NCBI GenBank assembly: GCA_949358305.1
Contig: OX442317.1
Span: forward strand, 14,700,491-14,760,490
DNA: 60,000 nucleotides
From: Strigamia acuminata
Lineage: Eukaryota; Arthropoda; Chilopoda; Geophilomorpha; Linotaeniidae
Direction: 5' to 3'
Positions 1-60,000 of the stretch are shown here, one piece after another. The stretch's first letter is position 1. The number at the start of each line of letters is the position of its first letter. The notes beneath the pieces are model-generated. The model saw only the letters and a program-made list of their open reading frames with translations. It was not told the origin of the DNA and searched no databases. A program made the translations under genes and the position numbers.

Positions 1-1609
1 GAGATCAAAAGTTTATTCTTTTAAATCATTGCTTGGATGTTGCTAAAACTTACATTAAAGCCTTCTACTAAGGTTTAAACACTATTTCAGAACATTCAGA
101 GACATTGGTCTTGTGATGTTTGTGCTAAGTCAACTGTGATGAGATCAAAAGTCTATTCTCCAAAATCATTGCTTAAATGTTGCTAAAACTTACATTGAAG
201 CCTTCTACTAAGGTTTAAACACTATTTCAGAACATTCAGACACATTGGTCTTGTGGTGTTTGTGCTAAGTCAACTGTGACGTCAAATGAGATCAAAAGTT
301 TATTCTTTCAAATTATTGCTTGGATGTTGCTAAAACTTACATTGAAGCTTTCTACTAAGGTTTAAACACTATTTCAGAACATTCAGAAACATTGGTCTTG
401 TGATGTTTGTGCTAAGTCAACTGTGATGTCAAATGGGATCAAAAGTTTATTCTTCCAAATCATTGCTTGGATGTAGCTAAAACTTACATTGAAGCCTTCT
501 ACTAAGGTTTAAACACTATTTCAGAACATTCAGAGACATTGGTCTTGTGGTGTTTGTGCTAAGTCAACTGTGATGAGATCAAAAGTCTATTCTCCCAAAT
601 CATTGCTTGGATGTTGCTAAAACTTACATTGAAGCCGTCTACTAAGGTTTAAACACTATTTCAGAACATTTAGAGACATTGGTCTTGTGGTGTTTGTGCT
701 AAGTCAACTGTGATGAGATCAAAAGTCTATTCTCCCAAATCATTGCTTGGATGTTGCTAAAACTTACATTAAAGCTTTTTACTAAGGTTTAAACACTATT
801 TCAAAACATTCAGAGACATTGGTCTTGTGATGTTTGTGCTAAGTCAACTGTGATGAGATCAAAAGTCTATTCTCCTAAATCATTGCTTGGATGTTGCTAA
901 AACTTACATTGAAGCCTTCTACTAAGGTTTAAACACTATTTCAGAACATTCAGAGACATTGGTTTGTGGTGTTTGTGCTAAGTCAACTGTGATGTCAAAT
1001 GAGATCAAAAGTTTATTCTTTCAAATTATTGCTTGGATGTTGCTAACACTTACATTGAAGCCTTCTACTAAGGTTTAAACACTATTTCTAAACATTCAGA
1101 GACATTGGTCTTGTGGTGTTTGTGCTAAGTCAACTGTGATGAGATCAAAAGTCTATTTTCCCAAATCATTTCTTGGATGTTGCTAAAACTTACATTAAAG
1201 CTTTCTACTAAGGTTTAAACACTATTTCAGAACATTCAGAGACATTGGTCTTGTGATGTTTGTGCTAAGTCAACTGTGATGAGATCAAAAGTCTATTCTC
1301 CCAAATCATTGCTTGGATGTTGCTAAAACTTAAATTAAAGCTTTCTACTAAGGTTTAAACACTATTTCAAAACATTCAGAGACATTGGTCTTGTGATGTT
1401 TGTGCTAAGTCAACTGTGATGAGATCAAAAGTCTATTCTCCCAAATCATTGCTTGGATGTTGCTAAAACTTACATTGAAGCCTTCTACTAAGGTTTAAAC
1501 ACTATTTCAGAACATTCAGAGACATTGGTTTGTGGTGTTTGTGCTAAGTCAACTGTGATGTCAAATAAAATCAAAAATTTATTCTTTCAAATTATTGCTT
1601 GGATGTTGC
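1..1609 (+). repeat. Satellite array block 1 (140/147-bp monomers)
   Basis: Head-to-tail copies of an AT-rich monomer that begins GAGATCAAAAG and contains CTAAGGTTTAAACACTATTT. Successive GAGATC starts fall at 1, 141, 288, 435 and 575, giving steps of 140, 147, 147 and 140. The long form carries an extra GTCAAAT before GAGATC. The block is cut at 1606-1609 (TTGC) by element E1, and the same monomer resumes in phase at 16426. No coding potential. Confidence 0.97.
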
Positions 1610-3188
1610 TGTTGCGAGCAAGAACGCAACAAAAAGGATCTGGAGATTTCACGTTGTTCATCTTCTGAAAGAAAGAAAAGGCTCTTTAATTTTGTTGTCA
1701 AGTTTAGATAGATTTTTAACACATATCTGACATGCCCAGTTGGTTTGCCGCTTTGTTGTCACGATCCTGGTAGTTCAAGAGGGTTGTCACTTCGCCTGCC
1801 ACACCTGGAATGTTTGAAAGTTGTGTTTTTAGTCTTTTGTAATTAATTTATGTGTCTTTTTCACGTTTCTGAGTTATTTCTAGTATTTGTAAGTTCTCTC
1901 CTGTTTCCAGTTCACTTGCGAAGGAGATAGGCGTGCATCGGCAAGATGGCCGCCATAGCGCAAGTGAACTGGGAGATGGGAAGAACCTGAAATAAGCACA
2001 ATTGTAGTTTTTGGTGCTTATTTTGCTTGTGATTTAATTTATACTAACTTGTATTGGTGTTTAAGGTAGTCCACAGGTGTCTTGGGTCGCTGGATGGGCG
2101 TTGGACATCGTTTGTGAGCGTTTGCGAGCGTCGGGCGTGAGCGTACGCCTTGCGACGCCTCTCGTGGTCGTGTGGGTCCTGCAAATGAGTTGAATTGGTC
2201 GGGTTTCAATGCCCAAGCACTGGGAAAGCTGTACTGACCGTTCTAAGACGCAGATCCATCGTTGAGAAGGCCTGTGAGTCGCTCGCGACCTTGTTTGGCT
2301 CCATTCACGTCATTTTAGCAGTTGCATGGTCGCCATCTTGGATTTGGTGCTGCACTGTTGCCCTGTTATTATTTCTTTTGGGGTTTTGAGGAGACCTGGA
2401 CATAGGAAATATTTACTAGTTATTGTTTGTATAAATTACCAATATTAAGGGTTGTTAATCTAAGCTTTTACCTTTGTTATTGTATGGTTGTTACGGGTTA
2501 AGGTTTGTGACACTTTGCGCCCTCTTTTGGTGGCAATTGGGGTTTGGGCTCAGCATTGTGTTTTGAGTGCAGTTAATGTTAGTTTTAGCCTTTGAATTAT
2601 CTGTTAAGTTTAAGTGAAGTGCTGTTTGCACAGGTCATACTGTTTTCAAGGTGTTAGGTTAAGTTTTGCCTTTATTTATGTTAAGTTTGACATCTGTTGT
2701 CTATATACGGAAACCTTGTTGGCACTATTGTTATTATTCAAATCTGTATTGTTTGGTCACTGACATTTATTGTAATCAGGTGACCAGTTGTTAAGAGTAG
2801 GTTGCTAAAGAAGCAACTCAGTTGTTATCAGTTGTTAAGTATTAAAGCCAGTTGATGTTTTTCCTCCTTCTTTGGATAAATTATTCCTGGGTTTATTTTA
2901 CTTCAATAAACAGGATGACTTGTGAGTAGAGAGCTTTGCCTGCTCTCCTCCTCCCTGGGAGCACAGAATTTCTACCCAGCAGCTAAAGAGGTTTTGCCAA
3001 TCACTTCATCTAAATGCAGTTAGGCCTAGTTTCATGCAGTCAGGCCTAATCCTTCTTCAAGTTAGGCTTGGGCTCAGAGAAAGGATTTCAGCTTGTTTCA
3101 TCAACCACTATACAGTCTCGGGCGGTTTCCAGAGTTTGGTGACCAATTCGCCAGTCCTCCCCTGTGAGATCCAAGGTTGTTTGCTACA
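1610..3188 (+). repeat. E1 5' LTR
   Basis: Starts TGTTGCGAGC and ends TTGCTACA (TG...CA), with a same-length copy at 14847-16425. One substitution was noticed by eye (C near 2465 versus T near 15702), implying a recent insertion. A likely polyadenylation signal AATAAA lies at 2905-2910. A motif close to CCAGTTCACTTGCGAAGG near 1907 resembles one in the E2 LTR (CCAGTTCAGTTGTGAAGG) and may mark a shared core promoter (inference). Confidence 0.95.
1907..1972 (+). promoter_or_regulatory. 14-bp perfect inverted repeat around a YY1-like motif in the E1 LTR
   Basis: CCAGTTCACTTGCG (1907-1920) is the exact reverse complement of CGCAAGTGAACTGG (1959-1972). The 38-bp spacer contains AAGATGGCCGCCAT, which resembles a YY1 core (AAGATGGCGGC) with a partly palindromic arrangement. 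The same structure recurs in the 3' LTR at about 15144-15209. It could be a protein-binding palindrome in the promoter or an RNA hairpin. The repeat is seen directly; the function is inferred. Confidence 0.6.
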
Positions 3189-3201
3189 GGGAGCTGTTTT
3201 T

Positions 3202-3225
3202 TGGTACCGTGATTCCAGGATTTCG
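3202..3225 (+). promoter_or_regulatory. E1 primer-binding site, tRNA-His-like
   Basis: TGGTACCGTGATTCCAGGAT begins 13 nt after the 5' LTR. The complement of the tRNA-His 3' end in animals starts TGGTGCCGTGA, so this matches with one change (A for G) and a small insertion. The match continues toward the T-arm as GGATT(T)CG. Primer identity is from knowledge of animal tRNA-His. Confidence 0.72.
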
Positions 3226-3572
3226 TGCACGTGTGTACAGCGCGCATGGAAAAGAGGTCATTTGGATGTTCAGCAAGTGATTCAAGTGGGTTGGTGCGTG
3301 CCAGTTGGTTCGTTTGTACGGCTGGTTCCGTGAGCGGCCGGCATCAAGTGCGCACGCCAGAGAGTCACGTGAGAGCGGCCATTGACGTCCTGAGTCTGCC
3401 AAGTCAAACACAACGCAATGTGCAAGTTGAACAGCTACAGCCTGAAAGAAGAAGAACATTTTTAGTTATTAAAGTGTATTTTTGGTGGGCTGTTTTCTGG
3501 GTTTTTGATGTGTTCCTTCTGGGGGGAGGGGAAGTGTGCTTTTTTGTATTTAAGTTAGCGTTTAAGTTTTGC

Positions 3573-3602
3573 ACTCCATATAACTGCTTAAAGCAGGGGA
3601 GT
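3573..3602 (+). other. Leader RNA hairpin shared by E1 and E4/E5
   Basis: ACTCC (3573-3577) pairs with GGAGT (3598-3602), and CTGC (3584-3587) pairs with GCAG (3593-3596), with ATATAA between the two stem halves on the 5' side. The E4 counterpart at 30757-30788 has the same layout but differs at one pair in each stem, with both sides changed. It is a candidate packaging, dimerisation or translation signal. Confidence 0.62.
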
Positions 3603-3685
3603 TTCTGTTTGAATTAAGTTAGAATTTAGTTTTGCCTTCCTGTTGTTGAGCTTGTCCAGGAGGTGTCAGTGTGGTGTGTACGAGT

Positions 3686-4653
3686 TGTTTCGAGCAACAG
3701 AAAGGAGGAAAGAGAGACCACAACTGCTCGTCAATTTGATAGTAGTTTGATTTTATGTGTTCGAAAATGTAAAGAAGAGTTACTAATTTCGGTCTTATAA
3801 TTGTATTATTTATTTAGCAAATATCTAATCTTTTTCTGTTGTAATAGGAATTTTACATGTCTTTTTTGTGTGCCAATTTTCAGTAAAGACAATGTTTGTT
3901 AGGTATTTTATCTCTTAGAATGACAAGGTCAAGGTTTAGGAATTTTTAGTCTTGTTTTCCAATGTTTTCATGCTATGTTTACCTATTTCTAAGTCTTGTC
4001 CTGTTCCCAGTTCAGTTGTGAAGGCGGAATGACGGGTTTGAAGCATCTGAGTTGCTTTAAAGGTGCATTGGAAAAGAAGGAATTGTTAATTTTGTAATGG
4101 ATTGCAATTAATGCATTTTTACAGTGTATTTGACTTGCTTTAGATGCGTTATTTGCATATTTAGTTAAGTTTATTCCTATTCTATTTGTTATAATTCTTT
4201 CCAATGATTTCTGTTAATTTTAGTTGATTTTATCTCTATTATGAGGCACAATGCAAGCTTTAACTTATGTTATTTATGAATTTAGTCACTAGGTGCCTCA
4301 TGAATTTGTTGTTGCTATAGAATTGTTGTTGTTATGAAGTTGTTACACTCTTGTTATGAAGAATTAGATGTAGTTATGTTGGATTTTGCCTCCATTTTAA
4401 TGTTTTAAAAAGGAATAAAAACATTATGTGGAATTTTCAACAACAAGCTTTATTTCCTTCAACACAAAGCATGATTGAGTAGGGAGAGTTAACCCCAAAC
4501 TCCCTGGAGCAGCTACAGTCAAGATCCATGGCAGAAACTCAAGTTACTTCACTTCTCCTCTCAGCTAAGCAAAGTATAGGCCTATGGGAAATTTGCCAAT
4601 AATTCCCCACCGCGTTACAACTCGTCGCATCACGGCAGTGGCGAGTTGCAACA
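3686..4653 (+). repeat. E2 5' LTR
   Basis: Starts TGTTTCGAGCAACAG and ends GAGTTGCAACA. The copy at 8904-9871 has the same length and no difference noticed by eye. AATAAA at about 4412-4417 is a plausible polyadenylation signal. The segment CCAGTTCAGTTGTGAAGG resembles the E1 LTR. A short open frame on the reverse strand is identical in both LTRs only because the LTRs are identical; it is not called. Confidence 0.95.
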
Positions 4654-4657
4654 TTTT

Positions 4658-4680
4658 TGGTACCGTGACCCAAGGATTTT
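4658..4680 (+). promoter_or_regulatory. E2 primer-binding site, tRNA-His-like
   Basis: TGGTACCGTGACCCAAGGAT starts 4 nt after the LTR end. It has the same TGGTACCGTGA core as E1 and the general tRNA-His complement shared by all elements in the window. Confidence 0.72.
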
Positions 4681-5822
4681 GTTGTTGCCAACCAGGATTT
4701 TCGTCCAGTTCTTCCAGTGGATTTCAGTGCACGTCATTGCATTTTTAGCCAGGTGTGTGACGTCAATTTCACGGTGATTTGCGTGTGTGTTCCCGACTTC
4801 ACAGTGAGGCAGTGTGTGGCATCTAGTTCGCAGTAAGCAGTGTGTGGTGCCGATTTTCGTGGTGTGAAGTGTGTGGCGACGCGTTTTTCGATTTATTTCC
4901 ACTGGATTATTGTCGCCAATTGCGACAGAAGTGTGTTTGTGCTGTGTCGTCCTTCGCAGGCGTCAGGGAGTTGATTCGTCAGTGGATTTTATGTCAAGTG
5001 TAACGAGTTCGGAGTCTTTCTACTGTGGCGGTCAACATAAGGAGACAAGCAAGCGATTTCCTGGTCAACAATTTGAGAAACACAACGCAATGTCAATCTT
5101 CAAGTTCATCTGCAGCTGAAAAAAGAACAAGATTAATTTTAATTCAATTGCTGTTAGAATTTAAGAATTATATTTATTTAAATTAATTCTTTATCTGATT
5201 TTTCAAGGAAGTTTCTGCCAATTTCGAGCTGTATTTGGGGAGTTTAAAAGGGGTTTTTTATGTCAATAATTTTAAATATAAAGTTATTATCTCTTAAGTG
5301 CGGAGCTATTGTATATGATAGCTAATTATCTCTTTTGTGCAGCGCTATTATAAACTATAGCTATTATCTCTTTGTGCGGGGTTATTGTAAAATATAACTA
5401 TTTATCTCTTTGTGCGGGGTTATTGTAAAATATAACTATTTATCTCTTTTGTGCAGTGTTATTGTAAAAGATAACTAATTTATCTCGGTTGTGCGGTTAG
5501 ATATTAATTATTAATTTCGAACTAAGTGCATTTTGGGGGAATTATCAAGACATTTATGCGGATAAGTTTATTTGTGCGGTCAATAATTCCGTCCCAGTGT
5601 ATTACGTATAGTGTGTCAAGTCAGATTGTCTGTGGCATTTCGGAGTTGAGTTTAGCATTTTATTTCGAGGTCGTTTTTCATTTGCACACCGCATTTGAAT
5701 TAACGTTAAGCAAGTATAAGTAAGAGTCTGTGAAGTTTGGAGAATATTCGTGGGGATTTAATTAGCAGTGATTGAGTTGTTGAATAGAATTTTTATTCTC
5801 ATTCTCTCTTTCTCGAGAATAA
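4681..5822 (+). other. E2 untranslated leader
   Basis: About 1.1 kb between the primer site and the Gag start. It holds a tandem hairpin array (5287-5500) and several short ATG-initiated frames (for example 4871-5119 and 5526-5723) with no recognisable domain. Multiple upstream ATGs imply splicing, an internal ribosome entry or another bypass for translation of the long ORF (inference). A pyrimidine-rich stretch precedes the ATG at 5823. Confidence 0.6.
5287..5500 (+). repeat. Tandem hairpin array in the E2 leader
   Basis: Five units of about 38-40 bp, each TTATCTCTT(TT)GTGC(G/A)G followed by a small hairpin, plus a degenerate sixth unit. Hairpins: AGCTAT/ATAGCT (5304-5323), GCTAT/ATAGC (5344-5361), GTTAT/ATAAC (5381-5398), GTTAT/ATAAC (5419-5436), GTTAT/ATAAC (5458-5475). 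The C-G pair of the first two units is a T-A pair in the last three, a compensatory change that favours an RNA structure. Confidence 0.75.
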
Positions 5823-8810
5823 ATGGCAACTGCAGCTGGTTTGACCGCGGAAGCAGCGGAAGAGAAAGAAACACAATGGCAAGCCAAGGCCCAAGGAGCA
5901 GAGGATCTGCTCTCGACATCTGCAAACGTTCTCGACGGGGGTGAGCTTGAAGCTCTCCACGCAACAATAGATGCGCAGTTGAGTGACCTTATTGATGAGC
6001 TCGCTGTCTTTAAAGACAAGATAGAACGTTCAGATTACCTGCTTAGTTTGAGACGTCTCGAAGACATTAGGACTAAGGTCAATCTTCTTAAGCAAAGGAC
6101 GAAATTTTCAAAACAGATGCAGGATAAGTTTGGGGCACATCCCGGCGGAAATACGCTAATGAATTCTGGATTTCTGAACAACTCCTCAATCATATCACGG
6201 AAGACTACAAAGCTTCCAAAGTTGACTCTGCAGAAATTCGACGGGAATCCGATGGAGTATAAGAGCTTCATGGATATGTTTTCAACCACAGTTGACGCCG
6301 ATGCCGAGTTATCGAACGTCGAAAAACTTCAATATCTTAAATCAAGCTGTATCGGGGAAGCTGAAGTGGCGATTAAGTCGTACCCACTTACTAACGATTC
6401 GTATTTAATGGCACTTAGCAGTTTAGAAGGACTTTTTGGGTCAGAAGTAGCCCAAAAGAACGCTCTGGCGAGGAAAATTCGTGAAGCCGAAGCAGTTAAA
6501 GATTTGTACCCAATCCAGCCAGTAAAATCTCTATTGACGTCCCTCACCGGTGCTTTCCGAACATTAGAACAGTTGAAGTTCCCAGTTACGACTACTGGAT
6601 TATTTCTAATCCCGGAATTATTGCGGAAGTTTCCACCGGAATTGGGAAGACGATTTCATAGGATTTACAAAGGAAACGTGGAAAACGTTAATTTATTTCT
6701 CGAATTTGTAGCAAGCGAAGTCAGAGTAGCAGAATTATCAGACGATAGCGTATTTACCAGTCAGAAAGTCACCAAGAAGAGTGAGAAACCAGCAACTAGA
6801 GAGCAAAAAGAAGAATTACGAGGGACCATGTCATCTTGCGCGGTTGCGCAAAATACGTCATTCGGGTCCAATACGAAAGAATCATTCAAACCAAAATCAG
6901 GTCCAGTCCGGAAATTGATCTGTGCCTTCTGTGAAGGAGATCATTTCAACAATAATTGCGACGCAAATCTGGAAGTTTCGGAGAAATACGACATCGTTAA
7001 GCGAAAACGTCTATGCTTTAATTGCCTGAGACCAAGCCATACAGTGGGTAACTGCCCTGTAAAATTTTGTTGCCGATCATGCGGTGGTCGACACCATTCT
7101 TCAATTTGTAACAGAGGTCATGCGGAAAAGCCACCTGATACCAAAGAAGAGAACGTCTCCGCCAACGTCTCGTTGTCGGTCTCAAGTGACGTCCAGCTAA
7201 TGGTTTTCACAGCATTGTTCGTCCGAAAGAGTGGCGAAACAATCCCAGTTCGTGGATTACTCGATCCGGGTAGTCATCGTTCATATATTACGAAGCGGTT
7301 AGCAAAGAAATTACACCTAAACAAGATTGAGACGTATCACACCATGACCCAGTGTCTGCTGAACAAGGAACCAGTTCCTACAACTCATGACGTGTTTAGA
7401 TTCGAGTTGCAGTCTCGTCACGACAAGCAGAAAGTGTCTGTATTTGCTCTTGATACCGACACACTTCCCAATATAAAGGGAGTGATAGATCACCAAACGC
7501 TGCAACAAATCAAGTCGTTTAATCTTGAGATGGCAGAACCACATCCCTCCGTGTCAGATGAGGTAGATGTCTTGATCGGAAGCGGAGCATGGTGGAAAAT
7601 AATTCAAGCGGGAACGAAGAGAATTAGTCCAGAATTAGGAATGATGAAAACAGTTTTTGGATGGATTTTAAACGGACAAATTAACTCAAAAGAGCCTTCC
7701 ATCTACAAAGACGATATCTCACTGGGAGATGTATCGTGTATGGCGATCGATTCTGGAAAGAAGATGACTTTCAACACTTCAAAAAAGGACAAAGGCGGGT
7801 TTGGACAGGCGAATTCCACATCAATGCCCGACGAGAAAAGCGAAAAGGGTGGAGTACGAGCAAAAGGCGTCATCGCTTCTCGTTTTGCCGCGAGCCGCTC
7901 TAGCGAGCTGGAGGTACGGCATCCTGACGTCCCCATCGAATTGGAAATGGATGGAAAGCGGACGTTTAAAGGGATAAGGTCGGGCAAGATGGCGATTTCT
8001 CAGAGTCCTGACACACTGGAGTCTACGGAAAAGAAAGGAGAATTTCCAAAAAATTTCAAAAAAGATGAAGAAAAGGGTTTAAGTAAATGGAGGAAGATAT
8101 TGAAATGGAGTCGCAAGAAACTCACCAATTCGCACAGAAGATCAAATGCAGTCACAAAGGCCACGGGAAATATACATTTAGTAATTGGCCCAATGTTTTC
8201 TGGAAAAACTACTGCTTTACTTAATGTAATCCGAAATGAAGAAGAAAATTCTTGCCTGCTTGTTAAGCATTTGACAGACGTTAGATATAGTAAAGATGAA
8301 ATGATTAGCCACACCGGACAACGACGTCCAGCGGTTCGGGTCGCGTCGTTACAGGAAATCAAGAAAATTGCGGAGTCGGTCAAGACGATAGGTATCGACG
8401 AAGGGCAATTTTTCGGAGACATCGATTCGTTTTCCGACAAAATGGCGAACGAAGGAAAGAATGTAATAATTGCCGCTTTAAATGGTGATTTTAAGAGACA
8501 GGAATTCAAGGCAGTATCTAATCTCATTCCACTAGCGGAAACTATTGTCAAACTTCATGCCAAATGCCACTTTTGTGGAAACCAAGCGTCGTTCACCAAA
8601 CGAATATCGGGTGAAACGCAAGTTCAGGTTGTGGGAGGAGAAGAGAGATACAAGCCGACGTGTCGTACCTGTTTTCAGAAATCAATCAATTCTATAGAAG
8701 TCAAGAGAAAGCTAATTAATGGAGCGGCACATTTAAGTTTAGCGATTTTGAATCGAAGATTACCTCCATGGGTGGCCAGTTTGATCCGCAAAAAATTGCG
8801 CTTACCTTAA
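5823..8810 (+). CDS. Gag-protease-thymidine kinase fusion polyprotein (995 aa)
   Basis: Residues 1-340 form a BEL/Pao Gag of the DUF1759 type, with an N-terminal helical region and the KLPKL-x-KFDG landmark also present in E4. Three CCHC-like knuckles follow (367-379, 398-411, 417-429). An aspartic protease of the DUF1758 type has its catalytic aspartate in LLDPGS (Asp481) and ends near FGWILNG (612-618). Similarity to the E4 polyprotein stops about there. After a basic linker (about 640-780) comes a whole type II thymidine kinase: Walker A GPMFSGKTT (789-797), a TDVRY motif (818-822), DEGQFF with catalytic Glu860, AALNGDF (884-890), zinc ligands Cys915, Cys918, Cys947 and Cys950, and a GGEERY substrate-loop motif (938-943). 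Thymidine kinase phosphorylates thymidine to dTMP. There are no introns, stops or frameshifts. The ATG at 5823 has G at +4 and is the first in this frame. Reverse transcriptase, RNase H and integrase are absent. Protease release of the kinase, or its packaging in particles, is possible but inferred. Confidence 0.93.
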   Translation: MATAAGLTAEAAEEKETQWQAKAQGAEDLLSTSANVLDGGELEALHATIDAQLSDLIDELAVFKDKIERSDYLLSLRRLEDIRTKVNLLKQRTKFSKQMQDKFGAHPGGNTLMNSGFLNNSSIISRKTTKLPKLTLQKFDGNPMEYKSFMDMFSTTVDADAELSNVEKLQYLKSSCIGEAEVAIKSYPLTNDSYLMALSSLEGLFGSEVAQKNALARKIREAEAVKDLYPIQPVKSLLTSLTGAFRTLEQLKFPVTTTGLFLIPELLRKFPPELGRRFHRIYKGNVENVNLFLEFVASEVRVAELSDDSVFTSQKVTKKSEKPATREQKEELRGTMSSCAVAQNTSFGSNTKESFKPKSGPVRKLICAFCEGDHFNNNCDANLEVSEKYDIVKRKRLCFNCLRPSHTVGNCPVKFCCRSCGGRHHSSICNRGHAEKPPDTKEENVSANVSLSVSSDVQLMVFTALFVRKSGETIPVRGLLDPGSHRSYITKRLAKKLHLNKIETYHTMTQCLLNKEPVPTTHDVFRFELQSRHDKQKVSVFALDTDTLPNIKGVIDHQTLQQIKSFNLEMAEPHPSVSDEVDVLIGSGAWWKIIQAGTKRISPELGMMKTVFGWILNGQINSKEPSIYKDDISLGDVSCMAIDSGKKMTFNTSKKDKGGFGQANSTSMPDEKSEKGGVRAKGVIASRFAASRSSELEVRHPDVPIELEMDGKRTFKGIRSGKMAISQSPDTLESTEKKGEFPKNFKKDEEKGLSKWRKILKWSRKKLTNSHRRSNAVTKATGNIHLVIGPMFSGKTTALLNVIRNEEENSCLLVKHLTDVRYSKDEMISHTGQRRPAVRVASLQEIKKIAESVKTIGIDEGQFFGDIDSFSDKMANEGKNVIIAALNGDFKRQEFKAVSNLIPLAETIVKLHAKCHFCGNQASFTKRISGETQVQVVGGEERYKPTCRTCFQKSINSIEVKRKLINGAAHLSLAILNRRLPPWVASLIRKKLRLP

Positions 8811-8903
8811 GGAGTCATTAGGGAGCTGATCCTAGGTGGATGAGAAGTTTTCAGATTGCTAAGAGGTTCTTCTTCACCTTCTTTTCTTTTCGGCGGCAAT
8901 CTC
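8811..8903 (+). other. E2 3' tail with pre-LTR pyrimidine/GGC motif
   Basis: Directly after the TAA, the same frame stays open for ten codons (GVIRELILGG) to a TGA at 8841-8843, possibly a relic of the former polyprotein end. Then a pyrimidine tract and CGGCGGCAATCTC lead straight into the 3' LTR. The equivalent position in E1, E3, E4 and E6 has the same layout instead of a classical polypurine tract. Confidence 0.55.
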
Positions 8904-9871
8904 TGTTTCGAGCAACAGAAAGGAGGAAAGAGAGACCACAACTGCTCGTCAATTTGATAGTAGTTTGATTTTATGTGTTCGAAAATGTAAAGAAGAGTTA
9001 CTAATTTCGGTCTTATAATTGTATTATTTATTTAGCAAATATCTAATCTTTTTCTGTTGTAATAGGAATTTTACATGTCTTTTTTGTGTGCCAATTTTCA
9101 GTAAAGACAATGTTTGTTAGGTATTTTATCTCTTAGAATGACAAGGTCAAGGTTTAGGAATTTTTAGTCTTGTTTTCCAATGTTTTCATGCTATGTTTAC
9201 CTATTTCTAAGTCTTGTCCTGTTCCCAGTTCAGTTGTGAAGGCGGAATGACGGGTTTGAAGCATCTGAGTTGCTTTAAAGGTGCATTGGAAAAGAAGGAA
9301 TTGTTAATTTTGTAATGGATTGCAATTAATGCATTTTTACAGTGTATTTGACTTGCTTTAGATGCGTTATTTGCATATTTAGTTAAGTTTATTCCTATTC
9401 TATTTGTTATAATTCTTTCCAATGATTTCTGTTAATTTTAGTTGATTTTATCTCTATTATGAGGCACAATGCAAGCTTTAACTTATGTTATTTATGAATT
9501 TAGTCACTAGGTGCCTCATGAATTTGTTGTTGCTATAGAATTGTTGTTGTTATGAAGTTGTTACACTCTTGTTATGAAGAATTAGATGTAGTTATGTTGG
9601 ATTTTGCCTCCATTTTAATGTTTTAAAAAGGAATAAAAACATTATGTGGAATTTTCAACAACAAGCTTTATTTCCTTCAACACAAAGCATGATTGAGTAG
9701 GGAGAGTTAACCCCAAACTCCCTGGAGCAGCTACAGTCAAGATCCATGGCAGAAACTCAAGTTACTTCACTTCTCCTCTCAGCTAAGCAAAGTATAGGCC
9801 TATGGGAAATTTGCCAATAATTCCCCACCGCGTTACAACTCGTCGCATCACGGCAGTGGCGAGTTGCAACA
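8904..9871 (+). repeat. E2 3' LTR
   Basis: The 968-bp partner of the LTR at 3686-4653, with no difference noticed by eye. It is followed by the GAGT duplication and the resumption of E1 internal sequence. Confidence 0.95.
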
Positions 9872-12119
9872 GAGTCAAGTCAAGCTGAGCGGGACAATGC
9901 AATTGTCTTCAAGGAGCTTGTGGTTGCAAGGTCGCATCATGTGGTTGGCACATCAGGACGATGAAGACGGCTGGACAGTTAGCGGTGCAAGCGGGTTGCT
10001 GGTCGGTGCAGACAAGTCAAAGGACAAGTCACGCTCCAGTCAACTGAGCATTAACGCCAAGTCGTACGGGAAGGTGGACGCCTGCCGTCAGGGCAGAAAA
10101 GAAAGAAGACAAGCTTTGCTTTTATTAGTTTAGAAAGAGGTTTGTTAAGATTGAGAGTTTTATCCAGGTGCTTTTGCGGTGTTTGGTTTTTTGGTTTTGA
10201 AGTTGATACAGGCAGTTATGTTTAACGTTTTACTGTGTGAGCAGACTCGGTGCTTTGCGTGGGAGCGACCTGAGAGTATGGTCCCCTGGCTCAAGCAATT
10301 TGAGAAAGAGCCACGCTCCTGAATTTTCGAAATAAGTTTGGTTATAATATTTTGAAAGGCTGTAAGCACTTGGACACTTCTCTCAGTCTAAAATTTTGTT
10401 TGCTTGTGTTTGAAGTTCTTTCTAGCTTTAAGAGTTGATTAAGTTTTGAGGTCAGGTCTATTGTGAACTGTTAGGTTGACTGACGGCAGATTGGCCATGT
10501 TTGAGGCTGATGAGAAGCGGTCCCGCGCTCGTTTGCTTGTTCTTTCGGTTGTGGCAATCGAGTGGTCGCTCCTTCTCCCCTACTACACTCAGCCAGTTAT
10601 ATTGGGTTGCGTGGGAGAGTGGAGGCGAGGGATCCCGTCTCAATGGCCGCCGTGTTTGTCCGCCAGCCTTTCAGTGGACTGACCACATGGAAGAGTGCGT
10701 TTTGATTGTATTTTGGGGGACTTCCGTATTATTTAGTTGATTGTTTAAGCAGGTGTTAGTGTGTGAGGTTTTTCAGAAGAACCTGTGCGTGGGTTGAGAT
10801 AAGATAAGCCACACTAGCTGTTTAATTAGAGAAAGCGGAAATTTAGGAATCAGTCCTCCATTCAGTCTCGTTTGTGATAAAAGGTTTTTGAGAAGTTACT
10901 GCTAAGAATTTGTAGATGTTCCCACTTCCAGCGTGTTGTACCTTTGTTTTAGTGCGTTCACAATTGGTTAGGAAGTTTGGATGCGTTACTGGGTTTGTCA
11001 TTATTTTCTCGGTGTAAACCTTTTAGTTATAAGTTAGTTCAGAGTTTTGGGGAAAATTGCTTGTTAAGTTTGCAGCCACCAAGCGTCTTTGCGAGGGCGC
11101 TTGTAGATCAGTTGGGTGGGTACCCCCCTTTTTGGAAAGTTAGTTACTGCATGTTGGGGCTTGTTCAGGGTGAAACGATCGTCCATTAGGGTCAGTCTTT
11201 CAAATTCGAGACAATTGATGTTAGTAAGTGCAGTCTCCACCTTGCACATTGTGTGGTTGGAAGGGGTATAAGGGCGCTTAATTGATCAGATCAGGGTTGT
11301 AAGAGCATTTTTCGAGACTCCAAAGTTGTAGAATTAGATATTAGAGGTTAACAGTCTTTAAATTTATTTTTTATTGAAAGTTGTCTTTATAAGAAATAGA
11401 AAGTTACATATTCGGGTTTTTTTTGTGCGATTAGTTAACCTGCTTGTTCGAGCACCCATTTGGCGCTTAGCCATTTGCGGTTGGCGGAGCAGAGTGCCGC
11501 GTTGACGAATGGAACAATGGTTGGTCAGCAAAGCCAGCGAGAGAGGTAGTGTTTGAGGATGTTTTAGAATTTCATTTTTGGAAAAAGAAACGCAGCACTT
11601 CTCTCTCTTTTGAAGACTTGTTGTTCCTGCGGTTTAAGTTAAGATAGTTTTCCGAATTTGTTTCTTAGGGAATTTAGTTGTAGCATAGTTAAGTAGTCCA
11701 CTCACAATGGATTCCAGTGTTGTCCCACACTCAGTTCTTGGATACATTCTGGGACTGGGGTTCAAAGAGCCAAGGCCTATTGCCTTGCAGTCAGAGTGGC
11801 AGTAGGAGAAGAAAGAGGACAATAAGCCCCGTTGGTTCGGATTAAGGTTAGAAAGAGCCAAAGAGAGATAAGTCTTATTTGTCAAAACAGAAAAGAGAGG
11901 TTGTTGAAGTACGCCGATAGGGCGGGGCATTCGTCAGTCAACCCTCAAATTCCCAAAGCTGCCTCGTGACGTTGCAATGTGTAACGTGATAAGCATGTGA
12001 GATCTCGTTACAAGAGTCGCGTTGGATAGGGAATTAGCATTAACATGTGAGTGTTGAGTTAACGGTCACTTGCATAGGTTCATTTTGCACTGCTAACCAA
12101 AGTCAGTCGAACTGAACAA

Positions 12120-12265
12120 TAGAAAAAGGGCTTTAGTCGGTTAACAGTTGGTCCGTCGAACCCCGAGTTGGAAAAAAGGTTTTAGTTGGTTAACGGTGGC
12201 CCAACAAACCCAAAGAAAAAGGTTTTAGTTGGTTAACGGTGGCCCAACAAACCCATAGAAAAAGC
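12120..12265 (+). repeat. E1 tandem array A (about 46-60 bp units)
   Basis: Three units containing TTTAGTYGGTTAAC followed by CC(G/C)-rich sequence. Each can fold: GTTGG (12185-12189) with CCAAC (12201-12205) in unit 2 and likewise unit 3, while unit 1 has CGG (12138-12140) facing CCG (12153-12155). E3 has a homologous array at 23503-23645 with TGG facing CCA. Confidence 0.65.
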
Positions 12266-12276
12266 ATTTAGAGAGT

Positions 12277-12462
12277 CTTAAGCGGATGATAGTTAAGTCA
12301 GTCAGGCTTAAGCAATTAGATGGTCTTAAGCGGATGATAGTTCAGTCCGTCAGGCTTAAGCGAATAAGAGGTTTTTTAAGCGGATGATAGTTAAGTCCGT
12401 CAGGCTTAAGCGAATTAGAGGTTCTTAAGCGATTGATAGTTTAGTCTATCAGGCTTAAGCAA
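12277..12462 (+). repeat. E1 tandem array B, CTTAAGC/GCTTAAG hairpins
   Basis: Four units of about 46-48 bp. CTTAAGC opens units 1, 2 and 4 and its reverse complement GCTTAAG closes each of the four about 22-24 nt later; unit 3 has TTTAAGC. Between the arms, units 2 and 3 can pair CGGA with TCCG, and unit 4 pairs TGATAG with CTATCA. Confidence 0.7.
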
Positions 12463-14820
12463 GCACTTTTGTGCAAGCATTAGGGTTAGTGAAAGGTTAG
12501 GAGCCCAGAAGCAGAGTTCTTTCACTTTCTCGGTTGTTCTAGGACAGGGTACACTCGCCCTTAGTGACAAGGTGCGAGTCCAACAACCTTGATGTGAGAA
12601 AGGGCCAGGGATTCTATATTCTTTTCTCTTTTAGGCAGAGCCACGCGTTTTTTTTGGTTTAGTTTCGTATACTTACTCAAGGTGCATGGGGTAAAGTTCT
12701 TGAGGGTCCTCGTCAGTCGGGGCATGGTTTCGGTCTCGCGGGGGATGGAACGGAACTGTTTTTTGGGCGTGTTGGTTCTCTGGTGGACACTCGTGTTATT
12801 GGACCCAATACACGAGGAGCTAATCGGTTTTAGAGGGTGAACTTCATCACCATACTTTAATTCCTGTTGCTCACGTTCTCCTGAGCTTCTGAGCACTGTT
12901 CAACTTTCGGTCTTGTCCATTGCTCGTCCGAGATGGGCAGTAAACTTTGCCTTGGTACTTAGATTGTGCAAGGAAGTCTTCTCCTCCTTTGGATCCGGGT
13001 TTCTTTTTGCCTATGCATGAGATTGAGTCAGTTAATTCGTCAGATGCGTCAAGCATTGGGAGATGTGCGATCAAAGTTGAGTGGATCGCAACTTGTTTTC
13101 ACGCCCCCTCCTACCCAAAGTTTTGAGCAGAGAAGCACAAGTGTTTTTGGCTGAACACAGGTGCACAAGTTTTTTTGGGGTTTATGAGAGAAAAGGGCAG
13201 AGGTTAGAAATGAAGAGTAAGTCGTGATTTCGAGTCCCCTTGGGCTAGCTTCCAATAGGAGAACGTAGAGGCGACGATATAGTAGAAATTAGTAATTAGC
13301 CTTTTTTGTTAGTGTTTGATTTCGGAGCTTTTTGCGACGAGTCTGACGGTCACACGACCATGGGGTTGAAGTTAGTGGCGTATCAGATACTCGCGGAAGT
13401 CTTCTGAGATAAAAGCTTAGTTAGTCAAAGGTTAGTTAATTCATAGTTTATACCTTTAAAAGGTGGGTTTCTCTCACAAAGAAATTCACAGATGTTGTTT
13501 TTTTTCGACCTTTTCTGGCTCCGGCATTAGTGGTTTAAACGCCGTGGCAGCATTCTTCTTCTGTCGGGAGGAAAATGGGTTATGATAGGAAGGAAGGTTT
13601 AGCTGAGATGTTAGCCAGAGAGAAGGTCGAATGAGGAGAAAGCATTGAGGATAATTCGCGGTGTCAGGGGATACCCCTAGTTTTTCGTTAAAAAAAAGGA
13701 ATTATGTGTTGTGCGCTCTTAGATTCAAATTTTTGGCTTGTCTTGTGTTAGTTTAGCAGAGCCCTGCTTGTAGTGGAAAAAAATTGAGAAAAGATTTTGT
13801 ACTACTAGTCGGGTGGGGCACGATTGAAGTTACTTGTCTTAAATTTAAGTGGCCGCTTCTCGTTGTGAGAGTTCTAGAGAGGTTTGAATGAAGATTTCAC
13901 TAAGGGAGGGGTTTCGTTTTCTGCAATGTCAACAGGTAACTGTTTTTTAAAAAGTGAGCACAGTTTTCTTGATTTTTCAGGTGTAGTTAGACTGGGGGTG
14001 TGTTCTTTGACATTGCGTATTATTGGTTCCAATTGTTATTTTGGTTCATTACACAGTTTAGTTTAGTTCTTTCTAGTGGAAGATATTTAGTTTAAAGGAA
14101 ATTGGGCACGAGTTTATCTTTGCAGTGAGTTGCCGCCTGAGTGGACGGTCGCTGGCTTGGCTGGTTGTTTATCATCAAGTCGTGAGTTGATCGCCTGTTT
14201 AGGTTGGTCGCTTGGCGTCCCAACGATGAATTGGTTGGTTTTTGCTTAGTTAGATAGGAATCTGCTTTAGCTTTCTGCGGCATTTTCGTTTCAGTTTGAT
14301 GTCAACTTTGGCAGGCTTCCTGAATGGATCAATGGCTGAGCTCAGGTGCTTGCGTAAGTCGGTGTCTTTAGGGGCGAATTTTGTCTGAGGATTCAAACTA
14401 CCTCTTAAAGGAAGTGTATGAGAAGTCGGTTCGTTAGTTTAGCTTTAAGGTTATTTGTGGTTTAGTGGTGTCTTGTCGTTGACTGACCCCATTGGTTGGG
14501 GGTCTCAGTTTCCCAAAGTTGACTGCAGGTCAATCTCTATGGGAGAGACAAGCTCTTTTTTTTGTGATTGTTAGTCGTTTCTTTGTATTACGAGTTGCAG
14601 GTTAGAGTCCGGTTATTTTGCAGTATGTCTAGGATCTTCTCGTTTCAGGGGACCCGCTCCTGTTCATGTTAATGTATTGTTAACAGAAGAGTCAATATAT
14701 TTTCGATTTGGGAAAAGGGGTTCTATGATTCGTTGTGGATTCTTGCCAAGGGATATAGGCATGGTGAAAGTCAGTATGCTCGGTCTTTTCTTCATGAATG
14801 CGGTTCCTTCAGGGCGGCTG

Positions 14821-14846
14821 CTCTCTTCTTTTTTGGCCGGCAGCGA
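14821..14846 (+). other. E1 pre-3'-LTR motif (plus-strand primer position)
   Basis: CTCTCTTCTTTTTTGGCCGG then CAGCGA lies immediately before the 3' LTR, where a polypurine tract is expected. It is pyrimidine-rich followed by GGCCGGCAGC, the same layout as in E2, E3, E4 and E6. Confidence 0.6.
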
Positions 14847-16425
14847 TGTTGCGAGCAAGAACGCAACAAAAAGGATCTGGAGATTTCACGTTGTTCATCT
14901 TCTGAAAGAAAGAAAAGGCTCTTTAATTTTGTTGTCAAGTTTAGATAGATTTTTAACACATATCTGACATGCCCAGTTGGTTTGCCGCTTTGTTGTCACG
15001 ATCCTGGTAGTTCAAGAGGGTTGTCACTTCGCCTGCCACACCTGGAATGTTTGAAAGTTGTGTTTTTAGTCTTTTGTAATTAATTTATGTGTCTTTTTCA
15101 CGTTTCTGAGTTATTTCTAGTATTTGTAAGTTCTCTCCTGTTTCCAGTTCACTTGCGAAGGAGATAGGCGTGCATCGGCAAGATGGCCGCCATAGCGCAA
15201 GTGAACTGGGAGATGGGAAGAACCTGAAATAAGCACAATTGTAGTTTTTGGTGCTTATTTTGCTTGTGATTTAATTTATACTAACTTGTATTGGTGTTTA
15301 AGGTAGTCCACAGGTGTCTTGGGTCGCTGGATGGGCGTTGGACATCGTTTGTGAGCGTTTGCGAGCGTCGGGCGTGAGCGTACGCCTTGCGACGCCTCTC
15401 GTGGTCGTGTGGGTCCTGCAAATGAGTTGAATTGGTCGGGTTTCAATGCCCAAGCACTGGGAAAGCTGTACTGACCGTTCTAAGACGCAGATCCATCGTT
15501 GAGAAGGCCTGTGAGTCGCTCGCGACCTTGTTTGGCTCCATTCACGTCATTTTAGCAGTTGCATGGTCGCCATCTTGGATTTGGTGCTGCACTGTTGCCC
15601 TGTTATTATTTCTTTTGGGGTTTTGAGGAGACCTGGACATAGGAAATATTTACTAGTTATTGTTTGTATAAATTACCAATATTAAGGGTTGTTAATCTAA
15701 GTTTTTACCTTTGTTATTGTATGGTTGTTACGGGTTAAGGTTTGTGACACTTTGCGCCCTCTTTTGGTGGCAATTGGGGTTTGGGCTCAGCATTGTGTTT
15801 TGAGTGCAGTTAATGTTAGTTTTAGCCTTTGAATTATCTGTTAAGTTTAAGTGAAGTGCTGTTTGCACAGGTCATACTGTTTTCAAGGTGTTAGGTTAAG
15901 TTTTGCCTTTATTTATGTTAAGTTTGACATCTGTTGTCTATATACGGAAACCTTGTTGGCACTATTGTTATTATTCAAATCTGTATTGTTTGGTCACTGA
16001 CATTTATTGTAATCAGGTGACCAGTTGTTAAGAGTAGGTTGCTAAAGAAGCAACTCAGTTGTTATCAGTTGTTAAGTATTAAAGCCAGTTGATGTTTTTC
16101 CTCCTTCTTTGGATAAATTATTCCTGGGTTTATTTTACTTCAATAAACAGGATGACTTGTGAGTAGAGAGCTTTGCCTGCTCTCCTCCTCCCTGGGAGCA
16201 CAGAATTTCTACCCAGCAGCTAAAGAGGTTTTGCCAATCACTTCATCTAAATGCAGTTAGGCCTAGTTTCATGCAGTCAGGCCTAATCCTTCTTCAAGTT
16301 AGGCTTGGGCTCAGAGAAAGGATTTCAGCTTGTTTCATCAACCACTATACAGTCTCGGGCGGTTTCCAGAGTTTGGTGACCAATTCGCCAGTCCTCCCCT
16401 GTGAGATCCAAGGTTGTTTGCTACA
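14847..16425 (+). repeat. E1 3' LTR
   Basis: The 1579-bp partner of 1610-3188, ending TTGCTACA before the TTGC duplication (16426-16429) and satellite. It contains the same inverted repeat (about 15144-15209). Confidence 0.95.
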
Positions 16426-18821
16426 TTGCTAACACTTACATTGAAGCCTTCTACTAAGGTTTAAACACTATTTCAGAACATTTAGAGACATTGGTCTTGT
16501 GATGTTTGTGCTAAGTCAACTGTGATGTCAAATGAGATCAAAAGTTTATTCTTTCAAATCATTGCTTGGATGTTGCTAAAACTTACATTAAAGCCTTCTA
16601 CTAAGGTTTAAACACTATTTCAGAACATTCAGAGACATTGGTCTTGTGATGTTTGTGCTAAGTCAACTGTGATGAGATCAAAAGTCTATTTCTCCAAAAT
16701 CATTGCTTAAATGTTGCTAAAACTTACATTGAAGCCTTCTACTAAGGTTTAAACACTATTTCAGAACATTCAGACACATTGGTCTTGTGGTGTTTGTGCT
16801 AAGTCAACTGTGACGTCAAATGAGATCAAAAGTTTATTCTTTCAAATTATTGCTTGGATGTTGCTAAAACTTACATTGAAGCTTTCTACTAAGGTTTAAA
16901 CACTATTTCAGAACATTCAGAAACATTGGTCTTGTGATGTTTGTGCTAAGTCAACTGTGATGTCAAATGGGATCAAAAGTTTATTCTTCCAAATCATTGC
17001 TTGGATGTTGCTAAAACTTACATTGAAGCCTTCTACTAAGGTTTAAACACTATTTCAGAACATTCAGAGACATTGGTCTTGTGGTGTTTGTGCTAAGTCA
17101 ACTGTGATGAGATCAAAAGTCTATTTTCCCAAATCATTTCTTGGATGTTGCTAAAACTTACATTAAAGCTTTCTACTAAGGTTTAAACACTATTTCAGAA
17201 CATTCAGAGACATTGGTCTTGTGATGTTTGTGCTAAGTCAACTGTGATGAGATCAACAGTCTATTCTCCCAAATCATTGCTTGGATGTTGCTAAAACTTA
17301 TATTAAAGCTTTCTACTAAGGTTTAAACACTATTTCAAAACATTCAGAGACATTGGTCTTGTGATGTTTGTGCTAAGTCAACTGTGATGAGATCAAAAGT
17401 CTATTCTCCCAAATCATTGCTTGGATGTTGCTAAAACTTACATTGAAACCTTCTACTAAGGTTTAAACACTATTTCAGAACATTCAGAGACATTGGTTTG
17501 TGGTGTTTGTGCTAAGTCAACTGTGATGTCAAATGAGATCAAAAATTTATTCTTTCAAATTATTGCTTGGATGTTGCTAACACTTACATTGAAGCCTTCT
17601 ACTAAGGTTTAAACACTATTTCTAAACATTCAGAGACATTGGTCTTGTGGTGTTTGTGCTAAGTCAACTGTGACGTCAAATGAGATCAAAAGTTTATTCT
17701 TTCAAATTATTGCTTGGATGTTGCTAAAACTTACATTGAAGCTTTCTACTAAGGTTTAAACACTATTTCAGAACATTCAGAAACATTGGTCTTGTGATGT
17801 TTGTGCTAAGTCAACTGTGATGTCAAATGGGATCAAAAGTTTATTCTTCCAAATCATTGCTTGGATGTTGCTAAAACTTACATTGAAGCCTTCTACTAAG
17901 GTTTAAACACTATTTCAGAACATTCAGAGACATTGGTCTTGTGATGTTTGTGCTAAGTCAACTGTGATGTCAAATGAGATCAAAAGTTTATTCTTTCAAA
18001 TCATTGCTTGGATGTTGCTAAAACTTACATTAAAGCTTTCTACTAAGGTTTAAACACTATTTCAGAACATTTAGAGACATTGGTCTTGTGATGTTTGTGC
18101 TAAGTCAACTGTGATGAGATCAAAAGTCTATTCTCCAAAATCATTGCTTGGATGTTGCTAAAACTTACATTGAAGCCTTCTACTAAGGTTTAAACACTAT
18201 TTCAGAACATTCAGACACATTGGTCTTGTGGTGTTTGTGCTAAGTCAACTGTGACGTCAAATAAGATCAAAAGTTTATTCTTTCAAATCATTGCTTGGAT
18301 GTTGCTAAAACTTACATTAAAGCCTTCTACTAAGGTTTAAACACTATTTCAGAACATTCAGAGACATTGGTCTTGTGATGTTTGTGCTAAGTCAACTGTG
18401 ATGAGATCAAAAGTCTATTCTCCAAAATCATTGCTTAAATGTTGCTAAAACTTACATTGAAGCCTTCTACTAAGGTTTAAACACTATTTCAGAACATTCA
18501 GACACATTGGTCTTGTGGTGTTTGTGCTAAGTCAACTGTGACGTCAAATGAGATCAAAAGTTTATTCTTTCAAATTATTGCTTGGATGTTGCTAAAACTT
18601 ACATTGAAGCTTTCTACTAAGGTTTAAACACTATTTCAGAACATTCAGAAACATTGGTCTTGTGATGTTTGTGCTAAGTCAACTGTGATGTCAAATGGGA
18701 TCAAAAGTTTATTCTTCCAAATCATTGCTTGGATGTTGCTAAAACTTACATTGAAGCCTTCTACTAAGGTTTAAACACTATTTCAGAACATTCAGAGACA
18801 TTGGTCTTGTGGTGTTTGTGC
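16426..18821 (+). repeat. Satellite array block 2
   Basis: Continuation of block 1 after E1, same strand and monomers. It includes variants that recur elsewhere, such as GAGATCAACAG near 17250 and GCTTAAATG near 16705 and 18435. It ends at GTGC (18818-18821), the target site of E3. Confidence 0.96.
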
Positions 18822-19852
18822 TGTTGCCAGCAATCTTTGTGATCGTGTTGGCTGACAAACATTCGATGTATATGTGACAAATGCAAAATGCCGATTTTAT
18901 AGGCCTAAATCTTTGCATAGTCATGTAGTGCTTAACTCTCTCCTTTTCTTCTAATCTGGTTGTGGTTTCTGTTTCTCCCAGTCTCAGGGCTGCTTGGCTC
19001 ATCCTTTTGAGTAAGTAATCCCAGGAGAAAAATGGTATAACACCAAAACAAACCGTTTTATTTATTTAAAGGAGGAAAAACAACAACATCATACTTAATG
19101 GCTACGCATCTTGACAACAACTCTGCCTAGCAACCGTGAACAATGGCGCAAGGCAAACTTAAATCTAACAAACAATTACTTGTAAATAAAGGCTAACAGT
19201 AAATAAAGACAAAAGAACAATGTTGAGCTTAAACCCAATACCTCCAAAGAGGGCACTACATGTCTCAAACTTAACCCTTAACAACCAAGTAATAACACGT
19301 AATAAAAGCTTAGTATAAACATCTATCATTGGCATAAAATGCACAAGTTATTAAATACTATCAACCCCTATGCTGTGTTCCAGTGAAATGTCGACACTAA
19401 CTATCAAAAGGCCACCAGAACCGCACCTTAAGCACATGGCGGTCTAGCAACAGCTGAGAGACGCGAATGAAAGCAGAACCGATCCAAACTGACTTCCAGG
19501 GCCGTCCAAGGCATGACAAAAAACGCCGGGACTTCCAACTCAGTACGGGAACCTTGCAGAGAAGCCAAACGAGGCGTTTCCAAGCCGCTCTCATTCCCGC
19601 ATGCGTGCCCAAAGCGCTCAATGTCTGCACAACCACTACCGACGCCCTGCAGTGCTCGATTCTAGCCACCCCACGTTTCAGACGACCACTAAACACCCGG
19701 AACAACTAGCAAAGGTTAATTGCAATCAAAACAATACATAAAACTCTTACAAAACTAATATTTCTCTTAAACATACAGCTAAAAGGACCTTCTACTAATT
19801 TCAGGTGAAACGCGAGTCTCCTAATCTTTTTGTTGCGTTCTTGCTCGCAACA
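18822..19852 (-). repeat. E3 3' LTR
   Basis: On the plus strand TGTTGCCAGC...CTCGCAACA. The copy at 25816-26846 has the same length with no clear difference noticed. Short open frames (for example 19397-19705) occur in both copies only because the LTRs are identical. Confidence 0.94.
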
Positions 19853-19881
19853 TTGCTCCCAGCCAAAAAGGAAGAGAGCAG
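19853..19881 (-). other. E3 pre-3'-LTR motif
   Basis: Read on the element sense strand: CTCTCTTCCTTTTTGGCTGG then GAGCAA, directly upstream of the 3' LTR. It has a pyrimidine tract plus GGCTGGGAGC, closely matching E1. Confidence 0.6.
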
Positions 19882-22800
19882 CCGCCCTGAAGTAATCGCA
19901 CGCAAAAAGGAAGGACCGAACATTCACCAAGCCTGTGTCTAATGGCAAACCCCAATCACAAAACAAAGAACCCCTTTTCCCAAACGAAAAATTGAATTGA
20001 CCTTTCTGTTAACAATCCCAAATACACGAACGAGAACGGGTCCCCTGAAACGAGAAGGCACCAAATAGACTGCAGAAGAATACAACTAAAATAACAATAA
20101 CTTATCAGCAAAATCTCTAGACTAAAAATTCACGCCTGTCTTACTGCATAAATAAACGGTAACAGGAAATTCGCTCATGAGAGTAAATTCTGAATAAGGT
20201 CGTCGAATTGAAATTAATCAACTGCAGTCACCTGAACTAAATTCTAATAACACTCCGAACGCGAACACCGTACCCCGTCTACAAAGCAACTCGAAACTGA
20301 CGCTACTCGCACGTTAACTGAGAAAAACCTTGCCTACTTCTATCGACTAATTAACTAAAGCAAAAAATCTCGTACTTAACCTAAGCTTTTTAACAAATCA
20401 AAACCTATCTCTGGAAAAATCAAAGTGAGAATTATTTCCAAAGAAATCTAAGAAGGCACGGCCTTTTTACTTAAAAGAAGGATTCCTATTAGCTAAAGAC
20501 TGGGCGAAAATTACAAACACAGCTCCAAACGGAATAACGACCCGACCTAGATTTTAACTCTACAATAAGAAGGGCTTAATTCTACAATTCGCTAATGAAG
20601 GCTAAGTTCACCCTTAATTCTAATGCCACAACTAAAGCACGATAACGTACGCAGCTCAAAAACCCAAAACGAGGAAACTGTTACCCGACTAACGAAACCA
20701 AACGAAATAGGAATTCGAACCCAAAGTAAAAATCCGCCCCTTACTACAACGTGTGCTTAATTCTCTCATGGCACTCGTACGGAAGCCGACATGAACGTTC
20801 TTGCCACTCAACATATCCTTACAAAGGCCCGAACCGAACAAAAACGACTCCAAAACTCACCATGACCTGAACAAAGCGCAAGTAATCGTTTCCCTACTGC
20901 AACATGTCTCTCCCTTTTGCGAACGAAAATTCGAAAAGGGGAACTTTTAACCCTAAATAAATTGCAGCAAACACTTTTTTACCCACTAGAATAGTAATCC
21001 AACCGAAAAACAATTGAATTTCTAAGAAGAATGACGAAAAACTGAAAACCTCAGCCAAACTTCTGTCTATCTGAATGCAGAATTAATTTCTCTTTGCTTA
21101 GCCCTTCCCATAACACATGCAAAAACTGTATCCACGGCTACCGCCATTTTGCTTCAGATAGAGTGCCGCAGACAAACTCAACCGCCAGACACTCCACTTT
21201 ACTCAATCTGGATGGTCACTCTGGACAACAATAAATTAAAGCAACTCGGGGCCCTTGAATCTTAACCAAGTTCCGCAGTATGCAGATGAAAAGCTATTTT
21301 CTAAATTAATAACGCTAAAACTTGCTCTGTCTTTTTTCTAACAAGGGACCCTGCCTCCAACGCATTCAACTAGAGAAGAGAATCGCGCAACGAAGCTGCG
21401 AGGACTAGACAATCTCAACTCGCGCGGGAAGGAGAAGAAACTTATAAAGAAAAACGCTTAGATTCACTTCTGTAAAACCACTAATACTTTTTAACTTGAA
21501 TAAATTATTCACGCTAACATTAAAGAAAGAACAATCCCCGATAAGCAATTGCATTACTCTCACTGCAAGGGATCGTCTTGTTGAGAAGTCCACCCAACTA
21601 TGTGGAACTCCCAAGCTAAACTCACTTAATTCCTAAGCTGGGCGTCCTAAATTTCTAACAAAGGGTCTCTCTCTCTCTCATAACTTATTACTAAGTCAAC
21701 TCGTACGGATCTGCTCCCTGATGGGAATGCCCTGATAACACTTAAAACTAACCTAGCTACCTGTTACTATATTTAAAAATGAAGATTAAGACGAAAACGT
21801 GTCTCATAAAAAATTATGCCCATTCATTTCCGTACTCAAAGGAGAACTTGCATCTCAATCCATCGAGCTCAGCCGAAAAAACTCATGCTACAAAGCAACT
21901 AATGTACCGAATCTTAGTCCCTAAAAACAGAAAATGCGCTGACCAGTACGTGACAAACGTAATTAACCCACGAACCCGAATATCTAACTATGAACCTCCT
22001 CAGCGGGATCAAGAGGACTTCGGTGGGCGACCCCCTGGCGTGCACTCCAGTGGGTCAACCAGACCAAAGTCCTGACACGCGGCCACCACACTATAACTTA
22101 ACCTCCCGTCTTCCATTTTATATATCCTTATATTTCCTCCCGGGCGAAAAAAAAAAAAATTTAGAGAGCGGGGGGGGGGCTAGCCTCACATGTCTTATAC
22201 TGAACTAACGACTAATACTTTCAAGAAAGAAAAAGGTTTATGACGCTTGTCTGGTCTGAGATCAACTTAAAAAGAGCTAAATTAAACACGTTTTAAATTA
22301 AAAGTCAACCTGTTGGAAATTTGATCCAGAATAGACCGGACTACCAAATAACCTATCCCCTTTGACAAATTCGACACAACTAGACTTCTTCTAAAACACG
22401 TAAGCGTCTGTATATCTAAGCAAAATCTTCCAATATCAACACTCGTCTACGATTCTAAAACAGCTGACAGTAGACGAATGAACTTTGACTATTTCTATAA
22501 CGACAGACTAAACCAAGTAACTAACGTGACACGCAGCATCACCGGACATCCTCACGTTCTAAGATCAGTTGAGATCCACAATCCCCAACTCCAACCATAC
22601 TCTGGGCTAAAGAGGGAAAAGCGTCGCAAGCGACCCAATCACGCTTAGACTACCGGCCAATTGCTGGCATGACGACGAAAATAGCTTGGAGTTATACTTC
22701 GGAGACCCGCACTTATTCTTACTTGAGAGAGAGAGAGCTGTCCCAACGAAAATCTCAATTCTAAAGACAAGGGAACAGCCTGCAGGCTGTTTCTTATCGC

Positions 22801-23502
22801 CTAATATAAGAACGCCTGTGGTCAGCCAAATTACTGACCTCTCTAAACTTGGTGAGACATGGTCTCGGCTTCTAATTTTGGAGGGAATACCTTTGGTCAC
22901 CTCTCCCCACTTTTTAATCAAAGGTGGGCACTGAAAAAAAAACCAATGATTCCAATTCTCAATTTCTGTTTTGCAACGAGAACTGAGCTCCCTTAACTTT
23001 CTTGTGCTCTTCATGCCCCCAGCTAACCTCAACCCCCCAACTAAACGTCTCGACACTGCTTAGGTCGGAACGTGCTCAAACAAGGGGTTGCCTTTTCTTC
23101 CTAACTGCAGCTCAAGAAAAAGTCGTGTAACTGTGGCTGCTTTTTCGCCTTCCTAAATTGGAAGGTGACTTCACTTGTTGGTGCGAGTCCAAAACGCTTC
23201 TAGCTCTAGTTCGTAAATCGTGCGCTCGCTTGCAAATCAACAAACTAAACTGTGCCTACTCCTTCAGCATCTCAAACTGTAGGAAAATGGCAATGAACAA
23301 CGATGAGCGCATTTAAGCCCCTATTCGTTGTCTTCTCACTACTGCTAGCGTCAAGCTGCAGTTTGCCTCGGAATGCCCTATGGTCCAGAGAGGACAGGAC
23401 ATGACCATGACCATGCTTTTCAGATCATGGGTCTTGAAGCTCCTGACACTAGCATTCTATGCATGCGAATTGTCATGGACAACTGGCATCTCTATATTTG
23501 AG

Positions 23503-23645
23503 TTTGATGGACCAACGGTTAACCAACTAAACTTTCTTCTACTCTAATTCTTGGGCTTGATGGACCAACTGTTAACCAACTAAACCTTTCTTCTACTCTA
23601 ATTCTTGGGCTTGATGGACCAACTGTTAACCAACTAAACCTTTCT
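23503..23645 (-). repeat. E3 tandem array A
   Basis: Three units of about 53 bp containing, on the plus strand, TTGATGGACCAAC(T/G)GTTAACC. It is homologous to E1 array A on the element sense strand (TTTAGTTGGTTAACAGTTGG). The facing triplets TGG and CCA here correspond to CGG and CCG in E1 unit 1. Confidence 0.65.
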
Positions 23646-23819
23646 CTCACATGAATGTAAGTCAGCGGGACTTTTGGTCGCTCACTGACCTCACGTTTTT
23701 TCTGGTGAGACTTTAATAAGTAAATGGGTCTCAGCTCAATTCTTACTTATTATTTGCTAATTTTCTGTCCTACGCGATTCTTGTAACGAAAACTCATTTG
23801 CTTAAATTGTGGGACTACT

Positions 23820-24185
23820 ATGGGTCTATTGCGGAAGATCCCCTAGAACCGATAAACTGTGTGGTCTATTGCGGAAGACCAGCCTAGAACCGATAGAATT
23901 TGTGGTTTATTTGGGAAAACCAACCTAAAACCTCTTAACCTATGTGATTTATCAGGGTAAACCACATAAAACTGCGAAGAATATATGATTTATCGGGGAA
24001 AACCAACTAAAACCTCTAAAGCTGTGTGATTTATCGAGGAAAACCACCTAAAACCTCTAAAGCTGTGTGATTTATCGAGGAAAACCACCTAAAACCTCTA
24101 AAGCTGTGTGATTTATCGAGGAAAACCACCTAAAACCTCTAAAGCTGTGTGATTTATCGGGGAAAACCAACCTAAAACCCGTCTA
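23820..24185 (-). repeat. E3 tandem hairpin array B (about 42-44 bp units)
   Basis: Eight units, several nearly identical. On the plus strand unit 2 pairs TGGTCT (23862-23867) with AGACCA (23876-23881), and unit 3 pairs TGGTTT (23903-23908) with AAACCA (23917-23922), so a C-G pair is replaced by T-A. Later units have TGATTT facing AAACCA, which on the element sense strand is TGGTTT with AAATCA, a G-U wobble. This supports a structured RNA on the sense strand. Confidence 0.7.
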
Positions 24186-25781
24186 GAATTCTCTGTGACC
24201 ATCCGCAGAAGGTCCATTTAACTAGAAAACACATAAAACAGTCTGAAAGGAGACTGATTGCCATCTTTCCGCCTTCTCTAATTAAACAGCTAGTGTGGCT
24301 TGCGCTATCTCAACCCACGCACGGGTTCTTCTAAAATCGTCACACACTAAAACTTGCTTAAGCTGCTAAATGAAGCGGAAATCCCCCAAAACTGAATCAA
24401 ATCATTTCTACATGAGGACAGCTCACTGCAAGGCTGGCAGACAAACTCAGTGGCCAATTGAGGCGAGATCCCTCGCCTCCACTCTCCCAGACAACCCGAA
24501 TAGCAGGCTGAGTGTATAAAAGGAGAAGGGGCGACCACTCTTCTGCAAAAATCAAAAACAAGCAGAAGAGCGCGGGACCTCTTTCCATCAAGCCTCAAAC
24601 CTGGCGGCCAAGCAGCCGTCCGAAAACCTCGCAGTTCACAATAGAACCGACCTCATGAACTAAATCAACTATTGAAGCTAGGAGCACTCTAAAATTACAA
24701 GCCAGCAATCATGACTGGGGCAAAGTGGCCAGGTGCTGCCAACCTTTCAAAAAATGTCAAAAACTAAATTATTTCGAAAATTCATTAGTTTGGCTCTGAC
24801 TCAACTTGTATGAGCAAGACACTGAGTCTGCTCACACAGTCAACACACCTGGACAAGACTTCCCAGTCTTTCCCATCCAAAAAAATTCTTAATCCTAACA
24901 AATTCCTTCTTCTTAAACTAACATAAGCCAAGGAAAACGATTTCTTAATTCTTTTCTTCAGGAACTTGGCTTGAATCTTTGCTGCAGAGTCAAACGACCC
25001 CCGTCCAGCTCTTTAGGCTTGTCTTAGCGGACACCGTGACGTGTCCTTGCTGACTGGCGCTCTTTCTTTCACAAATAGAAAGACTACTCTAAAATTATCG
25101 CTTTTCAAGTGAACAGCTCACTGAGAGGCGGGCGGTCAAGCACTGTGTTCACAGAGGCGCAGTTCCTCGCTCTCACTCCTTTACCCAACCCGAAAAGCAG
25201 GCAAAATACTAAAAACGAAGAGAGAAACGACCACTTTCCTGCGACAATTCAACTCAAGCAGGGAAGCGCGGGACTGTTCTCAACAACCTCAAGACATTGG
25301 TCAGTGCCGACCGACCCAACTCGCAGTTCACATCAAGAACTGACACCAAACGAAACTAAATCTACTCTTATTTGCTAACAATTATATTCAAAACGAATAA
25401 TAAACTCTTAAATATTAACAAATATAAACTTAAATGAAAATTTAACAACAAAAATCTTCATATCAGGACCATTGCGTTGTGTATCTGTGCCTTGATGAGT
25501 ACGAAACCAACTTGGCGTCGTCTGCTCCAACCTTTCCTAGGGGAGCACGCGCGCGTCTTTCGCCTACTCTTCTGCACCATCCTGTGGTTGCGGAATTGCA
25601 GCTCCCGTTGCTCTCTTTGCAATGCAGTGGAGACAATCCTCGTTGCTTTCCTCTCCCATCTTGAAGAAGACCGCTTGGCTCCATCAATGCACACGGAAAC
25701 TCGCAAAATGGCGACGCACGTGATGTTTTATTTCGAGCAAACTCGCCTTTTTTCCAAATCTGCTCATCTCGGCAATTTCCA

Positions 25782-25808
25782 GGTTCGAATCCATGGTTCA
25801 CGGCACCA
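25782..25808 (-). promoter_or_regulatory. E3 primer-binding site, extended tRNA-His match
   Basis: The plus strand reads GGTTCGAATCC, A, TGG, T, TCACGGCACCA, which is the 3' end of animal tRNA-His including the T-loop, with two single-base insertions. CCA ends at 25808, 7 nt from the 5' LTR. The resemblance of about 25 nt is longer than a usual 18-nt primer site. Confidence 0.82.
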
Positions 25809-25815
25809 AAAACGA

Positions 25816-26846
25816 TGTTGCCAGCAATCTTTGTGATCGTGTTGGCTGACAAACATTCGATGTATATGTGACAAATGCAAAATGCCGATTTTATAGGCCT
25901 AAATCTTTGCATAGTCATGTAGTGCTTAACTCTCTCCTTTTCTTCTAATCTGGTTGTGGTTTCTGTTTCTCCCAGTCTCAGGGCTGCTTGGCTCATCCTT
26001 TTGAGTAAGTAATCCCAGGAGAAAAATGGTATAACACCAAAACAAACCGTTTTATTTATTTAAAGGAGGAAAAACAACAACATCATACTTAATGGCTACG
26101 CATCTTGACAACAACTCTGCCTAGCAACCGTGAACAATGGCGCAAGGCAAACTTAAATCTAACAAACAATTACTTGTAAATAAAGGCTAACAGTAAATAA
26201 AGACAAAAGAACAATGTTGAGCTTAAACCCAATACCTCCAAAGAGGGCACTACATGTCTCAAACTTAACCCTTAACAACCAAGTAATAACACGTAATAAA
26301 AGCTTAGTATAAACATCTATCATTGGCATAAAATGCACAAGTTATTAAATACTATCAACCCCTATGCTGTGTTCCAGTGAAATGTCGACACTAACTATCA
26401 AAAGGCCACCAGAACCGCACCTTAAGCACATGGCGGTCTAGCAACAGCTGAGAGACGCGAATGAAAGCAGAACCGATCCAAACTGACTTCCAGGGCCGTC
26501 CAAGGCATGACAAAAAACGCCGGGACTTCCAACTCAGTACGGGAACCTTGCAGAGAAGCCAAACGAGGCGTTTCCAAGCCGCTCTCATTCCCGCATGCGT
26601 GCCCAAAGCGCTCAATGTCTGCACAACCACTACCGACGCCCTGCAGTGCTCGATTCTAGCCACCCCACGTTTCAGACGACCACTAAACACCCGGAACAAC
26701 TAGCAAAGGTTAATTGCAATCAAAACAATACATAAAACTCTTACAAAACTAATATTTCTCTTAAACATACAGCTAAAAGGACCTTCTACTAATTTCAGGT
26801 GAAACGCGAGTCTCCTAATCTTTTTGTTGCGTTCTTGCTCGCAACA
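25816..26846 (-). repeat. E3 5' LTR
   Basis: The 1031-bp partner of 18822-19852, adjoining the primer site, so it is the 5' LTR of this reverse-oriented element. It is followed by GTGC and satellite. Confidence 0.94.
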
Positions 26847-29015
26847 GTGCTAAGTCAACTGTGATGAGATCAAAAGTCTATTTTCCCAAATCATTTCTTG
26901 GATGTTGCTAAAACTTACATTAAAGCTTTCTACTAAGGTTTAAACACTATTTCAGAACATTCAGAGACATTGGTCTTGTGATGTTTGTGCTAAGTCAACT
27001 GTGATGAGATCAACAGTCTATTCTCCCAAATCATTGCTTGGATGTTGCTAAAACTTACATTAAAGCTTTCTACTAAGGTTTAAACACTATTTCAAAACAT
27101 TCAGAGACATTGGTCTTGTGATGTTTGTGCTAAGTCAACTGTGATGAGATCAAAAGTCTATTCTCCCAAATCATTGCTTGGATGTTGCTAAAACTTACAT
27201 TGAAACCTTCTACTAAGGTTTAAACACTATTTCAGAACATTCAGAGACATTGGTTTGTGGTGTTTGTGCTAAGTCAACTGTGATGTCAAATGAGATCAAA
27301 AATTTATTCTTTCAAATTATTGCTTGGATGTTGCTAACACTTACATTGAAGCCTTCTACTAAGGTTTAAACACTATTTCTAAACATTCAGAGACATTGGT
27401 CTTGTGGTGTTTGTGCTAAGTCAACTGTGACGTCAAATGAGATCAAAAGTTTATTCTTTCAAATTATTGCTTGGATGTTGCTAAAACTTACATTGAAGCT
27501 TTCTACTAAGGTTTAAACACTATTTCAGAACATTCAGAAACATTGGTCTTGTGATGTTTGTGCTAAGTCAACTGTGATGTCAAATGAGATCAAAAGTTTA
27601 TTCTTTCAAATTATTGCTTGGATGTTGCTAAAACTTACATTGAAGCCTTCTACTAAGGTTTAAACACTATTTCTGAACATTCAGAGACATTGGTCTTGTG
27701 GTGTTTGTGCTAAGTCAACTGTGATGTCAAATGAGATCAAAAGTTTATTCTTTCAAATTATTGCTTGGATGTTGCTAAAACTAACATTGAAGCCTTCTAC
27801 TAAGGTTTAAACACTATTTCAGAACATTCAGAGACATTGATCTTGTGGTGTTTGTGCTAAGTCAACTGTGATGAGATCAAAAGTCTATTCTCCAAAATCA
27901 TTGCTTGGATGTTGCTAAAACTTACATTGAAGCCTTCTACTAAGGTTTAAACACTATTTCAGAACATTCAGACACATTGGTCTTGTGGTGTTTGTGCTAA
28001 GTCAACTGTGATGTCAAATGGGATCAAAAGTTTATTCTTCCAAATCATTGCTTGGATGTTGCTAAAACTTACATTGAAGCCTTCTACTAAGGTTTAAACA
28101 CTATTTCAGAACATTCAGAGACATTGGTCTTGTGGTGTTTGTGCTAAGTCAACTGTGATGAGATCAAAAGTCTATTTTCCCAAATCATTTCTTGGATGTT
28201 GCTAAAACTTACATTAAAGCTTTCTACTAAGGTTTAAACACTATTTCAGAACATTCAGAGACATTGGTCTTGTGATGTTTGTGCTAAGTCAACTGTGATG
28301 AGATCAACAGTCTATTCTCCCAAATCATTGCTTGGATGTTGCTAAAACTTACATTAAAGCTTTCTACTAAGGTTTAAACACTATTTCAAAACATTCAGAG
28401 ACATTGGTCTTGTGATGTTTGTGCTAAGTCAACTGTGATGAGATCAAAAGTCTATTCTCCCAAATCATTGCTTGGATGTTGCTAAAACTTACATTGAAAC
28501 CTTCTACTAAGGTTTAAACACTATTTCAGAACATTCAGAGACATTGGTTTGTGGTGTTTGTGCTAAGTCAACTGTGATGTCAAATGAGATCAAAAATTTA
28601 TTCTTTCAAATTATTGCTTGGATGTTGCTAACACTTACATTGAAGCCTTCTACTAAGGTTTAAACACTATTTCTAAACATTCAGAGACATTGGTCTTGTG
28701 GTGTTTGTGCTAAGTCAACTGTGACGTCAAATGAGATCAAAAGTTTATTCTTTCAAATTATTGCTTGGATGTTGCTAAAACTTACATTGAAGCTTTCTAC
28801 TAAGGTTTAAACACTATTTCAGAACATTCAGAAACATTGGTCTTGTGATGTTTGTGCTAAGTCAACTGTGATGTCAAATGGGATCAAAAGTTTATTCTTC
28901 CAAATCATTGCTTGGATGTTGCTAAAACTTACATTGAAGCCTTCTACTAAGGTTTAAACACTATTTCAGAACATTCAGAGACATTGGTCTTGTGATGTTT
29001 GTGCTAAGTCAACTG
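26847..29015 (+). repeat. Satellite array block 3
   Basis: Same monomers and strand. The rare variant AGATCAACAG occurs at 27007 and 28301, 1294 bp apart (about nine monomers), followed by the same succession of variants for several units before the blocks diverge. That indicates imperfect higher-order duplication. The block ends at ACTG (29012-29015), the target site of E4. Confidence 0.96.
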
Positions 29016-30289
29016 TGTTGCAAACAACGTGGAATAATTTAGAAACTACTTTTATTGCCAATTTGTGTCTGAATAAATGTTTCCAAAGTGTGTTTTATTT
29101 TGCATAACATTTCAGTTTTTATTTACAGGATTTTTGCATTATTAAAATGTTTTTAATGCTTTCAGATACTGATGTTTGATGAAATGTGATATTCTATTGT
29201 TTATTGCATTTATTTCTAGTGTTTATTGCGTGATTTTGTGTTACTTTATTCATTTTCTATCAATTTGTGTGATTTCGGGTGAAATTTGGTGCATTTGTCG
29301 TTAAACAGTTCACTAGTGTTATTGACGTGACGTCATATTTCAAGTTCTAGTTCGGTTTTTGTTCAAACTTCTAACCTTTCGTTTGGACGGAATTTTGATG
29401 GTTAGAATTGTTTTTGACATTGTTTTAGACTAATTTGGGGGTGATCTGTTGATTCGTGCACTCTAATTTCGTCCCGGAACAGCCGTTTTTCTGTTACGAG
29501 CGATCGTGACGGACCCCGCATGTGCGTTGCCGTCCAAGATCGTTTCGTTCGGTTTGCGGTTGATTTCAAGTGTTCTTTCATTAAAACGTGTCTTGTTTGC
29601 GGGAAATTACATTTCCTGAACTTATTTACTTATTTGGTTTTGTGTGTGACTTTGAATTCAAACTTGATGATTATGTCATTTTGCTTGTCTCTGATTGGTT
29701 AGGCCCAATTGTCTGCTTAGCGATCACTGTTTTCGCTGTTTTCTCATTGTTTTGATTAACGAATTTTGTTGTTACGATAGACTTTATTATTCCTTAGTTT
29801 TTTGTGCTCATTTTGAGCTATTACACATTATTTTTAATACATTTCTCGTAATTTGTTGTCTTTGCTTGAAATTGCATTTCCTCCGTTTCCGTGGCAACGG
29901 AGTATTTCTTTATTGTAAATTGCCGACAATTGGTTTGGCGTGTGCCATCCTATTATAATGTGTAATTATTCAGTTGCCATTTTATATTTGATTAAAATAG
30001 TCGTGTTAATGTTAACTCTTACCTTTTCTGCTTTTGACCCATTTCCAATGTGTCCTGAGTAGAAAACCATTTTTCCCAGACTGGCCAATGGATCAGCAAA
30101 CACTTGGATACCATGCAAAAGTGTTTCCAACAGTTAAACCTTCATGTAACAGGAGATTTTGAGGCGAATCAAGTGCATTTCAACACGGTATACGTACGAA
30201 TTTCACTATACGATCGTTTGAGTTTGTTGGCGGGAGTTTCGAATCGCCACATCTCAGTTCTTCTCTGTTCCTGTTGACTGACCGCAACA
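29016..30289 (+). repeat. E4 5' LTR
   Basis: Starts TGTTGCAAACAACG and ends GACCGCAACA. A perfect TGACGTCA (CRE-type palindrome) lies at 29328-29335 and recurs in the 3' LTR. AATAAA occurs near 29072. Two short open frames (29520-29702, 29695-29958) recur in every copy of this LTR and show no domain. Confidence 0.96.
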
Positions 30290-30304
30290 TCGAATAAGAA
30301 TTTT

Positions 30305-30328
30305 TGGTGCACGTGACCAGGATTTCGT
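30305..30328 (+). promoter_or_regulatory. E4 primer-binding site, tRNA-His-like
   Basis: TGGTGCACGTGACCAGGATT then TCG, 15 nt after the LTR. It matches the complement of the tRNA-His 3' end (TGGTGCCGTGACCAGGATTC) apart from one inserted A and a later inserted T. Confidence 0.8.
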
Positions 30329-30338
30329 CTGCTTCTTG

Positions 30339-30905
30339 TGGGTTTTTTCCGGTTCATCATTTGATACGTTCAACCGTGCGTCTGGTGCGATTGACGGAAA
30401 TTACGTCTGTGAGTCGTCGTCTGCTAGAATGGTCGTCGTTCAACGTGGCAACAGCCACAACGGGGATTTATTTGGCGTCGATCACGAACATTTCTGTGCA
30501 AGCAACGAGATTCTTCGGTCGACATCTTGGATTACACAACGCGCTGTGCTGGAAAGCCGATTTGCCCCTGAAATAATTGCTTATTCTTGTGTTTTGCATT
30601 CAGTGCTTGTATTTTTAAGATTTTGGTTGCATGAGGGTATTGTATTGGATATTTCAAAGCTGTTTTTGCTGTTTCCTAAGCTAGTTTTGAGGGAAAATTC
30701 ACTGAAAGTGTATTTTATTGTGAATTTCTCAAGTGTTCTCTTGATTTTGTGCATGCATCTCCATATAACTGGCTTAACCAGGGGAGATTTAGATTTTTTG
30801 GAGTTAGAAACTGGTCAGTCTCTCATTGCAAGAGCTGTCAGTTATTATCGTGAATCTGATAGTGATTTTCTAGCGAGATTCGTTCCGTACGAACCGCAGA
30901 AATAA
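30339..30905 (+). other. Open reading frame in the E4 leader, doubtful
   Basis: An open frame of nearly 190 codons without an early ATG; the first in-frame ATG starts MVVVQRGN near 30429. It has hydrophobic stretches and no domain known to me. E5 keeps the frame open (57832-58434), but among three substitutions noticed at the 3' end two change the amino acid, unlike the Gag region, where most changes are silent. It is probably open by chance or recent descent. Confidence 0.25.
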
Positions 30906-31184
30906 TTCAAACTTGTGTAGGACTTTTTGAGTCACGTTTTTAATACGTGATCAAGGTCGCTCGTTTGTTTTAGCATCCTTGATTGCTAAAACACTCGATA
31001 TTCTTGTGCATTTTCAAGGTTTTTTGTCGTTTGGGCAAGAAAACTTTGAAAAATTCTGTTCTTTTAAAGTGAATGATTGTGAATTTTATTCTTTTCAAGT
31101 ATAAAGTTTAAGTTATATTCTTTTTAAGTTGAAAGCGAAGTGTTTTGTTCTTCAAAATATTATCTTCTGTTTCATAATTTACAG
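30409..31184 (+). other. Possible intron in the E4 leader
   Basis: GTGAGT at 30409 could be a donor, and a T-rich stretch ending TTTACAG at 31184 is a good acceptor, 13 nt before the Gag-Pol ATG. Removal would discard the upstream open frame and place the start codon near the RNA 5' region. Only the signals are seen; there is no evidence of use. The same signals occur in E5. Confidence 0.3.
30757..30788 (+). other. E4 leader RNA hairpin, counterpart of E1 hairpin
   Basis: ATCTCC (30757-30762) pairs with GGAGAT (30783-30788), and CTGG (30769-30772) with CCAG (30778-30781). Compared with E1, the outer stem has T-A where E1 has A-T, and the inner stem ends G-C where E1 has C-G, while ATATAA between the stems is unchanged. 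These are two compensatory changes in otherwise diverged sequence. Confidence 0.65.
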
Positions 31185-31197
31185 CCGTGAATTTGAG

Positions 31198-34100
31198 ATG
31201 GAGAGAGATAGAGATACAGAAACTTCCGAACGCGATTTACTCACTGTGGAGCAAATTGAAATACTAGAGACCAGGTGGGAAGCACAACTTTCATCTCTCA
31301 ACGACTTGCTGTCTTTGTCGGAGAAGACGAGCGATCCAGGAGAGTTAGAAGCGCTTCTGCTTACTGCAAATCTGAAAGAGACACGCGTTGTAAATGGCCT
31401 GAACGAGCTTCAAGTCTACTGTGAGCATGCGTTTTACCTTGAGAGTGTCGAGAAACTGGAATCATCACAAACGAGAGTGGAACTTCTCCGAAGAAGGTGG
31501 GAGGTTTCAAAGCGGTCTCTTCCAACCCTTGGAGGAAGACTCAACATGTCTACAGTTTCCGGTGCAAATACATCCTTGAATACTTCGACTTCTTTCCGCA
31601 AGAATTCCAAGTTGCCCAAACTTGAATCTGTAAAGTTTGACGGGGAGATAATCAAATACAAGACGTTTAAGAGCAACTTTGAAACTTCTGTGCATAATGA
31701 CCCAGATCTGAGCAGTGTTGAAAAGTTACAATACCTTCAAACTATGTGTACAGGTGAGGCTGCGGCTTTGATTTCCACCTTTCCTTTGATCGAGGAATCC
31801 TATGACTTGGCACGGGAAGAACTTGATCGTAACTATGGCGATGAGGATGCGCAACAGACGGCTCTCATCCAATCCATTCGAGACTTGAAGACTGTTTCAA
31901 GCATATACCCGACAAAGGTGTTGAAAGCAAATTTGACGAAAATTTCTTCAACAATACGACTTCTTGAGCAACTGAAGATTCCTGTACGGACATCTGGTGC
32001 ATTTCTGATGCCTGACATTCTTAGCAAGTTTCCTGCTCCAATGACTTTGCGTTTTTACCAAGTCCATGGACTGTCTTGCAAGAACATTTTGACTTTGCTT
32101 GACTTTTTTCAAAAGGAAGTAGCTATGGCAGAACGCACTGAAGCTGTTTCTCCTTCTGAAAAAGCAAAGAAGGAAAAGTCTGAAGTTGAAAAGGCTAAAG
32201 TTAAAGGATCCATGACGACTTGCACCGCGACGCAAGACTCAAAATCGTCTTCAAGCTCCAAAGTGAAGACAGAGTCGAGACAAGAGAACAGGTCTGCGAA
32301 TTCCAAGGCACTCAAGTGCATTTTTTGTCAAGAAGACCATTTGAGCGGTTCTTGCAAAAAGGAGTTCGAAATCAATGCAAAGATTGAATTGATAAAGAAA
32401 AACAGACTTTGCTTTAATTGTTTTCGAACAGGTCATCGAGTTGGTGACTGCAAAGTGAGGTTTTCCTGCAAGCATTGTGGCGGAAGACATCATTCAACCA
32501 TTTGTAAGAAGTCTGAGGTGAACAATTCTCCAAGTCCGACAGAGAAGCCAAAGGAGTCGCAAGTGACCACACACGTCTCGTGCGCGATATCCACTTCTCT
32601 TCAACTTATGATTTTTGTTGCTGACCTCAAAACCAAATCTGGAGGTTCACACCACATCCGAGGCATGATTGACCCGGGTAGCCATCGGTCATTCATTACA
32701 ACTGAACTGGTGAACCGACTAAAACTGAAGAAGTGCGGCAGTATTTCTGCGACCACACAACGGTTCAACGATTCTATGCCTGCTGCCACTGATTACGACG
32801 TATACAACGTTACTCTTCAAAGCAAGAATGACGCACAAAACTTCAAATTATCAATGCTTTCAGTGGAAAATTTGCCGAAAGTGCAAGGCATTTTGAATGC
32901 ATCGGTAATAGAAAAGGTGAAGAAGCTGAATCTTGAACTTGCCGAAGATCTGCCAGCCAAGACATCTCAAATAGACATTCTTTTGGGAGTTGATGCCTGG
33001 TGGAAAGTCATTAAAGATGGCAAAAAGAAAATCAACGACGATCTTGGACTCATAAATACGTTATTTGGATGGGTGCTTACAGGAGCAGCCGGAAATACGG
33101 ATTTATTCGAGGACGAGGCTGATTTGACTTCATGTTGTAATACTTGCAACATTGAAATCCATGAACAATTAGACAAACTTTGGAATTTAGAGGCAATTGG
33201 GATTAATGCTGGTGAAAAGGAATCCGATTTCACAAGAGATCGATTTGAAGCCACGACAAAACGTCTTGACGACGGAAGATACGAGGTGATGCTGCCTTTT
33301 AATGGACAAGAAACTGACTTGGACTCAAACTGGGAGCTCGCACTTAACCAATTAGCCAACACATTGAAGAGAATCGACTCAAATGACGATTATAAGAAGC
33401 GATATGACGACTCAATGTGGCAGTACATTGAAGAAAACCACGCTGAGGAAGTTCCAACTGAAGAACGGTTCCTAAAGAAAGGGATATATAACATTCCACA
33501 TCATCCAGTGATCAAAGAGGACCGGGAAACAACGAAATTCAGAGTCGTATTCAATGCGTCGTCTGCGAAAAAAGGAAAACGCTCATTAAATGACTGCCTT
33601 TTTCCTGGACCATCTTTGAATCCAGATTTGATATTGGTGATGGTCAGATTCAGATTGTATTGCATTCCAATCATTGCTGACATTAAACAAGCATTCCTCC
33701 AAGTGATGATAAACCCCACGCATAGGAATTTTCTGCGTTTTTTGTGGGTTTCGAGGCAATATTTCAAGAACCCCTATTCGTGGAAAAATTTGTGGAATAA
33801 TATTATGATTTTGAGAATGATAGTCGTACCATTTGGAGTTATTTCCTCTCCTTTTCTCCTGTGCGCAACAATTCGGAAACAAGCTGATCAATACAAGGAG
33901 ACACATCCGAAAGAAGTTGATGCACTTGACGCCGGGATATACATGGATGATTTAACTTCTGGAGGTGATCACACGACAGACACAACAAAACATTGTGAAG
34001 AATTAAAAATGATTTTAGATGATGGGAAACTCCCACTTGTAAAATGGGCAACAGCCAATGAAAAGGTTTTCAATGACATCAAAGAAAAGGGATTTCACAT

Positions 34101-36450
34101 GAGAAGTGACGGATTCTGTGAACAGGGAGTAATAAAAATGCTTGGAATTTTATGGGACACGCAAGAAGACGTCCTCATGTTCAGGATTCCACAAATAGAC
34201 ATTATTCCGAACACAAGACGTGAAGTTCTCTCTTTGGTAGCTTCCATTTTCGACCCGATGGGACTCATTTCTCCAGTCGTTTTGAAAATGAGACTCCTTC
34301 TTCAAGACATTTGTTTACGTACAAAGAACTGGGACGGAAGAATTTCGGACTCAGAAAAGCAAGAGATTGACGAATGGAGTCGAGACATCCAGAAATTAAA
34401 AGACTATAAAGTACCTCGATGGTTAGAAACCTATTCTAATGAAGAGTTGAGTATTGAAGTTTTCTGTGATGCCAGCACTAAAGCCTTTGGATGTGCAATT
34501 TTCATCGTCAACAACAAAGGAAAAAGAACTTTGCTACTCAGCAAATGTAGACTAGCCCCTGCAAAAAAGATTACCTTGCCTAGACTTGAATTAACTGCTG
34601 CGGTCGTTGGTGTACGAATGTGTCAGTATTTGACAAATAACTTTCTGCCAGGTTATCCAATCAAAACCATTCAATATTTTTCTGATTCCACCATAACTTT
34701 GGCTTGGATCAACTCGAAGAAAAATGAGTGGAAGCCTTATGTTTCTAACCGCGTTCAGGAAATTGTTTCATCGTCTGACGCAAGCCAATGGTCACATATT
34801 CCGACAGAGTTCAATCCTGCAGATTTACTTACACGACCACACGATGCAAAAACATTAATGACAAATAAACTTTGGTGGAACGGCGTGGACGTTTCTAAAA
34901 TCGAAAAAGTCGAGGTTGTGCAAGAAAAACTACCCGAAGAAGAAAAAAGAATTGTGGTTATGAATGTTCAAGTCAAAGAGACATTTATAAGCAAATTTTT
35001 CAAAAGATTTCGCAACTTCAACCGTCTGGTTAGAGTATTTTCGTACCTTTTGCGCTGGAAATCTCATCGTTTTCGCGGCGAAGATCTCGCGCAACGCGAA
35101 ATGGAATCTAGTCAAATTAGGATTCTTAAATTTTCACAAGAAATCTACTTTCGAGAAGAGATCGAAGCTGTGAGAAACAAGACTGAAGTTGAGAGATACT
35201 CCCCTTTGAAGAATTTCGAATATTTCTTAGATGAGGATGGACTTTTACGTTTGCGCAGCAGACTGAGATTGTCTTTGCTTTCATTTGACGAAAAATACCC
35301 GATTCTTTTGCATAACGAAAGTTGGGTAACTAGACTAATTATTCGCAAGATTCATCTTGATCTCATGCATGGAGATTTGAGTGAAACGCTTTATCGAATT
35401 CGTGAGAAATTTTGGGTTCTCCGAGGACGCAGGACCATTCAGACTGTGATAAGAGAATGTTCCGTTTGCAGAAGGACTAAACTTGCAAGAAATAATCCGT
35501 CTACTGGAGAATTACCGAAAGAAAGAGTAACCCCAGCAGCTCCTTTTCAACACACCGGAATCGATCATTTAGGACCTATTTTTGTGGGAAAGGACAAAAA
35601 ACGATTGAAGAAAACATACATTTTATTATTCACTTGTATGGTTACGCGAAGTTTACATCTCGAAGTGTCCGAAGATTTATCCACTGAGAAATTCTTATTG
35701 GCATTCAGACGATTTTGTGCTCGTTACGGTTGTCCAGCAAAAGTCTTCTCGGACAACAGTAAAACCTTTGAAAAAGGAAGTACACAAATTCAGTCATGGG
35801 GAAAACTGATTGGCCGTTCGGACATAAAAACATTTCTGTCTGAGAAAAGGATTGTATGGACATTTATCCCTCCGCTCTCACCGTGGATGGGAGGAGCTTG
35901 GGAGAGACTAGTCCGCTCAGTCAAGGATAAATTGCGGAAAACTTTATTGAGACACACTGTGGATTTAGAAACTTTACAAACCTTAGTTCTTGAGATCAGC
36001 TCTGTGTTGAATTCTCGACCTTTGTCGTATGTACACGAAAATATAGACGGCGGCAGAATCCTTTCACCTGAAAACTTTTTAACGGGAGGTATGCCGAAAT
36101 ACATGATCAACAAGACCTTGAATGCAATCAAGAAAAGTGACCTTCGAAAACTCGACAAGAAAAGAAGACAGTTTATTTGGGATTTTTGGAGTATATGGAA
36201 ACACAGTTACTTGATGCAGTTAAGAAACTTTTATGAGACTAAAGGAGATAAATCTTTTCAAAACCCCAAAATTGACCAGATTGTTCTTCTTGAAAAGATG
36301 GGAACCAACCCTTACTTTTGGCCTCTTGCCAGGATAAAACAAGTTTTTCCTGGCGATGATGGACTAATTCGCATCGTTAGTGTTGTGCTTCCCGATGGAA
36401 AAGAGTTGCGTCGATCTGTAAAGCATATCAGAGCCCTTGAACTTGATTGA
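31198..36450 (+). CDS. BEL/Pao Gag-Pol polyprotein, intact (1750 aa)
   Basis: The start is placed at the ATG at 31198 (GAGATGG, purine at -3 and G at +4); the frame is open further upstream but without ATG. Numbering from this Met: Gag of the DUF1759 type (about 1-345) and three zinc knuckles (374-386, 405-418, 424-436). The aspartic protease (DUF1758 type) has Asp492 in MIDPGS. Reverse transcriptase has ADIKQAF (Asp828) and YMDD (915-918). RNase H acidic residues are Asp1091 (FCDAS), Glu1131 (RLELTAA), Asp1163 (SDST) and Asp1209 (NPADLLT). The integrase zinc site is His1386, His1391, Cys1421 and Cys1424, and its catalytic triad Asp1456, Asp1519 and Glu1569. This single-frame order is typical of BEL/Pao. 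The products would assemble particles, copy the RNA and integrate the cDNA. No stop or frameshift was found, so the copy may be functional. It ends TGA 16 nt before the pre-LTR tract. Confidence 0.97.
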   Translation: MERDRDTETSERDLLTVEQIEILETRWEAQLSSLNDLLSLSEKTSDPGELEALLLTANLKETRVVNGLNELQVYCEHAFYLESVEKLESSQTRVELLRRRWEVSKRSLPTLGGRLNMSTVSGANTSLNTSTSFRKNSKLPKLESVKFDGEIIKYKTFKSNFETSVHNDPDLSSVEKLQYLQTMCTGEAAALISTFPLIEESYDLAREELDRNYGDEDAQQTALIQSIRDLKTVSSIYPTKVLKANLTKISSTIRLLEQLKIPVRTSGAFLMPDILSKFPAPMTLRFYQVHGLSCKNILTLLDFFQKEVAMAERTEAVSPSEKAKKEKSEVEKAKVKGSMTTCTATQDSKSSSSSKVKTESRQENRSANSKALKCIFCQEDHLSGSCKKEFEINAKIELIKKNRLCFNCFRTGHRVGDCKVRFSCKHCGGRHHSTICKKSEVNNSPSPTEKPKESQVTTHVSCAISTSLQLMIFVADLKTKSGGSHHIRGMIDPGSHRSFITTELVNRLKLKKCGSISATTQRFNDSMPAATDYDVYNVTLQSKNDAQNFKLSMLSVENLPKVQGILNASVIEKVKKLNLELAEDLPAKTSQIDILLGVDAWWKVIKDGKKKINDDLGLINTLFGWVLTGAAGNTDLFEDEADLTSCCNTCNIEIHEQLDKLWNLEAIGINAGEKESDFTRDRFEATTKRLDDGRYEVMLPFNGQETDLDSNWELALNQLANTLKRIDSNDDYKKRYDDSMWQYIEENHAEEVPTEERFLKKGIYNIPHHPVIKEDRETTKFRVVFNASSAKKGKRSLNDCLFPGPSLNPDLILVMVRFRLYCIPIIADIKQAFLQVMINPTHRNFLRFLWVSRQYFKNPYSWKNLWNNIMILRMIVVPFGVISSPFLLCATIRKQADQYKETHPKEVDALDAGIYMDDLTSGGDHTTDTTKHCEELKMILDDGKLPLVKWATANEKVFNDIKEKGFHMRSDGFCEQGVIKMLGILWDTQEDVLMFRIPQIDIIPNTRREVLSLVASIFDPMGLISPVVLKMRLLLQDICLRTKNWDGRISDSEKQEIDEWSRDIQKLKDYKVPRWLETYSNEELSIEVFCDASTKAFGCAIFIVNNKGKRTLLLSKCRLAPAKKITLPRLELTAAVVGVRMCQYLTNNFLPGYPIKTIQYFSDSTITLAWINSKKNEWKPYVSNRVQEIVSSSDASQWSHIPTEFNPADLLTRPHDAKTLMTNKLWWNGVDVSKIEKVEVVQEKLPEEEKRIVVMNVQVKETFISKFFKRFRNFNRLVRVFSYLLRWKSHRFRGEDLAQREMESSQIRILKFSQEIYFREEIEAVRNKTEVERYSPLKNFEYFLDEDGLLRLRSRLRLSLLSFDEKYPILLHNESWVTRLIIRKIHLDLMHGDLSETLYRIREKFWVLRGRRTIQTVIRECSVCRRTKLARNNPSTGELPKERVTPAAPFQHTGIDHLGPIFVGKDKKRLKKTYILLFTCMVTRSLHLEVSEDLSTEKFLLAFRRFCARYGCPAKVFSDNSKTFEKGSTQIQSWGKLIGRSDIKTFLSEKRIVWTFIPPLSPWMGGAWERLVRSVKDKLRKTLLRHTVDLETLQTLVLEISSVLNSRPLSYVHENIDGGRILSPENFLTGGMPKYMINKTLNAIKKSDLRKLDKKRRQFIWDFWSIWKHSYLMQLRNFYETKGDKSFQNPKIDQIVLLEKMGTNPYFWPLARIKQVFPGDDGLIRIVSVVLPDGKELRRSVKHIRALELD

Positions 36451-36465
36451 TGTGGGTTTTGCCGA

Positions 36466-36508
36466 CTTCTCTCATCTCTCTTCTCTCTCTTTCTCGCTGG
36501 CAATTCGT
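36466..36508 (+). other. E4 pre-3'-LTR motif
   Basis: A long pyrimidine run (TCTCTTCTCTCTCTTTCTCG) then CTGGCAATTCGT abuts the 3' LTR. It has the same layout as the other four elements: pyrimidines followed by GG-C-A-rich sequence, with no obvious polypurine tract. Confidence 0.6.
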
Positions 36509-37782
36509 TGTTGCAAACAACGTGGAATAATTTAGAAACTACTTTTATTGCCAATTTGTGTCTGAATAAATGTTTCCAAAGTGTGTTTTATTTTGCATAA
36601 CATTTCAGTTTTTATTTACAGGATTTTTGCATTATTAAAATGTTTTTAATGCTTTCAGATACTGATGTTTGATGAAATGTGATATTCTATTGTTTATTGC
36701 ATTTATTTCTAGTGTTTATTGCGTGATTTTGTGTTACTTTATTCATTTTCTATCAATTTGTGTGATTTCGGGTGAAATTTGGTGCATTTGTCGTTAAACA
36801 GTTCACTAGTGTTATTGACGTGACGTCATATTTCAAGTTCTAGTTCGGTTTTTGTTCAAACTTCTAACCTTTCGTTTGGACGGAATTTTGATGGTTAGAA
36901 TTGTTTTTGACATTGTTTTAGACTAATTTGGGGGTGATCTGTTGATTCGTGCACTCTAATTTCGTCCCGGAACAGCCGTTTTTCTGTTACGAGCGATCGT
37001 GACGGACCCCGCATGTGCGTTGCCGTCCAAGATCGTTTCGTTCGGTTTGCGGTTGATTTCAAGTGTTCTTTCATTAAAACGTGTCTTGTTTGCGGGAAAT
37101 TACATTTCCTGAACTTATTTACTTATTTGGTTTTGTGTGTGACTTTGAATTCAAACTTGATGATTATGTCATTTTGCTTGTCTCTGATTGGTTAGGCCCA
37201 ATTGTCTGCTTAGCGATCACTGTTTTCGCTGTTTTCTCATTGTTTTGATTAACGAATTTTGTTGTTACGATAGACTTTATTATTCCTTAGTTTTTTGTGC
37301 TCATTTTGAGCTATTACACATTATTTTTAATACATTTCTCGTAATTTGTTGTCTTTGCTTGAAATTGCATTTCCTCCGTTTCCGTGGCAACGGAGTATTT
37401 CTTTATTGTAAATTGCCGACAATTGGTTTGGCGTGTGCCATCCTATTATAATGTGTAATTATTCAGTTGCCATTTTATATTTGATTAAAATAGTCGTGTT
37501 AATGTTAACTCTTACCTTTTCTGCTTTTGACCCATTTCCAATGTGTCCTGAGTAGAAAACCATTTTTCCCAGACTGGCCAATGGATCAGCAAACACTTGG
37601 ATACCATGCAAAAGTGTTTCCAACAGTTAAACCTTCATGTAACAGGAGATTTTGAGGCGAATCAAGTGCATTTCAACACGGTATACGTACGAATTTCACT
37701 ATACGATCGTTTGAGTTTGTTGGCGGGAGTTTCGAATCGCCACATCTCAGTTCTTCTCTGTTCCTGTTGACTGACCGCAACA
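36509..37782 (+). repeat. E4 3' LTR
   Basis: The 1274-bp partner of 29016-30289, ending CCGCAACA before ACTG and satellite. Confidence 0.96.
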
Positions 37783-40700
37783 ACTGTGATGTCAAATGAG
37801 ATCAAAAGTTTATTCTTTCAAATCATTGCTTGGATGTTGCTAAAACTTACATTAAAGCTTTCTACTAAGGTTTAAACACTATTTCAGAACATTTAGAGAC
37901 ATTGGTCTTGTGATGTTTGTGCTAAGTCAACTGTGATGAGATCAAAAGTCTATTCTCCAAAATCATTGCTTGGATGTTGCTAAAACTTACATTGAAGCCT
38001 TCTACTAAGGTTTAAACACTATTTCAGAACATTCAGACACATTGGTCTTGTGGTGTTTGTGCTAAGTCAACTGTGACGTCAAATAAGATCAAAAGTTTAT
38101 TCTTTCAAATCATTGCTTGGATGTTGCTAAAACTTACATTAAAGCTTTCTACTAAGGTTTAAACACTATTTCAGAACATTCAGAGACATTGGTCTTGTGA
38201 TGTTTGTGCTAAGTCAACTGTGATGAGATCAAAAGTCTATTCTCCCAAATCATTGCTTGGATGTTGCTAAAACTTACATTGAAGCCTTCTACTAAGGTTT
38301 AAACACTATTTCAGAACATTCAGAGACATTGGTTTGTGGTGTTTGTGCTAAGTCAACTGTGATGTCAAATGAGATCAAAAGTTTATTCTTTCAAATTATT
38401 GCTTGGATGTTGCTAAAACTTACATTGAAGCCTTCTACTAAGGTTTAAACACTATTTCTGAACATTCAGAGACATTGGTCTTGTGGTGTTTGTGCTAAGT
38501 CAACTGTGATGTCAAATGAGATCAAAAGTTTATTCTTTCAAATTATTGCTTGGATGTTGCTAAAACTAACATTGAAGCCTTCTACTAAGGTTTAAACACT
38601 ATTTCAGAACATTCAGAGACATTGATCTTGTGGTGTTTGTGCTAAGTCAACTGTGATGAGATCAAAAGTCTATTCTCCCAAATCATTTCTTGGATGTTGC
38701 TAAAACTTACATTAAAGCTTTCTACTAAGGTTTAAACACTATTTCAGAACATTCAGAGACATTGGTCTTGTGATGTTTGTGCTAAGTCAACTGTGATGAG
38801 ATCAAAAGTCTATTCTCCCAAATCATTGCTTGGATGTTGCTAAAACTTACATTGAAGCCTTCTACTAAGGTTTAAACACTATTTCAGAACATTCAGAGAC
38901 ATTGGTTTGTGGTGTTTGTGCTAAGTCAACTGTGATGTCAAATGAGATCAAAAATTTATTCTTTCAAATTATTGCTTGGATGTTGCTAACACTTACATTG
39001 AAGCCTTCTACTAAGGTTTAAACACTATTTCAGAACATTCAGAGACATTGGTCTTGTGATGTTTGTGCTAAGTCAACTGTGATGTCAAATGAGATCAAAA
39101 GTTTATTCTTTCAAATCATTGCTTGGATGTTGCTAAAACTTACATTAAAGCCTTCTACTAAGGTTTAAACACTATTTCAGAACATTCAGAGACATTGGTC
39201 TTGTGATGTTTGTGCTAAGTCAACTGTGATGAGATCAAAAGTCTATTCTCCAAAATCATTGTTTGGATGTTGCTAAAACTTACATTGAAGCCTTCTACTA
39301 AGGTTTAAACACTATTTCAGAACATTCAGAGACATTGGTTTGTGGTGTTTGTGCTAAGTCAACTGTGATGTCAAATGAGATCAAAAGTTTATTCTTTCAA
39401 ATTATTGCTTGGATGTTGCTAAAACTTACATTGAAGCCTTCTACTAAGGTTTAAACACTATTTCTGAACATTCAGAGACATTGGTCTTGTGGTGTTTGTG
39501 CTAAGTCAACTGTGATGTCAAATGAGATCAAAAGTTTATTCTTTCAAATTATTGCTTGGATGTTGCTAAAACTTACATTGAAGCCTTCTACTAAGGTTTA
39601 AACACTATTTCAGAACATTCAGAGACATTGGTTTGTGGTGTTTGTGCTAAGTCAACTGTGATGTCAAATGAGATCAAAAGTTTATTCTTTCAAATTATTG
39701 CTTGGATGTTGCTAAAACTTACATTGAAGCCTTCTACTAAGGTTTAAACACTATTTCTGAACATTCAGAGACATTGGTCTTGTGGTGTTTGTGCTAAGTC
39801 AACTGTGATGTCAAATGAGATCAAAAGTTTATTCTTTCAAATTATTGCTTGGATGTTGCTAAAACTAACATTGAAGCCTTCTACTAAGGTTTAAACACTA
39901 TTTCAGAACATTCAGAGACATTGATCTTGTGGTGTTTGTGCTAAGTCAACTGTGATGAGATCAAAAGTCTATTCTCCCAAATCATTTCTTGGATGTTGCT
40001 AAAACTTACATTAAAGCTTTCTACTAAGGTTTAAACACTATTTCAGAACATTCAGAGACATTGGTCTTGTGATGTTTGTGCTAAGTCAACTGTGATGAGA
40101 TCAAAAGTCTATTCTCCCAAATCATTGCTTGGATGTTGCTAAAACTTACATTAAAGCTTTCTACTAAGGTTTAAACACTATTTCAAAACATTCAGAGACA
40201 TTGGTCTTGTGATGTTTGTGCTAAGTCAACTGTGATGAGATCAAAAGTCTATTCTCCCAAATCATTGCTTGGATGTTGCTAAAACTTACATTGAAGCCTT
40301 CTACTAAGGTTTAAACACTATTTCAGAACATTCAGAGACATTGGTTTGTGGTGTTTGTGCTAAGTCAACTGTGATGTCAAATGAGATCAAAAATTTATTC
40401 TTTCAAATTATTGCTTGGATGTTGCTAACACTTACATTGAAGCCTTCTACTAAGGTTTAAACACTATTTCAGAACATTTAGAGACATTGGTCTTGTGATG
40501 TTTGTGCTAAGTCAACTGTGATGTCAAATGAGATCAAAAGTTTATTCTTTCAAATCATTGCTTGGATGTTGCTAAAACTTACATTAAAGCCTTCTACTAA
40601 GGTTTAAACACTATTTCAGAACATTCAGAGACATTGGTCTTGTGATGTTTGTGCTAAGTCAACTGTGATGAGATCAAAAGTCTATTCTCCAAAATCATTG

Positions 40701-43700
40701 CTTAAATGTTGCTAAAACTTACATTGAAGCCTTCTACTAAGGTTTAAACACTATTTCAGAACATTCAGAGACATTGGTCTTGTGATGTTTGTGCTAAGTC
40801 AACTGTGATGTCAAATGAGATCAAAAGTTTATTCTTTCAAATCATTGCTTGGATGTTGCTAAAACTTACATTAAAGCTTTCTACTAAGGTTTAAACACTA
40901 TTTCAGAACATTTAGAGACATTGGTCTTGTGATGTTTGTGCTAAGTCAACTGTGATGAGATCAAAAGTCTATTCTCCAAAATCATTGCTTGGATGTTGCT
41001 AAAACTTACATTGAAGCCTTCTACTAAGGTTTAAACACTATTTCAGAACATTCAGACACATTGGTCTTGTGGTGTTTGTGCTAAGTCAACTGTGACGTCA
41101 AATAAGATCAAAAGTTTATTCTTTCAAATCATTGCTTGGATGTTGCTAAAACTTACATTAAAGCCTTCTACTAAGGTTTAAACACTATTTCAGAACATTC
41201 AGAGACATTGGTCTTGTGATGTTTGTGCTAAGTCAACTGTGATGAGATCAAAAGTCTATTCTCCAAAATCATTGCTTAAATGTTGCTAAAACTTACATTG
41301 AAGCCTTCTACTAAGGTTTAAACACTATTTCAGAACATTCAGACACATTGGTCTTGTGGTGTTTGTGCTAAGTCAACTGTGACGTCAAATGAGATCAAAA
41401 GTTTATTCTTTCAAATTATTGCTTGGATGTTGCTAAAACTTACATTGAAGCTTTCTACTAAGGTTTAAACACTATTTCAGAACATTCAGAAACATTGGTC
41501 TTGTGATGTTTGTGCTAAGTCAACTGTGATGTCAAATGGGATCAAAAGTTTATTCTTCCAAATCATTGCTTGGATGTTGCTAAAACTTACATTGAAGCCT
41601 TCTACTAAGGTTTAAACACTATTTCAGAACATTCAGAGACATTGGTCTTGTGGTGTTTGTGCTAAGTCAACTGTGATGAGATCAAAAGTCTATTTTCCCA
41701 AATCATTTCTTGGATGTTGCTAAAACTTACATTAAAGCTTTCTACTAAGGTTTAAACACTATTTCAGAACATTCAGAGACATTGGTCTTGTGATGTTTGT
41801 GCTAAGTCAACTGTGATGAGATCAACAGTCTATTCTCCCAAATCATTGCTTGGATGTTGCTAAAACTTACATTAAAGCTTTCTACTAAGGTTTAAACACT
41901 ATTTCAAAACATTCAGAGACATTGGTCTTGTGATGTTTGTGCTAAGTCAACTGTGATGAGATCAAAAGTCTATTCTCCCAAATCATTGCTTGGATGTTGC
42001 TAAAACTTACATTGAAACCTTCTACTAAGGTTTAAACACTATTTCAGAACATTCAGAGACATTGGTTTGTGGTGTTTGTGCTAAGTCAACTGTGATGTCA
42101 AATGAGATCAAAAATTTATTCTTTCAAATTATTGCTTGGATGTTGCTAACACTTACATTGAAGCCTTCTACTAAGGTTTAAACACTATTTCTAAACATTC
42201 AGAGACATTGGTCTTGTGGTGTTTGTGCTAAGTCAACTGTGACGTCAAATGAGATCAAAAGTTTATTCTTTCAAATTATTGCTTGGATGTTGCTAAAACT
42301 TACATTGAAGCTTTCTACTAAGGTTTAAACACTATTTCAGAACATTCAGAAACATTGGTCTTGTGATGTTTGTGCTAAGTCAACTGTGATGTCAAATGGG
42401 ATCAAAAGTTTATTCTTCCAAATCATTGCTTGGATGTTGCTAAAACTTACATTGAAGCCTTCTACTAAGGTTTAAACACTATTTCAGAACATTCAGAGAC
42501 ATTGGTCTTGTGATGTTTGTGCTAAGTCAACTGTGATGTCAAATGAGATCAAAAGTTTATTCTTTCAAATCATTGCTTGGATGTTGCTAAAACTTACATT
42601 AAAGCTTTCTACTAAGGTTTAAACACTATTTCAGAACATTTAGAGACATTGGTCTTGTGATGTTTGTGCTAAGTCAACTGTGATGAGATCAAAAGTCTAT
42701 TCTCCAAAATCATTGCTTGGATGTTGCTAAAACTTACATTGAAGCCTTCTACTAAGGTTTAAACACTATTTCAGAACATTCAGACACATTGGTCTTGTGG
42801 TGTTTGTGCTAAGTCAACTGTGACGTCAAATAAGATCAAAAGTTTATTCTTTCAAATCATTGCTTGGATGTTGCTAAAACTTACATTAAAGCTTTCTACT
42901 AAGGTTTAAACACTATTTCAGAACATTCAGAGACATTGGTCTTGTGATGTTTGTGCTAAGTCAACTGTGATGAGATCAAAAGTCTATTCTCCCAAATCAT
43001 TGCTTGGATGTTGCTAAAACTTACATTGAAGCCTTCTACTAAGGTTTAAACACTATTTCAGAACATTCAGACACATTGGTCTTGTGGTGTTTGTGCTAAG
43101 TCAACTGTGACGTCAAATAAGATCAAAAGTTTATTCTTTCAAATCATTGCTTGGATGTTGCTAAAACTTACATTAAAGCCTTCTACTAAGGTTTAAACAC
43201 TATTTCAGAACATTCAGAGACATTGGTCTTGTGATGTTTGTGCTAAGTCAACTGTGATGAGATCAAAAGTCTATTCTCCAAAATCATTGCTTAAATGTTG
43301 CTAAAACTTACATTGAAGCCTTCTACTAAGGTTTAAACACTATTTCAGAACATTCAGACACATTGGTCTTGTGGTGTTTGTGCTAAGTCAACTGTGACGT
43401 CAAATGAGATCAAAAGTTTATTCTTTCAAATTATTGCTTGGATGTTGCTAAAACTTACATTGAAGCTTTCTACTAAGGTTTAAACACTATTTCAGAACAT
43501 TCAGAAACATTGGTCTTGTGATGTTTGTGCTAAGTCAACTGTGATGTCAAATGGGATCAAAAGTTTATTCTTCCAAATCATTGCTTGGATGTTGCTAAAA
43601 CTTACATTGAAGCTTTCTACTAAGGTTTAAACACTATTTCAGAACATTCAGAAACATTGGTCTTGTGATGTTTGTGCTAAGTCAACTGTGATGTCAAATG

Positions 43701-43950
43701 GGATCAAAAGTTTATTCTTCCAAATCATTGCTTGGATGTTGCTAAAACTTACATTGAAGCCTTCTACTAAGGTTTAAACACTATTTCTAAACATTCAGAG
43801 ACATTGGTCTTGTGGTGTTTGTGCTAAGTCAACTGTGATGAGATCAAAAGTCTATTTTCCCAAATCATTTCTTGGATGTTGCTAAAACTTACATTAAAGC
43901 TTTCTACTAAGGTTTAAACACTATTTCAGAACATTCAGAGACATTGGTCT
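37783..43950 (+). repeat. Satellite array block 4 (largest, about 43 monomers)
   Basis: 6.2 kb of the same monomer on the same strand. Long monomers carry GTCAAAT and TTTATTCTTTCAAAT, and short ones TCTATTCTCC(C/A)AAAT, in irregular order. Repeated variant successions (for example GACGTCAAATAAGATC near 41090, 42825 and 43113) show segmental duplication inside the array. It ends at GTCT (43947-43950), target site of E6. Confidence 0.97.
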
Positions 43951-45870
43951 TTTTTCGTATCGCCTGTCGATTCCGACGCCAGCGATCCGAAGATAGGATT
44001 CGGGCACGGAGCATTTATTTGCCTTGTGCAAATCGCCCGATCTGAGTCGCATCGACTCTCGTCGTTATGCCTGGTCTTCAGCATTTTTTGTTGTTTTGCA
44101 AGGAGATATGGAGAGAGAGAGGAGTTGACTATTCAACTTGATATTTTATTCGCAAGTGAGGAATTTAATCCTTTGAACAATGAGACGAGACGTGACACGA
44201 GATTGACAACAATTAAATATCCTGTGTCACAAAACAAGGGTTATGATTTTAAGCCTAACATTGCATAAATGTCTTAATTATACATTAGAAACTTCATTTA
44301 TAGAAGGCATGAAGTTTCCCAATTAAATGTAACATGGGGGAAAATTGTCAGGCGCTTTTCTAGCCTAAAAGCATCACTTTAACAAAAGTATGTAATTTAA
44401 CATTGAAAATGATTGCATACAAATAATCAAACTTAACTAAACTTCTCAGATCACGTAAAAGGTAGCAATCCGAGAGAAAACCATATTTTAAACTAACAAA
44501 TAACAATTGGAGTTGTATAAACTTTAATAAAATACAACTCCTCCGAGTATGACGTCATTTGCGAGTATGAATGCTCCATCGCGTCTTGTCATCTCTCGCA
44601 AATCGTCTACTCTCACATCGAAATTAAATCAGGAGTGAAAGTGATCAAATTAATTAAACTAATTCCTCTAATTGTACAATCAAACCTAATTTCTATTTAT
44701 TTCAACAGATAATCGAGGAAAACTTCAACCGCACGCTTCATCCGGGTCTCTACTACTGAAAATGGCCGACCTAATGCAACGCCGTCGCTCACGATCGCCT
44801 TTTGCTGCGGATTACTTCTCTCCCGCGATCCCATGAATTACCGCTCAGGTAAGTAAGCACATATGTATTTCCTTCCAACATATTGCTTGTGTCTTTGAGC
44901 TTGAACGAGCGTTTCTTTTGGCCATTTCAGCGTCCATCACCCGAACCAAGCCGTACGATTTCCCGCCTCCTCGACTTTACAACCGCGTGAGATGTTATTC
45001 AGCGATATAACTATAAGGTAAATAAATATTTGAATCAATAACAAGTGTAAATAAAACTTAATATCTATTTACAGCCTCGTGCAACTCCCGAACCGAATTG
45101 CATCCGGATTCAGCCAAACTTAAGGTAAATAATTTCACGAGTATAAAGTCAAACATAAATTTAACAAGTAACGCAATTATATCTAACTTATACATTCTTC
45201 ATTTACAGTCATTCCCTCATATGAAGCAGGCCGGTGACTCCTGCCTCATTCATCCGGATTTCGTAAGATTAAGGTGAGCAAATAATCGGTTATAAATTAA
45301 AACATAACTTAACATTTCATGTAAACATATTTAACCAAACCAAACATCCGTTTTAATTTAAACCTTCTCTCATTTACAGTTATTCCCAAATCGGAGGCAG
45401 ATTTGTGACTTCTACCCCAATCCAGCTTCTACCCCAATCCAGCGAACCGTCTTAATTTATCCGTAAGTAAATAAATCAACGCAAATGAAAAACTGTAAAC
45501 CTCGATTATATTTAACCCGTATTTTCCTTTCCAGACATACTCGAATCCAGCGATTGTATCACGACCCGGGGAGTTCTTCACATTCAGATAAGTTATAGCA
45601 ATTAATTCCCGATATGAACAATTATTTAAAAGCTCGAACTCCTTTTCAGAATCTTCTAGAACTTCAATTTGATCGACAACCCGAGATTATGCCTATTCGA
45701 CTTCAACTAAGTGACAACTGATTGTCTTCTGAAAGGTAAATAAATTTAGCTAATTTATTTCTTTCTTTCTTTCTTTTTTAGTGAAAAGTTCGGACTTATT
45801 TCAACTTTCACCATCTTTTCTTTCCTTTATATTTTGAGAAGCATTTCCTGTTTCGAACTGATTCGCAACA
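43951..45870 (-). repeat. E6 3' LTR
   Basis: The 1920-bp partner of 51785-53704; one difference was noticed (A near 44365 versus G near 52199). A perfect TGACGTCA is at 44550-44557. The plus strand shows alternating GC-richer and AT-rich segments, described separately. Confidence 0.94.
44709..45781 (+). other. Antisense micro-exon/micro-intron series in the E6 LTR
   Basis: On the strand opposite to the element, GC-richer segments alternate with AT-rich ones bounded by splice-like signals. Candidate exons: 44709-44848, 44931-45017, 45075-45124, 45209-45273, 45380-45462, 45535-45587 and 45650-45735. Intervening segments of 46-106 nt start GTAAGT, GTAAAT, GTAAAT, GTGAGC, GTAAGT, ATAAGT and GTAAAT, and end in TTTCAG, TTACAG, TTTCCAG or TTTTTAG. 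Exons 3 and 4 share CATCCGGATT and end TTAAG, so part of the series arose by tandem duplication. Exon 1 has a 24-codon frame (44762-44836, MADLMQRRRSRSPF...) in good start context; downstream exons show no long frame, so a non-coding RNA is likelier. Confidence 0.5.
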
Positions 45871-45895
45871 GCGCTCCCGCCGAAACAAAAGGAAC
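45871..45895 (-). other. E6 pre-3'-LTR motif
   Basis: On the element sense strand TTCCTTTTGTTTCGGCGGGA then GCGC abuts the 3' LTR. The pyrimidine-rich run plus CGGCGGGAGC matches the E1-E4 layout. Confidence 0.58.
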
Positions 45896-48800
45896 AGCAA
45901 AGCATCATGTCTAAAACTATACTGTACAATAGTTTTTTTTCCATTTACACCTAAAGAACTGTATTTTATTTTTGTGGGAAATAAAATTTCTTCCTTTTTC
46001 TGAATCTCAAAAATGTCTTGGATTTCTTGCCTTTCTCAAATGCAATTTCTCTCCTTCACATTTTTCTTTTGACTCGACTAACTATTTGAATCTGATACCC
46101 AGGGACGAATAACGACCGTATTCCTCACTTTTCGACAACCCACGCGGATATCCTCTTCGTCATGGCATGGATCAAGAGAACTTCAAAGCTAAGTAAAATT
46201 CAATTTAACCTTTCATTAAATTGACAAAACAATTTCTGTATCCACTGGTGGAATTTTAGCTTTTCCCTTAAGTCCAGAATTTTTCCAATTATGGAAACTC
46301 TAACTTTAAATGACACATTGTCATTTCTCAAATGAATCAGATCTCGATCTTATTTATTTCCTTTAACTTAAAAACCTCTCAGGTAATTTAATACGGAAAT
46401 CTAGCTGTTAAAAATGTCTCGTCACATTTTCTTCTATCTGATTCGATTTTAAATAATAAGGGGAGTTTTAATCAACGTGTGTTACCCTTAATTATTTTTC
46501 AGTTTGGAATTTTTGGGTGAATAACGACCTGAACCGTGTATTTCAAATTCCCACTCTTTACTTATGCTAGGTGTCAAAAAACCATATTTTTGAACTTGGA
46601 CCTTTTATCCTTTGAAACAAATACTGATAACTTTTTTACCAGATCTGAACTCAACTACTTCTAAAAGCTAGGTGTCGGAACTCATGTCCGAACTTGGACC
46701 TTTTCTACTCTAATGACTAGGCGTCGGCACTCTTGGCCGAACTTGGACCTTTCTACTCTAATGACTAGGCGTCGGCTTTCTTGGCCGAACTTGGACCTTT
46801 GCTAAATCTTTCAGACAACCCCTGGTAGCTAGGGACCAGATTAGGGCTCAATTACTTCTGAAAGCTAGGTGTCGGTATCTGTTGACCGAGCTTGGACCTT
46901 CTCTAATTCACGAGGAATGAAAAAATGCAGTGACTCGAATCCAAATATTCGACCTGCAGATGAATTTCAAGTATTCAAACCCACTATACGATCACGGCCT
47001 CATTTCCGTGCTTCCGGAGAGCTTCCGTGAAAGCAATTGGAAACAATCTTGTTGCACCTGTTGACCAGGGTTCGAGTTCATGCCAATTTTTTGTCTTTTC
47101 CGGTGAATATCTACTAAGGGTGTTATTTCCTCTCAAATGACTATGTGACTCTCTCTCTCTTATCTGACCATACAAAATGTCTATTGGAAAATTGGAAAGT
47201 TAGTCATAAGTACTATAGCAAGTCTCCTTATGTTAACCAAATTTCCCTCTTTGTTTTATTGATTGATTCCTTGTGAATCTTTCAAACTACTGTATGATTG
47301 TATTTTTTAGGCTCTTCTCTCAATTCACTCTACCCAATGTCCTATAAAGGTTGACTTTCCCCTCCTCTCAGGAGGTCTTCCCGGCAAACAGAAAAGGAAG
47401 TGAAGAAACCTGAATCTCAAACAATCTGTATGTTATGACATCAGCTGAGTTAAAAAAAAGGAAACTGATTTACCTAATTCTTAATTAACACCTATATCAG
47501 CCTTTGTGAAGTTACAAAGAAAATGGACAATTAACCACCTTTTTTATATCTCTTCGCCTTTGCTAAGTTAATAGGGTGTTATTGAACAGAAAACGCGCAG
47601 TTTTCTGCACTCTAATCATTATTCAAGAAAGTGAAGGATTAAAAGTCACGGAAAAAATTCTCCTGTTCTTTGTATCCGGACAGCTATTCTTTTGAGACCT
47701 GTGCAATATTTTAGTATGAAAGATAGTCAAACAAAACCGTCTGTGTTTCAACCGTCTGCGAATTGAGCATGAAATCTCACAATTATCCTTGTGATAACTG
47801 AGAAGATTTCCTAAGTGTCAAACCTACAATTGATGATTGCATCAGTGAAGTTGATCAGCAACAGAGCAATTGTTTTTCTGACAAAGAGCCTGCCATTGTC
47901 CGTGGTAAGAGGTGAAATAGATGCAATTCTAACTTAACTCAAGACTATTGAAGTTAACTGCATGTTATTTTCTTATTCAAGTTATTGAGTGTTATGGGTA
48001 GACATTATTTGACTGTAAGAGTTAAGTGTTTAGTTTATTGAAAAGATGTCGACAAATGGGATTACTTTGAACGAGATCCCCATTATCTTGGAAAGCAAAA
48101 TTCATTCGACCAAGATCGACCTCATCTATATGTGGAAAATCCTAGCTTTTACCTTCCTAAGAAAAAGACCTGGACAAGAGTATTCCTCCTCGACAATCTA
48201 TCTTAAAATTGATTGTTTTTAGCCAAAGTTGACATATTCCTCCCTCAATTCAAACTAAAATGTATGAGCTGTAATATTTTGAGCAATGGTGTTATGAAAC
48301 GTTGTACTCCGAATCCTAGTGTATATATTGCAAGGAAACTCACTTAAAATTCATCTAACTTTCATTTATCATCTGAGATGGTTCTATTAATTGCTAGAAT
48401 TCTAATTTTCTACTTTATGCTAAAAGACCGATTCAGAACAAATTTTTCTCTATGAAAACCAGGTGGACCTGTCAAACTCCATTCCCCCATTTCGCCTTTT
48501 CTAGTAGCGCTCCTAAGAGAAACTGGCTCATTCGACAGAGAATAATCTTGATTAGCAAGAACAACGGCTCTCCCAATTTCAATCCTCCAGATCCCAAGTT
48601 TCCTAGCCCCAAACTATCATAATCTGAGAGAGGCGAACGCATTCGGACCTCCCGTCCTGTCTGTGATCCTTTGATACACAGCGCTTGACTGCCAAGATAT
48701 ATAGAAAAGTTAATTGACTATAGAAGTGGAATTAATTAGAAACTATCTTATATCCGAACCGAGTAGGTTCCTTTGGATATTTTAGACTGCTTAACTAAAA

Positions 48801-51324
48801 AAAAACCGTATATTATCTGAGATTTACCAAAAAAGGAGATTACCTATCGCCCCAACTCTCGTCCCCTAAATATTCATTCAAAAAACTTCTGCAGTATTCT
48901 GACCTAAGTTTAAAGCGTCTTGTTGGATATTATTTCTGTTTCTGATAGCACAATCCATTACTTTCTGAAAAGTAGTTGTGAAATCAACGGATTTTCTGCT
49001 GTCCTCTATGGCTGCCAATGCTTTTGCCCTTAGAGTAAAATCCGTTCAAACATCTATGTAGTGTTGGCTTGTAAAAGCAACTAGTAGTTAGAAGATTAAG
49101 AACTAGCAATCATCCTTGTAAGTGTAGCTTATGAAAGAGAGTATTTAGTATTTTAAGTATGAAGACTTGTATGTGTTTGCTGATATAGCTCTTTGTACCT
49201 GACCTATAGATACTAGCTATCTGTCAACCTTTGCAACCCAAATGCAATTTGTACATGATTCGAGCACTCAATTGTCATCTACCATTCTGCTTGTCTCAAA
49301 AACATGAGCGTTGTCTAAACATCACAAGATAAGTTTAATGAAGTGATGGGATTACTAATCTAATGATAGAGCAAAACCAATTGGAGGAACATCACGAAAA
49401 AGCTAAGATGGGAGATTATCTATTCTATATGTGTGTGTGTGTGACTGAGCACCTGTTATGTATTTTTTTCTATTGAGCTAGTAAGTAATGATATCTGAAG
49501 AACACTTCCTTTCAGGAACGTGAACTTCCTGAGCTGGACTATCTTTTTCAACTCTAAAAGTTGATCAAAAAAAAATTCTTTATGTGTAGCAATTTTCTGT
49601 AGAGAGAGTCACGATAGTGCATGCTTCTTTGTTTCAAAAACTACTCATCTTGTTGTTTTTTCTCAAACATGTGCTTTTTTAACTTAATCACTGAAATTAA
49701 CCTCTTGTTAAATTTCCTTTTGAAAAAGCTCTTGCATCTGAATGGATTCCTTCAAGAAAGTGAATCTTCTTCTTCTATTTTCTACAGCTAAATGGAATTC
49801 GATATTCCCTAAAAAGACTAAGTTCTTTTTCTCTATTCTGTAGAAGGTGGGTGTATATGCAGCTGGTTAAACAGGATAACCGTGCACTTCTCTTACTTCC
49901 CTCAAATGGAAGCTGTAGCATTTAATTATTTTCTGAAAAACAATTAACTGACTGGGATGTGAACTGTCCTCTATAACTGGGTGATTGGCCGACTGACAGA
50001 TCAAAGTCGGGAAAAATCTAATATAATCTCGGAATCGTTCACGAAAGCGCTCAGATTATAAAGAAAATTCTGTTAATTCTTTAATTAACCCCATCCTTTC
50101 TTGACGGAACGAATTGACTAACTCTTTAATAAATCTAAATCGAAGGTAAGAAAACTTTTCGAGACGAATGACGTATCAAATTCCAAACAAACTCGACTAA
50201 ACGAACGGGTAGCTAATCCTCCGGATAATCTTGAAGCAAAGAATTATGTCCTTAATCATCTTAAAGTCAACTAAATTAAAGTGTCGTCTGCATTCCTCGA
50301 ATAATTGCGTCCAAAAATCAAGAAACCTCGCATAAAAAGAAACCGAAATATCGTCGAATCGTAAAATCGAATTGAACTAACCACGAGAATCGATGACTTG
50401 TTACGAGTTAACACTCCTTCTCAAAAGAATATCTCGAGTAAACAAAACCTCCATGCTTTTTCTAGCAAGAAACGATCTATTTATTCTCTAAACTCGATCC
50501 TCACTTTCTAACTATTCATTGATTTCCTTAAGCTGAAATCCTCTTGGTGTATCACTATTCAAGCAATAGTCTTAGATACAGCCAGTTAAAATTCAAAAAG
50601 AATTTCCTTCTCTTTCGATCACGGGGAGCTGATCGATTAAAACTCGTATACTTCATTAAAACTCTCTTAAGTTTTCTTGATGTGCCCCGTAAATTAATTC
50701 GTTATTTTCTAAAAAAAATAAGAATAATTTTCCTCGATGTTAAAAGAATATGGAATTCCGAAACTCGAAACCAAAACACGAAATCCTAAACTCAACTCGA
50801 TCTATTCAAGGCCGCTGTTGACCTTTGCTTTAAGAAAAGAATTCCCCGAATAATACTGGCGACCCAATCCATTAATAGCAGCGGTCTTCCCTCAAAGATT
50901 CATTCAATTTAAGAAACTAATCCCCACGATAACTTCTCCTTACGACTTCGCACTGAATCTTATTTTGCAAAATCAAAAAAAACCCTTTTTTACAAAGCGA
51001 CTTGCGATCCATTCTCTCTCTGCAACTACCGGGGGGTAGAGAAAGCCACACTTAGCCTAACTTAAAGCTATCTTAAAGCAAAAACCAAATCATGACAAAC
51101 TCTGTTAAATTTCTCAAACTTAAACGAAAACTCTTTATGCTAAAAAACATGCTAAAAGTTGTTCACCAACCTTGTATTCATTCAGTGAATCCATCTCTCG
51201 TAACCGGTGGTTGAATCCAAAAACTTACAGACTAACAAAAAATCAAACACTTAAAACTATTGCACAAATGAACACAAAATTCAATATAACACAAAAACAA
51301 GTCAAAAAGTCTTGATCTTCTCAA
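45896..51324 (-). other. E6 internal region, non-coding
   Basis: About 5.4 kb, AT-rich, with only short frames and no recognisable domain. It holds a hairpin array at 46566-46900, an isolated hairpin near 45921-45945 (AAACTAT pairing with ATAGTTT), a short TG run near 49430-49443, and CTACC/GGTAG flanked by TTCTCT/AGAGAA near 51010-51047. Nothing else stood out. Confidence 0.65.
46566..46900 (-). repeat. E6 hairpin array with compensatory stem changes
   Basis: Five units with the frame CTAGG(T/C)G...(A/G)CTTGGACCT. Stems (plus strand): TCAAAAA/TTTTTGA (46574-46580, 46587-46593), TCGGA/TCCGA (46675-46679, 46687-46691), TCGGC/GCCGA (46724-46728, 46736-46740), TCGGC/GCCGA (46772-46776, 46784-46788), TCGGT/ACCGA (46872-46876, 46885-46889). 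The fifth pair is A-T, C-G or T-A, and the first unit replaces most of the stem while staying paired. AGGT and ACCT can add an outer stem in several units. Confidence 0.8.
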
Positions 51325-51711
51325 TTAAGTCTCCTTGTAATGGATTCTCATCTCGATGCTCGCTTCGTCATCGGCTCCGTCTTGAACTGAGCTTTTTTCG
51401 CGTTGTCCCGACGTTCCAACACCATATCCGTATCTCCATTGCGTTGTGTCTTCGTATGTGGCCCCCTTTGCTGTAAACTTCTTAACGGTACATTCGAATG
51501 TTAGTTTAATCTTCAGGCCTAACGTCTTCCGATTAAGAGCGGCTATTTTCCACTTCACGAGGCGTGCAGCATGCTCAATCTTCAGCGCCTTTTCTCGATT
51601 AATTCTCTCATATTTTCTACGTCTTACCGCCAGCTTCTCAGCATTGCTCTCTTGGCGAACAGTCGTCTTTGTTTCCACTTGAAACAATTCCTTTTGCTGT
51701 ACGTCCGCCAT
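51325..51711 (-). CDS. Small hypothetical ORF after the E6 primer site (128 aa)
   Basis: Starts MADVQQKELF at 51711, about 50 nt downstream of the primer site in the element sense direction, and ends TAA at 51325. The frame stays open upstream through the primer site into the LTR (to 51918), but this ATG is the first after the primer site in the frame. It is rich in Lys and Arg, with a likely helical basic stretch (RRRKYERINREKALKIE). No family is recognised. It sits where Gag should begin and could be a Gag N-terminal remnant, a small accessory protein, or chance. Confidence 0.35.
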   Translation of the reverse strand: MADVQQKELFQVETKTTVRQESNAEKLAVRRRKYERINREKALKIEHAARLVKWKIAALNRKTLGLKIKLTFECTVKKFTAKGATYEDTTQWRYGYGVGTSGQREKSSVQDGADDEASIEMRIHYKET

Positions 51712-51757
51712 TTCTATTTTCGAATCGTCTCCATTCGAATTAGGCCCACACTTCCCT

Positions 51758-51783
51758 GGCTCGCATCCTGGTCCACGGCACCA
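51758..51783 (-). promoter_or_regulatory. E6 primer-binding site, tRNA-His-like
   Basis: The plus strand ends ATCCTGGTCCACGGCACCA at 51783, one nucleotide from the LTR. Apart from an extra C it equals the tRNA-His 3' end, and the match extends to the T-loop (GGCTCGC for GGTTCGA). Confidence 0.8.
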
Positions 51784-51784
51784 C

Positions 51785-53704
51785 TTTTTCGTATCGCCTG
51801 TCGATTCCGACGCCAGCGATCCGAAGATAGGATTCGGGCACGGAGCATTTATTTGCCTTGTGCAAATCGCCCGATCTGAGTCGCATCGACTCTCGTCGTT
51901 ATGCCTGGTCTTCAGCATTTTTTGTTGTTTTGCAAGGAGATATGGAGAGAGAGAGGAGTTGACTATTCAACTTGATATTTTATTCGCAAGTGAGGAATTT
52001 AATCCTTTGAACAATGAGACGAGACGTGACACGAGATTGACAACAATTAAATATCCTGTGTCACAAAACAAGGGTTATGATTTTAAGCCTAACATTGCAT
52101 AAATGTCTTAATTATACATTAGAAACTTCATTTATAGAAGGCATGAAGTTTCCCAATTAAATGTAACATGGGGGAAAATTGTCAGGCGCTTTTCTGGCCT
52201 AAAAGCATCACTTTAACAAAAGTATGTAATTTAACATTGAAAATGATTGCATACAAATAATCAAACTTAACTAAACTTCTCAGATCACGTAAAAGGTAGC
52301 AATCCGAGAGAAAACCATATTTTAAACTAACAAATAACAATTGGAGTTGTATAAACTTTAATAAAATACAACTCCTCCGAGTATGACGTCATTTGCGAGT
52401 ATGAATGCTCCATCGCGTCTTGTCATCTCTCGCAAATCGTCTACTCTCACATCGAAATTAAATCAGGAGTGAAAGTGATCAAATTAATTAAACTAATTCC
52501 TCTAATTGTACAATCAAACCTAATTTCTATTTATTTCAACAGATAATCGAGGAAAACTTCAACCGCACGCTTCATCCGGGTCTCTACTACTGAAAATGGC
52601 CGACCTAATGCAACGCCGTCGCTCACGATCGCCTTTTGCTGCGGATTACTTCTCTCCCGCGATCCCATGAATTACCGCTCAGGTAAGTAAGCACATATGT
52701 ATTTCCTTCCAACATATTGCTTGTGTCTTTGAGCTTGAACGAGCGTTTCTTTTGGCCATTTCAGCGTCCATCACCCGAACCAAGCCGTACGATTTCCCGC
52801 CTCCTCGACTTTACAACCGCGTGAGATGTTATTCAGCGATATAACTATAAGGTAAATAAATATTTGAATCAATAACAAGTGTAAATAAAACTTAATATCT
52901 ATTTACAGCCTCGTGCAACTCCCGAACCGAATTGCATCCGGATTCAGCCAAACTTAAGGTAAATAATTTCACGAGTATAAAGTCAAACATAAATTTAACA
53001 AGTAACGCAATTATATCTAACTTATACATTCTTCATTTACAGTCATTCCCTCATATGAAGCAGGCCGGTGACTCCTGCCTCATTCATCCGGATTTCGTAA
53101 GATTAAGGTGAGCAAATAATCGGTTATAAATTAAAACATAACTTAACATTTCATGTAAACATATTTAACCAAACCAAACATCCGTTTTAATTTAAACCTT
53201 CTCTCATTTACAGTTATTCCCAAATCGGAGGCAGATTTGTGACTTCTACCCCAATCCAGCTTCTACCCCAATCCAGCGAACCGTCTTAATTTATCCGTAA
53301 GTAAATAAATCAACGCAAATGAAAAACTGTAAACCTCGATTATATTTAACCCGTATTTTCCTTTCCAGACATACTCGAATCCAGCGATTGTATCACGACC
53401 CGGGGAGTTCTTCACATTCAGATAAGTTATAGCAATTAATTCCCGATATGAACAATTATTTAAAAGCTCGAACTCCTTTTCAGAATCTTCTAGAACTTCA
53501 ATTTGATCGACAACCCGAGATTATGCCTATTCGACTTCAACTAAGTGACAACTGATTGTCTTCTGAAAGGTAAATAAATTTAGCTAATTTATTTCTTTCT
53601 TTCTTTCTTTTTTAGTGAAAAGTTCGGACTTATTTCAACTTTCACCATCTTTTCTTTCCTTTATATTTTGAGAAGCATTTCCTGTTTCGAACTGATTCGC
53701 AACA
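51785..53704 (-). repeat. E6 5' LTR
   Basis: The 1920-bp partner of 43951-45870, adjoining the primer site. It contains a second copy of the antisense exon/intron-like series at about 52543-53615. Confidence 0.94.
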
Positions 53705-56543
53705 GTCTTGTGATGTTTGTGCTAAGTCAACTGTGATGAGATCAACAGTCTATTCTCCCAAATCATTGCTTGGATGTTGCTAAAACTTACATTAAAGCTT
53801 TCTACTAAGGTTTAAACACTATTTCAAAACATTCAGAGACATTGGTCTTGTGATGTTTGTGCTAAGTCAACTGTGATGAGATCAAAAGTCTATTCTCCCA
53901 AATCATTGCTTGGATGTTGCTAAAACTTACATTGAAACCTTCTACTAAGGTTTAAACACTATTTCAGAACATTCAGAGACATTGGTTTGTGGTGTTTGTG
54001 CTAAGTCAACTGTGATGTCAAATGAGATCAAAAATTTATTCTTTCAAATTATTGCTTGGATGTTGCTAACACTTACATTGAAGCCTTCTACTAAGGTTTA
54101 AACACTATTTCTAAACATTCAGAGACATTGGTCTTGTGGTGTTTGTGCTAAGTCAACTGTGACGTCAAATGAGATCAAAAGTTTATTCTTTCAAATTATT
54201 GCTTGGATGTTGCTAAAACTTACATTGAAGCTTTCTACTAAGGTTTAAACACTATTTCAGAACATTCAGAAACATTGGTCTTGTGATGTTTGTGCTAAGT
54301 CAACTGTGATGTCAAATGGGATCAAAAGTTTATTCTTCCAAATCATTGCTTGGATGTTGCTAAAACTTACATTGAAGCCTTCTACTAAGGTTTAAACACT
54401 ATTTCAGAACATTCAGAGACATTGGTCTTGTGATGTTTGTGCTAAGTCAACTGTGATGTCAAATGAGATCAAAAGTTTATTCTTTCAAATCATTGCTTGG
54501 ATGTTGCTAAAACTTACATTAAAGCTTTCTACTAAGGTTTAAACACTATTTCAGAACATTTAGAGACATTGGTCTTGTGATGTTTGTGCTAAGTCAACTG
54601 TGATGAGATCAAAAGTCTATTCTCCAAAATCATTGCTTGGATGTTGCTAAAACTTACATTGAAGCCTTCTACTAAGGTTTAAACACTATTTCAGAACATT
54701 CAGACACATTGGTCTTGTGGTGTTTGTGCTAAGTCAACTGTGACGTCAAATAAGATCAAAAGTTTATTCTTTCAAATCATTGCTTGGATGTTGCTAAAAC
54801 TTACATTAAAGCTTTCTACTAAGGTTTAAACACTATTTCAGAACATTCAGAGACATTGGTCTTGTGATGTTTGTGCTAAGTCAACTGTGATGAGATCAAA
54901 AGTCTATTCTCCCAAATCATTGCTTGGATGTTGCTAAAACTTACATTGAAGCCTTCTACTAAGGTTTAAACACTATTTCAGAAGATTCAGAGACATTGGT
55001 TTGTGGTGTTTGTGCTAAGTCAACTGTGATGTCAAATGAGATCAAAAGTTTATTCTTTCAAATTATTGCTTGGATGTTGCTAAAACTTACATTGAAGCCT
55101 TCTACTAAGGTTTAAACACTATTTCTGAACATTCAGAGACATTGGTCTTGTGGTGTTTGTGCTAAGTCAACTGTGATGTCAAATGAGATCAAAAGTTTAT
55201 TCTTTCAAATTATTGCTTGGATGTTGCTAAAACTAACATTGAAGCCTTCTACTAAGGTTTAAACACTATTTCAGAACATTCAGAGACATTGATCTTGTGG
55301 TGTTTGTGCTAAGTCAACTGTGATGAGATCAAAAGTCTATTTTCCCAAATCATTTCTTGGATGTTGCTAAAACTTACATTAAAGCTTTCTACTAAGGTTT
55401 AAACACTATTTCAGAACATTCAGAGACATTGGTCTTGTGATGTTTGTGCTAAGTCAACTGTGATGAGATCAAAAGTCTATTCTCCCAAATCATTGCTTGG
55501 ATGTTGCTAAAACTTACATTGAAGCCTTCTACTAAGGTTTAAACACTATTTCAGAACATTCAGAGACATTGGTTTGTGGTGTTTGTGCTAAGTCAACTGT
55601 GATGTCAAATGAGATCAAAAATTTATTCTTTCAAATTATTGCTTGGATGTTGCTAACACTTACATTGAAGCCTTCTACTAAGGTTTAAACACTATTTCAG
55701 AACATTCAGAGACATTGGTCTTGTGATGTTTGTGCTAAGTCAACTGTGATGTCAAATGAGATCAAAAGTTTATTCTTTCAAATCATTGCTTGGATGTTGC
55801 TAAAACTTACATTAAAGCCTTCTACTAAGGTTTAAACACTATTTCAGAACATTCAGAGACATTGGTCTTGTGATGTTTGTGCTAAGTCAACTGTGATGAG
55901 ATCAAAAGTTTATTCTTTCAAATTATTGCTTGGATGTTGCTAAAACTAACATTGAAGCCTTCTACTAAGGTTTAAACACTATTTCAGAACATTCAGAGAC
56001 ATTGATCTTGTGGTGTTTGTGCTAAGTCAACTGTGATGAGATCAAAAGTCTATTCTCCCAAATCATTTCTTGGATGTTGCTAAAACTTACATTAAAGCTT
56101 TCTACTAAGGTTTAAACACTATTTCAGAACATTCAGAGACATTGGTCTTGTGATGTTTGTGCTAAGTCAACTGTGATGAGATCAAAAGTCTATTCTCCCA
56201 AATCATTGCTTGGATGTTGCTAAAACTTACATTGAAGCCTTCTACTAAGGTTTAAACACTATTTCAGAAGATTCAGAGACATTGGTTTGTGGTGTTTGTG
56301 CTAAGTCAACTGTGATGTCAAATGAGATCAAAAGTTTATTCTTTCAAATTATTGCTTGGATGTTGCTAAAACTTACATTGAAGCCTTCTACTAAGGTTTA
56401 AACACTATTTCTGAACATTCAGAGACATTGGTCTTGTGGTGTTTGTGCTAAGTCAACTGTGATGTCAAATGAGATCAAAAGTTTATTCTTTCAAATTATT
56501 GCTTGGATGTTGCTAAAACTAACATTGAAGCCTTCTACTAAGG
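53705..56543 (+). repeat. Satellite array block 5
   Basis: Same monomers and strand. One monomer near 55896 joins the short-form spacer (GTGATGAGATC) to the long-form TTTATTCTTTCAAAT, a probable recombinant of the two classes. It is cut within CTACTAAGG by element E5. Confidence 0.96.
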
Positions 56544-57817
56544 TGTTGCAAACAACGTGGAATAATTTAGAAACTACTTTTATTGCCAATTTGTGTCTGA
56601 ATAAATGTTTCCAAAGTGTGTTTTATTTTGCATAACATTTCAGTTTTTATTTACAGGATTTTTGCATTATTAAAATGTTTTTAATGCTTTCAGATACTGA
56701 TGTTTGATGAAATGTGATATTCTATTGTTTATTGCATTTATTTCTAGTGTTTATTGCGTGATTTTGTGTTACTTTATTCATTTTTTCTCAATTTGTGTGA
56801 TTTCGGGTGAAATTTGGTGCATTTGTCGTTAAACAGTTCACTAGTGTTATTGACGTGACGTCATATTTCAAGTTCTAGTTCGGTTTTTGTTCAAACTTCT
56901 AACCTTCCGTTTGGACGGAATTTTGATGGTTAGAATTGTTTTTGACATTGTTTTAGACTAATTTGGGGGTGATCTGTTGATTCGTGCACTCTAATTTCGT
57001 CCCGGAACAGCCGTTTTTCTGTTACGAGCGATCGTGACGGACCCCGCATGTGCGTTGCCGTCCAAGATCGTTTCGTTCGGTTTGCGGTTGATTTCAAGTG
57101 TTCTTTCATTAAAACGTGTCTTGTTTGCGGGAAATTACATTTCCTGAACTTATTTACTTATTTGGTTTTGTGTGTGACTTTGAATTCAAACTTGATGATT
57201 ATGTCATTTTGCTTGTCTCTGATTGGTTAGGCCCAATTGTCTGCTTAGCGATCACTGTTTTCGCTGTTTTCTCATTGTTTTGATTAACGAATTTTGTTGT
57301 TACGATAGACTTTATTATTCCTTAGTTTTTTGTGCTCATTTTGAGCTATTACACATTATTTTTAATACATTTCTCGTAATTTGTTGTCTTTGCTTGAAAT
57401 TGCATTTCCTCCGTTTCCGTGGCAACGGAGTATTTCTTTATTGTAAATTGCCGACAATTGGTTTGGCGTGTGCCATCCTATTATAATGTGTAATTATTCA
57501 GTTGCCATTTTATATTTGATTAAAATAGTCGTGTTAATGTTAACTCTTACCTTTTCTGCTTTTGACCCATTTCCAATGTGTCCTGAGTAGAAAACCATTT
57601 TTCCCAGACTGGCCAATGGATCAGCAAACACTTGGATACCATGCAAAAGTGTTTCCAACAGTTAAACCTTCATGTAACAGGAGATTTTGAGGCGAATCAA
57701 GTGCATTTCAACACGGTATACGTACGAATTTCACTATACGATCGTTTGAGTTTGTTGGCGGGAGTTTCGAATCGCCACATCTCAGTTCTTCTCTGTTCCT
57801 GTTGACTGACCGCAACA
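56544..57817 (+). repeat. E5 5' LTR
   Basis: Same 1274-bp length and ends as the E4 LTRs, with a few differences (for example TTTTCTATCAA in E4 versus TTTTTTCTCAA here). E5 is therefore an independent insertion, not a duplication of E4. Confidence 0.95.
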
Positions 57818-57832
57818 TCGAATAAGAATTTT

Positions 57833-57857
57833 TGGTGCACGTGACCATGGATTTCGT
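57833..57857 (+). promoter_or_regulatory. E5 primer-binding site, tRNA-His-like
   Basis: TGGTGCACGTGACCATGGAT, as in E4 but with an extra T after ACCA, 15 nt after the LTR. Confidence 0.75.
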
Positions 57858-58285
57858 CTGCTTCTTGTGGGTTTTTTCCGGTTCATCATTTGATACGTTC
57901 AACCGTGCGTCTGGTGCGATTGACGGAAATTACGTCTGTGAGTCGTCGTCTGCTAGAATGGTCGTCGTTCAACGTGGCAACAGCCACAACGGGGATTTAT
58001 TTGGCGTCGATCACGAACATTTCTGTGCAAGCAACGAGATTCTTCGGTCGACATCTTGGATTACACAACGCGCTGTGCTGGAAAGCCGATTTGCCCCTGA
58101 AATAATTGCTTATTCTTGTGTTTTGCATTCAGTGCTTGTATTTTTAAGATTTTGGTTGCATGAGGGTATTGTATTGGATATTTCAAAGCTGTTTTTGCTG
58201 TTTCCTAAGCTAGTTTTGAGGGAAAATTCACTGAAAGTGTATTTTATTGTGAATTTCTCAAGTGTTCTCTTGATTTTGTGCATGC

Positions 58286-58317
58286 ATCTCCATATAACTG
58301 GCTTAACCAGGGGAGAT
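58286..58317 (+). other. E5 leader RNA hairpin
   Basis: Copy of the E4 hairpin: ATCTCC (58286-58291) with GGAGAT (58312-58317) around CTGG/CCAG. Confidence 0.6.
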
Positions 58318-58726
58318 TTAGATTTTTTGGAGTTAGAAACTGGTCAGTCTCTCATTGCAAGAGCTGTCAGTTATTATCGTGAATCTGATAGTGATTTTCT
58401 AGCAAGATTCGTTTCGTACGAACAGCAGAAATAATTCAAACTTGTGTAGGACTTTTTGAGTCACGTTTTTAATACGTGATCAAGGTCGCTCGTTTGTTTT
58501 AGCATCCTTGATTGCTAAAACACTCGATATTCTTGTGCATTTTCAAGGTTTTTTGTCGTTTGGGCAAGAAAACTTTGAAAAATTCTGTTCTTTTAAAGTG
58601 AATGATTGTGAATTTTATTCTTTTCAAGTATAAAGTTTAAGTTATATTCTTTTTAAGTTGAAAGCGAAGTGTTTTGTTCTTCAAAATATTATCTTCTGTT
58701 TCATAATTTACAGCCGTGAATTTGAG

Positions 58727-60000
58727 ATGGAGAGAGATAGAGATACAGAAACTTCCGAACGCGATTTACTCACTGTGGAGCAAATTGAAATACTAGAGAC
58801 CAGGTGGGAAGCACAACTTTCATCTCTCAACGACTTGCTGTCTTTGTCGGAGAAGACGAGCGATCCAGGAGAGTTAGAAGCGCTTCTGCTTACTGCAAAT
58901 CTGAAAGAGACACGCGTTGTAAATGGCCTGAACGAGCTTCAAGTCTACTGTGAGCATGCGTTTTACCTTGAGAGTGTCGAGAAACTGGAATCATCACAAA
59001 CGAGAGTGGAACTTCTCCGAAGAAGGTGGGAGGTTTCAAAGCGGTCTCTTCCAACCCTTGGAGGAAGACTCAACATGTCTACAGTTTCCGGTGCAAATAC
59101 ATCCTTGAATACTTCGACTTCTTTCCGCAAGAATTCCAAGTTGCCCAAACTTGAATCTGTAAAGTTTGACGGGGAAATAATCAAATACAAAACGTTTAAG
59201 AGCAACTTTGAAACTTCTGTTCATAATGACCCAGATCTGAGCAGTGTTGAAAAGTTACAATACCTTCAAACTATGTGTACAGGTGAGGCTGCGGCTTTGA
59301 TTTCCACCTTTCCTTTGATCGAGGAATCCTATGACTTGGCACGGGAAGAACTTGATCGTAACTATGGCGATGAGGATGCGCAACAGACGGCTCTCATCCA
59401 ATCCATTCGAGACTTGAAGACTGTTTCAAGCATATACCCGACAAAGGTGTTGAAAGCAAATTTGACGAAAATTTCTTCAACAATACGACTTCTTGAGCAA
59501 CTGAAGATTCCTGTACGGACATCTGGTGCATTTCTGATGCCGGACATTCTTAGCAAGTTTCCTGCTCCAATGACTTTGCGTTTTTACCAAGTCCATGGAC
59601 TGTCTTGCAAGAACATTTTGACTTTGCTTGACTTTTTTCAAAAGGAAGTAGCTATGGCAGAACGCACTGAAGCTGTTTCTCCATCTGAAAAAGCAAAGAA
59701 GGAAAAGTCTGAAGTTGAAAAGGCTAAAGTTAAAGGATCCATGACGACTTGCACCGCGACGCAAGACTCAAAATCGTCTTCAAGCTCCAAAGTGAAGACA
59801 GAGTCGAGACAAGAGAACAAGTCTGCGAATTCCAAGGCACTCAAGTGCATTTTTTGTCAAGAAGACCATTTGAGCGGTTCTTGCAAAAAGGAATTCGAAA
59901 TCAATGCAAAGATTGAATTGATAAAGAAAAACAGACTTTGCTTTAATTGTTTTCGAACAGGTCATCGCGTTGGTGACTGCAAAGTGAAGTTTTCCTGCAA
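58727..60000 (+). CDS. BEL/Pao Gag-Pol polyprotein, 5' part (cut by window end)
   Basis: Starts at the ATG at 58727 in the same context as E4 and stays open to the window end (about 424 codons), covering the DUF1759-type Gag, the first two zinc knuckles and the beginning of the third. Nine substitutions relative to E4 were noticed; seven are silent and two are Arg to Lys, which suggests Gag function was conserved while the two copies diverged. Whether Pol is intact cannot be seen. Confidence 0.93.
   Translation, partial: MERDRDTETSERDLLTVEQIEILETRWEAQLSSLNDLLSLSEKTSDPGELEALLLTANLKETRVVNGLNELQVYCEHAFYLESVEKLESSQTRVELLRRRWEVSKRSLPTLGGRLNMSTVSGANTSLNTSTSFRKNSKLPKLESVKFDGEIIKYKTFKSNFETSVHNDPDLSSVEKLQYLQTMCTGEAAALISTFPLIEESYDLAREELDRNYGDEDAQQTALIQSIRDLKTVSSIYPTKVLKANLTKISSTIRLLEQLKIPVRTSGAFLMPDILSKFPAPMTLRFYQVHGLSCKNILTLLDFFQKEVAMAERTEAVSPSEKAKKEKSEVEKAKVKGSMTTCTATQDSKSSSSSKVKTESRQENKSANSKALKCIFCQEDHLSGSCKKEFEINAKIELIKKNRLCFNCFRTGHRVGDCKVKFSC

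What the first reader, a model, noticed from the sequence alone, without database searches (positions are those of the whole stretch)
5823..8810. A retrotransposon polyprotein in which reverse transcriptase, RNase H and integrase are replaced by a thymidine kinase
One unbroken 995-codon frame joins BEL/Pao Gag, zinc knuckles and aspartic protease to a full TK1-type kinase (Walker A 789-797, DEGQFF 859-864, four zinc cysteines 915/918/947/950). The frame is intact and flanked by LTRs that look identical, with a target duplication, so this is a mobile unit and not a chance juxtaposition. Thymidine kinase makes dTMP, and a local dTTP supply could favour reverse transcription in particles or in non-dividing cells. 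Absence of introns in the kinase suggests capture from mRNA. I know of no described LTR element carrying a thymidine kinase.
Basis: partly seen in the sequence, partly recalled or inferred. Interest (0 to 1): 0.95.

Follow-up and report, generated by a model that had tools for sequence, protein, structure and literature searches.

The report
Jumping gene carrying a thymidine kinase
A virus-like jumping gene in an animal genome has swapped its copying enzymes for a DNA-building-block enzyme, thymidine kinase, and dozens of related copies, mostly with full-size genes, sit in the same genome, which suggests that the enzyme helps the element spread.

Summary
Window 3686-9871 is a 6.2-kb LTR element: identical 968-bp LTRs, TSD GAGT, one 995-codon frame joining BEL/Pao Gag, zinc knuckles and protease to a complete TK1-type kinase (Pfam TK 1.8e-54; model matches human TK1). 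No RT, RNase H or integrase was found between the LTRs.

It is not single. The same genome holds 44 TK matches 94-100% alike (own copy included; 37 in full-size frames) and a second family, 59% alike in Gag-PR and about 55% in TK, with 52 TK matches (47 in full-size frames); only part of the candidates were scored. Four of four copies checked have different, perfect 4-bp TSDs. The kinases of both families form one clade: one capture is simplest. TK evolves under purifying selection (dN/dS 0.12, interval 0.07-0.19), like Gag and protease; the linker is looser.

Best reading: a persistent non-autonomous BEL/Pao lineage, moved in trans by autonomous relatives, one of which lies in this window. 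The kinase is kept as a working enzyme, probably carried in particles to raise dTMP for reverse transcription. Activity, packaging, helper and donor are inferred. My paper searches listed no LTR element with a thymidine kinase. Host unnamed.

The parts
3682..3685 (.). target-site duplication GAGT, left
3686..4653 (+). 5' LTR, 968 bp, TG...CA
   Evidence: 100% identical to 3' LTR
4658..4675 (+). candidate primer-binding site TGGTACCGTGACCCAAGG, same style as in elements A and C of this window; the tRNA was not identified
   Evidence: sequence only
4654..5822 (+). leader without a long frame, with a 39-bp tandem repeat at 5287-5496
5823..8810 (+). Gag-PR-TK polyprotein, 995 aa
6237..6668 (+). 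BEL Gag domain (DUF1759), residues 139-282
   Evidence: E 4.8e-15
6921..7109 (+). three cysteine/histidine knuckle-like clusters, residues 367-429
   Evidence: also in the autonomous BEL of the window
7113..7742 (+). aspartic protease region, about residues 431-640, LLDPGSHRSYI at 7257-7289
   Evidence: (below Pfam cut-off); dN/dS 0.076
7743..8162 (+). fast-evolving linker, residues 641-780, with islands VSCMAIDS (7731-7754, at its edge) and FAASRSSELE (7884-7913) and a basic, tryptophan-bearing stretch (8079-8123)
8163..8687 (+). thymidine kinase TK1-type domain, residues 781-955
   Evidence: dN/dS 0.12
8700..8807 (+). C-terminal tail after the kinase, about half identical between the two families
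   Evidence: predicted helices
8904..9871 (+). 3' LTR, 968 bp
9872..9875 (.). target-site duplication GAGT, right
29016..37782 (+). autonomous BEL/Pao element C (LTRs 29016-30289 and 36509-37782, TSD ACTG; Gag-PR-RT-RH-INT frame 31129-36450), candidate source of RT and integrase

Best explanation
It is a member of a long-lived lineage of non-autonomous BEL/Pao LTR retrotransposons. An ancestor lost RT-RNase H-integrase and gained, in frame behind its protease, a TK1-type thymidine kinase; this most likely happened once, before families 1 and 2 split. SHOWN: the architecture, mobility (many copies, separate TSDs at the sites read, identical LTRs), joint persistence of Gag-PR and TK in two diverged families, purifying selection on TK, and an abundant autonomous BEL in the same genome. 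INFERRED: the element's RNA is made from its LTR; Gag-PR-TK is made as one polyprotein and enters particles; RT and integrase come in trans from an autonomous BEL with similar LTR ends, candidate primer-binding site and TSD length; the kinase phosphorylates thymidine to dTMP in or beside the particle, so that dTTP is less limiting where the host pool is low. This parallels the dUTPase of some retroviruses.
For: Intact 995-aa frame and TK match; predicted fold like human TK1, TM 0.94 by target, rmsd 1.4; of 60 ungapped columns that are at least 90% one residue in 86 other TKs, 50 are kept, including Walker A Lys, DEGQFF and the four zinc Cys. Own-genome TK search, 150 scored of 208 candidates: 44 matches at 94-100% (window's own included), 37 in frames of 995/1002 aa; 52 at 53-55%, 47 in frames of 1009/1013 aa. 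Gag-PR search, 69 scored of 1267: 43 family 1 and 26 family 2 places. Perfect, different 4-bp TSDs in 4 of 4 copies examined (GAGT, CCGC, TCAC, CCAT). dN/dS of TK 0.119 (bootstrap 0.066-0.186) between window copy and L046, against linker 0.448 (0.292-0.734); TK 0.217 (0.085-0.499) between two family 2 copies. TKs of families 1 and 2 form one clade, 96/94. Autonomous BEL C: 60 of 64 scored matches (1133 candidates) at 97-100%, 45 of those 60 in frames of 1777-1781 aa, on the same stretches of C1, C5, C11 and C13.
Against: No transcript, protein or enzyme data. Ten of the 60 conserved TK columns differ, and a further one is a gap in the window TK; among the ten are the Glu of the TTEL helix (A in family 1, K in family 2) and the D of ALDG (N in family 1), so substrate or activity could have shifted. 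The one autonomous BEL compared shares only 37% of Gag-PR and no closer RT-bearing relative was seen, so the true helper is not identified. No typical polypurine tract is visible before the 3' LTR (pyrimidine-rich stretch instead, also in A and C). The protease matches are under Pfam's cut-offs, and in family 2 no protease model matched at E 0.1. TK makes only dTMP; two more host kinases are needed for dTTP (established knowledge). One genome only.
Confidence: 0.6

Rival explanations
1. The kinase is kept as an active enzyme but works in the host cell rather than inside particles: for example it raises the cell's dTMP in resting germ-line or somatic cells, or offsets a dNTP-lowering host defence.
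For: Same selection data. The loose linker with short conserved islands could hold a protease site that frees the kinase; this is not shown.
Against: It stands in full-size Gag-PR-TK frames in both families (37 of 44 and 47 of 52 TK matches by frame size), which by default places it with assembling Gag.
Confidence: 0.2
2. The kinase fold is kept for a non-catalytic reason, such as a stable, zinc-bound scaffold for particle assembly, or nucleotide binding.
For: Some conserved TK positions are lost; the tail next to the kinase is shared by families 1 and 2.
Against: Walker A, DEGQFF and the zinc Cys are kept in the family 1 and 2 copies read, as expected for catalysis.
Confidence: 0.12
3. A passenger: a host gene fragment carried along by chance, like transduced gene pieces of maize Bs1, intact only because the copies are young.
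For: Scored copies of family 1 are very alike.
Against: Persistence in two families with saturated synonymous sites and about 55% TK identity; dN/dS far below 1.
Confidence: 0.04
4. Origin rival: the kinase came not from host mRNA but from another mobile or viral TK. The genome carries two more TK groups (families 3 and 4) that share a shortened loop with families 1 and 2.
For: All four groups form one clade, 99/93, with spacing Walker A Lys to D.R of 23 (families 1-3) or 20 (family 4) residues against 25 in 84 of 84 measurable others, 2 of 86 not measurable. Families 3 and 4 are themselves multi-copy, and their frames read here are intronless.
Against: They could equally be the host's own TK1 lineage and its copies; the host was not identified and the branches are long.
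Confidence: 0.4
5. Assembly join or chance juxtaposition.
For: None found.
Against: Dozens of copies on many contigs with Gag and TK matches in one 995-aa frame, and a second family.
Confidence: 0.005

Closest known systems
BEL/Pao LTR retrotransposons (Belpaoviridae)
   Same: LTRs TG...CA, leader, Gag (DUF1759), zinc knuckles, aspartic protease in the same order; TSD length as in the autonomous BEL of this window
   Different: no RT, RNase H or integrase found; a TK1-type kinase and a new tail instead
Transducing retroviruses with gag fused to a captured host gene (recalled); maize Bs1 (passage in PMC7264820)
   Same: captured cellular gene carried by an LTR element; in the retroviral cases in frame behind gag, with helper (recalled)
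   Different: here the fusion is old, multi-copy, in two families and under purifying selection; the captured enzyme is one of nucleotide supply, not growth control
dUTPase-bearing retroviruses and rotifer LTR elements (passages in PMC2427051, and PMC5408684)
   Same: a nucleotide-metabolism enzyme built into the polyprotein; for retroviral dUTPase, expected packaging near RT, and in non-primate lentiviruses need in non-dividing cells
   Different: the dUTPase stands beside RT there and does not replace it; dUTPase removes dUTP, whereas TK would make dTMP
Non-autonomous LTR elements that keep gag (TR-GAG type, recalled)
   Same: Gag kept, pol missing, moved in trans
   Different: protease and an added enzyme are kept under selection

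Membership tests
BEL/Pao (Belpaoviridae) | LTRs flanking the element, with TSD | tested here: met
BEL/Pao (Belpaoviridae) | BEL-type Gag and protease | tested here: met
   DUF1759 above cut-off; protease below Pfam cut-off but aligned with the autonomous BEL
BEL/Pao (Belpaoviridae) | RT, RNase H and integrase | tested here: not met
   no match between the LTRs; hence filed as a non-autonomous derivative only
BEL/Pao (Belpaoviridae) | 18-nt primer-binding site complementary to host tRNA-Arg or -Gly (ICTV profile, whole text read) | not tested
   candidate TGGTACCGTGACCCAAGG at 4658-4675; tRNA not matched
BEL/Pao (Belpaoviridae) | polypurine tract before 3' LTR | tested here: inconclusive
   pyrimidine-rich stretch instead, also in elements A and C
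BEL/Pao (Belpaoviridae) | LTRs of 0.2-1.2 kb, whole element 4.2-10 kb | tested here: met
   968 bp and 6186 bp
TK1-type thymidine kinase | Walker A, DEGQFF, four zinc cysteines, whole domain | tested here: met
TK1-type thymidine kinase | TK1 fold | tested here: met
   predicted model only, pLDDT 83.9, best match 1xbt
TK1-type thymidine kinase | phosphorylates thymidine | not testable with these tools
   needs an assay
gene-transducing, helper-dependent retroelement | captured cellular gene replacing pol, mobilised in trans | tested here: inconclusive
   replacement and mobility shown; helper inferred; donor unresolved

The most novel reading that the evidence does not exclude
An obligate two-part retroelement system: one element (Gag-PR-TK) supplies particles and a nucleotide-salvage enzyme, the other (autonomous BEL) supplies RT and integrase, so that the TK element is not a mere parasite but improves reverse transcription for both, and has been kept for this through the split into two families.
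Probability: 0.25. Interest if true: 0.92.

Novelty: new variant of a known kind. Interest (0 to 1): 0.83.

Why it matters
Reverse transcription is limited by dNTP supply in resting cells (established knowledge). Some retroviruses carry dUTPase; an LTR lineage that gave up its whole pol for a thymidine kinase, kept it under selection and multiplied would be strong evidence that precursor supply limits retrotransposition. It would also show a stable gag-enzyme fusion with a division of labour between element families, and makes both points testable with one small enzyme domain.

Tried and rejected
Leads that failed. P0002, far the best hit of the kinase query (251 bits), is a tandem double TK, not a polyprotein. 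The only protein of 547-1741 aa with a TK match was a 605-aa Trebouxia protein (1 of 283 candidates); TK is its only precomputed Pfam domain. A 1999-aa frame with TK on C130 is an artefact of a run of N. Viral-contig scans with the polyprotein and the kinase confirmed nothing. I tried to type families 3 and 4: at the two places of family 4 read, it lies in stretches with much internal repetition, whose type I could not settle. The Pfam odorant-receptor search meant to place the host did not complete. No place with an RT-bearing frame size was seen among the 69 scored Gag-PR places; 1198 of 1267 candidates there were not scored. Considered and rejected: neutral passenger, segmental duplication (different TSDs and flanks in 4 of 4), assembly error.

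Limits. The dN/dS values are Nei-Gojobori counts on existing copies; synonymous change between families 1 and 2 is saturated in Gag, the knuckle region, PR and TK, so only the closer pairs give ratios there. In one search the Gag row for L046 (0.28) includes misaligned sequence from before its truncated 5' end; one search repeats it on residues 246-360 (0.134). In the family 2 pair the intervals for PR, linker and tail reach above 1. For the careful tree I left out 34 of 94 rows (long branches, the seven poxviruses, near-duplicates); the quick tree with all 94 gives the same groups, with 88 for families 1+2, 94 for 3+4 and 96 for all four. One search used 85 of the 120 proteins listed (1097 passed there) plus P0001, chosen by me. 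Of the genome copies I read the full frame of family 1 in the window and of two family 2 copies (L044, L045), plus two partial ones (L046, L047), and the LTR flanks of three more; frame sizes of the others are the tool's. L009-L038 were fetched but not read one by one.
Full report
WHAT IS THERE. The window carries, at 3686-9871 on the + strand, an LTR element with 968-bp LTRs that are identical at every base, TG...CA ends and the 4-bp target duplication GAGT. Between them lie a leader of 1169 bp and one frame of 995 codons (5823-8810). Pfam finds the BEL Gag domain DUF1759 (E 4.8e-15) and a whole thymidine kinase domain (residues 782-951, E 1.8e-54); the protease models match only below their curated cut-offs. 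The Gag-protease part aligns over 641 residues at 37% with the 1773-aa polyprotein of an autonomous BEL/Pao element in the same window (31129-36450); the alignment ends near residue 639 of the TK element, before the RT region of the autonomous one, and no pol match lies between the LTRs of the TK element. The autonomous element has Pfam matches to DUF1759, DUF1758, Peptidase_A17, integrase zinc-binding and DUF5641 above cut-off, and to RVT_1 just below it (27.2 against 29.6 bits).

SETTING. The window has five arrays of a 140-147-bp satellite. Between and in them stand LTR elements A (LTRs 1610-3188/14847-16425), B (18823-19857/25817-26851), C (the autonomous BEL), D (43952-45870/51786-53704) and a second, cut copy of C from about 56543; the TK element sits in the 5' part of A. 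A, B and D have no frame of their own over 200 aa.

MANY COPIES. The genome behind the window (G000, 237.5 Mb, 157 contigs) was searched. With the kinase part, 150 of 208 candidates were scored: 44 matches at 94-100% identity (family 1, the window's own included; 37 in frames of 995 or 1002 aa), one at 73%, three partial ones at 80-84%, 52 at 53-55% (family 2; 47 in frames of 1009 or 1013 aa without stop), five at 44-45% (family 3) and 45 at 49-50% (family 4) (sorted and counted by me from its table). With the Gag-protease part, 69 of 1267 candidates were scored: 43 places of family 1 (37 in frames of 995 or 1002 aa) and 26 of family 2 (24 in frames of 1009 or 1013 aa). So the PR-TK junction is neither an assembly join nor unique. 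In the three further LTR pairs that I read, and in the window, the target duplications are perfect, 4 bp long and all different (GAGT, CCGC, TCAC, CCAT), which shows separate insertions. The LTRs of these four copies match the window LTR at 100% (one with a slightly lower score). Matches of families 1 and 2 are concentrated in a few stretches (C1 64.2-66.5 of 67.0 Mb, C5 12.3-15.5 Mb, C8 6.8-7.5 Mb, C9 0.3-1.1 Mb, C11 0.1-0.6 Mb, C13 7.9-10.3 of 10.3 Mb, small contigs; a few on C4, C6 and C7), while family 4 is spread along the contigs.

THE KINASE IS UNDER SELECTION. Between the window copy and L046 (78% identical in TK) dN/dS is 0.119 for TK (bootstrap 0.066-0.186), 0.134 for Gag 246-360, 0.037 for the zinc-knuckle region, 0.076 for protease, but 0.448 for the linker and 0.369 for the tail. 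Between two family 2 copies TK gives 0.217 (0.085-0.499) and the linker 0.668 (0.325-1.994). Across families synonymous sites are saturated in Gag, PR and TK while TK keeps 55% identity. Of 60 ungapped columns that are at least 90% one residue among 86 other TKs, the window TK keeps 50, including the Walker A lysine, DEGQFF and the four zinc cysteines; the ten lost ones include the Glu in TTEL and the Asp in ALDG, and at one further such column the window TK has a gap. The predicted model of residues 746-995 (pLDDT 83.9) matches human TK1 1xbt with TM 0.94 by target and rmsd 1.4. Outside the kinase both families share a tail of about 36 residues (half identical) and two short islands (VSCMAIDS and FAAS.SS.LE), candidates for processing or packaging signals; this is inference.

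ONE CAPTURE. In the careful tree (60 of 94 rows) families 1 and 2 form one clade (96/94), families 3 and 4 another (99/93), and all four one clade apart from the other TKs sampled (99/93); two unnamed metagenome proteins (P0007, P0021) come next to it with 84/82. Families 1-3 have 23 and family 4 has 20 residues between the Walker A Lys and the D.R motif, against 25 in 84 of 84 measurable others, 2 of 86 not measurable. Families 1 and 2 therefore most likely descend from one Gag-PR-TK ancestor. Whether the donor was the host's TK1 or another mobile TK such as family 3 or 4 is open: a scale-insect TK1 (P0065) used as query found family 3 as its best match (51%), and no row pointed to an intron-bearing host TK1 (150 scored of 199 candidates, rows not all read).

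HOW IT LIKELY WORKS. Shown: mobile, multi-copy, intact, selected. Inferred: without RT and integrase it must be moved in trans. The autonomous element C is abundant (60 of 64 scored matches at 97-100%, 45 of these in frames of 1777-1781 aa; 1133 candidates in all) and lies in the same chromosome stretches; its two LTRs in the window are identical, begin TGTT and end CAACA like those of the TK element, are flanked by a 4-bp duplication (ACTG) and followed by a candidate primer-binding site of the same style (TTTTTGGT...GTGACC). The protein fuses the kinase to Gag, so it would enter particles by default, as is expected for the dUTPase of retroviruses, which non-primate lentiviruses need in non-dividing cells (PMC2427051, passages). 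A particle-borne or nearby thymidine kinase would make dTMP where the host's supply is low. Activity, packaging and benefit are untested.

KNOWN OR NEW. BEL/Pao elements carry gag and pol with PR, RT, RNase H and integrase, some an env-like gene (PMC8742986, whole text); the 2011 survey of BEL/Pao in metazoan genomes does not hold the word kinase in its main text (PMC3118150, term search and passages). Rotifer LTR elements with captured enzyme ORFs (dUTPase, exonuclease, esterase; PMC5408684, passages; no 'kinase' or 'thymid') and plant elements with extra ORFs (PMC7264820, passages; no 'kinase' or 'thymid') are the nearest precedents I saw. Searches of the open paper library for thymidine kinase with retrotransposon, LTR retrotransposon, BEL, gag, transposable element or Belpaoviridae, and for nucleoside kinase with LTR retrotransposon, listed no such element (listings only, and searches listed 15 of 90 and 10 of 186 papers). 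The protein search found no second Gag-TK fusion, but repeats are often masked from protein sets and lengths were limited. I call it a new variant of a known kind: a helper-dependent BEL/Pao derivative with a captured, selected nucleotide kinase.

HOST. Not named. (TTAGG)n stands at the first base of C1, the repeat known from arthropods (recalled); of the nine BEL relatives that carry an organism name, eight are insects and one a nematode.

Noticed in passing
G000 C3:1814500-1823500 (L049), C5:11752700-11761700 (L050), L041-L043: Family 3: a TK1-like frame of 220-226 aa in one exon at five places (three read), within stretches 91-99% alike over 2 to 4.6 kb or more; at two places a second frame (about 420 aa, no Pfam match) stands beside it.
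   Followed up: partly
G000 C1:3663500-3681000 (L040, L051), C3:35415500-35431300 (L052, L048), L039: Family 4: a free-standing TK frame (190 aa in the tool's count at 42 of 45 places) spread over the genome; at the two places read it lies in stretches several kb long, 98% alike, next to internally repeated blocks of unknown type.
   Followed up: partly
window 18823-26851 and 1610-16425: LTR elements A and B have LTRs over 99.9% identical and no frame of their own over 200 aa, share patches at 73-77% on opposite strands and have BEL-like candidate primer-binding sites: large, largely non-coding BEL-like derivatives.
   Followed up: partly
window 43952-53704: Element D, LTRs 1919 bp, 99.95% identical, no frame over 197 aa.
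   Followed up: no
window, before the 3' LTRs of the TK element, A and C: Pyrimidine-rich instead of purine-rich stretch before the 3' LTR in all three.
   Followed up: no
L047 (G000 C7:113700-116700): A copy with an 855-aa frame from which about residues 749-886 (end of linker and first part of the kinase) are missing in frame; 90% alike to the window copy in Gag-PR.
   Followed up: no
window 1-1560, 16426-18822, 26864-29017, 37781-43951, 53705-56544: 140-147-bp satellite arrays; families 1, 2 and element C cluster in a few chromosome stretches, perhaps pericentromeric.
   Followed up: partly
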